From assembly GCA_964017235.1 (NCBI GenBank), contig OZ024927.1, positions 57,913,293-57,977,292 of the forward strand: a stretch of DNA of 64,000 nt. Reading direction: 5' to 3'. The stretch's first letter is position 1, and each line of letters opens with the position of its first letter. The position numbers were made by a program, and so were the translations under genes. The notes beneath the pieces are model-generated. The model saw nothing but the letters and a program-made list of their open reading frames with translations, made no database searches and had not been told where the DNA came from. This document shows, piece by piece, positions 1 through 64,000 of the stretch. The stretch comes from Sabellastarte sp. h YS-2021. Its lineage: Eukaryota > Annelida > Polychaeta > Sabellida > Sabellidae.

Positions 1-647
1 CATGATTCTGACTGGCTAATCGAGGAAAAATTTCATTGGTAAAATCAGCATAACCTGTGGGTTTTTATTATTGCTCATTACATCTTTGCCTTCAGGGTTT
101 GTAACCTCCAACCATGGTAAAATTCTGAGTATACCATAATTTGGTCGGCGGTTATTCCTATTATCAACTTGTTCTGCATCAGAGTCCGATTTAAGGTTTA
201 TTTGTACCCACACATATGGTTCTGTAGGTTGATAATCATGTAAAAATATTATCTCAAAGATTCATGTTTTATTGAACAATAAACAGAGTGAAGTAGATCT
301 GGTATAACCAGAACGTCTAATGTCCACAGATCCTGGTTCAGTTATGCCTAACATTTTGTAATAGCTTAAACCATGCTGCATTTACGAGATATTGGACCTT
401 CAAAAGTGGGTCCATTTATACCTTAATTTAGCTTGCACTGGTTTTGCTTGCATACAGTGTACTGTTATAGTGATAATATTGTTGAATTTTCATTTACTTT
501 AAATAATCAATTGCTTACAATGTATTAATTATTCTTATGTTAATGTCATATGCTAATATAGTATAGCCTAGCATAGCCCATGCCCAGATGGCTGCTATGT
601 GACTGTGACTTTGAATGTGCCATATTTTTTGGCAATTTTGTAAATAA
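1..647. other. Left edge, nothing firm
   Basis: A 65-codon minus-strand frame (213 down to 16) can be extended a little upstream (VWVQINLKSDSD, LPWLEVTNPEG) and looks faintly protein-like, but it has no recognisable motif or supported splice sites. The rest up to the MULE insertion site is AT-rich. Confidence 0.25.
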
Positions 648-904
648 AAGATATTGGAATCCCGGGAAAAAAGCCATAAAGGAGGAAGCCCCTACACTTT
701 TTGACACCTATGGAGAAAAACCCTACCCCATTTTTTCAGATCTTTGAAAAAAGCCCTGTACCGTTTTTCCAGATTGTGGAGAAAAGCCCTAGATTAGATT
801 TTTAGGGGTAGTGGTATTAGGGTAGTTTAAAATACATTGAAAAAACCTCTGATGATGTAAAGAGAACTCTTGGAAAGAATGACACCATCAAGCATGCCAT
901 TAGG

Positions 905-1910
905 TATAGTCAGTGAGGCCAGTGAACCAAAGACAGTGACAAACTTCAGAAATGAACATGAATAGGGAAAGACATTCAGTGGTTACAACTTCCTTATCCA
1001 TGATAGTGATCCAGAGACCAATCAAAGAATTCTGGTGTTTACTAGTGGATGGGAATGTAAAAATGGCATTGCAAGTCTTCAGTCACTTGTACATCATCCA
1101 AAAAAAACTGGGAGAATGTGGTTACCTGCCTGCCCATATGCCATTCTTCCTGACAAGACTGAAGAATGCGACAAAGAGCTATTTAAGGCTATCCATGACA
1201 GGGCTGAACAGCTTTCATTTTCCATAGATTCACTTAGTGTTCATCTTGAGTTTAACTGCCAATGATGAGTGCTGTGAATATGGTGTTTGGCAGTAATGTG
1301 AAATTGTTTTTAACACTCACCACCTGGCATAAAGTGCATAAATCAGGCCTGGTAACACTCTACTATACAAGAATGACCAAAACTTTATGCATTTCTGTGG
1401 CATGTTTGATGAACTAGCATTTCTCCCTGTTGATGAGGTCAAAGATGGTCTACAGTATCTGCTAGAAATAGCAAGTGATGATGCCAATAATCTGCTTGAC
1501 TACTTAAACAGTGCTCACGTGAATGGTCGTTTCCACACTATCAGTAGGCCAGCAACATCTCAGGGACTGATCTCACAAGTAAGGTTCAGACGAATCCCTC
1601 CAAGATATTCACCAAAACTGTGGTCCAGAGACTCTGGAATAATCAAGATGGACAACTGACTGGGGTTGACCACTTTAACAACATCTATGAGACTTGGAAC
1701 AATGGCTTCAGTGCTTCTGTTGGTCAGTAGTATCCATCTCTGTGGCATTTTGAACACTCACATAAGATAAGAAGAGACTCAGGTGCATTTGGAGATCCAT
1801 TCAGAGTCTGTTCAGACAGCACGCATTGTGCCTTTATCAAAATCTACAAACAATGTGCAGGAAAAGTTGAAGAACCTTTATGAAAACAGACATTTTAATC
1901 ATTTCTAAGG
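905..1910 (+). pseudogene. Decayed MULE transposase
   Basis: Conceptual translation in several frames gives the order of a MULE transposase domain. It reads ILVFTSGWECKNG, then LPACPYAILPDKTEE (matching the family's 'Y.LLP.KTE' stretch), then HLEFN, then MHFCGMFDELAFLPVDEV (the 'ALAFVPVDEV' region), then a TNN-like segment and YPSLWHFEHS (the 'HP.LW.FI' tail). The piece is about 300 codons long. It is crossed by several frame changes and stops, for example the frame switches between 1035-1265 and 1387-1659, so it is not functional. The catalytic acidic residues cannot be confidently placed. The N-terminal DNA-binding part was not found. Confidence 0.7.
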
Positions 1911-2429
1911 ATGGGGATTTGTTTACTTGCTTGTCATTAGTAATGCAATGAATGTGGCTTTCAATGTAAATTTGTATTATAACTATTAAAAAGAGTGTTA
2001 TTTCACATTCTTGTTTTGTGCAATAATAAATGTGTAATTGTATCCACCAGAAGCATCAGGTGGATACTTTGGTTTAGCGTTCGCTACGTCGCCGCCACCG
2101 GGCGTAGAGAGATTTTCGGCGTTAACACTTTCAGAGGAAAACTAGACCAGCTAGGTTGACCAAATTTGCAGGATATCTTCATTTGGAGATAAGCTTCTCT
2201 TCTGAAATTAGCCTCATTCTGAAAAACAAGATGGCCGCCGCGGGCATTTCTTTGAAAATTATGCACTTTTTTCTACTGGTTGGTTCTCATAGGTAGAAGG
2301 TTGAATCTCTTCACAGGTGACATGTATAACAGTTATACATGTCCTCTACAACCTTGCAGACATTTGACCTTGAAGCTCTTAATTCATGGTCATCCATAGA
2401 GTGCCAAAGTACCCCCCGTAGCGGACTTT

Positions 2430-2545
2430 AAAAGTTGCCTATATGTCCCTTATTATTGGTCCCAGAGGTTTGCAATGTAAACCAACAGGAAATCATGGAC
2501 TGGGAATCTTCCCACGTGGTCAGATTTGACCTTGGACCCCAAACA
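2430..2545 (+). repeat. Single copy of the ~145-bp repeat unit
   Basis: Contains CTTATTATTGGTCC, GGTTTGCAATGT, GGAAATCATGG and TTTGACCTTGGACCCC in the same order as the array at 5328-6066. It is separated from that array by the LINE and about 300 bp of unassigned AT-rich sequence, including a 24-bp direct duplication at about 2560-2602. Confidence 0.7.
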
Positions 2546-2849
2546 ATTCTATTTTAAGAATATATAACTTCTGTTTTAAGAATATATAACTTCTGTTTAT
2601 ATATTGGAACAAAAACATGCACAAGTCTGATTTTAAAACCATTTAGACCGGAAAGTGGAATGGACCAGATTCTGGTTCATGAATGATAAAATAGATATAT
2701 ATCATAAAATATTGTTTACCAATTAATTATCCCTGACCACTGTTTGTTATATTCTAATCCCACACATCTATCAATCATATGCACTAATCTACTCCTTCCT
2801 AACCTACCACCTTTTGATTTTGGTACTGTGATGCTGTAATTATAAAGGT

Positions 2850-5327
2850 TTGTACGTAGGAAAGGTAGGTGGATTTCGATTTTATTCAACATGTGTCAAC
2901 ACCTACACACATACAAGGACATATCCTTGATGTACTCTGCACTAGTAAATCCCTAACTTCCTCAGTTCACCATCATGTAAAGGACGGCATATCAGACCAC
3001 CTAGCTGTCTTTTTCACTACAACATTCCCTGTCAAAAATTCCTGAAGAGTAAAACGGTTTATAATCAGGAAACTTCGCAAGATAAATAAAACTGAATTTA
3101 TGTCTGACATTGAAAATTCTGAGCTTATCCAGGCTCCTTACAAAACAGCTAGCTTACTTTCACACCAATACTTTCATACCCTTAGGAACATACTTGAAAA
3201 GCATGCACCTGAACATGAATGTAACACCCCACAACATGTCAACAAAGGGTTCATCAACAGTGAGATTTTGGCAGCAAAGAGACGTAAGCGCAAACTCGAA
3301 AGGGAGTGGAAAGGACAACTCTGCCATAAACCGCAGTAGGTATAGAGCCGCTGTGAACCATTTCAACCGTCTCATGGAATGTGCAAAAACCAAACACTAT
3401 AGTGATATGGTTAGGGAAAATGAGGATAACCCCAAGGCCTTGTGGAATTCCATAAAGAAAGTCCTCCATAGATCACCAAAAATGGTACTTCCAGATTATA
3501 CCACCATGAACAGTCTAGTCAACACTTTCGGCAGGTATTTTGCAGACAAAATTGCTAAATTAAGATCTAGATTACTGTCTACTGATGCCAATCCCCCTGT
3601 CTCAGGTTCCTACAAAAACAAGTTTGTTTCTTTCCGGACCATGTCAGAGGAAGAAGTCCTTAAAATCATAAAGTCCACACCAAATAAATCATGTGACTTG
3701 GATCCCATCCCAACATCATTGGTCCTTGAATGTATCAGTGTGCTCCTGACTCCTATTACAAATATTGTGAACTACTCTCTACAGGAGGGCAGTTTCCCAT
3801 CCTGCTTTAAGACTGCACGTTACACCCTTGTTGAAAAAAGCTGGTCTTGACAAGAATATTCTCAAGAATTATCGACCAGTGTCCAACCTCAACTACATCT
3901 CCAAACTCATAGAGAAAGCTGTGGCTAAGCAGATAAATGAGCATATTGCTCACGAGGGTATATCTAACGAAAACCAGTCCGCATATAGAGCTTTTCACTC
4001 AACTGAAACGGCGTTGCTCAAAATACAAAATGACATTGCCACATCAATGGACAAGGGTGCAGCTGTTGGATTAGTCCTTTTGGACTTATCTGCAGCTTTC
4101 AATACAATAGACCACTCAATCCTATTCAACTGCCTTCAGCACTGGTATGGCATTGATGGGGTAGTGCTTAAGTGGGTCCAGTCATACCTCAACTCACGCA
4201 AGCAGCGCATCAAAATAGATGGACATCTTTCAGATGCTTTTCAACTCCCTTGCGGGGTTCCCCAGGGCTCAGTTCTAGGGCCACTCCTTTTTACCCTATA
4301 CACAACCCCTCTCAGTTCAGTCATATCTAAATTCAATGTCACCCACCACTTATATGCAGATGACACACAAATTTACTTGGAACTCGACTCTAGGAACTTC
4401 AATTCCAGTATCACTGAATTAACAAATTGCCTTGAGGCGGTCCAGGCTTGGATGGGAAATAATAAGCTTAAATTAAATCCTGACAAGACAGAATTCATAG
4501 TGATTGGTGATGATCAAATTAGAAGTTCCCTGAAGTCATCTTTCCCAGTGAGTTTGCTTGGCAATACCATGGAACCAGCTGAATCGGTAAAAAACCTTGG
4601 TGTCATCCTGGATGCTGAAAATTCAATGCAAAGACACGTGGCTAATCTATGTCGCATAAGTTACTACCATCTCCGGGAACTACGAAGGGTCCGCAGGTAC
4701 TTAAATCATGAAACAGCTGTAAAGGTGGCAAATGCCTTGGTAAGCAGTCGTCTGGATTACTGTAACTCACTGCTTTACAACACAAAAAAGGCATATACTA
4801 GCAGACTACAGAGAGTTCAAAATGCCTTATGTCGGACGGTGTGCAAGCTAAATAAATACTGTCATGTTACACCCTTCCTGCACAAACTACACTGGCTCCC
4901 CATTCATTACCGTATACTGTTCAAATATAATCTCCTCATTTATAAAGCAATACATTTGAGCCAACCTCCATATCTCTCCGCTCTAATTAGGCGGAGTGAT
5001 CTCACACGGGGCAGTCGCCTATCAATTTCCTCATCTAAACCAAATAAACGCTCAGGGCTACGCAGTTTCATAGCAGGGGCTCCCACAGAGTGGAACAAGC
5101 TTCCTCAAGCCATCAGAACCATAGAAAGCATTTCTGGTTTCAGGAAACAGTTGAAAACATACCTTTTTAGATTGGCTTATCCTCCACCATAGCCTATCTC
5201 CCCTGCCGGACGCTAATATGGAAACGGACATCTTTCTGGAACTGGACTATCCCTTTTTGCACATCAGCGCCTTAGAGGATGTTTGCATCAAATTCGGCGC
5301 TATATAAGTGTTTCTTACTACTACTAC
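2850..5327 (+). mobile_element. CR1/L2-like non-LTR retrotransposon (LINE), 5'-truncated
   Basis: The element starts inside the apurinic endonuclease domain (about 2873-3040: GHILDVLCTS, then DGISDHLAVFF) and continues into a reverse transcriptase. Motif A LLDLSAAFNTIDH, motif B GVPQGSVLGPLLF, motif C YADD and the following LNPDKTEF are all present in the 3828-5192 frame, and the C-terminus ends in the typical FRKQLKTYLF. The 3' end GGCGCTATATAAGTG followed by ACT repeats at about 5316-5327 is the usual CR1/L2-type tail. A stop at about 3045 and two frame changes (near 3300 and 3830) break the coding region, but the RT frame is open for 454 codons, so the copy is not ancient. It sits within the ~145-bp repeat family (one partial copy upstream, an array downstream). 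Confidence 0.85.
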
Positions 5328-6066
5328 CTTCAAGGTCAAACGAGGATACCCAAACTTAAAAGTGCTTATAACTCGCTTATTATTGGTCCTAGGGGTTTGT
5401 AATGTGAAACCAACTTATAGGAAATCATGTGCTGGGAATCTTGTGATGAAGTCTGATTTGATCTTCAAGGTAAAACGAGGATAGCCAAACTTAAAAATGC
5501 TTATAACTTGCTTATTATTGGTCCTAAAGGTTTGCAATGTGAAACCAGCTTATAGGAAATCATGGGCTGGGAATCTTTTGATGTGGCCAGATTTGACCTT
5601 GGATCGTTCCTTCAATGTCAAATAAGGATAGCCAAACTAAAAAGTGCTTATAACTTGCTTATTATTGGTCCTAAAGGTTTGCAATGTGAAACCAACTTAT
5701 GGGAAATCATGGGCTGGGAATCTTTTGATGTTGTCAGATTTGATCTTGGACCCCTCCTTCAAGGTAAAATGAGGAGAGCCAAAGTTAAAAGTGCTTATAA
5801 CTTGCTTATTATTGGTCCTAGAGGTTTGCAATGTGATAACAACTTGTAGGAAATCATGGGCTGGGAATCTTCTGATGTGGTCAGATTTGATCTTGGACCC
5901 CTCCTTCAAGGTCAAACGAGGACAGCCAAACTTAAAAGTGCTTATAACTCGTTTATTACTGATCCTAGAGGTTTGCAGTGTAAAACCAACTTGGAGATCA
6001 TGGGCTGGGAATCTTCTGATGTTGTCAGGTTTGACCTTGGTCCCCTCCTTCAAGGTCAAACGGTGG
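5328..6066 (+). repeat. Tandem array, ~145-bp unit, about five copies
   Basis: The phrase CAAGGTCAAACGAGGAYA recurs with small changes at about 5334, 5466, 5611, 5760, 5908 and 6053 (spacings 132, 145, 149, 148, 145). Each is followed by AAAGTGCTTATAACT, TTATTATTGGTCC, GGTTTGCAATGTG and GATTTGACCTTGGA. Open frames that run through the array on both strands are products of the repeat and not genes. Confidence 0.85.
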
Positions 6067-6758
6067 TGCACTGGCTTTGGTGAGTTGTCTTTCTGGTGGA
6101 TACAAATTTGCATTAGTCCTCTGATGTGTAGGTTTAGTTTCTATTGTAAATATTAAAAATGATAATATTTTGAACTAATAAAAATGATAAACAATTTTTA
6201 AACAGTTTATGTTTGTACTTTGTATCATCTAAAAAAGTCTAATATATACAGCTTTCTCCATGGGTGTCAAAAAAAGTTTTAGGGCTTTCTTCTGTAGGGC
6301 TTTTCCCGATATGGCTTTTATCCAAACTCCAAGATATTGACACATCAATTATATAGATATAAAATACCCAAGAATATTCAATTGCTCCAAACAAACCAAA
6401 GTAGTGACTGTGTATACAGTTTGTATAATATACCATATTATACAATACATTGAGTAATAATAGTGAGATTGACTAAACTTATGTATATATGTACATATGT
6501 AAATATAAGTAGTTACCAATTGAAAGTTCAGCGGTCTCACTAATTTTTGTGACCAGACAGAAATTTTAATTATTTACAGCATTATCATGTGTATTGATAG
6601 AATCTATGAAGGGCATACCTTAAGTTTGTCTTATTGCAAATTGTTAACTTTAGGATGAGGCTAAGATATGGAACTTTATTGTTTCATTTTGTAGGAGTTA
6701 AAATTATTGAATTAGTTTATTACACACAATATTGATTTTCTACAATATATATTTACAG

Positions 6759-6837
6759 ACTTACAAATGTAGTTCATGCCCAGAGATTCTTATGGACAGA
6801 AAATCTTTACAACAACATGTTAAAATTCACGGAAAGG
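6759..6837 (+). CDS. Zinc-finger gene, first visible exon
   Basis: Acceptor TTTACAG ends at 6758 and donor GTAAGA starts at 6838. The exon is 79 nt, enters in phase 0 and leaves in phase 1. It codes one complete finger with cysteines in CSSC and histidines in HVKIH, then GKG. Confidence 0.8.
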
Positions 6838-9800
6838 GTAAGAAAACATTTTGCAGAAATAATGTTAATTGCTTTGCTTTTTTATGTCAGCTGACTTGTC
6901 AGTCAGCTGACATTATGGAATCGCTCTGCGGCGTCCACGTACGTGTCCGCATCTGTGTGAACAACTTCTCCTCCAAAACTACAAGACCCAGAGACATGCT
7001 GTTTTCTACTAGCTACTTTCAGGTTCTCACTGTTGAGTAAATCAGTTGTAACTTGAAAACTATTGCATTTACAGTATTTTGTTTATTTATGTTGTTCATC
7101 TACTTTTGGGTTAGCTATAACATAGTGATATTACAGACATGTAGCTCATGGCATAGCTGAGCAATTCTTTAAATATATTAACCAATTACATTTAGGGTCA
7201 GGTCTAACATGGTAAAATTGTTGACCTATAGGTCATTGCAAATCTGAGCTACAGCTACTTTCAGAGTATCTCTGTTCATTTAATCAGTTGTAACTTGAAT
7301 ACTATTGTATAAAGAGTATTTTGCTTAAATATGTTGTTCACCTCCTTTTGTGTCAGCTATAACATAGTAAGATTGCAGACATGTAGCTCATGGCATAGCT
7401 GAGTAATAGCTACTTTTAGGTTCCCACTGTTGCGTAAATCAGTTACAACTTCAAAACTTTTGCATTTAAAGAATATTGTTTAAACGTGTTATTTACCTAC
7501 TTATGGGTCTGCTATAATAGTGAAATTGCAGACTGGTAGCTCATTCTGTATAGCTGAGCAATAGCTCCTTTCAGGTTCTCAGTGTTGAATTAATCAGTTT
7601 TAACTCAAAAACTACTGCATTTACAGTATTTTGTTTAAATATGTTCTTTACATCTGCATATGGGTCAACTATAACATAGTAAAATTGCAGACCTGTAGCT
7701 CATTGCAAAGCAGAGTAATAGCTACGTTGAGGTTTTCAATGTTGAGTAAATCAGTTATAACTCAAAATCTAATGCATTTAGGGAGTTTTGTTTAAATATG
7801 TTTTTCACCTACTTATGGGCCAGCTATAACATAGTATTAAGTAAAATTGTCGACCTGTAGCTTATGGCATAGCTGAGCAAAAGCTACTTTAAGGTTCTCA
7901 CTGTTGAGTCAATTAGTTCTTACATCCAAACTTTTGCATTTAGAATATTTTCTTTAAATATGTTATTTACCTACTTTTCAGCCACCTATAACATAGCGAA
8001 ATTACAGACCTTTAGCTCATTGCATAGCAGAGCAATAGCTACATTCAGATTCTCACTGTTTAGTAAATCAGTTGGAACTTGATAACTGTTGCATGTATAG
8101 TATTTTCTTTAAATGTGTTTTCCACCTATTTTTGGGTCAGCTATACCACAGTAAAATTTCAGCCTGTTTACTCTTTGCATAGCTGACTAATAGCTACTTT
8201 GAGATTCCCATTGTTGAGTTAATCATTTGTAACTCAAAAACTATTGCATTTACAGTATTTTCTTTAAATATGTTATTCACCTATACTTTACTCCTTAACA
8301 TTTAACTTGGTACTTCTGTATACCAGTTGCAGGGCACATCTTTTGTGTAATTTTCTTCTTTCACTTCTACTCTGAAACTCAAAGCACACAGTCAGCTGAC
8401 ACAAAGCCCATTCACGGGCACTGATTGCTTGTTATTCAAATATTCATCAAAAAGGAAGTGATGTTTTACAGTCATTTGTGGGATGGTTAATCTGGCTTCT
8501 TTACAAACTAAATTTGATTTCAACATTTTGAAGCATCCTGGTTCAAATAATAATTTTTTTAGCTTGAGTTCTGCGCACTTTTTAGTTTTGTTTTCTGTTT
8601 TACACACAGGCTTCAAACAATTGCAGAAGTGGGCAATATATTTTTAACAAGTGAGAGTTGATTGAATTATAATGGAAGCTACAACTGTGAAAATATAAAT
8701 TTAAAGCATGTTTTTCAAATGTTTGAAGCATTAGTACATTTCTAGATGAATGTGCATGAATTTTAAAATATCTTGTGAAATCATTTTGAATTATATCCTT
8801 ATGCATGCATGTTTAGTGAGAATGAAAATCCTTGTTTTTGTATGTTTGTATACACACAAAGCTAGATTTTATTAAACAATTTCACCACTACCTTAAGACA
8901 TAGCAGTATTTGAGTGTTTTCCTTGTTTATTATCCACCACGTGCCGTATTTGACCCAAATAGGGGATATAGGAAGCTGGATATATTTTAATTGTATACAA
9001 AGGCACCTCTGCATCATGGATAATTAGTGTCAATAACATCCGGCTTTTCACTAATATCTTGCAAACTATGTAACCTACATATATGTATTATATATTATAT
9101 ATCAGTAGAAATATCTTTAAACAGCGCTTCTGTTCTTTTCTGTTACATGAAAATCCATACAGAAATTGCAAGTTAAATATTGAGGTTTTTATTTCTCTGG
9201 TGCCCCTATATATATATATGTCAGCAATTTTCACATTCTCCCTTTAAATATGGATTTATTTAACTTAACAAATCATACAAAATGGTGGATAATAAATTTT
9301 AAAGTAAAACATCCCTCATTAGACATATACAAAAATATATATATTACTCATGAAGATTAACAGTATAATACTTGTGCTACGCACTTGTATAGTCTTGTTA
9401 TCTTCATTCGTGATATATCTTTTCTGTATATGTCATTTGGGAAGTTTTCCTATTATATAGTTTGTAAAAATATGTCGAAGATAAATATGCTAAGTTGTTC
9501 ATTGACTCAGAAATAAGCCTCGGACAAGTGTGACTCCAATACAAAAATACACATTAAAAATAAAATAAAGTTGCAACAAGATTATGAAAATATACAGGCC
9601 AACAATTCCTTTCTCATCTAAATAAAATTTACATTGACTTGTCATTTGTGAAGATCAAACGTGTTGATTTTGTGAGTTTAAAACATAAATTGATTAAAAT
9701 ACATTGTTCAACTAATAAATTATGGAGGTTGTACAAATTGCAACTTGTAAAAATTCTTCAAGTTGTACATGACACGTATATATCGCTCACTGTCCCATAC

Positions 9801-12800
9801 TATGTCCAAAGTTTGTGGGTTATGGACATCTGAAACTAGATTTAGCCCGAATGGAAAAATAGTAATTTTATTGTCAATATCTGAGAAAATATTATTAAGA
9901 CTCTTGATGAGAACACTTACTGGTAAATGACACTCAAATATGTTTAATTTCATGAATGTAAAGTTTGTGTGTTTATTGTTGAATTTGTGTATTACATCAC
10001 TGTAAATGCTACTAATTTCTTACTAAAGAAGCATAAAACAAAAAGAAAAAAATGTGGAAATGTCAAAAAGGGCAAGTTTCTGAAATACGACCTGGATTTT
10101 GATTAATTTGTGGATTTAATTGGATGGCTGGTGTAAGTTATTTAAATTTTTTGGTGAAAGACATCCCACTTGAATAATGTTTACCAGCAGGATTTTCTTT
10201 ATGAAACACCTACTTGAAATTCTTTATTTGAAAGTAATTTAATTGGTTCAATGTTCTCTCTTGTTTTTCAAACTGTGATTCATCAATTGTGTTAAATTTC
10301 ACTTTTTATCCGAGACAAACTTTATTACTTTTTTCCTGTGTAATTGAAATGATAATGTGAGATCTAGTGGGACAAATCTTTCAGATCTTTTTTGTTGTCT
10401 TGCAAGCTAATGAACTCACTGACACAATAGACCTTTACGGATGTGATGATTGACAATACATTAAAAATTTAAAACACACTGCTCAAAGGAAATAGTTAAC
10501 CTAATTAGAGTGCCACTGGTTTAAAAACATCTTTGCAATTATATAACATTATCTTTCAGCCCTGTTTTGGTTTTCTATAGTTTAGTGAACTACTTCTTGA
10601 CACAGTTAATAATTTAATATAAGTTTTCATCAAACAAAATCCTTTTAATCTTATTTTAATCAAGTATAAATAAGCAAATAAATATTTTTTTCTCTTTTAA
10701 ACTCAAAATATATAACATTAGGTGTATTTGGATGGAATAAGAATTTGTAATCTGAAGTGATAAGAAGTAATGTCAATCATTTCCAAAGTGATCCCACAAT
10801 ATACAATCCTACTTTACACCAACATGCCACTTAACTACCAAAAAAAAAAAAAAAAAAAAAAATACTTCTGATCAATTCAGATCACAGATTTTCACCCCCA
10901 TCTGAACAAACCCTATATTCAAACCCTGCAGCATCGTATCTGCTTCATGAACATCTCATTCTGAACTACACTCACAACAGTAGTGTGTCATTTATTTTTT
11001 ATGTTCATTTTTCAAGCATGAGCAAGTCTCCATTACATTGGGATCTGTTCATCTGTTTTTTGATGCTTACATTATCTTTGTGTGATATTTTTTTGTCAAA
11101 GTTATAAATGTTTCTGGGCTTTTTCTGCACCGTTATCTAGATAAATATTAATGTGGATCAGGCGTTTGACGGGTTAAAAGACTGCTTAAATGATGTCAAA
11201 AAGTGGTTATCTACAAACAATCTGAATCTAAATCCTGACAAAACCGAGTTCATTATTTTTGGGTCAAAGATACAACATAAAAAAACTTGGAACAATTTTT
11301 TCTCAGTCAGCATATTTGGTAATTTCTTCTCTCCAGTTGAGGTAGTCAGGAACCTTGGTGTGTGGTTTGACTTGGGTTTTCCTTTCTTAAGGTATATTCA
11401 AAATACCCATAAATCTTGTTTTGCTCAAATCCGGGATCTCAAATATCTCAGAGGGGTATCTGACGTGTAATGGTGTGGTTGGTCGTCGATTCAACTGCTG
11501 TAATTTCTTGTTCAGGAGTCTCTCTGCTCTTTATATTTGCAAAGTGCAATATGTCCAGAATAGTCTTGCTAGTACCAATCCTTGCTAATACCACCAAGTT
11601 CTCACACATCACTTCTGTTGGAAAGACTCTCCAGTGGCTGAACATTGCTCTATATTTAAGACTACCTTACTGGTGTACAAAGTGGTTATCCTAAATATTT
11701 TGAACCTTTTCTTAAACCTAGACATAATGTGTAAAATACCCATAGGTGTCAGGTTGATGGTATTTCAGGTCTCACACTTTGCCTCATCAATATATAAGTA
11801 GACTATTAAGCACTTTGGTCTCAGCTTTTGATGCTCCAAAGATTTGGAATGATCTGACTGATGATGTACATTCAGCAACTTCTCTCCTTGTTCAGAAGGA
11901 TGTTGAACACCCATCTCTTTGCAAAAGCATACCCGCCCTAGTTTCTGTTTTTAACTGGTCTTTCTGTATGGTACTGGCACCTGCTATGTCTGGTTATATG
12001 GTTATGGATCTCTGCTTTTCTGTATTATGTGCCTAGCGTCTCTCTTATAGATAGAGATTAAGCACTGTAAAATTACTATTAGAATCAAAACATTAAGTTT
12101 CATATTTAGTAAAGAGATGAACCCTTTTTATGTTTTAATAACCAGGTATCCAATTAACCTTTGGTATGTGATATCGTGTTATGATTTAAGACAAAGTTAT
12201 TCATTGGCATATTGTATTATATTATGGTTTGTTTTCACACTCAGTTACTCACTGGTATATGTTCTGTTTTAATTCTCAGTTACGCGAGTTACCATTTGTC
12301 TATAATATTATCCATGTTTTAATACCCGGTCCTTTGTTTCAGTGTTGGGGTATTAATGTAGTATGAGAGATCTACTCGACCTTCACTTTCAATCATCTAG
12401 AGCCTGTTGTTGTGTTGACATTTTATTGTTTCATCTTTATCATTTATTACTTCTACCAGGTTGCTCTGAGACTGAAGCTTCTTCAGGAATGAAAGTGAGG
12501 ACTAATAATATTTCAATTGAGTGCAATAAGAATCTCATTAGATAAGATGCAGAGGTCCTGAGTGGCCTACTAAGCAGTGCTTAGCAAGTTTGGCATCTAA
12601 TCACAGGCAGTCACCTCTGTGTGGGTTCAACCCCCATAAGTGGCAATACTGAGGACCTGTCCCAATGTGACCCTGACTGTTGAACGGGATGTAAAAGGTT
12701 AAGTTTGAACTTTAGATTAAATGCATGCCAAAATATTTCTATTTGATGACTCCCCCCCCCCCCAATTATCCAAACAAAATCTATCTCTCCATTGGTCAGT

Positions 12801-15800
12801 TTTGCTCTAAAATGTTTCCTATTCAAAGTTTATCTCATACAATACATGTCAGTAGATAGAGTCCATATGGGCACTTTTAGCCTTTTTTAAAAAATCCCTT
12901 TTATTGTGTACTTTCTAGGAGCAGAGCTGAAGTATTTCTGTGATATGTGTTGCTTTGTGTCAGATACTGTGAGTAAATTAAAGCGACATAAGCTGACTCA
13001 TTCCAAGCTGAAGCCTTACATCTGTGGTAGGTGCTTTGTGGTATACCTTCATGTCCTTGTAATGTCCATATTTTTTTACTAGACTTGTGATAAATTAATT
13101 AATTTTTATTATGTCAGCTGACTTGTCAGTCAGCTGACATTATGACATCCCTCTGCGTTGTCTGCATCCATGTTCGCATCCATGTGAACAACTTCTCCTC
13201 CAAAAGTACAAGGCCCAGAGACCTGCTGTTTCTTTTTACCTTATCTATCAAGGATAAAAGATTGTTCAATACATGCAGATCTGTATTTTTGTCTGTTCCT
13301 CAGAGCCAATACAAGCAAGATACCCCCACCCAAAGTGTGAATATTTCAACACTTTGTCACAATTTTCTCACTGACTGTTGGAAGAGATTTGTCTCTTATC
13401 TTGTATATATGTACTTAGCCACAAGTAGATTCATTTGTGTGAGTATCAGGCCTGGATCTTTTAAAAACATTTTGTAATGAATTTTTAAAATAATTTTTAA
13501 TGCATTAAAATTCATGAAATCGTGCACTAAATCACTTATAACTTGAAAAGTATTGCATTTTGTTAAAATATGTTGTTCAGCTAGTTTTTACTTTGCTACA
13601 ATATGTTGAGTAACTTGGGAATCTATCCCAATCAATAAGCTAAGTGAGTAATGGTACTTTCTGACTTTTCAATATGTTCCCTAATGAGTAAAATCACTTT
13701 TAACTTGAAAACTATTGTATTTAGAGCATTTTGTTGAATACATTGTTCAGCTACTTTCTCCATAGCTACAACGTGGTCAGAAATCTGGAAGTCTATCTCC
13801 ATAGCTAAGTGAATAATATTTACTTTCACACTTTTCAGCAGTTACCTAATGAGTAAATGGCTTATAACTTCAAAATTATTGCAGCTTCGCAATTTGTTTT
13901 GGAGGTGTTGTTCATGAACAGTAGTATATTGAAGTTTCAAAGTTGTTGCTCCATATATAAGTGTGTAATGGCTACTTTTGTTATGGCATGGTGGAGTAAA
14001 TTGTATATATCTAGAACAACCAGGTCCTCAGTAGCTTCTTAGGAAATAACTTAACAGTTCACTTTCTACTTTACTGCTTAGGAAATAACTTAACAGTTCA
14101 CTTTCTACTTTACTTCTTAGGAAATAACTTTTTTAACAGTTCACTTTCTACTTTAGTTCTGAATACCATTTGCAGCACACAACCTTTGTGTCCTTTACTA
14201 CTGTTACTTGTAACCCGAAGCTCAGAACACAAAGTCAGCTGACACAGGGCCCATTCACAGACACTAATTGCTTGTTGTTATGGCAGTTAACTTTTTGACA
14301 CAAGTAGAAAAAATATAGGCCTCATATAGGACCTGTCTTTATTGGAACAGAGAAGTGTCTTTAAAATGTAAATATTATATAATAAATATTATATTTTAAA
14401 ATTTAAAAATAAGACTTTCAGACAACAAAAAGTCTACTCAATAATTTTTCAGCCCATAATCACATCATTTCCTCAACTTCAATGGATAAATGACTTTGTG
14501 AATAAAAATTGTATTAGATCAGATTTCTCATTTAATGACTTAGATTGAGTGTTGACATCAGTCACCTTTCATTCTACCTTTCAAAAAATTATTTATAAAA
14601 AGTCAGAAAGAGACAGTGTAGCGGCTATTGAGTGTATAATTGAATTTTACATTGAAAATATATCTTGTTAGTTCTAGTGATATATTGACTCATCTGAAGG
14701 ATGTTAGTTCAGCTGTTACTTTTCTCTCTCACATGATTCTGATGTTTTGCAAGGCTTTAATGTGTGTTTTTACATTTCTTATATCATTCTGATAAATACA
14801 CTCTATTAAACTGTAATATGTCCCTGTCCTCTTTCTCTGTGTATTAGATATGACGCCCCCTCTTGAAGGTGATACACATGTGTGTGTAATTAGTCCACTG
14901 TTTACCATTTTCCAGTAAGCATGTTTATTGTATAATTTTTTATTATCCACCGTGCGACGTATTTGACCCATATAGAGGGATATACGGAGCAGGATATATT
15001 TTATTTGTATACAAGGGCACCTCCATACCATGGATAACTAGTGTCAACAACTTCCGTTTTTCACCAATATCTCAGAAACTATGTTGCCTACAAATATGTA
15101 TTATATATCATTAGAAAGGTGGTTTCATAACGCTTCTTGCCATGTGTGCTGCATAAAAATCCATGCAGAAATAAAGGAGCTATTGCAAGTTAAAGACTGA
15201 AGTTTTTATATTCACTGTTGCCTTTGCTTTTTGAAAGCCTTTTCAGATTCTCTTATTAAATATTCATGTTATTTAACCCTTAAATCATACAAAATGGTGG
15301 ATAACAAAAGTAAAACATCCCTCATTGGACATATACAGAAAAAATATATCACTCATGAAGATTTACAATATAATACTTGTGCTGCGCATTCGTTTAATAT
15401 AATTGTTATTTTCATTTGTGATAAATTTTTTCTGTATATGTCATTCGGTAAGTTTTCCTATTGTATAATCATAGACAATAGTTGGCTCAAATGTTTGGAA
15501 ATAATTAGCTGTTTTCCAATGTCTGTGTTATAAAAAGTTCACATTTAAGTTCAAAGTGATTTGCTGGTTTAAAGTGGGAAAATAGTTTACAAATCTTTAT
15601 ACTGCCTGCAAATCCTGGCCAAAAGTAGAACTTTGTCTTAAGAGATTACAGTAACTGAAATTGTAGATATTAAATGTGTGTTAAAGCTTGAAATTAAGTT
15701 TTAAGTCTGAAAATTGTAGCTTGGATTTTGGGCTTTAAACCTCAGTAGCAAATGTACTACTGTTTATAGTTACTATTTTTTCATTTCTATTTTAAAATTA

Positions 15801-17773
15801 AAATTTCTAATTATTTTACAGCCTTGTGTGGGTACCGCTCCAATCAGAAGGATCACATACTTCGTCACATGAAAGCAAAGCATCCCGGAACCAATGATAG
15901 AGCCACACATGTTCAACTCTGTCACAAACCCTACCTACAGTTGGAAAGACCCAGTACTAATCCTGACACACAACTCAAACCTTGTCAAAGTCACAGCCAA
16001 CAATTAGAACAGTTCAGTAATGATAAGCTAATCCACTCATGTCAAAATCACAAGCCCAGCCAACAAAAATTGGATAAACACAATGATAAAGCTATGCAAC
16101 AAACAGAAGTTCATAATAGTGCAAATGTTAATAATACTTTGTCAAGTTGTCCTCAAAGTGCAGGTCAATCAGCAGTAAAGAGTAACCTATATGTTGAAGC
16201 AATCTCTTCAGCCAAAGAATCTGGAAATGAATGGTTAAATCCAACAGTTACAGACCTCATGTTTGCATTGAGTGAAAACACAGCCAATTCACTGCCTTGT
16301 ATTTTACTGCCTGAAGGCACAGATTTTTCAAACACAAATTTTGTGATTGTGAAAGAAATTGACTCTCCATCAGTGCCTGAAGAAACAGAATCTACCTTTC
16401 CCGCAGTAATATCTGGTAATACTGGTGTTTTTGACCAAAATAAACAAATTGGATTGTCTACAAAAATATCAAATGAGGGAGCAGATGGTGCAAGTGGATC
16501 CAATGATTGTATGTGTTATGTGAATACTGGAGACTCTGATAAGTTTGGTGAGATGGATGTTTTTGGAAAAGATATGGCTTACGGATCCTTAAGTGAAAAA
16601 TTGAAGGAAGATAAGGCAGACGGCGATGGAAGCGGTCATGCTGAAAGGACGTTTACCTGTCATTTTGAGAGGGACCAAAGAAATGAGGTAGTTGGTGGCA
16701 ATGCTTCTAGTAAGAGTAATCAGTTGAATTGTGTTGTTGATAATGGTAGTACTAGTACCAATAATGCAAACAGTGTCAGCCATATGTTATCTAAAGCGGT
16801 TGGAAATGATGCCTTGAGCAGGGAAGTTTCTCCTGAAGGAAGGAAAATGAGTGCACCTGAGAACATAAGCACTGAACCAGCAGTAGAAGTGTACATGATG
16901 AACAAAGACACCCTTCTGGTGCAAGATACTGAAAACCCTTATGTATTCTATCATGTGCATGAACAACAGGAAGTCCAGTCAAATTCATCAGCAAAAGATA
17001 TTGGCAGCATGAATGATAGTGAAGCCACAAAGGATGGAGAAATAAATGGCAAGTCAAGGGTAATGGGCCAAAAGTTTGGTGTAAACAAACAGAATACAAG
17101 TTTTCACCAATCAGGATTAGTCTGGGAAGAGGAAGATGAAAAATACAGAAGAGATAGTGGAGACAGAGAAACTAAAACTTCTAGCAAGGTATTGGAAAAT
17201 GAAACTGAAACTGCTCCTTGTAATGGCATAACACAGCTTAGTATGTTGAAATGTGGAACTGCGTGTGTATCCCAAACTCACATGTTTGGAGAAAGAACAT
17301 TATTAAATGATAGCATAAGTCCTATCAAGAACAAGACCATACAGCTGGACGTTTCAGAAAATGGAACTGTTCCAAGGGAAGCATCAACTAAAGATCCAAT
17401 ATCTCAAAGTGAAAGTAAAAATATGTTCTGTAATGATATGGAAGATAATACAGAATCAAAAGCCTTACAAAATGAAAGTAAAAGCATCTTACGATACAAA
17501 AAACAGGACAAGAGGTGCCAGAAAGAAAGCTTCAAAAATAAGAATACCAACTGGCGACAGGGTGACAAGAGTTTTACTTGTACGTTTTGTAAGATGGCAT
17601 TCTGCAAGGCTATCAGCTTGTACAAACACGTGCATGAACAACATAATACACATGTAGAAACACGTGATACTATCAAGTGGAAATGTGTGGTGTGTAGATA
17701 CACATGTAAACAGAGAAATACTCTTCTCAGACACATGCGAACACACAAAACTGATCACAGTTGTAATCCATAA
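6759..17773 (+). CDS. C2H2 zinc-finger protein, 5' end missing
   Basis: Three plus-strand exons join in frame: 6759-6837, 12919-13026 and 15822-17773 (stop TAA). Each of the first two codes one classical C2H2 finger with C-x2-C-x12-H-x3-H spacing. The third opens with a finger (CALC, then H-x4-H), runs through about 530 residues rich in Ser, Asn, Glu, Asp and Lys with no recognisable domain, and closes with two fingers at about 17574-17640 and 17682-17745. At least five fingers arranged as a cluster, a disordered linker and a terminal pair suggest a nuclear sequence-specific DNA-binding regulator; that role is inferred from the family. The first visible exon begins at a splice acceptor, so the start codon and perhaps more fingers lie upstream, either before the window or undetected. 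A 5.7-kb MULE sits in the upstream intron. I cannot assign an orthologue. A possible poly(A) signal ATTAAA lies at 17874. Confidence 0.85.
6883..8434 (+). mobile_element. Element with GTCAGCTGAC termini and ~155-bp tandem core, copy A
   Basis: The left end carries the self-palindrome GTCAGCTGAC twice (6886-6895 and 6902-6911). The right end carries it once (8391-8400), followed by CCATTCACGGGCACTGATTG and CTTGTT. Copy B at 13111-14276 has the same ends, which sets the boundaries. The interior is mostly a tandem array (7011-8290). Palindromic ends around a ~160-bp tandem core resemble the non-autonomous pearl/Helentron-type elements known from bivalves; that family assignment is inference. It lies in the intron only 46 bp after the first zinc-finger exon. 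Confidence 0.6.
7011..8290 (+). repeat. ~155-bp tandem repeat core of copy A, about eight units
   Basis: Units begin with variants of AGCTACTTTCAGGTTCTCAC at about 7011, 7253, 7408, 7563, 7720, 7882, 8037 and 8192. Each continues with GTTGAGTAAATCAGTTGTAA, then CTATTGCATTTACAGTATTT, then TAGCTCATTGCATAGCTGAG. Spacing is 151-162 bp except for the first interval (242 bp), which holds an extra partial unit. Confidence 0.85.
8435..8925. other. Intron sequence, nothing recognised
   Basis: AT-rich zinc-finger intron between the two repeats of the first pair. It is not similar to the matching stretch 14277-14938. Short open frames here have no coding features. Confidence 0.5.
8926..9460. repeat. 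Dispersed repeat with TTTATTATCCACC / GGTGGATAATAAA inverted ends, copy A
   Basis: TTTATTATCCACC (8926-8938) and GGTGGATAATAAA (9284-9296) form inverted ends around 371 bp that begins with a GTATTTGACCCAAATAGGG motif. Similarity to copy B (14939-15470) continues past the right end into a ~140-bp segment with its own hairpin: GACATATACAAAAATATA at about 9321 pairs with TATATCTTTTCTGTATATGTC ending at about 9434. It looks like a miniature inverted-repeat element plus an adjoining hairpin that travel together. No coding content. Confidence 0.6.
9461..11139. other. AT-rich intron with a poly(A) run
   Basis: No gene or recognisable transposon was seen. The only landmark is an uninterrupted run of about 22 A at roughly 10840-10862, which could be the tail of an unrecognised retroelement copy or a simple slippage tract. 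Confidence 0.5.
11140..12085 (+). mobile_element. CR1/L2-like LINE remnant, 3' part
   Basis: Translation gives the end of a reverse transcriptase: LNLNPDKTEFIIFGSK, then VVRNLGVWFD, then in other frames ANTTKFSHITSVGKTLQWL, FDAPKIWNDL and a final segment like SLLSFRRMLNTHLFAKAY. The 3' end near GATTAAGCACTGTAAAATT is typical of this group. Several frame changes break it. The family differs from the LINE at 2850-5327 but matches the fragment at 51090-51330 (both have PDKxEFIIFG and KNLGVWFD). Confidence 0.7.
12086..12548. other. Intron sequence, nothing recognised
   Basis: Zinc-finger intron between the LINE remnant and the SINE. Alternating GTTTTAAT and CAGTTAC motifs hint at an old local repeat at 12170-12340 but no unit can be fixed. 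Confidence 0.35.
12549..12710 (+). mobile_element. tRNA-derived SINE
   Basis: The sequence opens with GAGGTCCTGAGTGGC and TTTGGCATCTAATCACAGGC, carries a B-box-like GGGTTCAACCCC at about 12617, and ends in the shared tail CCTGTCCCAATGTGACCCTG, then CTGTTGAACGGGATGTAAAA. The same unit occurs inverted at 58325-58475. The tail is common to all SINE families in this window. Confidence 0.7.
12919..13026 (+). CDS. Zinc-finger gene, second visible exon
   Basis: Acceptor CTTTCTAG ends at 12918 and donor GTAGGT starts at 13027. The exon is 108 nt, phase 1 in and phase 1 out. It codes a full finger (CDMC, HKLTH), then a linker with KPY and the first cysteine of the next finger, so that finger is split across the intron and completed by CGYR in the third exon. 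Confidence 0.8.
13530..13880 (+). repeat. ~163-bp tandem core of copy B
   Basis: The phrase CTTATAACTTGAAAAGTATT recurs with changes at about 13532, 13694 and 13858, each followed by GCATTT-, TTGTTCAGCTA- and CATAGCTAAGTGA-like tracts. The unit is related to the 155-bp core unit of copy A. Confidence 0.65.
14035..14155 (+). repeat. ~40-bp triplication
   Basis: CTTAGGAAATAACTTAACAG followed by TTCACTTTCTACTTTA is repeated three times head to tail, the third with a TTT insertion. Copies are nearly identical, so the duplication is recent. Confidence 0.85.
14277..14938. other. Intron sequence, nothing recognised
   Basis: AT-rich stretch between the two repeats of the second pair. No coding or repeat signal was identified. 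Confidence 0.4.
14939..15470. repeat. Dispersed repeat with TTATTATCCACC / GGTGGATAACAAA inverted ends, copy B
   Basis: Same layout as 8926-9460: inverted ends at 14939-14951 and 15297-15309, then a shared extension holding a hairpin (GGACATATACAGAAAAAATA at 15326 pairing with TTTTTTCTGTATATGTC ending at 15442). Short open frames at 14729-15031 and 15231-15533 run through it and are not genes. Confidence 0.6.
15822..17773 (+). CDS. Zinc-finger gene, long last exon
   Basis: Acceptor TATTTTACAG ends at 15821 and the exon enters in phase 1, completing the alanine of CALC. It is open for about 650 codons to TAA at 17771-17773. The middle is of low complexity and acidic; the two C-terminal fingers use CTFC with H-x4-H and CVVC with H-x3-H. 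The protein ends shortly after the last histidine. Confidence 0.88.
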
Positions 17774-19275
17774 GTATAAAAACTTTTATATACTAGGTTA
17801 ACTTTTGGTTTTTGATACCTCTGTAATGTCTATTTTTCAGAAAGTAGCAATGAAGATGTAACTATAATCAAACATTAAATATTTACTCATTTGGACGAAA
17901 CATAGCAATATTTCCCTGTCTTTTCATTTACATTTGTTCTGTTTGTTGAATAGTTAATAATGAAAAAAAATATAGTCTTTAATTTGTGTACGTTATTTTT
18001 CTAACCTACATTTAGGCTATATCAAAGCATTTTCAGTGTGTTCACTACACAGAAAGATTAGGGATGGGGTGTTGTCATGTTTAGTTGTGATACCCCAATG
18101 AACCAATTCTGCCTGATAGAAGACACTTTTTCAGTATTCCCCTTCAGTGCACACTAATACCATTATAGGGTACCCCTAAAATATTTTCATGTCTCTGTGT
18201 GACAAAATTATTTTTCAAGCTTTATGGGTGACATTGATTGTGAAGTTTTTGGTTTACTTTCGTATTTATAGTCTGAAAGTTGGTGACAATACATCATCTT
18301 TGTTGTCAAGAAGCATTGATTTAACATTATGCAGCTGAATATAAAAAAATTATAAGCACAAAAAAATTTTAATTCTTAGAATGTTTAGAATATTATAGAT
18401 AATGATAAATTGGCTAACAATTTCAGTCTCTTCAGAATTTTCAATTTAAACCAAAAGAAATAGAAATGATATTTATTTAAAAAAAACTCTTATTTTTTTC
18501 CTGTGATGTTAGTTGGATCTTGTGATGCTTTTAACAGCTAAGGTTTTGCTGTTGTAGGCCACCCAAGGCTTATTTGTTTTCATATCAGTTTTACTGATCA
18601 CCCCTGAGGCCACCAACAGATTTTGGTCCATGTTGAATAACTTCTTTGGTTTACAGAACCTTTTTAAAATTTTACCTCATTTCAAGCCTATTTGGCAGGG
18701 GAAAATGTGTTGCATATATTGAATCAACTATAAACTTTAGGTAACTTTCAACACCCGAGAGAAAAAACCTGTCACGGCATTTTGGGAGAAACTGCTTGCA
18801 CTAGTACACTCAAACATGGCACATACAATCTCAAATGGTCAGTTTCGAAAGACTTTTGAGATTGATTAGAGTCATTAGACCATAAATGCACAAGTGGCTC
18901 GATGTGGAATGCTACATTTTTTTTGCCTTTTAAACCTTTTGTCTAGTTGTATTTGCAATTTTAGTTACTTGTTATGAAGCCATAGCCAGACGTGAAAAAA
19001 ATCCTGTTCTGTGTTTGTGTACAGTGTGTATGTATGAGGAGGGGGTGCAAATTTATCTTTATTGATTAAAGCTTCATAAAGCTCTTACGTACTATTAACA
19101 TTTCCTGCACATTTGCATAACTTTACCCCAATTGTTTATCAGGATCACTGTTTTTTTAAGGTAAAAATGTTTTCATGTTATCTCGACCTGGAATGGAATC
19201 TGCAACCAAAGTGCTGAAAGTCAAGTGATAATCAGCTAAACTTAACCACAATCCAACCTGTCATCATGTTTACAG
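17774..19275. other. 3' flank of the zinc-finger gene
   Basis: The first 110 bp is probably 3' UTR, ending near ATTAAA at 17874-17879. Beyond that I see only AT-rich unannotatable sequence up to the candidate exon at 19276. Confidence 0.4.
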
Positions 19276-19527
19276 ATGTGGCAGTTCAACACTCCCACTG
19301 TTCATCCTATTTCCTGCCATATACATTGCCCTGTAATTTTAGCTGGCAGACTAATACACTGTGACATGTGTAAGAAATACAAGGTCCATCTTTCGGAGCA
19401 ACTGGAATTCTTTCTGCATTGCATAATATGCACAGGTGTTGATAAAAGATATTCAATTGAGGAAGAGCTCCAAATGCATTATGCAGACGGATACAGTAAA
19501 CATTCAGCATTAATATTGTGCATTTAA
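19276..19527 (+). CDS. Possible terminal exon of a Cys/His-rich protein
   Basis: A good acceptor (TCATGTTTACAG) ends at 19275 and is followed by 84 in-frame codons to TAA at 19525, with AATAAA-like sequence about 160 bp downstream. The peptide has CHIHC, HCDMC and HCIIC clusters and a hydrophilic C-terminus, so it could be a degenerate zinc-binding module. It starts with ATG at the exon edge, so it could be a first coding exon, a last exon, or chance. The clusters are read in phase 0, which does not fit directly after the phase-1 donors of the zinc-finger exons upstream. Family not recognised. Confidence 0.28.
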   Translation: MWQFNTPTVHPISCHIHCPVILAGRLIHCDMCKKYKVHLSEQLEFFLHCIICTGVDKRYSIEEELQMHYADGYSKHSALILCI

Positions 19528-20175
19528 AATACATCATTACATACAGGCATGTAAACTAAGAAGATTGTATGACAATGGCAATTCATTAAATGAAAACATA
19601 TCTGCAAAAAATATATTGAATTATCCATATGATATTGCATCAAGATTAGCTGACACATCTCACATTTTAGACTATTAATCACAATAAAATATACAACTGT
19701 GGGTAGAAAATTGATTGCTGTATTTTAGTTTCTAAGTTCAACCTACACTAAGGTAATATATCAAAATAAATGAATGCACTGCATTAACTGGGATAAGAAA
19801 TATGAAGTTAGATGTACATAACTCCCTGAAAGTAAAGTTAGATTTTCCAAGTCTAAATGTTCTGTTTTGACTGCGCAAAAACCAAACTGCCAACAATCCT
19901 CAGTTTCTCTTTTCTGTAATTGTAACACTTTCACTTTCTCCCTCTGACTTCTTGGCTTTCCATTAGCAGTTGCTTGCTCATGCCCAGTGATCTCATTGCA
20001 TAATCATGATTCACCTAACCCAGTCATTGTTGGAAGATTGAAAACAGTTTTAGCCACTAGGTTTTTATTTTTTTAATGGAGAGATTATATTTTTACCCCA
20101 CAGCTCTTAAGGGCTGTCAGGGTATTGTTTTCACCCATGGTGTCCAGATGTGTGGGCGGGCAGCAGGAAAAAGTT

Positions 20176-20715
20176 TGTCCGGGCTGTATCTCAGAAATCA
20201 TAAGGTGAAGGAAGTTGATACTGGGTACGGGTATTGGTTAGGGGGTGTAGGTGTGCAACGTCATGGTCTGACCTTGATTTGACCTTTCACCTTACCATAG
20301 TGACCTTGACCCATAAAATCTTGTCTGGCAATATCTCAGAAACGGTAAGGTGTAGGAAGTTGATACTTGGTAGGGATATTGGTTGGGGATTGTAGGTGTG
20401 GTACTTCATTGAGTGACCTTGATATGACCTTTGACCTCGATGTAGTGACCTTGACCTATAAAATTTGGCCTGAGTTATATCTCAGAAACCGTAAGGTGTA
20501 GGAGGTTGATACTTGGTAGGGACATTTTTGTAGGTGTACAATGTCATGGTGTGACCTTGATTTGACCTTTATGGCCTTGCCATAGTGACCTTGAGTTTGA
20601 AAATTATGTCTAGACTATATATCGGAAACTGTAAGGTGTAGGAAGTTTATACTTAGTAGGGATATTGGTTAGGGCTGTAGTTTTGCAATCATGGTGACCT
20701 TTAACCTTGGCTCTG
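20176..20715 (+). repeat. ~144-bp tandem repeat, four units
   Basis: The phrase TATCTCAGAAACSGTAAGGTG recurs at about 20186, 20331, 20475 and 20619, each followed by TAGGAAGTTGATACTTGGTA, GGGATATTGGTTAGGG, TGTAGGTGTGCAA and several TGACCTTGA words. Inverted copies of the same unit lie at 48185-48700. Confidence 0.85.
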
Positions 20716-21258
20716 CCATACTTTTTTTAATTATGCTATTTCCTATGACAACTATACTTAATAAATCTAACAGTTTCATAATTTTTAGTTTTTTGATTAA
20801 TGCTGTCATTTTGCTATACCTTTACATACATTTTCTCTCTCTTAGACATTATTTTCTCTATGTAAACATTATTTGGATCATTTTATAACTGACACTGTTT
20901 GCTCTGAAAGTATCCTTATCTTTTTCTGTTTTAAATCTATGTCTCGTGGCGTCAAAAATTTCCGGTCTTGGGTACAGGCATCTTAGATGCTATTTTTAGA
21001 CGTTTAATGTGTCTGAATTCTTTGTGACAATTGAAAAAAACAACAATACCTGAAACAGACAATAAGGTTGAATTGTAAGGTCCAACAACTGGAATATTTA
21101 AAGCGGCATAGTCATATAGTTGAATTCTGGGAGATTTGGGGTGTTTTTTTTAAACTAATTTATTCATTCATGTTGGCATTTTTTCTTTTTCGTTTACATC
21201 ATCCGTGTAACATTTTGTATGACTGTTAAATTTGATAATTATCCTATAGGTATTTTAG

Positions 21259-21487
21259 GGGCCACAGTGGCAGAGTGGTAACACTCCTCCCACCTCTGAG
21301 ATCGGGGTTCGGTTCCCGGTCTGACCTCAAGTGGGAAAGCTGGTAGTTGCTTGTCGTTGGCCGGCAATTTACAGTACAGACCCTTGACCAACTGTATATA
21401 CCTGTTTCCACTGCCTTCCCAACTACCCATCGTGATACGACCTGTACAGTGGTGAAAGCAATGTAAAACCCCAAATAAATAAATAAA
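21259..21487 (+). mobile_element. tRNA-derived SINE with intact target duplication
   Basis: An internal pol III promoter is visible: A box TGGCAGAGTGG at 21268-21278 and B box GGTTCGGTTCC at 21306-21316. The 3' part has the shared SINE tail and ends in (AAAT)n. Flanking duplication TATAGGTATTTTA (21246-21258) and TATAGGTATTCTA (21488-21500) fixes both ends and implies a fairly recent insertion. Confidence 0.85.
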
Positions 21488-21500
21488 TATAGGTATTCTA

Positions 21501-23058
21501 AAACTTGCAAAGAAAAAAATGTTGAAGTTGTAGATACATCTTGATAAATACTGTTCCATGTAAGCGTGTACTATACCACAGCTGCACTATAGCCCATAGT
21601 TGCTACAGTAGACTGTATAGTTAGAAACTCCAGTATCCAAAGGATATGGCTCTAGCTATGTCAAGGTTATATCTACAACATTGAAACACTCTGATTTTTG
21701 AACATCATATCTGCTTCCACTGCAAATGGTCCCACATAAGTCAACTGTAAAGTAATGACTCTTCTAGTGGGCTGGTTTGTCAAATATTTCTAGGTATCCC
21801 GTAAAAGTTGCCAGGTTTAAAGAACAAACGATATATTTTGGAGATCATGGGAATAAATCAAGCGGGTCTATATAAAAAAATATTGTGAGAGAGAAATTTG
21901 CCACCATGCTAATATATATGTAGATGCACAAAAATCCCACCGAAAATAAACTACAAAATAATCGAGTAGTTACTTCAGGGTAGGGTTCTTACACCCGTTT
22001 CAACTGCCGAGGTAATGCTAGAACAGGCCGTGAGAGAATCCTCAATGTTTTTATGAACTGGATTGGAATCTTCAACCAAAGAAGTTAGGGTGAGCGATTA
22101 AATGCCAGACTTCCCTACTATGTGTCTGAGGCTTCTTTCCACAGGTTCATAGCTTGTTTTCATAAATGTGCTTGTTGATGATCTGATTAATGTAAATCAA
22201 TCTGGCCTTCTGTTTCAGTAAGTGATCATTCACCCTTGTTGCCGTTTATCAAGGAAGAGTGTAGCGGACAAGGCATTAAAATTACCTGGTTAAGAAATGT
22301 TGCTACAATTAAGAACATTCATAATGTTTGAGAGTAACTGTTGGAGTATGTAAGAAGATTATTGGTGGTGGGAAGGAACGTAAATGGCCCTGTGTCACAT
22401 ACGAGAATTTTTTTTAGTAAACTCAGTTATGATGCAAGTTTATGGATATTGAGTGTGGCGATGACAGCATTTCTGAACAGATTTATTGTGACATGTTACA
22501 GATTGGGGTTCTATCTGGTTTTCTCCAGACATCAGATATAGGTAGCAGACTGTATAGATGTTCTGTTTTAAAACAATGAAATGAGCAGTGGTCTCAATAA
22601 ATCTCTGTAAATGAATAAAATATGTAAATAGAAGTTGGTGTTCTGTGAAATGTGAAAGAATATGACATTTTGAAAATCTCACACATACAGTGCACAACTG
22701 AAACCGACTAGTTTCATATTCTTTATGGATTAGGTTCTATTGTGGTCAGTAGGAACATTTCAGCAAGTGCTTGACTTTTATTAAAGTTCCAATGTCATCA
22801 GTGAGTGAATGAAGTGTACACAAGTACATTATGTCATGACAGGCTACGCAATTCAAAGGCGCAGTGTGACATAGCTGTCGCACTCAAAGTTACACCGACA
22901 AGTTTTAAGATGGGGCACAGAGTATTTCCACCAGTCACCCAAGTCCCTCTGCACATTTGTTGAGCAAGTTTTGTACTTTAAAATGGCCAAACTACATTTG
23001 GTGATATCTTGGCATTTATGTTGCTAAGTTGGTATACAAAATTGATTCCAACTAAAAC
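21501..23058. other. Non-coding stretch, nothing firm
   Basis: Moderately complex, AT-rich sequence with no gene-like frame, splice-supported exon or recognisable element. Confidence 0.4.
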
Positions 23059-23292
23059 AAGAGCACTTGGAGAGCGCAGACCTCCAATAGGCACATGATA
23101 ATAAGTAAATTCAAAAAATAATCTGGATATTTCTGTTTCCAGACTGTGATCCAGATCAGTTTAAAAATTTAATGGGATCTACGTTGAACAAAGACCATTT
23201 TTAAGAAGTTTCAGCAAATAGTATTTGCATAATCCTGCTAACAAACAGACAGTCATGAATATAATACCTCCTTGGTGGAGGTTATAAGAAAG
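23059..23292 (+). mobile_element. Short dispersed repeat with RTE-like 3' tail
   Basis: It begins GAGCACTTGGAGAGCGCAGA, contains GATCCAGATCAGTTTAAAAA, and ends CCTGCTAACAAACAGACAG followed by ACCTCCTTGGTGGAGGTTAT. This ending is widespread in marine invertebrates as the 3' end of RTE-type LINEs and their non-autonomous partners (general knowledge). Related pieces lie at 28036-28345, 47965-48112 and 60175-60243. Confidence 0.55.
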
Positions 23293-23639
23293 TTTGCATC
23301 GCACCAGATTTTCACTTAAAAGGGGTTTGATAGTAGACATCTAGGTGTCTCCGGGCTCATTCATTTGGTCCCACCTAAACATTATTGTAAGTGTTGTCTT
23401 CTATAACATTGTTACACATGCTCTGGTCTTCGGGCTTTGTCCTTGCCACTACCAGCCCATGCTGTCACTTTGACTTTGAAAGCTGACCAATGCAAATCAA
23501 ACTTTTCTCTTTCTTTCTCAGCATAGGTTTTTAGTTTTTTTTCATGGTCATTCTTTAAGCTTTCTTATGAAAGCAAGGTATAATCTTAGATCTACCAGAA
23601 AGGAGTGCCACATTTCTGTGTAGTTGCACTTTCCCACGG

Positions 23640-24670
23640 ATGACATCAGGACATGTTGACCCTTCAAAGGCTGGGCAAGTGTTTTCCACGTTATTTCACA
23701 ATTCTGATGAAAATTTATCTCCTTTTGTTTCAAATAGTTCACGCATGTTGGCTGCTACTGGTGGGAACATCGCCCCTGGTACCTCGGGTTTGAATTGTTC
23801 GACCTCTGATCATTGCCATAAATCAGCAGATCTTCGTTCAACTAAGTGTATTAGGCCAATGTTTAGACAGTGTTGAGAAGAACAGTTTTCAAAATAATAG
23901 TAACAAACAGAGGGCTCTTCAAAAATAAAGAAAAGTAGGTCCCACATGGTGGGAATAAAGCATATGTCGCATCTGGTTGGGTCAAAAAGTCACAAGTACT
24001 CTTGCTAATTCGCATATTGGTCACATCCCCCCCAAAGCGGTTAAGGCAAGAAATTTGGAATTCGAATACAGAATGAAGTTCAGGAAAAACTGGGGCATCT
24101 GGCAGAAAATGTCAGGCCAGGTGAGGAAAAAATCAAGTCTCTGTAGAAGTTTTTGTCAAACACAAAATAAAATAGCCCTATGAGTACATCCTAGCTGGCC
24201 AGAGAATACAGGTACATATAACCAACTATCCCCTATCCATTGGATGGCTGGTTTTTGTAGGACCATCAAAGAGGAGTCTGATAGTCTAATTAGCAAACAC
24301 ATATTAGATTATGTGATTAACCTTTTGGATGATGCCAGAGACTTCTCCTTGGCTTCTGCAAAGGCCAGTCATGTGGTATTTTTTATATTGCATGGAGCAG
24401 GAAAAAAATTACAACATGGGCTGATAGTGAAAAATAGGGTTTGAAGAGCACACACCCGGAAATGTGCTGTTGGCCAAAGTAGTGCTTCAAGAACCCAAGA
24501 TAATAGAAATTCTAACAGTGCTAGGTCATTATCTATTTTAATAAAGGAGTGTGTTTACAGATACAGACACATGAAACCAAAGGGGTGGTATAAAACACAT
24601 TCTCTTTTTGCTGGGCAAAAGACGATAAGGCTCAGTTTGCAGAGAAAATCAGCCTGTCTCAAAAAAGAGT
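23640..24670 (+). mobile_element. Fossil gag-like segment, possibly a DIRS-type retroelement
   Basis: Open pieces on the plus strand include a DARDFSLASAKASHVVFF stretch and, further on, a YFNKGVCL then THETKGV motif. I associate these with the gag-like protein of tyrosine-recombinase (DIRS-like) retroelements. No reverse transcriptase or recombinase was seen here. The copy is broken in several places and looks old. The family assignment is from memory of the motif and uncertain. Confidence 0.35.
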
Positions 24671-24674
24671 GTAG

Positions 24675-25390
24675 ATGGGTCATGTTCATAGGTCTAGTAT
24701 TGTAGTTCCTTCTGCTCATAAATTTGCTCAGGTCAGTCAACTCATGGGTCTTTCAAAAGGCCAACTTAAACTCATGGCACTGAGGGCTTTAAAAGCTTTC
24801 AACAAGTACGACAATAGGTCTTTTGCCCAAGTGGTATCAGGTAAGAATGACAGGGGTTTTCAGCATACACGTACCATAGCACGCATCAGCGCAGGTGGGT
24901 CAGTGCATGGTGTATGGCGAGGTACTTTAGTTGTAAAGAGGTGCAATAAAGTATTTGGTAAACAAACTTATTGTACACATAAAAGTATTGAAAGCACTGA
25001 GATGCAGAGGTCTCACAATATTGGAGGTAAAAATGCTGGGGTAGTTTCTGTAACTTATGTGTCAGAAAACAAAACATCAGTGACTTCACAAAACAAAACA
25101 CCATTGACCTTCACAAGATCAGTTTGTCTCCCATATTGTACACACCAACTTTGGTGATCAAAATAAGGAGGTATCCCCAAATTATTTTGAAACCAATGGT
25201 TTCTGAGAGTAACATTCTGTCGGATCCAGTTTTGACAGCAATCAATTGCACCTGGGTGAGTCCCAATGTAACAGACCTGATACCTCTGATAAAGCCTAAG
25301 TGTCCCTTGAAAAGGGGGACATTTAGTGGTTTTGCCCCTGTTATGAGACAGCCTATGCCGCGGTGGCAGCAGTGTTTTCTACTTTGAATA
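24675..25390 (+). other. Open stretches of unknown origin beside the fossil
   Basis: A 160-codon frame at 24675-25157 and an 87-codon frame at 25124-25387 follow directly. They are basic and Ser/Thr-rich, with no motif that I recognise, no signal peptide and no clear splice sites. They may belong to the same fossil element. Confidence 0.25.
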
Positions 25391-27858
25391 TCTCCCTTAA
25401 TATAAGGCCTATCAAAATGTGGGAAAAGTTTTGAAAGGTACGAATTTGACCTTTATCAAGGTCACGTGATCAAGAACAATTTTTTCTTGTACTTCCTTTT
25501 CACCAAATTTTCTCCGAAAGCACAATATATAGATCAACAAAATTTGCCAAGCGCTTTCCTCATGTCAAAATCTAGGGGTCAGTCAAAATTCAGAACAATC
25601 GGGATATAGTTGACTGATTGAGAAAAAATCGATTATAATTTAGTAAAAATTATAATGAAATTGACCCTTTTGGCCACGTTTTGTGTATATATACTCACTT
25701 AATTGAGTACACAGGTTCAATATTTTATTAAAACATGAAAATTGAGTTTATAGCTTCGAATGTGACATCCTCATGTTAAGGTTGCCTTAAAACCATCCAA
25801 ATCGGATGTCTTTTTTTGTGCTGTATACAGGCAGTAGAAATTTGTAAAATGTCAAATATCTCTTTTATTTTTGGGTTTAGACGCTTTTGACTGTACTGGG
25901 AGGTAACAGAAAGCCATGGCCTGGGATTCAAAAACCCCAACAAATTTTCCCCGCCCCCATCATGATGAAATTGGAGTCATAAAGTTTATTTTCTTGTATT
26001 TTGCAGTGTTTCTAAATAAACATTGCCTTAAGTTCTACAAAAGGTCATTGAATTATTTTCACACCAAGTAATCTTCCTTTAGTCTTATCACTTGATGAAT
26101 TCTCAGGTGTTTATTGGGGGTGGGGTGGGGGTGGCTTCCCCCCTACAACATTCACATATTCCATGTTATCTTTTAGAATCAACAGTGATGTGATTTAACT
26201 TTTTGAATTAAGATTAGACTTTTTAGCAATTGTTTTTGACTGGAGTGTATCCCGACTTCTATAATTTCACTTCACATCATTCAGATAGCACAGGCTGGGA
26301 ATTCCAACATTTGGAGTCGGGAAGCAAAGTCACTCACCTCTCAAAAATAATAAACATGCCTCATATTCTCCCGAATTTTGTCGACCGCCGCAATTTATTA
26401 CCTGACATATAATACTGCTGAAATTTTGGTCCAGATTGCAAACTTGACCAAAGCCAGTCATATGGAACCTCCCCCTTAAATAGGACAATTTCCACTTGAT
26501 CCACTACAAAATTTGTCATAATATGACACAAATAAGTTTTTTTTTATGATTAAAATGTAAAAAAAAAACCCGGAAAAAACCCTGCAAACATGTGACCATA
26601 AACATTCCTTGTTTCAAAAGATTTTAAAAGAGTAAATCTTCCATAAACATTAAGTGCTAAAATTGACTCCATACCCAGAATGCTTTCGTGATATTAAAAT
26701 CGTGGTAATTGGGTTCTTAGGTGTGACGACTGAACTGTTGCCTTCTAACCCGAGGATTTTTTTCCATGTAGGTGGCAGTTTTGGTTTAAATGTGGGAGGA
26801 CTGTCACAAACACAATAAGTTAATTATCTTCCTGTTATGAAACTGTATAGATATATAGGGGTGTGTTCACAGGCATTGTCTTAAATACAGTAAAAACAGG
26901 ATAGCTAGGGTGACATAATTGGCTCGCATACAAAGCTGCATTCTTGGATAAGGTATGTTAATAAATAACACTTGTTTAGTTTTTGGTGATCATCAATTAC
27001 TGTTATAGTTCTTGATTATTAAATGAATTATAAATGATTTTAGTGTATGACCTTATAATTTGAAAAGGTATGAATTCGAAAAAAGAGAACATTTTCATTT
27101 GTTTTTAACAATAGTATATTTTATTGTGCTTTTAACCTGTTTAAACAAATAAATCTTGTACCCAGAAATTTATAAAATGTGTCAGTTTTTGAACTAGCTG
27201 CAAAGCTTTAATGCACAAACCGTTATATATTTTAGCAATATTTTATGGATGGTGTATTGACTTTATGTCTTGATGCCAAGACGGGTTTTACTTTTAGAGT
27301 TTCCACAAATAAACTACATTTTATTTCCACCTTTTCCGCAAACAGTTAAAGAGAGATAGTGAGTGGTAATTAGCCCAATGGAAAACAAATTATATACCAG
27401 TTCACTAAAGCAGAATTACTTGTCTTCTAAAATATAATTAATTTACAAAAGTGGGAAGTATCACTAAATGAGAGTCAGAGACCCAGTGGGCAAATTATGT
27501 CAGGTCAAATAGGTCAAGAGTGAAACAGATGCATATTTGGGGGATTTTGACAATTTCGACAATTTGATGCCTTAGTTTCTCCCAGTGGATTTGAACTTTT
27601 TCTGATTATATTTATTCCTACAACTATTTAAATTAATGCATGAATTAGATTCTTTTATTCTAAAATTGAAGTGACAAAGTACAAAATCAAAATACCAAAG
27701 CCAGAAAATATGTAGTTTTAATATTGGCTATTTTTGTCATAGTTTGAAGGTCATCGCTCACCCAGTTTAGGAGTTTTTCTAATTTGCATATAAGTAGGTT
27801 AATCTACACTTATACAGCATGAATATATTATTGAATGAGTGTTTGTTGTTTCTTTAGG
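25391..27858. other. Non-coding stretch
   Basis: AT-rich sequence with a G-rich patch at about 26115-26140 (GGGGGTGGGGTGGGGGTGG). No gene or identifiable element was seen. The last bases form a pyrimidine tract and acceptor (GTTTCTTTAG ending at about 27858) that precedes the secreted-protein exon. Confidence 0.4.
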
Positions 27859-27893
27859 AGCTGTGAAAAGTTAAAACTAACAGAATTTATCAC

Positions 27894-27963
27894 ATGGCGA
27901 GAACTCACAGGACAAAACATCTGACATTGTACTTGGTAGCATTCATATGTTGTTTTACATTGG
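27894..27963 (+). CDS. Secreted-protein gene, exon 1 (signal peptide)
   Basis: ATG at 27894 is the first in an exon that begins after an acceptor at about 27858, so an upstream non-coding exon is likely. The donor is TTGG|GTATGT, with GT at 27964. Seventy coding nucleotides, ending in phase 1. Confidence 0.6.
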
Positions 27964-30900
27964 GTATGTATCCAAAATTTACCCACTTTTATCATAGTGG
28001 TTTCATAATTACCTTCACTAGTAAGTTATGTTTTGGGTGTTTTTTGTCTGTCTGTAAGTTTGTCTGTTTTCACGATAACTCCAAAAGAAAGGTTTGATTA
28101 AAATTTGGGAAAGATCCAGATCATATTCTGGATACAAAATTCCCATTTTACATGTGTTAATGACTATGACTTTCTGGTTGACATTACTCCAAAACTAATG
28201 AGAAGATCTTCATGAATATATTTGCATGGGTAGGTTCTTGGTAAAGGAAGACATGACCACATATTGGGAATGCATCTAAATCATAATCCAGAGACAAAAA
28301 AAATCAGATTTTTTTCAGAAACGCTTCCTGGTAGAGGTCTGTCATTTGAATGCTTTTTTGTTGTTGTTGTTGTTGTTTATCTTTTATTAACTCAATGAAT
28401 TTTGGAAGTCACTTACACCCTTGTCATTTGCTATAATATTTTGTTTTTTTGTTCAAAGTCATAAAACAATTGATAAAACATATAATAGTGTTGAGAGAGT
28501 GTTTTGGTTACACTTGAAACTTCAATTATTTGTACTTTTAATTTGTAGGTTGTAATATGTCATAATAGAATAATGATATGTGGTTTGGGGTGTTGACAGA
28601 CAAAACTTGAAAGTGCAAAAGCATTACTTGATCATCTCCTAATTGGTCATTGTTTGTACTGTACTTTATTCTTCAGGATAAAGACTATACATGTACAGTG
28701 TAAGTTATCTGGATTAAACTATTTCATGTGTGTATATTCCGTCTAACAGTATCAGTTCTGACAATCGGTTCAGGCGGGTGAAAGTAAATTTCACACTTTT
28801 GTGTTTGCCAAGTTACCACTGTTGATATCTACATTTCTGCCCTAGTACAAGAACTGCCGACCACAAACTTAAAATCAGTTACAACTTATATTGCTTTGAC
28901 AAATTTTCCATCCTCTTCTGTTAGATGGTCCCCTGAATGGAGTATCCCGATTAATTGTCTCTACTTCCCACGAGTCTGAGGGCTTAGTGTTGTTAGGCTT
29001 ATCTAATAGGTCACACGATAAATTTTATGCCCCAGGGACAAAGTTTCACAAGTTCAAGTATAATGCAAAATTTCAAGTGCTGGACAAATTAACATCAAGG
29101 TCTTATTTTCCCTAGTGTTCTGATACATTTGACAATGAAGTGTGAGTTGTAGGTCTTGGTTAATTTCCCAGAATTCCTTGTGGTTTGTGTGAGGGTTTGC
29201 TTTTCGCTGAAAAACATACCCACGTGAGAATTTACCTTTCCCTGTCTTTGTCTCAAAATTTAATCCACAATCATACAAATGAATTCTTTGGTTTGTGGTT
29301 ACTCTTGTAAGTTGTTTAGTAACATCAGTAACACAAGGTTACAAAAAATTAGGAAATGAAACTGTGTCAACTTGGATTAATACCATATATTACATGTTTC
29401 TTTTTCAAGGCTGTGTATTTAACACCAGTATCCCTCTTTGGTGTAACTGTCAATTTGTTTTGCACCCTTATTATTGGAGCTGCTGCATTTAGTAATACTT
29501 TGGGTATTCAGTTATAGTAATCTCAAGTATAACTTAAGTTTCATATAAAAATTAATTTTTGAAGTGAATCTTTAATTTCTAATTTAATTTCTGCAAAAGG
29601 GTTTATCTGTCTTCTGTTCACATTGTCTTCTTTTCTTTGGAATGGACAATTTAATTAAATCACATTTCATGTATTAAGGTATATTATTATCACGCTCTGC
29701 AAGGAGTTTAGGAATATTCTATAAACTGAAGTGTAACATGTCTCTTTTGTAATTATCTAAGTCACCAAAGCTAAACTTTAAGCATTTTAGATGAAATTTA
29801 TAACAAGGATAATAAACTAATAATTATTATAGTAACTTGTTTAACCTTTGCATTTTAGGTGCATTCTTTGCCTTGGTGTAGCACTTTCAATGATATGTTT
29901 CCTGAGATTTCAACATCTTAAGAAAAATTGAAGAAATTGAGTTGTCAGTCTTAATTGTAATAATCAACTAATATTAACCGATATCGTTAAATTGGAAATC
30001 AAGGGTGATGCAAGTCTAAAACGATTGTGTGTGTTGCTTCAAATAATTAGAATTTCATATCCTTCATTAGTGTTGTTTTTGTTCAGTTGTGAAAACCCAA
30101 AGTCACTTTAATAACAGTCCACTTCTATACTTGATTTGTAAACAAGTTAGATTAAAACACAAATACAGTGTGATATGAAAAAAAACTAACCGCTAATATT
30201 TAAAACTATTATCAAATCCTTTAAAAAACTTATCTCCATTTTCCAGTTGAAGGATTTTTCTCATAAATCCTGTAATATTCCATAAACAGATATTTCAGTC
30301 ATTTGTTTCATGTGTTTGAAACATTATCGTTTCCAGTATTTACAAGAAAATTTACAAATCTAGTTCTCTTATAAAAAGGTGTTTCAAATTAAGTTTTACT
30401 AAGACTTTTCTTATAATTTCCTTGATATAACTTAACATAGACTATTGGCAGCTAAAACTTACTAAGAGGACTTTCTGTTATATTAACATACAGCCAATCA
30501 TTGCATAGCATACAAAGCTTTATTTCATGTATTAGTTAGTTTGATTGGTTAGAGTTTAGAATTATTGTTTGTCGCTTGCCTTTCTTGCTTTTCACCCATT
30601 GTTGAAAATTCATGTTCCTCCAAGTCCCTTCTTTGGACCACAGAGACTCAGTCAATGAGTCAAGTTGCATCAGGATTTTGGAACTCTCTCCCTCTTTGTA
30701 TGAGAACCAGTCAATAAGTAATGTTCTTTATGCGGCCAAATATCAAACTTCCTCACTTAGTATCTTCTCCTTACTCACACCCACAGCCCTGAATTACTGA
30801 CGCAGAATGTTCCTTGGATTGTGTAATCGTTAAATCAGAAACATTGCAGGGATCGGCACCACGGGAGAAAGGTTGAAACAAGGTCAGAAAATCTAGGGTG

Positions 30901-33900
30901 GGTAAGCTTTTGCAAAGAAATGGGTTTTCAACTTCTTCCTGAATGAAGAGCGAGATTAGATTAGATTAAGCATTTATGTCCGTTGATTCGAGTGTAGGTA
31001 CTGGCAACAACTTTACTTCCTTTTTTACTGTGGACTTTAAACCCCCTGTCACACCAAAGGGTTTTATGAAATAAAGCTGTTTGTGCACACGAATGGCAGT
31101 CTGGGCAGCCTACTGTTTCTCTCTCAGCTGATGCTTAAGTAGTGTTTACACTTTTGTTTACATAGTTTATATAGAAATCAAAAGTTATGCTTTTATTTTT
31201 AAAATTCCTCCTTCGCATGTGAAGAATAGGTACCAAAGAGGCATCACTGGCAAAAACACAAATATAAGCAAATACTCCCCACTCGTCTTTATTATCACCC
31301 TTGCCCCTCCCCTTGATTCCCCTTTCCCACTACATGTGGTATACCCCAAGGTTATAAGATTTGGTGTATCCATAAGGACAGACACGCATGGACAATGATG
31401 GGATATGGTGTGTAACTGTCAATAACACATGTTAGGCACTGAGATGCAACCTCCATTAACCTCAACTCACCTTTGGTAGCTGTCGCATGAACACGTGCTA
31501 CTGAAATGAGAACGAGTCACATCCTAAAAAAACACAGGCCACACCTTTATTTTCCATATGAAAAATTTATCTGTGGAAGGCCATTGAAATGGACAGACAG
31601 GGATGGGGACACACATATAAAGGGATGGTGATAGGGTGGAAAAGACAGGGTGACTGAGGGTTAATGACAGTGAGTAACAGTTACAAATGCAGAGGTGGAA
31701 ATTTTAAGCATTTCAAAACTTCTGTGGAACTCTCAAGGAATGGGCAGGCGGGTCACTGTATCACAAATTTGCATATGAATGTCAGGCGATAGTTGAAGGA
31801 CAGGGGCGTTTTGCCCAATGCCTATAACCGTGGATTATACCGTCTGTAGTGTGAAAGGGGTTTCAGGGAATGAGAGTATTGTAATGAGCTCTGTTTGTCT
31901 GTCTGTCCATGGGCACAACTCAAAAACTACACATTCCATATGGGTCATAATGTTACAAGTGGTGGTATCAAACATTGGCTCAGCCCTTCATAAAGATAGT
32001 CTGAATCTGGAAGAATTTTTCGTCATCTGAAATTTTTGGTTGCATTTAAGATGGGGTTAAAAAGTTTAGCACATGTTAAGCTCAAGTGTGTAGGTTATAA
32101 ATCCTGAATTTGCAAATGGCATCTCGCATATCTTTATTTCCTGAATGGAGCTTACTTTTTTAGGTCATTTATCCCACATTTCTTTTTTCACAGTTTAAGA
32201 CATATTCAAACCATAACGTCAGTGTGACCGAGACTTAAAGCGTGTGTTGAATTACCACAAGTTGCTGACACACGTGACGAATTATTCTATTTGATTTCCA
32301 GGACACTTAAACCACTTAAGTGTGTGTGCTGCTCAGTCATGTTCATCACCTAATCAAGTTAATCACTTGCATTTTGTGCCACCATGAAACCTTCTTCATA
32401 AACAAAGTTAATTTTAGAAAATGGTTTATTATTGCAAGCACTTAATTCACTGGCCTTAATAGAAATACAGCCTGTCTTGACTTTTTTCGGACAGGTGATG
32501 GACCCTGCTGGCTAAACTGTTTATAATTTGAATCTGGGAAAATTCAGCCTTTATATATATGTTGCAGTCAGTTATGGCTTCCATTTTATTTCTAAATTTC
32601 CAATATTTTACTTCTTAGATAGAAAATGGACGGCGGTGAAAGCAGGTGCAATAGAGTCGGAAAGGTGAGTCTTTCCTGTCTGAGACGCAGAGATTTGGGG
32701 TTATATTTTACAAGGGTAAAGTCATTCCCTCGCAAGAAAATGTTCCTGCAGGAAACTGCTGCTTGGCATCGTTGAAGTAACTTGCCACAAAGCTCAACTT
32801 GGCACAAACCGGAAGACAGAATATTTATTGACAATTGGATATAATCCTCCCCACCTTGAGCAGATGTATCAATGTCATATTTGGTAGCCAAAGTGACGGA
32901 AATAAATACTCTTCTTCATATAAGTGTGCCAAGTGGGTGGCTCTGATATTCAGTAAATATTATATTATCACACGTTAAAACGAATCTAAAAGGTTTATTG
33001 TTTTGATCTTATGTTAGTAAAATATATTTAACTTGAGCTTGTGTCAATGCATACTTTAACTAAGAGAAGCTCCCGTAACCACACTTAAAAGAAACAAAAA
33101 TAAGGCCTTTGTGTCAATTTGCGGATGTCAGCTGTATAGTGTCTACAGCTTATATGATATAGCCTATATTTGACCTTTATACTTTAACTTGCAGACATTT
33201 TCAAATTAATATCCTTAAACATGTATAGCAATATACATTACATATGTATTATAATTATTTACATTAATATATGACCAAGTGATGTACATTAATACAAAAA
33301 TTGTGAAATGTAGGCTTTGTTCAATTCCCAGATCCCTTGTGGTTTCTGTGAGTGTTTGTTTTCACTGAAATACATATCCACGTGAGGATTGGACAGAGTG
33401 GTTGATTAAAAAGTGCAGTTTTATATATCTGTGTTACAGATGATGACTTCGTTTCAGTTCCAGATAGAAAAAAAACTCTTTCAAGTTCATATTTTATTTT
33501 TAAACAAAGCTTCAAAACCTTTAAAACCTTAGACTGTTAATATATTTGTCAGTATTAATAAATCTGTCTGCACCACAAGAAATATAAATTCACATGTAAA
33601 AAAGCATTTTGAGCAAGATTATCCATCACTTAGGTGATAGACAATGAAATTTATCAAGGAAACCAGTTAAAGAACAGCTTCTTCCCATTTATTTAGATGC
33701 ATATACAATTGGACATATTGCCATAAGGAGCTACCTTTTTAAATTTTTTAACAATGGAGATACATATGGATGTTTGCATCTGCAGTTACATTTATAAATT
33801 AATAGATATCGTTATAATACGTTTACGGAAGTTGACATGTGTTGTTACATTTATAAATTAATATTATAAATACATACAAATGCAATTTCTGTCTTATATT

Positions 33901-34681
33901 GCAGTCATCAAAAATATTTCAAGATTTATGTTTTATCAACAATTAATTCAGTTTGGTAACTTGGATAGATTACAACTAATAAAGTAGTTTATGAAGTTCA
34001 TCCTGATATTTTATGTTGTATTTGTGTTCCTAGCATGATGAACAAACTGGATGTCCAAAGATTCAATGAAGTAATACAGCAACACTTAAGTAGATGTGGT
34101 CTATATGAGGAGACTAGATTGTTTTATGAATGCATAAAACCATTACTGAATATCGTGGCCAATCTACCCAGAGATATCTATCCCTGGTCAGCATCCTTCG
34201 ACAACCCACCAGACGTATCAGTCCAGAAAGAATCTGTCCAATCTAGCACAGTTTCAGATACAGCTACACAATCCTGGAGGCTCATTGAAAACTGCTTAAA
34301 TATTTGCCATCAATTGTATCCAACTTACAAAAACTGCCTAGGACTTTGCCAGCAAGGAATTAGTGAAATTTATACACAATATAACCAAAGATCCATTCAG
34401 TGCTCAATGCCACCATGTGAAAAGTCAGGTATAAAGTTACTGTCACCAAGAGAGTAGGGTCACTATGTCCATTAGGAAATTGTAAAGACGCTCCTGAATA
34501 TTTTACAAGCAGTACACTAGAGGGTGAGAAGTGTCTTGGGGGCAGCTGCCATGTAAGTAGAGCTCAGAAAAGAAAGTGGGGAGAAACCCTGAGTTCTTGC
34601 ATCTTTGCGTATTGTAAAGGACTTAGTGGTTCTAATAGAAGGAACTGCATCATCAACAATTGTCACCAAAACAAGAACTAA
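27894..34681 (+). CDS. Secreted protein with repeated C-x4-C pairs, three exons
   Basis: Exons 27894-27963, 32619-32664 and 34034-34681 join in phase (1, then 2). The first gives a signal peptide: a basic start (MARTHRTKHL) and a hydrophobic core (LYLVAFICCF). The second adds a short linker. The third has about 215 residues with C-x3-C pairs (CLNIC, CLGLC) and five C-x4-C pairs: CSMPPC, CPLGNC, CLGGSC, CIFAYC and CIINNC. Sixteen cysteines follow the signal peptide, an even number fitting disulfides, with dibasic KR and RR sites between the later pairs. The family is unknown to me; a peptide precursor or a structural extracellular protein are both possible. One oddity: total exon length is one base short of a multiple of three, and the frame changes once in an A run near 34420, so either a homopolymer base is missing from the assembly or this allele is broken. 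AATAAA lies 46 bp after the stop. Confidence 0.6.
28036..28345 (-). mobile_element. RTE-tail-type dispersed repeat, inverted
   Basis: Reads TTTGTCTGTCTGTAAGTTTG at its left edge, contains AAAGATCCAGATCATATTCTGG and ends CTTCCTGGTAGAGGTCTG. This is the reverse orientation of the repeat family seen at 23059. It lies in intron 1 of the secreted-protein gene, directly after exon 1. Confidence 0.5.
28346..30604. other. Intron 1 of the secreted-protein gene
   Basis: AT-rich. The only internal repeat noticed is an ~80-bp tract at 29155-29235 (AATTTCCCAG, then CTTGTGGTTTGTGTGAGGG, then CCCACGTGAG) that recurs at about 33325-33390 in intron 2 of the same gene. Confidence 0.5.
30605..30830 (+). mobile_element. 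Small LINE C-terminal remnant
   Basis: A short frame reads FWNSLPLCMRTSQ, the usual 'WNSLP..IR..S' region near the end of CR1/L2-type reverse transcriptase proteins. Only about 200 bp is recognisable. Confidence 0.4.
30885..30955 (-). mobile_element. LINE C-terminal remnant, inverted
   Basis: The minus strand reads FRKKLKTHFFAKAYPP, the extreme C-terminus of a CR1/L2-type LINE protein, directly beside the opposite-strand fragment at 30605. Confidence 0.5.
30956..32618. other. Intron 1, remaining part
   Basis: No gene seen. A GTCTGTCTGTCC tract at about 31890 resembles an RTE-associated repeat edge but cannot be bounded. Confidence 0.35.
32619..32664 (+). CDS. Secreted-protein gene, exon 2
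   Basis: A 46-nt micro-exon between acceptor TTTTACTTCTTAG and a consensus donor AAAG|GTGAGT. Read in the phase left by exon 1 it gives DRKWTAVKAGAIESE and leaves two bases that exon 3 completes as serine. It is far too short for ORF-based detection. Confidence 0.55.
32665..34033. other. Intron 2 of the secreted-protein gene
   Basis: AT-rich. It contains the second copy of the ~80-bp tract mentioned at 29155, and nearly identical phrases TTACATTTATAAATTAATA at about 33786 and 33847. Confidence 0.5.
34034..34681 (+). CDS. Secreted-protein gene, exon 3 (cysteine-rich)
   Basis: Acceptor GTGTTCCTAG ends at 34033; only the phase left by exon 2 keeps the exon open. The first part runs open to 34457. 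The second part, in the next frame, is open from 34421 to the TAA at 34679-34681 with no stop in 86 codons, and carries four of the five C-x4-C pairs. The two parts overlap by about 37 bp. A normal intron there would be only about 20 nt, so splicing is an unlikely explanation for the frame change. Confidence 0.6.
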
Positions 34682-34726
34682 CCAGTGCTGGAACAGATGG
34701 AACACTAGCTAGCTGTTTAATACATC

Positions 34727-34732
34727 AATAAA
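34727..34732 (+). other. Poly(A) signal AATAAA
   Basis: Canonical hexamer 46 bp beyond the stop of the secreted-protein gene, in a position that supports this as the true 3' end. Confidence 0.65.
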
Positions 34733-35306
34733 ACGAGGATTATGTACCAATAGTGACATATATTTTTGTAAGCCACAGAAGTGCAAAATATTTGGCAGCT
34801 TTTTATTTCAGTTATCTTCAAATTTATACAATACTTTTAATTTTCCCAAGAACTGTGTACATGCGATTTTTGAAAATAAATGATGATGTGTGAATGTGTC
34901 CAAACTTGTCACTTGTTCTGAAGGACGCTGTGTCTCAAAACTCTCTCTCTTGAAATAAACTAGATTTTACCGAGGAATTAAATGCAAACTTAAAAAGTGG
35001 TAGTCATCATAAGTTATTATGTTTATATGTTAACGATACCAGAGTTGGTTTAACCAACATACAGATTATCAGACCAAAAAGCCTGTATTTACCAAACCAA
35101 TATGATATGCTCAGATCTAAACCCACTTCAAATTGAACAAAATGCTGGAAAAATTTATATCAGTCAAGAAATAGAGAAGTTGTGTTTTATTTTAACTATA
35201 GCTCCTTTATGTGGGTGTTCCACTGGGGCTGTCTTGTCAGTAACTATGGTCGGGAGCAATGTTTACAAAGTCGGTTAGGATCAGTTGTAGTTTCCCGGGT
35301 TTTTGT

Positions 35307-35725
35307 CAGTGTATCCAGTCATGGAAACCTGGAAAAGTCATGGAATTCCATTTTTCTTTTCCAGGCCTGGAAAAGTCATGGAAATTGACTCCAGGTTTTG
35401 GAAAATTCATAAAAAGTCATGGAAATTAAAAGGCATCCTCTTGTGAAATGGTGTTGTTTCTTTCTTTCATCCAGTATTTCAATACAATGATACATTATGT
35501 AATCAGATCAAATTTTGGTGTCTTCCACATCTTCCTGTACTGTGACTGGAACCTTGTGCATGGTTCTCGAAGGCAAAATTGGTGGGAGCTCGTTGCCTCG
35601 GCGGGAGCTCATGGCCTTGGTACATGTATCTTTCATGCCACGAAGCATGTAAAAGGTCCTTGATTTTAAAGCTATGGTCATGGAGAAGTCATGGAAAAAT
35701 ATTGAAATTTAGTGGATACACCCTG
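35307..35725. mobile_element. Miniature inverted-repeat element inside Harbinger
   Basis: Ends CAGTGTATCCA and TGGATACACCCTG (inverse CAGGGTGTATCCA) bracket 419 bp rich in CTGGAAAAGTCATGGAA-type phrases, repeated several times in both halves. CAG-ending tips suggest a hAT-related or similar group, but no convincing target duplication is visible. Confidence 0.5.
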
Positions 35726-37184
35726 TGTGGTGGTGGATCGGCAAAATATCAAACATGACCTTGGCTCTGCACACTTGGTAACCATCCTGCTGTGTCTCTC
35801 TACATCTTGTTGTAGTCATTTTCCTGTCTTGTCCTATACTGTTGACATCTTGTCAGGAAGCACTTGCCGGCCTGTTGTAGTCATGTACCTGGACACCACT
35901 TTATGACAGGCCATAGACACAAACTGACTGTACCTGGAAGTAAACCGGCCTGTCGTATACATCCCCGACCTGACATGGTCACTTCCCATCAAGATGGGAT
36001 GTCTCCAAGTCTTTGGCTGCAGAGTCGGTAATATCACAGCAGGACAAGCTGGGGACACACCAGGACAAGCCATAAAGAGAAACAGACAATGTAGTTACAG
36101 CAAAAGACAAGCCCGGAAGTGTATAAGACAGGCCATCTTCATTTTACCAACTCATGGCTTGTCGATTATACAATCTCATCTATATAAGGTAAGTTGGTTT
36201 GCGGAAGGCTTTTTTTGGATTTTCAACTCTGACAGATTATACTTGGTAGCATTTAGACAGACTTTTGTTTTTTCACAAATTAACTTAGCATTTAGTGTAG
36301 AAATACAAGTTGGGCTGACTTGCTGCTAGGCTTTTGTTTTTTACATGTGCTGCTGTGATTTGCGAGAGAGAGAGAGGAAGAAGAGAAACATTAGAGGGAG
36401 GAGAAGGAGGAAGCCACAAATAAAACCCAAACACACACACAAAAAAACCAAAACAAAATGAGTATTTGAACATTTGAAATTAAAAAAATTCAAGTAAATT
36501 AAACATGGACTTAAAAGATTTTGAACTTTGAAAAAAAAACAATATAAAATTTTGGAATAAGAACTTAAAAAAAATGAAACTTTGGTAAAAAACAACTTTG
36601 AAAAAGAACTAGTAACACTTTGACATTTAAGAATATTTGACGTTTTTGGGAATGATTTTTACCTTTGGATCCTACGTTTTGACTTTAGACATTTGACAAA
36701 CTTTTGAAATTCTAAAAAGATTTTGATAGTTAAGAAAGTTTTCAACTAGCAAATATTGTGCAAATTTGCTGGAAAAAAATGAAAAAAATATCTGTTTACT
36801 TTGATGAAGGTTTATCAAATTTGATTTTTAATGTGTGACATTTTCACGTAACTTGTGTTGAAGTTATTCAACAGTATAATGGGACTTGTGATTTCTTAGG
36901 AGATAGTTTGGAAACTTGTTGGAAATGTATTGGATTTGGGAGGAAATTTGTTGGGAATTTGTGCAACACTGGCTTAAATAAAAGTTCTGAAAAGGACTGA
37001 TGCCAGTTTCTTCGGTCCCGAGTTCCTCTTTACATCTCAGATCCTATCCTCCTGCCCAGCCAATCAACCAAGATGATTGGAGTAATCTTTCATTAGGTCT
37101 TGCTGATGTTTGGCCTTCCTCAAAGGATTCCTGTAGTTGTCATCGGACACATACACCAACTGTTCATTTTAGGGCTGCTATGTC
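35726..37184. other. Non-coding part of the Harbinger element
   Basis: 36360-36420 is a purine-rich tract. 36460-36640 is a run of ACTTTGAAAAA-like words on an A-rich background. Short minus-strand frames here come from low-complexity sequence. Confidence 0.5.
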
Positions 37185-38000
37185 ATCTGCTGAGTTGGGT
37201 GCCCTGTCTGTTCCAACATGGTGTGTCCTCAGCATGTTGTGCAACACCACTCATGTCAAAAGAATGTCTGGCAATCTTTGGCCTTTGCCCCATTGTGCCC
37301 AATGAGACCCCAAATCTGCTTGCAAATGCATTCTCCTCAACCCTCCTGCCTGTGGAGACCCTGTAGTTTGCCATTCTCTCTTACCTTGTGAGTTGTCTTA
37401 TGCTGTAGGGTTGCAGAAAGCTATGGCATCAAGACAAAGGCGTTGTCACCCAGCAATAAATAGTGAAAATCTGGTCCTCCCTCTCTCCCCAGGGGTTCAG
37501 GTGCTGGAAGCCCCAAGGTGCCATCCTCGATCTTCTGCTTCAACTTGTTATGATTAAATATTTGTTCATCCGAGGAAGATCCACTTGACCCAAAAACCAA
37601 CCAGACGAATCTGTATTCTGTGTCAACCAAGGCTAACAGCACCAGGGAAAAGAAGCCCTTGCAGTTTTAACATTAACTCCTAGATTTCTTTGGCTTCTTC
37701 ATGGTGATATGTTTTCCATCTAGTGCCCCAAGAACGTGGGGATATTCCATCTGGTTCTGAGCTTTTCCACCTTTTTGCAGTCTTCAGGATTAGTAGGGCA
37801 TGTCATATACTCTTCCTGGAATTCAGCAAGGACGGCCCAGTAGATAACAAGGACATATTTACATATGGTGGTTCGGCCAACCGGCCAGTGATACTGCAAG
37901 TACATGTAGGTTTCTCCTTTTGCAAGGTGTCCCAGCTTTATTGCCAGTTTCAATCCTACTTCTAAGGACTTCCTAAAATAGGTGACTGACTTCAAATTTT
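37185..38000 (-). pseudogene. Decayed HARBI1-type transposase (DDE_Tnp_4)
   Basis: On the minus strand, 37995 to 37720 reads LEVGLKLAIKLGHLAKGETY and then RTRWNIPTFLGH (the 'RWNFPHCCGAIDGKH' region). 37642 to 37421 reads LLALVDTEYRFVWLVFGSSG, then DEQIFNH, then LGDNAF (the 'DAD..F..VD.G..G..SD..IF' and 'GD.AFPL' blocks). 37374 to 37183 gives NYRVSTGRRVEENAFASRF, GTMGQRPK and a VLHNMLR-like end. The order matches the family. Several frame changes and missing pieces, and a truncated N-terminus, mean it is inactive. Confidence 0.8.
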
Positions 38001-38099
38001 TCGCATGCTTTTTCTGGATTTTCGTCCCCGACCCCCGACTTATTTCTAAAGGACCCTAGAGTCAGTTGTAGGGTTGGTCACAGTGGAACACCCCCATTA

Positions 38100-39372
38100 G
38101 TGTATGCTGACATTTGGGAAATCTTGGTTAAGAATTCATGGCCATCTAACTTTCCACTTCTTTGTGCAAATTGTTAAACTCTTTTTAGACTCTTTATGGT
38201 AATTCTCACATAAAATTTTTCTTACACAATCCTTGGTTCTACTCTTCAGTCAGAAATAAACACATCTCAGGATGAACTGACAAAATCATAAATATGCCTC
38301 CAGTTGAATGATGCAAACAAAACAAATAGTAAAGTATAATCTTTGTACTATTTCTAGCTGTGACATCACAAATCAGTAGAGATCTGAATGTAGTTCTAGT
38401 CTAAGAGAAAGTGTCAACATTTATAGTGTTGAAGTCTTATATTGCTGAGCTAACAGTACTGAAATGTGACAACTTGACCAAAATCAGTCTGGTTCGGCAT
38501 TGCTCCCTTTTGGTTTCAATAGGTTACAAGCAACAATATTAGGGCATGTTCAGGCATAGACACATTCACACTAGTTTTCATAACGCGGAGGAAGGTTTTT
38601 CTCCTGACACTCAGACTAGTGTCTCTGAAGATCTAATAGACTGGTCATATTTGTCCATTTGATCAGATATTAATATGGGTAGTCACATACTTGAACATAG
38701 TTGATGCAATCCTTGTTGAAATGGTAGACCTTGTGATTCCTTTATTTAGTTTAAGTTGTGATATCGCAATCAAAATGTCATTGTCATCAAATGCCATTGT
38801 AAATCGACATATTCGAAACTATGGGCAAGATTAATTCTAATAGTTATAATATTAAAACTAGGGCAATCGCAAAGCATTAGTATTTGAGAACTGTGTAGAA
38901 ATATGTGTAGAACTTTGCATCCTTAAACTGATTTCTTTGGTGTTTCTACCATAAACACATTGGACAAATAAAAATATTCTGACCATGGACAAAAAAGTTT
39001 CAATATAAGACAGTTCCTGGATGTGGAAACACAATTAACAATGAATATGCATTCCAATTATAACACCCTGATAGACAAATAAGATATGAATTACTTGTAT
39101 ATTAATGACGACTGCTCAAAGGTGTATATTCAGATTTTAAAAGTGCACCAATTTTACTACATCCCTACAAACAGCTTGGGAAAATATACTTGTAATATAA
39201 AAATCAGGTATTTTGTTTCAAATCTTCTCAAGATTCTGGCCCAAAATGTAAATTTCATTGATGATGTCTGTTTTTGTCAAAACAACACAAAATAATTAAT
39301 TACTGCATTTTGATTGACCAGGTTAGTTCATTGGAAAACTTTTGTTTGACAGTTTGAAATAGCTTGATTGAA
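38100..39372. other. Non-coding stretch
   Basis: Lies between the Harbinger element and the inverted repeat at 39373. No gene or further repeat was recognised. Confidence 0.4.
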
Positions 39373-39877
39373 ATTGTATCAGTCAATCTATGTACAATCA
39401 TACGATTTATTTCAGGCATGTCACCCGTTGAACATCATCCTGGCATCATTAGTTCTCATGTATTGTTCAAACCGCCTCATTTGTTCACAGGCCACTTCAT
39501 GAAAGATTGGCTGATAGCTACAGTCCCAGTTATGTTAGAACACCGAACTCAACAAGAGCCAACCTTAATATCTATGTCTCACCAAGGAAAATTAATCTTT
39601 TCTCAAATTGATCCAAATAAATTGGTGGATGCTGCTTTGATATTGGAATAAGTTTCCCCAGACTGTCAGGTTTCCTATTAAGGTTGGCTCTAGTTGAGTT
39701 GTAGTGTTCTAACATAACTGGGGCTGTAGGTATCAGCCAATTTTTGATGAAGTTGCCTTTGAACAAACGAGGCGGTCTGAACAATACATGAAAACTAATG
39801 ATGCCAGGATGATGTTCAGTGGGTGACATGCCTGAAATACATGGTTCATTTTTACATAGATTGACTGATACAATGTC
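39373..39877. repeat. Long inverted repeat, ~200-bp arms, ~105-bp spacer
   Basis: The arm at 39373-39571 (TGTATCAGTCAATCTATGTA, then CAGGCATGTCACCCGTTGAA, ending AGAGCCAACCTTAATA) is repeated in inverse at 39677-39877, with roughly 85-90% identity by eye. Both arms happen to be open when read from the outside inward and give similar peptides (EHHPGIIS, then PVMLEH). Their differences change amino acids freely, so I do not take them as a gene. A transcript across it would fold into a long hairpin. Confidence 0.75.
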
Positions 39878-41269
39878 AGCCATTCTTTGTCTTACATCAT
39901 AGCTTGGATACAATTGTTTTACTGAATTGTGATTTTCAGTCAGGGAACATCTTTATACAAGGCCATTCTGTATTCCAACAGAAATTTGACTCAACATGTG
40001 AGATCATTGGTAATTTGAGTCAGTATTTGAAATGCCTGTAACCTTTTGTCGTATGAGATTAACTGCAATATAAACACCAATTCAGTTGGGCAAAGGTACT
40101 TTGCAACAACTAGTTTAGATTCTATTTTATGACATGATATAGGGCTGTTAAGAAATTGTGTATAAATATTAATTTAATTTTCCATTTGACTGATATACTT
40201 GAAACTTGATGTCCTAAATGGATTTATAAGTAATAGTATATGAATATAAAACACCTGCGAACCATAACAAAGTGATCTATTCTTTGTTTATTGACACAAG
40301 AAACATTTTTTTTAAATTCTCAGCTAAGATTTCAGAGATCTAATCATCATGTGCTATTGTTTTACCAGTAAGTCAGGAAAGTTAATTTTCTTAATACAAA
40401 TAGCTTTTCAACAATATTAAGTCATAAGATATTGTTTAAGTTGTACATCATTTCAATTTAATTATTGGATAGTCTCTCATTTAAAACATGATTTTTTTTA
40501 CCGCGATTACACTTTGTAACAGAGAACAAGAAAATCATATATATATATATAGGATGCAAACTGTTATTTTTATAAAACTATTCCGTACAGTTATGTTACT
40601 TTCTTGACAAACATATTGATTGTCATGTAATAATTGTAACATAATATAACACATTGGATGAGCCAATGAGCAAGTTCCCACAAGACCCAGATAATGAAAT
40701 AGTCTTATTCTGATAAGACAAAACTTGACAAAAAAGGCGGGAATATGTGAATTACCAACTACCACATGTCAGCAACATAGCTTGCTTCACCAAGTCATGA
40801 TCACTTCTGGAAAACAGATAAGTTTAATCAGGAGACCAGCAACTTACTTTCCTTGACAGGTTGTATCCTCTAAAAGACAGGTATTAACACAGTTAAGATG
40901 GACAAGAGTGGATGCAATTAGTCAGAACAGTAACCGTCACCAAGGTTTTTAATTGTGTTTAAACAAAGGGAATGGATGTCTAAGAATTCTTCAGTTGGGA
41001 GGCAAACCTGTACACATTGGATGGGGGTATTAAATGTTCACATACCTGTATTAATGCATTCATTGTGGCAATGGATATGTGGCTATGTATCTGCCTGTAC
41101 CCAAATTCTCCTGCATATTTCTGGATATCACCTTTTCAACTCCTTTTTATAATATATGTATTTCACTTTTGCTTCTTATGTATACATTCACACAAGTAAT
41201 GGCCAGTTTCTTGTAAAGCTTTCCTTTGTTGAAAATATGGATTATAGATCTTTATGTTTCCGACTTTAT
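39878..41269. other. Non-coding stretch
   Basis: AT-rich, with a short (AT)n run at about 40538-40550. No coding evidence. Confidence 0.4.
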
Positions 41270-41559
41270 GAGGTCCATTTTTAGCCAAAATTTTGTTTTG
41301 GGTCTTTGGCCAAACTTTCAATTTTTTGACCAATGTTTTAAAAAAGTTGTTGTTCCCCAATGTTGCCTTTTTTTTTTGTAAAAGTTCAAAATCTTTTGAA
41401 TTATTTGAAGTTTGGTGTTATGTATTTGGTGTGGGGCAGTTTAATGCTTCTTCTTTGGGGATTTTTTAAACATACAGCTGAATAATTGTTTTTGGAAGAT
41501 TCGGGTGGTCCTGAGAAGGACCTATAAATTTTACAGCAGTTGTCTTGAAAAGGACTAAT

Positions 41560-42280
41560 TGAAGGCAAGTGCAGTGGTTCTACTGCTGCTGCTTGGAGTT
41601 AGCTGACTGCTGGGGAGGCTGATCCTGGGCTGGCTTCTGCTGATGTTCTTGCTGCATGGTGGTGGTTGGAGGAAAGGCAGCTTGTTGATGAGGGTCACTT
41701 GGTGAAAATGGTTGGAATATGTGTTGATGTGCTGGTAGCTCATGATGTACTGTAGATTACCAAAGAAGCTAGAGAATCCTGATATGTTGTGTGAACTTTC
41801 TTGTCCATGGCTTAGGCAACTGACAGTGGGTTGAAGTGCTTCATCGAGGTCAGTGTGAAAGTAAGCGGTCTGGAAGATCCGGCTTGTTAGTCGTCAACAA
41901 CTTTGAAGGAAGTTGGCTGCCCTCTGGGTTGTTGCTGTTCTCTTGGTGCCGTTCTCTTGCATGCTGATCTCCATACTCTCCATGTCAGTTGAACCTCTGG
42001 AGATGTCATATGCTGATGCAGTAGATGCACTGGCTCCTTGGGCCGGGGACTTAAAGCCTGAAGATTTTTTTAGTCCCTTGTGTTTGATGTGTGTCTTCAA
42101 GAAGTTAAATTCATCCTGAATCCAGTTCTGCCTCTCAGGTCTGAATCCAGTTATGTCGGTTAGGTCGGTTATGTTTACAACAGGCCGGATCCTTTCAAGT
42201 ATGGTCGGTTTGTCTATATGCCCTGTCGGGAGGTGGTGTTCAGGTAGTGAACCATAACAGGCCAGCAAGTGCTTCCACAC
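41560..42280 (-). pseudogene. Decayed MADF/SANT-like second gene of a Harbinger element
   Basis: The minus-strand frame 42280 to 41894 contains a weak MADF-type start, then ERQNWIQDEFNFLKTHIKHK and KSSGFKSPAQGASASTAS. Further frames to 41555 give SYQHINTYSNHFHQVTL. The arrangement of a DNA-binding domain, a Ser/Ala linker and a C-terminal tail resembles the Myb/MADF protein that accompanies Harbinger transposases. Stops and frame changes break it. Assignment is by resemblance and position. Confidence 0.5.
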
Positions 42281-42448
42281 AAGACGGTTACAGTATAGGA
42301 CGAGATGGGAAGTATATCTGACTAGCCGTAGAGACTCACAAGAGGATAGTTTTTAGGTGGGCAGAGCCAAGGTCCGGATAAAGAGTTGTGGAAGGTCGAT
42401 GAAATATCAAACATGTTTGATATTTTTCCAATCCACTGTGACAAGCTG

Positions 42449-42681
42449 GTAGTCTTGCTTAAGGCTCAAGTACCCTAGTAATTAAGAGAAAATAAACAGA
42501 AAACATGGTCATTTTGCATAATGTACTCTTACAATTAACATGTACTGGATTTTACACATGATATGGCATAAACTGTCTGCTCAGTTTATATCTCAAAACA
42601 TGCATGAGTGCTTTATGAATACCAAATATCTGTGTACAAGTATGAAACATATGGTACAAATTTGAGCCTTAATCAAGGCTA
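42449..42681. mobile_element. 233-bp miniature element with 9-bp target duplication
   Basis: The direct nonamer ACAAGCTGG flanks it (42440-42448 and 42682-42690). The ends TAGTCTTGCTTAAGGCTCAA and TTGAGCCTTAATCAAGGCTA are inverse with about 17 of 20 matching. It inserted into the Harbinger end at 42358-42769. The duplication length suggests a Mutator-type transposase in trans. Confidence 0.8.
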
Positions 42682-42772
42682 ACAAGCTGGGAAACTACAA
42701 CCGATCCTAACCAACTCTGTAAACATTGGTCATAGTTACCGGCAAGAGGACCCCAGTAGAACACCCCCAATA

Positions 42773-44136
42773 GGAACCATAAGTAGGAGGTTGTCAAATG
42801 GAGCTCAAATACATACAGATATGATGATAAGGCAAGGTTTGCATCTCAGAAGCTGCTAACACAACAATATGTGCTAAATTAAAGAGTGATTAAATTAAAT
42901 GAGACAGCTGCAAGACACATGGAAAACATCTTACCTTGAGATTTAACATTCAGTAGAAATAAAGGACGTAAAGTTACACAATTTTGTCAAACTGCTGCTT
43001 AAAATTATTTTATAAAATTGCAAAACCAACACGTGAGACATGGTTTCACAATATATAATCCTATATTGTATATCTACACAATCGAAGACAAGGTTTTGGA
43101 AGAAACTGAATAATTAAGTGCCCATTTGTTGTAAAATAAACCAACAACGTAAATTAAACAACACCCAGTATTCCTTTATATTTTCACTTTATTGCCAAAA
43201 CTGTGAAACTGAAAGTAAATGTGTTTAATAACTTTTTGACATATTGAAATAAAATCGGATATCGGCACCATTGTGTTCACAACATTTATGTTCAAGTAAA
43301 CTCTGTCCATTAAAGTTTGAGAAAAGATCAATTTTCCAGGATACTTCAAAAGCCCTAAGACAACGAATTAATTTTTAATACACATTTCTTTCACATTTTA
43401 ATGGAAGTAAAATATTATTAAATTTGTGAATATAAAACATATGCCCAGGTACATTAATTACTCAATTATAAGTAATTGATGTGGAAATTATCGACCACTG
43501 TGCCGATTTAAGTTAAGATATTTCATGATGTACACGAAATAGCCTCATACTTCTGGTCCTTCTTCCCAGTATTACACCAATAGCAACCAAATGACAATTG
43601 AGATATTCACCAAAATATCCTCAATCATCAGAGATAGTTCAACTCAATTAGTGTAGCGGTTACATACCTTTGATTTTATCACAGAGACATGTATTATATT
43701 AGTTGAAGTTAAGTTTCATTATGAGAAAATTAAGAGTAATTAACAGAAGAATCTTTACAAGAATACTTTTTCTTTTATTCATAATATATTCTACAAATGT
43801 GATCTCACTGGTCATGAAAAGAGAATGTACAAAATCATATTGTTGAAACATTGAATGATAGACACATCACTTGTAATATCTGCAAGAAATTTGTCAGGTT
43901 CAGTTTTGTATGCACTGCAATAACACAGAAAATAGCATTCATCTTCCATAACCTAAAACAGGTTTTTATATAATAACCTCCCACTTCATCTTGTGATAGT
44001 ACTATTAGTAAACTTCAACCTTTTGCCAAGGAAATGCTATTGCAAAAATCAGACACAAGGAAGGTGTTTAGTGACAAACCCATTGCATTTGTAAATTTTA
44101 TCACAGAAAAAGATTCACTCAAGTGTTCCTCAACCC
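42773..44136. other. 3' flank of DNAL1
   Basis: No gene seen. The inverse poly(A) signal TTTATT at 43774-43779 lies about 360 bp downstream of the DNAL1 stop and may end its transcript. Confidence 0.4.
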
Positions 44137-44358
44137 TCAGTCATACAGATTGGACTCCTCCTGTCTGACGAATGGCACACCATCCAGCTTTTCCAGAGTT
44201 TTAATCTTACTGCCAGCAAATTCTCTCCAATCGCTTTCTTCTTTGTAGTTATTAAGCAAAGGATTGCCAACGAAGAGAATTTCTCTGAGGCATGGCAAAT
44301 CTGAAAGCTTCTGGAATTCTCCTTCGTCTTTAACCAAGTTGTGAGACATGTATAGCAC
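44137..44358 (-). CDS. DNAL1: DNAL1 exon 3
   Basis: Acceptor ACTTTACAG. It is 222 nt including TGA. It carries the final repeat and the C-terminal cap; the last residues (EESNLYD) are acidic as in orthologues. Confidence 0.95.
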   Translation of the reverse strand: MLYMSHNLVKDEGEFQKLSDLPCLREILFVGNPLLNNYKEESDWREFAGSKIKTLEKLDGVPFVRQEESNLYD

Positions 44359-47300
44359 CTGTAAAGTATAAAATAAATACTGGATTTGTATATCTGTTTT
44401 TGTGGTCTTGTGACCTACTGGATTCTTTGTGCAAGGTACGTCACGCATGCCAGTCAATCTACAAGAAGTAGTATAGGCGGTTATAGACGGCAAGAAAAAG
44501 AAAAGGTAGAATGCTCCTGTAAAAACACAGATACAGCCATCTAGGTACGGTGTTTCCAGAGGAGAAGATCAGAGTGGAGGAATGTAACAGCAAAAGTTGA
44601 ACACAGAAAAGATACAGAAAACTTGCTGTATAGATACTGAAATTATACAGTAATGTTACGGCTAACAATTAACTCCACTGCAGACACAGCAAATGACAGA
44701 ATAAAACAGAATTTGGAAGAAAGTCAAAAAAGCTACATAACAGACTAGTTTTTCATGTGTGTGGTCACTGAATTCCGATGATATAACAAAATGCAAAGTT
44801 TACTGAGAGAAGTCTGTCAGTGCATGGGGGAATGAGTGTCATAAGACACCTGTAAAAGTGTTAACAGAATTTACTTTTATGTAAGTTTGTCAGTCATCAA
44901 AACAACTTAAAAAAAAACTTGTCTTGTTTTTTTAAATACACTGACTTATTATCTCAATTTTTTAGATATTATCTTAAAAATTTGACTTAATATCAACTAA
45001 ATTTAATTAATGTCTAAAATTGAGATATTATTTCGAAAAATGACTTATTATTTAAAAATGAGATAATTAAGCAAATAAACTGACTCAATATCTGGAAAAA
45101 TTGACTTAATGACTAAAGCAATTGAGATAATTATGTTAATAAATTGACATCGTACTTGAAAACTGAAAAAGTTAAGATAATTATCTAGCCAAATTGACTT
45201 ACTGTCTCCAAAAACTGACTTAACTTTAAGAACTAAAATCATTGAGATAATAATGTCAATACCTTGACTTAGTATCTTCAAAATTGTAATACTTATCTCG
45301 AAAAATTAATTTGTATCTCAAGTGAAATATTATTAATAATGTAGATATTATCTCAATAGAATATTGGTTATGGCCCTAATATTCCTTCATACAAATTGCT
45401 GGCCTCTCTAACAAAAAGCACAAATGTTTTGGATATTACACGTTTACATCATTTTCACATTAATGTACATAAACAAAAGCTTCATACCCTTAGCTTTTTC
45501 AACACATTGATGCCTCTGAGTTTTTCTATCAGATTATAAGATATCCAGAGCTGTTCCAGGGTCTCACCCACGGCTTCCAATCCTGCCAGACTCTTGATAC
45601 TATTCCTCCCCAGACTCAGGATCTTCAGGTGTTTTAGTCCATTCAGGTTCTGAATCTTTTCTATCTGGTTAGTGGACAGACTAAGCTGACTGAATGATAA
45701 AACAGATAAATTGTATGTATATTCACAATATCAAGATGGGTTTAATTATCCACTCAAGATCATTGTTTTCTCGAAATAGTGTGAAAATACAGACCAGATC
45801 ATAAATTATAAAAATACATACATGCCATCAGTATCTTCTTCAGAGTATGATGAGCTTGCATCAAGTTTGGTATTTTATGACCTATTCAACAACCAGAGTC
45901 ACATTGCGACAGGTCCACAGTATTTGTACGTGTGGGATTCAAACCACCCACCGAGTTGCTAACCACTAGGCAATCAATGACCTCATGGTAAGTTGGGGTC
46001 AAAACCATGACCACACACATGAAAGTCAAGCAATTATTTGCTGAACTTGACAACCACCAGATCACTGTCAAGTTAAGGTTTTATGTTCAACAGTCAGTAT
46101 CATCATGGGACAGGCCCTCAGCATTAGCATACAGCTGCCAATACTATAAAATAATGGAATGTTTTACGAGGTCCAGAAGGGTCCGAGCCAACAGTCTATT
46201 ATTTTCTAATATTGGACACTTGAGAGGCTATTAAGCTATTAAAATGACACCCATTCCTTAATTTGTAATTTTAAAGATGTATTTTAACATCCTTACTTTT
46301 CATTCATATATTTATGATGTGTATTTTTGGGTTTTTGTGGTCACTTTAGTTGAAATAAATGTAGGTGTTTCTTTGGAAATGTGGGAAAAAGGCTTCTGTA
46401 TATGGCCAAAACCACAGTAGTGAAAGATATTGGACACTTTTAACAAAATAACATCTCTCGGGTGTAATTTAAGGAATACATATTATATGCAATTACAAAA
46501 TCATCCCCATGCATGCGGACTGACAATATAGCAATATTAAATGTAAAACAACAAACTAATACCAAGTTCACACCATTCCATACTGCCATGTGGTACATAC
46601 AAGAGCAAAATTTGTTCTTCCTCTGGGCTTCGTTTCTGGTTCTAAGCACTCTGTATGTGGGTGATACATCTTCATGAGAATACGGGATAGCATGTGTCTA
46701 CTGTTTTAGCTTGTGGCAGAGTTTTTAGGGGTTTGAAAAACCTGCTAAAAACTGGTCAGCAGATAGAGGGGGGATATGGGGAGTGTATATTCATGAAGGT
46801 TGTCACTGGTGAAATGATTCTGCTCAGTGGGTTTAAGTTTCTTGCTCTTTGGTATTCAGTTCTTACTCTGTGGTGGCTCAGTATTAAAAGTAGCTGTATA
46901 TCTTCATAAGGATTTGCTTGTTCTGTTTATCACTCACTTCTTTGTATAAAATCAAACCGAAAATTTATTGCATGGTTAACTTTCACAACATTTGATGGTG
47001 TTATACATGTAAAATGCTGAACAACAAATGTTTTCAATTTCCCGACAATGTTCTACATACATATAAAAGGGTCCAGAAAGAAGAATTACAACCACAATAA
47101 CAATGAATAAGCAATGTTTAACCTTTCATGCCCCCCCCCCCCCCCCCCCCCCCACAAAAAATAAAATCCTGATTTTATAAAACGAGATTAAATGAGGTGG
47201 AAACATATAGAAGCATGAATCAGTTTACGGGTCTAATTTTGGTGAATTTTTGACTTTGAACCTCAATAACACAAAGAGTATTTCATAAATTTTGAATGTT

Positions 47301-50300
47301 AATACCTGAAATTATAGGTGTGTTCTCCCTTTATTGTTGTGCCAAATATTAATCCCCTAATATTTATGCAAATATTAAAAATACAACTTTTTCTGTCTCT
47401 AATTGATCAAAACTCTTGAATCAGTTTATTGGTCTATTTTGAAAAAAAAATGTCACACTTAACTAAACCCCCAGTTGTTTCAAGCTTACCAAATAGAGAC
47501 TGTAACCCAAGGACACTAACCACATTGTGATCTTATATGCCAACCTATTTGTGTAGTGGTGTGTCTTCAAGTATTTCAGTTATAAATACTTTAGTGTGTT
47601 TGATGCATAATTACAAATGTAAACACATATTTATGTTCGGGGTGTTTTATTACAACATTTTTATTTTTCTGTTCATCACTCTTAATAACATTTAACAGCC
47701 CGGGAAAATAGCATTGGCCACCATTACATATAGAACTTAAGAGAGATAAAACGTATGTAAGGCATCGAAACAAGGAAATTCAATAGCAATATCAAATCAT
47801 TAATTGGTAAACTAAAACTTGTGAAGCTTTAAAATTTATTAATTGAAGTATTTTTGTGAATGAAAATAACAGAATTAGGTAGAATTACCTATAACCAAAA
47901 CACTTGGAGACTACATATCTCTGCCATTGCATGTAATAATAAGTAAATAGCTAAAACCAAGTTATTTTTTTTGTATCCACATGATGATCCACATCACTCT
48001 GAAAATTTAAGAGGATCTAAGTTGGACACATCTTCAGATTTTTTTTTTAGGAAGATCCAACTAGTAGTATTGCATAATCCTGCTAAAACACAAGCAGACA
48101 AAGAGACAAGTACATAGTTTGAAGCAATCCATATATCATTGTCAAAAGGGAAACATGTTTCAAATATTACTGTAGAAAACATTTTCGACAGAGTCAAGGT
48201 CAAAGATCAGACTAAAGTCACATTATGACATTGCACATCTATAACCCCTAACCAATAACCAGGGGGCTCGGTGATGTAGTGGTTAGTGCTCGCCTTCAAC
48301 CTCGGAGGTCACTGGTTCGAATCTCAGCCCTGGCTCTTCATGTTGAAAAGTTGGTAGTTACTTGCCGATGCCCAGTGGTAAACAGTGCAGAATCTTGACC
48401 AACTAGTTTGCATCGGTTCCTCCACCCGTAAACTCCCCATTGCAATATGACCCTGGCTGCTGAACGTGACGTAAAACAACCAATCAATCTAAATAAACCT
48501 AACCAATATCCCTACCAACTATCAACATCCTGCATCTAACAGATTCTGATATACAGGCCAGACAAGATATTTACCCCTGCCCACCTACCACCCACCTAAA
48601 AAAACCTAACCAATAACCAATATCCCTACCAACTATCAACATCCTACATATAACAGATTCTGAAATACAGGCCAAACAAGATATTTACTACTACCCACCC
48701 ACCCACCCACCCATCCACTTGTCCACACTAGATACCATGGATAAAAACTGTACCTGTTTTTGGACAATTTGAAATCATAATTTGGTCAGTCCTAACTTAC
48801 CACAGGTAACAGTACATATATTGTAAATCTCTGAAGTGATAAGTCAAGTGTAACATTTTTTTCCAGAATAGACCCACAAACAGGGTTTTCAGCAATAAGA
48901 GACAAAGAAAACAATGTGTTTAATATTTCTACAAATATTTAGAAAAATCTAAGTTTTCAACATGAAAATAAGTGAAATACTGGATGTGTTATGAAGGTTT
49001 GAAGTAAAAAAGACACCAAAATTAGACCCCATAAACTGATCATTACTTCCACCAAACAACACTTAATTTTCTAGAAATATAAACAAGCAGCGACACTACT
49101 TCACATTTAAAATTGGTTAAATGGGCTCATTATTTGATTACTGACCACATATAACAATGCCATATATGGTACACTTCGTATATTTGAAGTATTCATTCAG
49201 TGTAACACTCTCCCCTCCCACCTCTGAGGCCGGGGTTCGGTTCCCGGCATGGCCTCAAGTGGGAAAGCTGGTAGTTGCTTGCCATTGGTCGGCAGTTTAC
49301 AGTACAGAACCCTGATGAACTGTATGTAGAAGCGTGAATCAGTTTATGGGTCTAATTTTGGTGAATTTTTGACTTTGAACCTGAATAACACAAAGAGTAT
49401 TTCATATATTTTCAATATTAATGCCTCAAATAATAGGTGTGTTATCCCTTTATTACTGTGCCGAATATTAATTCCTTAATATTTATACAAATATTAAAAA
49501 TATTGCTTTTTCTGTCTCTAATTGACCAAAACCCTTGAATCAGTTTTTGGGTCAATTTTGAAAAAAAAATGTAAACTCTGAATGAATACTTCAACTATAT
49601 GAAGTGTACCATATATGGCATGTTATATGTGGTCAGTAATCAAATAATGAGCCTGTTTTACCAATTTCAAATGTGAAGTAGTGTGTCTGCATGTTTATAT
49701 TTCTAGAATATGAAGTGTTTTTTGGTGGAAGTAATGATCAGTTCTTGCAGCTCCTTATATGGCCCCAGCAAACACGTCACACAAATTACATACTAACAAG
49801 GTCGAATATAAATGAGCAAGTTCATTTGTCCCCTTTTCAATCAGAAAATCACGAGACTCAGAACAGAACTGCAGCAGCAGGGTCTGCAAGTAGAACCCCA
49901 ACTTTAAACTTTTACAAGGTTACAGTTACAATTTTCACTTCAAAACATGTGTGCCCTACTTTAGTTAGACAGTGGTTACAAAAGTAGTGGTTGCATTTTT
50001 AACTGGGAGCTCTAATGGGGCTGGTGCTTCCAGATTTCACTTTTTTGTCTCACCGGACTTTTATGACTTGGAGCTAGCTGATGAGTACTCGTCTTATCAC
50101 TGAGGTGAAGCAGCAATGGGCTATGTTAATACTTATATGGGTGACCACATGGGTTCTAGTCCAGTTATGGGATGCATTTAATCTAATCTTATGTGGACTT
50201 TTATAGCCCTTAATTTTCATCAATTAACAGACTCTAAGGAGCAGCTAAACATAAGCAAGGTGAATTATCATAAGTACAATAACATAGCCAGGTCATACCA

Positions 50301-51799
50301 GATAAGAAGAAGAAGGTCAAGCAGATAAGCTTTGAGCTCTTCCTGAAGGAGGCAATAGATGTTGAACTGCTTACATTGTCTGACTCAGAATTAATTTTTG
50401 TTTGCTCATGTTGATCTAAACACTTTTCAGCCTAATTTATTACATATACTACATACCGGGGTCTGTAGTCTTATCTTACATGTGTCATGTGCTGGGTTTG
50501 AATCTCTTGTAGGGGAAATTGAATCCTGGGATATGTCTCAATTTCTTCGGGTAATATGTATGCATGCATAATTATATTGCATTTGTAAAGGTTTTAGTTA
50601 CAGTTTTCAATTTTCACATGTTTGCCCTATGTTTGTACTCTGGGTGTGAAAAACATTGGATACTTATTTTCTGTTTTGGTATCACAGAATCTATATTTGG
50701 GAATCTGTGATCTCCCTTTCTCCCTGGTTTTGAATATCATGGGGGCATTAAATCATGGTATATTCCTCCTTTACTCTGAGTAATATGTAAGATGTGTTTT
50801 GAGCCTTTCCAAAAAATCAAGGTTTCAGTTACAGTTGTCAATTTTACATGTCTTAAACTTTCTTTAATACAGCTTAGCGACAAAATTCTATTTGGGTGGG
50901 GAGAGGGAAAATTTCCACTCCGGCTTGAGACCAAGTGATTCCTGGCAATACAGAACAATCATTGTGTTGCACTCCATATAATGACAAATTACATTGAGTC
51001 TTGAGTAAAGGCTACACTTGATGTAGCTAATATACATGGTGTTAGCCCATAAAGTCATACATCACTATGACAGGATATTTACATTTTTCAGCTTGGCTTT
51101 CGAAAAATTGAATTGTTGTCTTCAGGGTGTTCAAGAATGGATATCATCTAGTATACTAAAATTAAACCCAGACAAAATTGAGTTCATTATCTTTGGGTAT
51201 AATGCCCAGCCTAAGACTTCAGGTTTCCATATCCCTGTCAGAATATTTGGTAATTTCATACATTCAGCAGTCACTGTAAAGAACCTTGGTGTCTGGTTTG
51301 ATGCAAATTTTTCATGTCTGCAATATTTGTAAAACTTGTGTTGTTCAAATGTGTGACCTCAGGCGGGTTGACCCCCTGTCCCAATATGACCTTGGCTGTT
51401 GAATGGGACGTAAAACCCCAACCTTTGACTTCAAGAAAATGGGAAAGTGCAAAACTGGAACCAAGCCAACTCTTATTTGAGGTCTGTACACTAGTAGGTT
51501 CAAACACTTTAAATTGCCCTGGACAACTTTTGTCACAGATCAGAAAGTGAGCTGTTCCATCACTTTATAAAACTATGTTACAATGTGTCAAGCTTTACAG
51601 ACCTGTTATCAAATGGAAGTATACTGGATATCACAGCAAATACTCACGTGCAACATCCCAGTGTAGAGATAGAAGCATCCATCTTCTCTATAAAAGGTTG
51701 CATGGCACACAGTTTGACCGTCTCACATTCTGATGCCTTTTTACCTTCCTTCTCCTCAAACTTTTGCAATGCCTCCTTAATGGTAGTTGCTTTTGCCAT
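44137..51799 (-). CDS. DNAL1: Axonemal dynein light chain 1
   Basis: Three minus-strand exons (51799-51648, 45689-45488, 44358-44137) give 191 aa, against 190 in human. The start [11 protein letters not shown] and the IEKMDAS stretch are as in vertebrate DNAL1. Exon 2 holds leucine-rich repeats ([36 protein letters not shown]). Exon 3 continues with [17 protein letters not shown] and KLDGVPFV. In the family this leucine-rich protein binds the motor domain of the gamma heavy chain of outer-arm dynein and anchors it to the doublet microtubule, so it acts in motile cilia and sperm flagella. Splice phases (2, then 0) are consistent and there are no stops. It is transcribed divergently from the reductase gene starting at 52672. 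Confidence 0.96.
44359..45487. other. DNAL1 intron 2
   Basis: Mostly unremarkable until about 44930, where the low-complexity ATTATCTC/GAGATAAT repeat begins. Confidence 0.5.
44930..45365. repeat. AT-rich repeat of GACTTA / GAGATAAT words
   Basis: Loose alternation of GACTTATTATCTC-like words and their inverses (GAGATAATTAAG), spaced by 15-40 bp and carrying runs of A. It is degenerate, with no fixed period, and can form many small hairpins. Confidence 0.6.
45488..45689 (-). CDS. DNAL1: DNAL1 exon 2
   Basis: Acceptor ATCATTCAG, donor AGG|GTATGA. It is 202 nt and ends in phase 0. It carries the core leucine-rich repeats. Confidence 0.95.
45886..46000 (-). mobile_element. tRNA-derived SINE
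   Basis: On the minus strand: A-box-like TGCCTAGTGGTTAGCAA, B box GGTTTGAATCC at about 45930-45940, then the tail GGACCTGTCGCAATGTGACT. A tail-only fragment of another copy (GGGCCTGTCCCATGATGA, then CTGTTGAACATAAAACC) lies at 46076-46128 on the same strand. Confidence 0.65.
46150..46475 (-). repeat. Partial copy of the TIR element at 53930
   Basis: Inverse matches to 54040-54360: AGTGTCCAATATT, then CTCGGACCCTTCTGGACC, TTTCCAAAGAAACACC and TTACACCCGAGAG. Right and left ends are incomplete. Confidence 0.6.
46476..47214. other. DNAL1 intron 1, nothing recognised except a poly(C) tract
   Basis: Contains 23 consecutive C at 47131-47153. The minus strand of this tract could form G-quadruplex-like structures, and its length is unreliable in any assembly. 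Confidence 0.6.
47215..47465 (+). repeat. ~250-bp dispersed repeat, copy 1
   Basis: Begins GAATCAGTTTACGGGTCTAA and TTTTGGTGAATTTTTGAC and ends GTCTATTTTGAAAAAAAAATG. Other copies are at 49328-49575 and 54808-55045 (plus) and 48845-49050 (minus). No coding content. The family is unknown to me. Confidence 0.75.
47965..48112 (+). mobile_element. RTE-tail-type dispersed repeat
   Basis: Contains GGATCTAAGTTGGACACATC and GCATAATCCTGCTAAAACAC, parallel to the copy at 23059-23292; it lacks the final CCTCCTTGG part. Confidence 0.45.
48185..48700 (-). repeat. Inverted copies of the ~144-bp satellite unit, split by a SINE
   Basis: 48185-48257 and 48498-48700 read, on the minus strand, as the unit at 20176-20715 (GTTGATAGTTGGTAGGGATA, then TTGGTTAGG). 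A short CCCA simple repeat (48698-48716) follows. Confidence 0.75.
48258..48497 (+). mobile_element. tRNA-derived SINE with target duplication, inside the satellite
   Basis: GATGTAGTGGTTAGTGC (A-box region) and GGTTCGAATCT (B box, 48314-48324) precede a body with TTGGTAGTTACTTGCCGATG and the tail TGACCCTGGCTGCTGAACGT then GACGTAAAAC. CCTAACCAATA at 48247-48257 and 48498-48508 is the target duplication, drawn from the satellite itself. Confidence 0.85.
48845..49050 (-). repeat. ~250-bp dispersed repeat, inverted copy
   Basis: The minus strand reads ATCAGTTTATGGGGTCTAAT, TTTTGGTGTC and finally GGGTCTATTCTGGAAAAAAA, matching 47215-47465 with more divergence. Confidence 0.65.
49201..49327 (+). 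mobile_element. SINE fragment
   Basis: Matches the SINE at 21259-21487 from CCCACCTCTGAGGCCGGGG through its B box (GGTTCGGTTCC) to CAGTTTACAGTACAGAACCC. It lacks the 5' A box and the 3' tail. Confidence 0.7.
49328..49575 (+). repeat. ~250-bp dispersed repeat, copy 2
   Basis: Over 85% identical by eye to copy 1 at 47215, including TCTCTAATTGACCAAAACCC and GAATCAGTTTTTGGGTCAAT. Confidence 0.75.
50088..50157 (+). mobile_element. 5S-rRNA-derived repeat (SINE3-like or 5S pseudogene)
   Basis: CTCGTCTTATCACTGAGGTG, then AAGCAGCAATGGG, TTAATACTTATATGGGTGA and CCACATGGGTTCTA follow animal 5S rRNA from CTCGTCTGATC through the internal promoter (GAAGCTAAGCAG-) to TGGATGGGTGACCGCCTGGG, with about 80% match. 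The 5' half of 5S is missing and the 3' end runs into unrelated sequence, so it is not a functional 5S gene. Confidence 0.65.
50158..51050. other. DNAL1 intron 1, nothing firm
   Basis: No gene or bounded repeat was recognised. Confidence 0.35.
51090..51330 (+). mobile_element. CR1/L2-like LINE fragment
   Basis: Codes [16 protein letters not shown], then [20 protein letters not shown]. This is the segment after the YADD motif, and of the same family as 11140-12085. A SINE tail fragment (CCCTGTCCCAATATGACCTT, then GGCTGTTGAATGGGACGT) abuts it at 51360-51420. Confidence 0.65.
51648..51799 (-). CDS. DNAL1: DNAL1 exon 1
   Basis: ATG in a good context (CACCATGG) at 51799-51797. Donor CAC|GTGAGT. 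It is 152 nt, ending in phase 2, and codes residues 1-50 plus part of 51. Confidence 0.93.
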
Positions 51800-51805
51800 G
51801 GTGAT
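51792..51805 (-). promoter_or_regulatory. Possible RFX X-box over the DNAL1 start codon
   Basis: The minus strand reads ATCACC-AT-GGCAAA, 11 of 12 positions of the RFX half-site pattern RTNRCC-N2-RGYAAC. Ciliary genes often use X-boxes, but the match overlaps the start context (ACCATGG) and conserved codons, so chance is a serious alternative. Confidence 0.2.
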
Positions 51806-52671
51806 AGTTTTTCCTGATACTTATTTTAGTCTGAAGCTTGTCTAAAAATAACCAACTTCAATTAATGCCAACATTCACAGAAATGAAGTGATTCGCCCAT
51901 TAAAATCCATATGCAACTTTAAAGAAACCTATAATCTGTGCTATCCAGGAATTGTGAACTAGAAATACGAAGTTTTCTTGGTCTTTATGATATTTCTGAT
52001 TGTTCTGTAATATAACCATGTGTAAAATGTCAATGTTTTGGTATTTCAGTTTATGTTTACATCAGTATTGTCAATGGCAATGTTACAGTGATAACCTCAA
52101 AGCGCATGTCCCTTGTATACGTGTTACTTTTCAAACAGATGAAAAGGAATGTAAAGGTCACCTTAATTCAACTGAAAACAAAAAGAAAAATTACATTAAG
52201 CAGTATTTCATGGGTTTTTAGACACTTCTTTAAAACTTGATGAAGTATTATACAATAATTCTGGTGAGATAGCTAAAAACTTTAATTTTTTATTCGTGAA
52301 AAAAATGAAGCTTAAAATATACAAGTCTACTTAAACTCTGAATATCTGATGAAGTGGGCAGAGTATAAAATGACACTAAAGAGATAACAAAGTGATTGTC
52401 ATCTACACGAACACTCTACATATATAAATATATAACACAGACCTCTGTTTAATGTATTGGATTTTGATTATTCAAGTGGCTTGAATGCAAGATCATATAT
52501 GAACTGAGATCGGCAGTCAACATTCAAAAGAGAAGTCCTATTTGATGAAACCCTTCAGTGAATCACAAAGCCATCAAGAAAAACATAAATATTTGGTGTG
52601 ACTTTCCTGTGTGGGAAAATAGATTAGTTAGGAGAGTGAGAGGTGTATAGGAGGGAGGTTCAATTACAAAC
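51800..52671. promoter_or_regulatory. Divergent intergenic region DNAL1 / reductase
   Basis: 872 bp separates the two start codons and no coding sequence or recognised transposon lies between them. Both 5' UTRs and promoters must be here unless non-coding first exons lie elsewhere. No TATA box in a convincing position was identified. Confidence 0.6.
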
Positions 52672-53059
52672 ATGACAAGTAAACCTTTAGTTTATATACA
52701 TTCTACAGTAGATGATGATCCAAGTAGGGGCCTGAAGCAGACTGACCAGGGAATTCTCAATGAATACTTTCACCTGGTAACAGCACAGGATTTGAAAGCA
52801 AATCCAGCCTTGGCAGCACGGATCCAGGGGTCTTTGTACACTGTGGGCATGATGAAAGTATTTCCAGAAATTCTACCCACTATGACGTCACTGCGTGTCC
52901 TCTCTACAATAAGTACAGGCATGGATTGGGTACCTGTTCAGAAGTTCAAGGACATGGGTATTCAAGTGGGATACTACCCAGCAGACAAGCAGCAGAACAA
53001 GACTATCGCTGATTATGCAATGTTACTTTTACTTGCAGTTAGCAGGAGACTTACGGAAG
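52672..53059 (+). CDS. Reductase exon 1
   Basis: ATG at 52672, first in frame after an upstream stop. Donor GAAG|GTATTT. It is 388 nt, ending in phase 1, and codes residues 1-129. Confidence 0.92.
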
Positions 53060-56000
53060 GTATTTGATTATTTTATATAAAGTCTAGGTATGAATTTGAT
53101 TGTTTTTATTAGCTTTTCTAATGTGATTACATTTCAGGCCAGGAGTGATTATGGCCAACTTTAATGTTCACCTCTTTTATCCCAGGGTGGGAAGGGTAGC
53201 AAACATGCCACTGGGTGATTTACAATATCTACAGAGTTTAGGTCACATGTCCATTTGGTACGATTTCAGGATGATCTGAATATAATTATAAAGACCGGAA
53301 GTGCGCAGACTACAGAAAACAATGCAGTGCACATATTTTTGCGTACAATTATCTGAGGCAATAATTGGACGATCGTCGATAATACAGGACCAAACGATAC
53401 AGACAAAATATAGTGCGACAACTAGGTGTGATTTGAAGCATATTTACAATAATATTTATGGATTAATAAATGAAACCGGTCTTTATAATAGAAATAAAGT
53501 CCTCAGTTTTGTGATTTATAACCCTAGATAATTCACAAATTTCCGGCAAATAACGGACGAGCGCGTAGCGTGAGTCCGTTATTCGCCGGAAATTTGTGAA
53601 TTATCTAGGGTTATAAATCACAAAACTGAGGACTTTATTTCTACAACAGAAGACCGAGAAACGTGTGTTGTTGAATCAAGATTCAAATTTGTAAAGATAC
53701 TTCGCTCAAATTCGTTGTCTTATATCACGCCCTGTGTGTCTTAGAGATGTATGCAACCAGCTCTGATAAAGATAGAAAACATTCCTTTCTTGGAAATTAG
53801 ACAAAATCAGTCAACGAATGGTCCCATATATCCCATCTCAGTGTTCTGGTACCCTATTTTGAAAGGAGGTTTTAACCGCCCCTGAAATGAATCAGCCACT
53901 ATCCTGATACTTCATGCGTAGGTTATGTATAGGCCAAGTAAATATCCAACATTTGAAAATAATGGACTGTTAACGGGGTCCCAAAGGCTTCTACATCAAT
54001 GGTCAAAATCACAGAGTGGAACAACTGTCCATTAGCGAGAGTTAAATTACACCCGAGAGTTTTTCTTTTGTTAAAAGTGTCCAAAATCTGTCGCTATTGG
54101 CCACTTCACAATTTTGACCATATATAGAAGTCTTTTTTTAAAAAAAACACATTTCCAAAGAAACCCTTTTACATTTATTTAATCAGAAATGATCATAAAA
54201 CCGAAAAAATACACACCAAGAATATAGAAATTAAAAGAAATGATGTTAAACAACATATTAAAAATTATAACTCAAGGAAGAGGTGTAATTTAAATAGGTT
54301 CATAGTGTCCAATATTGAAAAAATGGACTGTTGACTCGGTCCCTTTGGGACCTCGTTAACAGACCATTAATTTCCCATATTGGACACTTACTTGGCCATT
54401 AACCTATATATATTGGGCACTTTTGACAAAAGAAAAACTCTCAGGCGAGACTTTTACGATTTACCCGAGCTAACAATGTACTGAAACATTCTGTCACTTT
54501 AGAACTGAACACCTCCTTTTATTGTTAGAAGGATGAAAGCTCTGAAAGTAGTGACATTCTAATGATTTAATTCAAAGGGTCAATTAATACTTTGCATTTA
54601 CAGTGTACACCAATGGGAAGTTACCTGGGTAGTTATGAGCCTGATATATAAAAAAAATGGAGGTGTGGTAACCTTATAATATAGATTCTATGCATAAATC
54701 AATGTTTGTGTAGAATCTACCCATCTAAAACTGGACAATAGGTTGTGCCGTCTGTGGGAACCTTTTTGAGGGTTGGCAGTTGGCTGGAGAACCTCAGATA
54801 GAAGCGATGACCAGGTCTAGTTTTGGTGAATCTTTCTACTTTGAACTTCAATACCACAGAGAATGTTTCACATATTTTCATGTTTATAGCTCAAATAATA
54901 AGTTGGTTATCCCATTTTCACTGCACCAAACATGATCCTTTGGTATTTATGCAAATATTTAAAATATTACTTTCTCTGTATCTGATTGTTGAAAACCTTG
55001 GGATCAGTTTATGGGTCATTTAAAAAAAATGTTACACTTGACTAAGACAAGTTCACCATATATGAACTTACTATAACAAATAAAATGCTGGAAGTATGTT
55101 TGAAAGAAACATTTAATCAAACGTTTTGAAAATACCCCAACTGAATGAAAACATACTTATGTTTAAAACGGATAAAGTTCGAATTTTAGGCTATTTACTT
55201 GAAATTGTGCAAATATCTTTTTTTTTCTGTATGTCAATGGACAAAGTTAATTCAGAGATTTACAAGTAAACCTTGATTGACCTGTTATGCAATCCCCTTC
55301 TAGATACCCCTGACTGAACCCAAGCAGAAAACAAAAAAAAAAATGTATAAACCTTCACAATCTACAAACCATCACTAAGTTGGAGCACTAGGGCTTGGAA
55401 CTACCAGCCGATTGATTAAGTCAGGCCACCTTAACCTTCCAATTGAGTGAAATTGTCTCTTCAATGCCTCAACAAAGTATTGACTCAGCAGCCAGGACCC
55501 TCTCTTCCACTGACATGGATCGCAAGCCTTGGCAAATAGGTTGCCCCAATAAGTTGCCTCGTACAACACACAGAAGGGTACGGTGGGCCTATTCTACTTC
55601 CCTCGACCCACAGGGGGCTAGTCAAACATATACACATATTTCTGACTGTGACATATTGAAACCCAGTATATGTCTCAGTGCCTAATGGTAAAGCATTAAT
55701 GTGGAACTCTTAATTATTAATATACCAATCATAGTCATAGATCTAATACCTGACAGTAGTGTTAAATGTTAATTCAATGATCAGTGGTGTCTCAGCTCAT
55801 AACCTAGTGCTCAGCAGGCATTAGGCACAACCTTTAATTCCAAAGAAAGAAAAATTTTAACTATAGTTATCTTTTGCTTAATCTCTACATTAATGCATTC
55901 TAACTAGTGATCTAAACCGGTATCCAGATATCAAGGTACCTGACCATCAGATAGTCTCACTGTTCTGAGTACCCCCCATCTAAGCATATTTAGATAATAT

Positions 56001-59000
56001 TTACAATATAATATCCAAATCCGAAAGCATACACATATGCACCTTATTTGGCCACACTACTTGGGAAAAGTACTTGATCCAGCAAAATGGGTTCATATTA
56101 ACAGATCTTTGATGATGAGTTGAAATACCCCTTGTACACGGTTGACCATCCGTATTACCCTTGTGGGTAATTTAAGCTGCATCCACATGCCTAGCCTTTC
56201 CACAGGCGTTTATATGTATAATATAGACACAACTGTTTGATTGCATTATAAGTATTTTTCATAATGCTCTCATACATATACTTAGCCTAGCTTACTGAGG
56301 AGAACCTGTCTCCCAGACTAGAAAGGCCTCTGATACAGTGTGCATTATGGCAAAAAATATTTCACGTTTGCATTATGGTTGAGACAGCCCGGTCAGGCCA
56401 GGCTACCACATGCCTACTGAATAAATATATTGGCAATTTATATATAGCTTAATGCACCAGCCTAGTTAGGAATGGTGACAATGTAAACACTGTAATACAA
56501 TTAAATACTACACAGTACTGACTCCGACTTCAATTAAAGTGTTCTATATGTTTTTTTTTTGCTTTTGGGTCAATAATTTTTTTTCATTTTCAGAGCTATC
56601 CTATCAAGAAAAGAAAGGAAAGACTTGGACGTTCTGTTTAAATCGTCGTGGGAATGACGTCACAAATAAAACACTGGGCATTGTGGGTATGGGAAGAATT
56701 GGCACAGAGTTGGCAAAAAGAGCAGAGGCTTTTGACATGCGTGTTGTGTACCACAATAGGAGAAAGAGGTAATGAATTACAGTTTCTTTAGAATCATTAT
56801 TTTAATATTTAGAGGGAAAGTCCACCATTGGTGTATTTAGGTATGCTAACAATAATAAGCTTAAATGGCTAATAATAAACTGTAACACGGAGGAAGTTAA
56901 TTTATGATAATTTTTTACTATACTTATTAAAGAACTGTTTAGGGCAATGTAATGCTTACCTTAATGTTGCCGGAACTGCTCTGGTTGGAAGTTGACCAAA
57001 GGCGTGGCAAAGTGGGGGGGGGACGTCTTAAATAACACCAGGTTTAACTAAAATTATTTTTATTGCAATTCGTTAGTGGTCACGTACCATGAACTGTGGC
57101 AAGACTCCTGCAGTGGCAATTCCACTACCTCAAGTAAAAAAACACCTGAAACAATGAATTTAACTTTAGAATTGTGCCATATTTAACCAAAAAACACAAA
57201 GCTGCACAACAGTGTTTATCACAGTAAATATCTAGATATTACGGAACACTTAATATTATGAGCCCTTGACTCAATTAAATTCACACTGGCCATAACCATA
57301 GAAATAAAACTTTGTATAAATAAATTAAAGTTACTATTTACAGATCATATCTGACAACTATCATACATTTCTTTCACTGACTAGGATATCGTTATCACAG
57401 AATAGTTACTTATATCACAGTGTTACTGACACCATAGCTTTAATTATAAATGAATGTATAGCTCTGCCAATAAAATAATTAATAACAATAATAACACAAC
57501 GCAGTGGTCACATACCATGAACTGTGGCAGGACTCCTGCATTAAGTAATTTCAAAACAAAAAGATTAATTTGAAAGAAAGTCTCGTTTTAAGAAAAGTTA
57601 GGGTGACATTTAGGGCCAGATTAAATGTTGTTTGTAAACAATGGAATAAAACCTATTTAAATAAAAATGTTTTGATCTTAGTTTTTTTTAAAAAAATGGG
57701 TAATGAAATATTGGGTGAAATCCAACTGTTTTAGAACCTTGCTGCTGTGAAAAGTCTCACAGTTAAAGGATCAGTCTTGCGACCTCCTATACCTCCTGTT
57801 ATGAACCATAAAGATAAGTTATAACACACCAAACCTTGAAAACTCCTGTACAAGAATCGTCGGCCTCAAGAAACTAATCTTCTCACGTGAAAACATTACT
57901 TGCATCCATTTTACAAAAGAGTGTTCACGATTACTTGTGATGCCACAAAGATAAGTCATAAGTCATCACACACTCACAATAAAGTGGTACTCTCTGAAGG
58001 TAAGTCAGTTCACCCAATAGATTAGTTGTTGGCAACTAACAACCGAAAAGATTGACTGGGAAAGCCTTGGGCAGAAATTGTTACCCACAAAACTTTCTAA
58101 TCATGTTTAACAAATAGGACAGTGGGTAACAGATAACCATGACTGTGCACTTGACCTTTGTGATTTAAAAGATAAATCGTACAACTTTCATGGGTTTTGC
58201 CCCTCAGCACAAACTTGGGGCAGCCAGGAAGCAAACTCTCCGAAGTGGAACTGCGGTATTAGGTACTACATGTCAGCTGTTTGACAATGAAATACTTCAT
58301 AAGCTCTCATATTTACAACAAAGTTCAAAGTTGGGGGTTTTACGTCCTGGTCAACAGCCAGGGTCATATTGGGACAGATCTTCAGCATTGTCACTTGTAA
58401 GGTCGAACCCGCACAGACGTGACAGCCTGTGATTAGATGCCAAATTTGCTAACTCACCATTCTACTGAGGACCTCTATATTTACAACAGTATCGCTACAA
58501 TTGACAATGGACTAGTGATTCTCGATGTTTTTAAACATTATTAATAAAATAATGCAACAATATCACATCAAAAAAATCTTATTGAAAGTATAAAATAACA
58601 CACCTGTATTTTAATGGCTACTCTATCACATTCCAATACTGGTGTCAGAATACATTTCAATGTGTTATTTTTAAGATACAGCTGCATGTTCAGGTGTTCC
58701 ATGTTATCTGTTTAACCATGAAATTTGAATAAATCCCTGTGTTCACAGCAGGAATGCTTGTTTGATATTTATGATGGAGCTCGACATTCATTACCCCAAC
58801 TTCTGATCTTGTGATTTATATTACTTGAGGTTCATGCCATGTTTAAGTTTCGATGTTTATTTTATATATTATGTTTATCCCATCTCAGAGAAATGAGGGA
58901 TTCTGGGTCACCATTAACTTCCATTCTTTGGAATTTAGGTATAACTATTAGTTTGAATACCATACCAATCACCCAACCCCTACCCCACCTGTGACTTTTT

Positions 59001-62000
59001 TTTCTTTCCGTCTTGTTGATGGCAATACTAATCCCTATTCCACAAATGTTCACACAGATTAAACCTAATCAGTCTAAATTACATATTAAGGAAAATGTTG
59101 TCCACATTAATAGCGAGAACCTCAAGTAGATCAAGAAGTAGGTACAGGGGAGAAGCTAGGATTTTGCCGTTTTGACCCCCAAGCTATTCAAAATGGCGGA
59201 CAATGCTGCTTACATTCACTAAGTTTAAATAAGCCATTTAAAACGGCAGGCTCCAGCCCCCAGCCATTTTAACTCTTTTTGTAGCTATTACTGTTACTAT
59301 TGGATTATTGTTTATTTTCTGTGGGATATAATTTTAATGTTCCATGAAAATTATTTTATTTCTTTCCATTATTTGTCATTTAAGCTTAAAAATTAAAAAA
59401 AAAAATTAAAAATGACATATCAAATAGCAATATAATTGTATCAATATATAGTAATTATGAATTTTCAACATGTATTCAAACAGCTTACTATCAAGTCAAT
59501 TGTGTCAGTCAAAGCTAATTTTGTGATACCCTAATAATAGGGACAACTCCAATTAGCTGATCACTTAAATAATAGGTAACAAATCAACACAATAGGGATG
59601 ACTTCCACTCTGTTTTGAAAAGACTGGTCAGTGGAAAGCCATTCTTTTCATGTAGGATTACTTTCTGGTGTATGTTCTTCTATGTAGGCTGGAGCATAAT
59701 GAATTGAATTTGTGGAAGCCATACCTTTTCTTGTGATCAGTTCACATGGAAAGATAATCAGTTTATAAGATTTACCACCCTTTGATCTAGAAATCACAGG
59801 TCGATTCACAAAAGGATGAATTTCAAACGTCAGAACATGTGTACTTCAAACACCTTAGCAGTGAGCTTTTTTCCTAAGGACAACCTCAATGAAATGCACA
59901 TGTGAATAAACAGGTAATGTACAAAGGACGGCTGTTAATTGCGATTTCTTCAGTCAGTAGAATGTTTGTTCTCCTGAATTGTGGCTGGAAAATCAGTTGG
60001 TACCAATGTCATTAGTACATACTATCATATGAAGTATATATTTCCGTTATCTAGTTGGCTGGGCCATTGAAAATGGCAGCCTGCTGTTTAAAACAGCGGA
60101 CTGTCATTTAAAACGGCGGACTGCCGTTTTAAACAGTGGATGGGGTCAAAATGGTGATTACTTTTCAGAAAAGATCCAGATCATATTCTGGTTTAAAAAA
60201 ATCACAGATTTTCGGAAATATACCCTGGTGGTGATCTGAACTCTACGAGTCGTTTCCAGTTTAACAACGTGTTTATTAAGAAATAAGAACTAGCATTCAA
60301 GAATGAACTATTTATACCACAATTTCACATACACGACACACATGACATAACTTGTACAATGTACTCATTCATAATACCTCCAATGACGCAAGTGGTTTGA
60401 AAGTGTTTTATTCTTTTCTCAAATGTTGACAAATCACTTAATATTTCTCAGATCCACATATTAATACAACAGTATATGTTCCACTTAACTAGGGTTGTCG
60501 TTCGTGGTTGCGTTTTAAAAATTTCAATGATTGAGAAATAGTGAGAGACTGCCTCAGTATCTGCTTGGCTAAGAAATGGTGCCCATACATTGTTGTATAT
60601 AGTGAGTAGTCAGACAAACAGTGTCCATTGTACGTCAACAATACAAAGCTATCTGTAAGAAAATGTTTTAAATAATAAATTTTAGTCTCTCCAGTTTCCT
60701 TTCTAATTTTCAATACCCTTTTCACTTGTGGTTATTTTGAAGTGACAGGCTTATACTGTGTATCAAGATGGAACAGTTTAAGAGTTTCTGGAGAACTGAT
60801 ATGTTAACCTAACATTAATTTACTGGCTTGTGTGTTATGTTGCTTTTAACACATTGTTTAGGCCATGTTATAACAGGAAGTTAAGAAAATGGAGCAGTCA
60901 GTGTGTACTTACTGCTCATGCAAGCAAATAAAATCCCACATGTTTTCCACTTCCAGTCGGAGTGGCATTTTTGAATATGTAACTTGAAAATTGTAAGGGT
61001 AGGTGTGTTACCCTGCCATTATGAATTGGTGATCACCACATCATCCGGTGCTCAGTGATACGGTGAGCATCAGGTCATCTGGTTGTCATCATGTCATCTG
61101 GTGATCACAATAAACTAAGTTGTGAGCACCAAATAATGTGGGGATCACCAATTATTTTGCAGTGATCACCACATGATCTTGTCATCAAATTATCTGATGA
61201 GCACCATATGATATATTAATCGACACATCACCTAGTGATAATTTATTTGGTCATCAATACATCATCTGGTGCTCAACAGACAATGTGGTGATCACTGCAT
61301 TATTTGGCGATAATTAGATCATTTAGTGATCACGAGAAAATAAGCTGATCTGGTGATCACTATATCCTGTGGTGATCACCAGATAATACAGACAGCAGCA
61401 GCACATCGGGTGATCACCACATCATCTGGTGCTCACAATTTATTTTAGTGTGATTACCAGATGATCAAAATAACGAGCAATATGTGATATGATGGTCACA
61501 ACTTATGTTTTGACCATCATGTTCTTATCATATCATCTGGTGCTCAACACATCACCAAGTGATCACCAAATGATGCAATGATCACCAGATCATGTTCTTG
61601 TAATGAGGGTCGTGGTCACGGGATGTTCTGGTGATCACCACATAATAAGTCATACTCGTAAGATAATAAAGTCCGGTGAAATGTTTGTGTGCCATAGACA
61701 ATAAGTCATGCTCACAAGAAGTTATGGTCACAAGATCTTCTCAATGTCATGACTTGGTGCATGGTGAAATAAAAATCAGTTTGTTCCAACAGAGACCCTG
61801 TACTTTAGGGTTTACTTATGACATCTTATTGTTTCTGTGTAGCACCTTGCCTGGAACTGACTCCATAGAATACTTCAGTGATGTGGACACTATGCTACCT
61901 CAGTGTGACTTTGTTGCTATTTGTTGCCCACTGAATGCATCATCTCGGTATATGTTCAAGAGGAAACAGTTTCAACTGATGAAGTCAACTTCTATACTAG

Positions 62001-63257
62001 TCAATATATCCAGAGGTAAGCATCTTATAACACTAGTGAAGTGTTGTGGGATATATGGCATATTCTGATATAACAATCCTAAGACATTTTTTAAAGCTCT
62101 GCCATTTAAAAACAGGTTTAAGGAAGCTACCCTAGCAGCTAGGCACTCCAAACGAAATTCGCATTTATTTAAAAAAGATCATTGAAAGAGCTGTATCGTG
62201 TTTGTACTGGTGTATTTAAGGTAACCAGGTTAATACAGGGTACAAATCAAATTGTTTCATCACCTCAGGCTATTTCAACATTTAAAAAAAAATACCAAGA
62301 ACGGAGGTGTGCAATAGGTTCTGTAGAAGTACATGTACTGGTGACAGAACTGGTGACAGAATTTATCACTAGTAAGTAGACTTAAGTTGTTACATATTAA
62401 ATGAATTAAAGTGCGACAAGTGTGAGCATAACATGTAGAATACTTGCCTTACATGAAGGAACATTACAATTCCCATCAAGGGAGAATCCAACTTTATGTG
62501 AGGAGGGGCTTCACTTGTATACGTGTAAAAGGTAGGGGGTCTGGGGTCAATAAGTAATAATATTATTATTATAGTTTTAAGTGAATCTGGATCTGTGAAT
62601 CTGTAAGATGTTCAATTTAATCCATTTCTGTTGCTTTGGGTTCAGTGTTAAACCCCTTTATATATTTCAAGGGGGTTCCCCACCTCTGGACTTGCTAGTG
62701 ACCATCCCAAAACTTTGACTCAGTATATTAAGACTAGCTTCCAAATCATCCACAACTGAGAGGACTTTTGGAGTTTTGTTTTCTTATGTGTACTAGATTT
62801 TCAAGATTTTTAAACACATGAAAATTTAAGTTATGATTATTAGTGTTGCATCAAAAATATATACATGGATCCAAGCATACAGTAGGAAAAAAGACATTTC
62901 CCCTAAAAGTGCAGAATTAGAAAATGCTCATATAGTAAAAAAATGGATGGGTGTATTATTAAGATGATACATTTTGATTCCATATTCATATTTTATGTGT
63001 ATCTTTCAGGAAAAGTGGTAGATACAGAAGAACTGGTCCATGCTCTAAAAACTGGTGAAATAAAAGGTGCAGGTCTAGATGTTACAGACCCTGAACCTTT
63101 GCCAGAAGGTCATGAGCTGTTTGATCTGCCCAATGTCATCATCACCTCTCACTCTTCTTCTCACACTGAAGAGGCTAAAGAGGAGGTCTTTACCATGGTA
63201 CGGGACAATCTGAAAGCAGTTCTCATTGATGGAAAACCTCCAAAATATGAAGCATAG
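52672..63257 (+). CDS. D-2-hydroxyacid dehydrogenase, glyoxylate/hydroxypyruvate reductase-like
   Basis: Four exons (52672-53059, 56594-56768, 61843-62015, 63010-63257) join in phase to 327 aa, the length of animal GRHPR (328 in human). The N-terminal catalytic half has STISTGMDW (like STMSVGID in GRHPR) and [14 protein letters not shown]. The nucleotide-binding fold has GMGRIG at residues 161-166, and YHNRRK at about 182-187; a basic residue after the second strand suggests NADP(H). Family catalytic residues are in place: Arg245 in NISRG, Glu274 in DPEPLP and His293 in ITSHSSSH. The expected reaction is reversible reduction of glyoxylate or hydroxypyruvate with NAD(P)H, in cytosol or peroxisome. 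No peroxisomal SKL-type end is present (C-terminus KYEA). Substrate specificity cannot be read from sequence, so I give no symbol. Confidence 0.93.
53491..53641. repeat. Near-perfect 151-bp palindrome
   Basis: GAAATAAAGTCCTCAGTTTT through ACAAATTTCCGGC and AATAACGGAC (53491-53558) is returned in inverse at 53573-53641 with one or two differences. A 14-15-nt centre (GAGCGCGTAGCGTGA) is itself nearly symmetric. It lies in reductase intron 1. It is a foldback or miniature element of unknown family. Confidence 0.9.
53930..54402. mobile_element. Miniature element with ~60-bp terminal inverted repeats
   Basis: GGCCAAGTAAATATCCAACA through GTTAACGGGGTCCCAAAGG (53931-53990) is the inverse of 54340-54402 (CCTTTGGGACCTCGTTAACA region to TTACTTGGCC). 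A partial copy lies inverted at 46150-46475. A further inverted fragment (GGGCACTTTTGACAAAAGAA) lies at 54415-54475. Confidence 0.65.
54808..55045 (+). repeat. ~250-bp dispersed repeat, copy 3
   Basis: AGTTTTGGTGAATCTTTCTA, CTCAAATAATA, TTATGCAAATATTTAAAATA and GATCAGTTTATGGGTCATTT follow copies 1 and 2 in order, with about 75-80% identity by eye. Confidence 0.65.
55046..56593. other. Reductase intron 1, remaining part
   Basis: No repeat bounded. A minus-strand frame at 55375-55569 has no recognisable motif. Confidence 0.4.
56594..56768 (+). CDS. Reductase exon 2
   Basis: Acceptor TTTTCATTTTCAG, donor AAGAG|GTAATG. It is 175 nt, phase 1 to 2, and carries the dinucleotide-binding loop GMGRIG. 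Confidence 0.92.
56769..58324. other. Reductase intron 2, first part, with a direct repeat
   Basis: AGTGGTCACGTACCATGAAC then TGTGGCAAGACTCCTGCA at about 57075-57115 recurs at 57503-57543 with few changes. Otherwise nothing recognised. Confidence 0.55.
58325..58475 (-). mobile_element. tRNA-derived SINE
   Basis: Inverse of the SINE at 12549-12710: minus strand GAGGTCCTCAGTAGAATGG, GGCATCTAATCACAGGCTGT, B-box GGTTCGACCTT and the tail CTGTCCCAATATGACCCTGG. Confidence 0.75.
59170..60150. repeat. Inverted pair of AAAACGGC-rich segments
   Basis: CCGTTTTGACCCCC with AAAATGGCGGAC and TTTAAAACGGCAGGCTCCAG (59172-59262) is mirrored by GGCAGCCTGCTG, AAAACGGCGGACTGCCGTTT and GGGGTCAAAATGG (60075-60152). 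It probably marks the ends of one foldback element; the 800-bp middle is AT-rich and non-coding. Confidence 0.45.
60175..60243 (-). mobile_element. Fragment of the RTE-tail-type repeat
   Basis: AAAGATCCAGATCATATTCTGG and CCCTGGTGGTGATCTG match 28110-28345 in the same orientation with a deletion between them. Confidence 0.5.
60244..61028. other. Reductase intron 2, nothing recognised
   Basis: No gene or bounded repeat seen between the RTE-type fragment and the minisatellite. Confidence 0.4.
61029..61640. repeat. GTGATCACC minisatellite
   Basis: About thirty degenerate copies of a ~20-bp word built from CATCATCTGGTGATCACCA and CATCTGGTGCTCA. The core TGGTGATCACCA is a perfect palindrome, so both strands carry the same word. 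The last copies run to within about 200 bp of reductase exon 3. Confidence 0.85.
61843..62015 (+). CDS. Reductase exon 3
   Basis: Acceptor TTTCTGTGTAG, donor AGAG|GTAAGC. It is 173 nt, phase 2 to 1. It includes [11 protein letters not shown] and the catalytic arginine in NISRG. Confidence 0.92.
62016..63009. other. Reductase intron 3
   Basis: No repeat or gene recognised; an AAT-rich patch at about 62555-62575. Confidence 0.45.
63010..63257 (+). CDS. Reductase exon 4
   Basis: Acceptor TATCTTTCAG. It is 248 nt including TAG, with [14 protein letters not shown] and the catalytic histidine. Confidence 0.93.
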
Positions 63258-64000
63258 GTAGTTGAATGAATGAAACAGTTCTACAGCAGGACAATCTTAG
63301 CAGAGTGATACAATGCTATGTGGCAGTTGGAAAACAGTTGTCATTGATAGAACATCTCTTAAGAATGAAAAAAATAGGTTAAATAAGACAGAAATAGCAT
63401 GAAAATTGTGGTTGAATGGAAATAGTTCTCTTGATGGGGAAACTTTGCAAGGTTACAGAATTTGGTTGTTCTGAAACAATAATACTCTGCAGTTTGAAAA
63501 CAGATTCTACTGGCAGTAAATTTGAAGATTATTTTGAATTAGAGAGAATACTACCTTGGACAAACAGAACTTGCAAGGTTGCAGAATTAAATAGTCATGA
63601 AGCGACAGTAAGAGAAAACCCTTGAATAACCTTTATGTGTTCAATGTGAAAGAGATATGTGATATGGTGGCGTTGTTTAGTCAAATTTTCACTGCCTCCA
63701 GGAATAATTATTGTTTTGGCGACAATATTTCATCTTAATTTATATTGGATTATTTTTTTCGGTTGTCATGAAGTATATGTATTTGTGCATCTAGAGGTTG
63801 AAGAGCATGCATTCTTGAAATTTTAATTCTTAGCAACAGTTTTATAATGGATTACCATGCATCGAGCAGTAGTGTAATGCTTTGTGATAGGTCATGTGAC
63901 TCCATTTTTATATAAACAACTGTGTTTTGAATGTACAGAAGACTTTTTTGTTTAACATTTCTTCCGTGTAATATTGTTTTGAATGCAAAAACAGTGACAG
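63258..64000 (+). other. Reductase 3' UTR and flank
   Basis: Two degraded copies of the end of the coding exon seem to follow it: AAACAGTTGTCATTGATAGA at about 63331 and ATAGTTCTCTTGATGGGGAA at about 63421, compared with AGCAGTTCTCATTGATGGAA at about 63216. No canonical AATAAA was found before the window ends. Confidence 0.4.

What the first reader, a model, noticed from the sequence alone, without database searches (positions are those of the whole stretch)
27894..34681. Unannotated secreted protein with repeated C-x4-C pairs, hidden in three small exons
A signal-peptide exon, a 46-nt micro-exon and a cysteine-rich last exon fit together in phase with good splice sites and an AATAAA 46 bp past the stop. 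The mature part has sixteen cysteines, mostly as C-x3-C and C-x4-C pairs, with dibasic sites between the later pairs. I know no family with this layout. It could be a multi-peptide precursor or a disulfide-rich extracellular protein. Basis: splice phases and motifs are seen; secretion and function are inferred.
Basis: partly seen in the sequence, partly recalled or inferred. Interest (0 to 1): 0.8.

Follow-up and report, generated by a model that had tools for sequence, protein, structure and literature searches.

The report
Frame-broken cysteine-repeat protein gene

Summary
Partly confirmed. The three exons and their GT/AG ends are there and join in phase; only 2 of 3874 GT sites on the + strand, itself included, score as high as the donor after 32664. 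But the 16-cysteine protein is not one frame. The spliced frame stops at 34455-34457 after 179 residues, with 8 of the 16 cysteines of E3; the other 8 lie in another frame (34424-34678). No in-phase GT-AG intron of 30-200 nt keeps all 16, and no slippery heptamer lies in the overlap. Still, the cysteine order is not chance: the tail runs C-x4-C-x16-C-x4-C-x16-C-x4-C-x10-C-x4-C, a regularity met in 0 of 70,803 simulated ORFs, and the spacing across the seam is one base short of that period. I infer one ancestral cysteine-repeat protein, broken or mis-assembled here. Secretion is inferred: E1/E2 are moderately supported and a rival start sits at 33991. Neither half matches Pfam, NCBIfam, PDB or the prokaryote and viral contigs searched; animal sequences could not be searched. 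Best reading: orphan secreted disulfide-rich protein, possibly a peptide precursor.

The parts
27894..27963 (+). E1: candidate first coding exon with a hydrophobic N-terminus (23 codons plus 1 nt)
   Evidence: hydrophobicity rank 9 of 577 ATGs; 155 of 3874 GT sites, itself included, score at least as high as its donor. Moderate support.
32619..32664 (+). E2: candidate 46-nt middle exon
   Evidence: Donor score reached by 2 of 3874 GT sites, itself included; acceptor score reached by 372 of 3612 AG sites; in phase and open.
33991..34035 (+). Rival signal-peptide-like start (15 codons) in a third frame, directly before the cysteine-rich frame; may be only the translation of a T-rich acceptor tract
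   Evidence: Rank 1 of 577 ATGs by hydrophobicity; of 447 comparable T-rich AG tracts on both strands, 9 have such a start at a score of 2.74 or more and 6 at 3.2 or more.
34034..34457 (+). E3, first frame: N-terminal half with 8 Cys (C-x11-C, C-x3-C-x9-C-x3-C, C-x4-C); stops at TAG 34455-34457
   Evidence: Acceptor score reached by 180 of 3612 AG sites. AlphaFold2 without relatives suggests four helices, at pLDDT 48.
34424..34681 (+). E3, second frame: C-terminal array C-x4-C-x16-C-x4-C-x16-C-x4-C-x10-C-x4-C with KR, KRK and RR in this frame; stop 34679-34681
34424..34457 (+). Overlap of the two frames, within which the frame change must fall; no slippery heptamer, no believable intron that keeps all cysteines
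34727..34732 (+). AATAAA polyadenylation signal, 46 nt after the second stop

Best explanation
The stretch 34034-34681 is the last coding exon, or the remains of it, of an animal gene for a secreted, disulfide-rich protein of no recognised family. Shown: a regular cysteine array, its division over two frames, and a spacing across the seam one base short of the array's period. Inferred from these: both halves once formed one frame. Inferred: the first half folds as disulfide-pinned helical hairpins; the second half is a tandem array of small C-x4-C loops, each closing its own disulfide; prohormone convertases could cut at KR, KRK and RR and release pieces of 38, 20 and 12 residues with two, one and one loops. 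In this sequence translation would give only the first half. Whether the break is a true null allele or pseudogene, or an assembly error, is not decided. Most likely role: an orphan extracellular protein or peptide precursor.
For: Regular array: 0 of 70,803 simulated ORFs, 1 of 212 real ORFs of the window; shuffles of the tail: 31 of 200,000 with four equal pair gaps, 1 of 200,000 with equal neighbouring spacers as well. Cys codon distances in the tail are 15 and 51 nt with one of 33; the one across the seam is 50 (no control was run for this coincidence). A donor score reached by 2 of 3874 GT sites after 32664 and a good acceptor at 34034. AATAAA 46 nt after the second stop. No family or solved-structure match for either half.
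Against: Codon usage does not tell the pieces from background: the share of open background stretches scoring as high is 0.41 (E1), 0.53 (E2), 0.70 (33991 start), 0.39 (first half) and 0.30 (tail). No relative was found, so conservation is untested. The start is not settled. The predicted folds are unreliable (pLDDT 48 and 43). The frame break may mean a dead gene. The controls of the cysteine pattern were designed after the pattern was seen.
Confidence: 0.5

Rival explanations
1. Sub-case of the best explanation: the break is an assembly error. The living gene is intact and makes the full 16-cysteine protein, by the reader's exons or a nearby start.
For: The offset is a single base and the cysteine period is otherwise exact, as expected if there has been little decay. 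Each half is stop-free up to its own stop.
Against: 1004 codons of other exons in the window are open, but they were chosen for being open, so this is weak. No reads are available.
Confidence: 0.4
2. Sub-case of the best explanation: a recent pseudogene or null allele of an orphan cysteine-rich gene.
For: A frame break is present. If the start at 33991 is the original one, there are two changes of frame in the same direction.
Against: No second copy in the window; the cysteine array has not decayed.
Confidence: 0.35
3. Two products by alternative splicing: one ends in the first frame, the other enters the second frame from E2 by an acceptor inside E3 (exon start 34429 or 34453).
For: Both acceptors fit the phase of E2.
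Against: Both score poorly: 1299 and 2310 of 3612 AG sites are as good or better. It does not explain why the cysteine period runs across the seam.
Confidence: 0.07
4. A small intron in E3 joins the frames and drops one cysteine pair, for example a 92-nt intron 34429-34520 (14 Cys kept).
For: In phase and open.
Against: Its donor is ordinary (465 of 3874 GT sites as good or better), its acceptor has 9 pyrimidines of 17, and it removes a pair that fits the period.
Confidence: 0.06
5. The pattern is chance in non-coding DNA.
For: Codon-usage scores are at background level; ORFs of this length arise by chance.
Against: 0 of 70,803 simulated ORFs show the regular array.
Confidence: 0.08

Closest known systems
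Cysteine-rich orphan precursors of molluscs (Crassostrea CCCGS, FYFY, GSWN; PMC8398477)
   Same: Secreted or precursor cysteine-rich peptides of unclear function, some known from one species or a few molluscs (section 2.7 read).
   Different: Stated cysteine counts differ (CCCGS 8 in 42 aa, FYFY 10); their sequences are in figures that I could not see, so spacing was not compared.
Prohormone-3 / ITG-like precursors
   Same: Signal peptide plus a cysteine-rich peptide; 16 conserved cysteines are stated in PMC8398477 (section 2.5.4 read), 12 in a lobster sequence in PMC4018349 (passages).
   Different: Spacing not given in the text that I saw; no match could be tested. The shared number 16 alone means little.
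C-x4-C ring peptides of the vasopressin/oxytocin and urotensin II types (recalled)
   Same: Six-residue disulfide ring, released at basic sites from a precursor.
   Different: No glycine before the dibasic sites, several unlike rings, no Pfam match of any kind.
Alpha-hairpinins (short helical peptides with four cysteines and two disulfides; PMC6160967, passages)
   Same: C-x3-C-x9-C-x3-C in the first half recalls their C-x3-C...C-x3-C layout (layout recalled, not in the passages).
   Different: Plant peptides; no sequence match; helices here rest on a model of pLDDT 48.

Membership tests
Multi-copy neuropeptide or prohormone precursor | Signal peptide | tested here: inconclusive
   E1 hydrophobic (rank 9 of 577), rival start at 33991 (rank 1 of 577); no signal-peptide predictor available.
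Multi-copy neuropeptide or prohormone precursor | Dibasic sites flanking repeated similar peptides, in one frame with the N-terminus | tested here: not met
   The dibasic sites are all in the second frame, not continuous with the first half; by eye the loops share the cysteine spacing but not the residues between. So it is not filed as a member.
Multi-copy neuropeptide or prohormone precursor | Amidation glycine before the dibasic site (common, not universal) | tested here: not met
   Residues before the sites are T, Q and N.
Prohormone-3 / ITG-like | Conserved cysteine spacing and sequence identity | not testable with these tools
   No animal protein collection; no spacing in the text seen.
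Alpha-hairpinin fold | Two helices joined by two disulfides between C-x3-C motifs | tested here: inconclusive
   Spacing 3-9-3 present; model unreliable; no Foldseek match with E of 0.001 or less.
Any Pfam-A family | Match to the profile | tested here: not met
   0 families at E of 10 or less for both halves and E1; 0 at E of 1 or less for the stop-to-stop frames.

The most novel reading that the evidence does not exclude
A new animal prohormone family: a disulfide-pinned helical carrier domain followed by a strictly spaced array of C-x4-C ring peptides released by convertases, with a frame change in the array that separates a short from a long product.
Probability: 0.12. Interest if true: 0.6.

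Novelty: new member of a known kind. Interest (0 to 1): 0.3.

Why it matters
If an intact copy is expressed, it would be a secreted disulfide-rich protein with an unusually regular loop array that matches no family searched here, and a candidate source of small ring peptides. For the genome scan, it shows that a gene model read by eye can hide a change of frame: the pattern was real, the continuous protein was not.

Tried and rejected
Intron between the frames: among in-phase GT-AG introns of 20-200 nt, 16-cysteine joins exist only with 26, 29 and 29 nt, too short to be believable. Programmed -1 frameshifting: no X XXY YYZ heptamer among the 13 scanned over the overlap. Codon usage trained on other exons of the window: uninformative. 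Similar copies or the same cysteine motif elsewhere in the window: none; the motif search returned only the tail itself. Structure prediction: two jobs, pLDDT 48 and 43; Foldseek of the first half against the PDB gave 13 matches, none with E of 0.001 or less; the tail model was not searched. Relatives: both halves against genome contigs and viral contigs, none; this method uses six short peptide patterns per query and finds close relatives only. Peptide strings in the paper library: 2 papers, unrelated by their titles. Seven further paper searches showed no precursor with this spacing in their listings; these search words, not sequences, and four listings were capped (20 of 67, 20 of 21, 10 of 15, 10 of 54). 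Passages of PMC6425005 and PMC5996578 gave no such spacing either. A saposin-like hint among the 51 ORFs of at least 70 aa between 17.8 and 44 kb belongs to 39083-39292, below the cut-off, not to this gene.

Full report
What was checked. The joined frame, however, stops at TAG 34455-34457 and yields 179 residues. The dibasic sites (KR, KRK, RR) are all in the second frame. The claim that the exons fit together in phase to one 16-cysteine protein is therefore wrong for the last exon.

Is the pattern real? The cysteine codons lie at nucleotide distances 36, 162, 12, 30, 12, 54, 15, [50], 15, 51, 15, 51, 15, 33, 15, where [50] spans the change of frame. In the tail this is C-x4-C-x16-C-x4-C-x16-C-x4-C-x10-C-x4-C. 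Of 200,000 shuffles of the tail, 31 give four equal pair gaps and 1 also two equal neighbouring spacers. Among 70,803 ORFs of at least 60 aa in 400 Markov windows (200 of order 2, 200 of order 4), none shows an a-b-a-b-a cysteine order, against 1 of 212 in the real window. These controls were designed after seeing the pattern. Weaker measures are less impressive: 2 of 30 Markov windows have an ORF with 4 or more C-x3/4-C pairs, 13 of 30 one with 3 or more, and 23 ORFs of at least 150 aa turn up in the 30. The distance over the seam is one base short of the 51-nt period. I take this as the best sign that the two halves were once one frame; I ran no control for this coincidence.

Can the cell join the frames? 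Of the in-phase GT-AG introns of 20-200 nt between the two frames, those keeping 16 cysteines have lengths 26, 29 and 29 nt. Longer ones lose one or more cysteines; one that keeps 14 (34429-34520) starts at a donor whose score is reached by 465 of 3874 sites. No slippery heptamer is among the 13 scanned over the overlap. Acceptors inside E3 that would bring E2 directly into the second frame score poorly. A change at the DNA level, true or by assembly, is the simplest account. I cannot tell which: no reads, no held genome and no other copy in the window.

Where does the protein start? E1 is hydrophobic (rank 9 of 577 ATGs with at least 14 open codons on the + strand), and only 2 of 3874 GT sites, itself included, score as high as the donor of E2. 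A signal exon plus a middle exon meeting set thresholds can be found upstream of 48 of 900 acceptor-by-phase combinations (38 of 456 on +, 10 of 444 on -). So the three-exon model is better than chance but not secure. A rival is the 15-codon stretch 33991-34035, the most hydrophobic start of the 577, directly before the cysteine-rich frame but in a third frame. It lies in a T-rich acceptor tract; of 447 similar tracts on both strands, 9 have such a start at the lower threshold and 6 at the higher. If it is the original start, there are two changes of frame.

Coding signal. A codon-usage score trained on 1004 codons of other exons did not separate any of the pieces from open background: 0.41, 0.53, 0.70, 0.39 and 0.30 of background stretches score as high as E1, E2, the 33991 start, the first half and the tail. 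The training set is small and two thirds of it is one zinc-finger frame.

What is it? Both halves are without match in Pfam at E of 10 or less, in NCBIfam, a prokaryote library, and in the PDB by sequence, and no close relative was found in the bacterial and archaeal contigs and viral contigs searched. For an animal gene these last results are expected. AlphaFold2 on single sequences proposes four helices for the first half (pLDDT 48) and little that is sure for the tail (43); Foldseek of the first half gives nothing with E of 0.001 or less. The first half is weakly acidic (11 K+R, 13 D+E), the tail basic (14 against 5), with KR, KRK and RR in the spacers and no glycine before them. My best reading is an orphan secreted disulfide-rich protein; cutting of the tail into 38-, 20- and 12-residue ring peptides (lengths counted from the codon positions) is possible and untested. 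Comparable mollusc orphan precursors are described in PMC8398477 (sections 2.5.4 and 2.7 read), but without a spacing that could be compared in the text.

Surroundings. E3 ends 2.7 kb before a DDE_Tnp_4 transposase piece (37424-37666, - strand) and lies near repeats with inverted copies at 42.2-42.8 kb. Of the 51 ORFs of at least 70 aa between 17.8 and 44 kb, Pfam gave seven families at E of 0.05 or less, of which the transposase (2e-6) is the only one below 0.001; twenty of the 51 were rescanned one by one. Exons of a 2-hydroxyacid dehydrogenase lie at 52.6-63.3 kb (the last one also against the PDB). The window looks like ordinary eukaryotic DNA; the phylum was not determined.

Verdict. A real and regular cysteine array, over-read as an intact three-exon gene. 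Interest 0.3: worth one look in transcriptomes, not a finding that stands alone.

Noticed in passing
window 3086-5192 +: Reverse transcriptase (RVT_1, E 1.6e-37, in 3771-5189) of a LINE-like element; by eye its upstream part lies in another frame (3086-3850).
   Followed up: no
window 37424-37666 -: DDE_Tnp_4 transposase piece (E 2e-6, above cut-off), in a region where repeats 35197-35304 and 35757-35974 have inverted copies at 42681-42781 and 42159-42374.
   Followed up: partly
   Followed up: no
window 15770-17773 +: A 667-aa open frame with C2H2 zinc-finger matches below cut-off near its C-terminus.
   Followed up: no
window 52651-63254 +: Exons of a D-2-hydroxyacid dehydrogenase (two above and one just below the Pfam cut-off); the last exon resembles glyoxylate/hydroxypyruvate reductases.
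   Followed up: partly
window 5327-6062, 7165-8283, 20169-20696: Tandem arrays with periods of 147, 155 and 145 nt.
   Followed up: no
window 39083-39292 +: Short ORF with a weak saposin-like match (E 0.0057, below cut-off).
   Followed up: no
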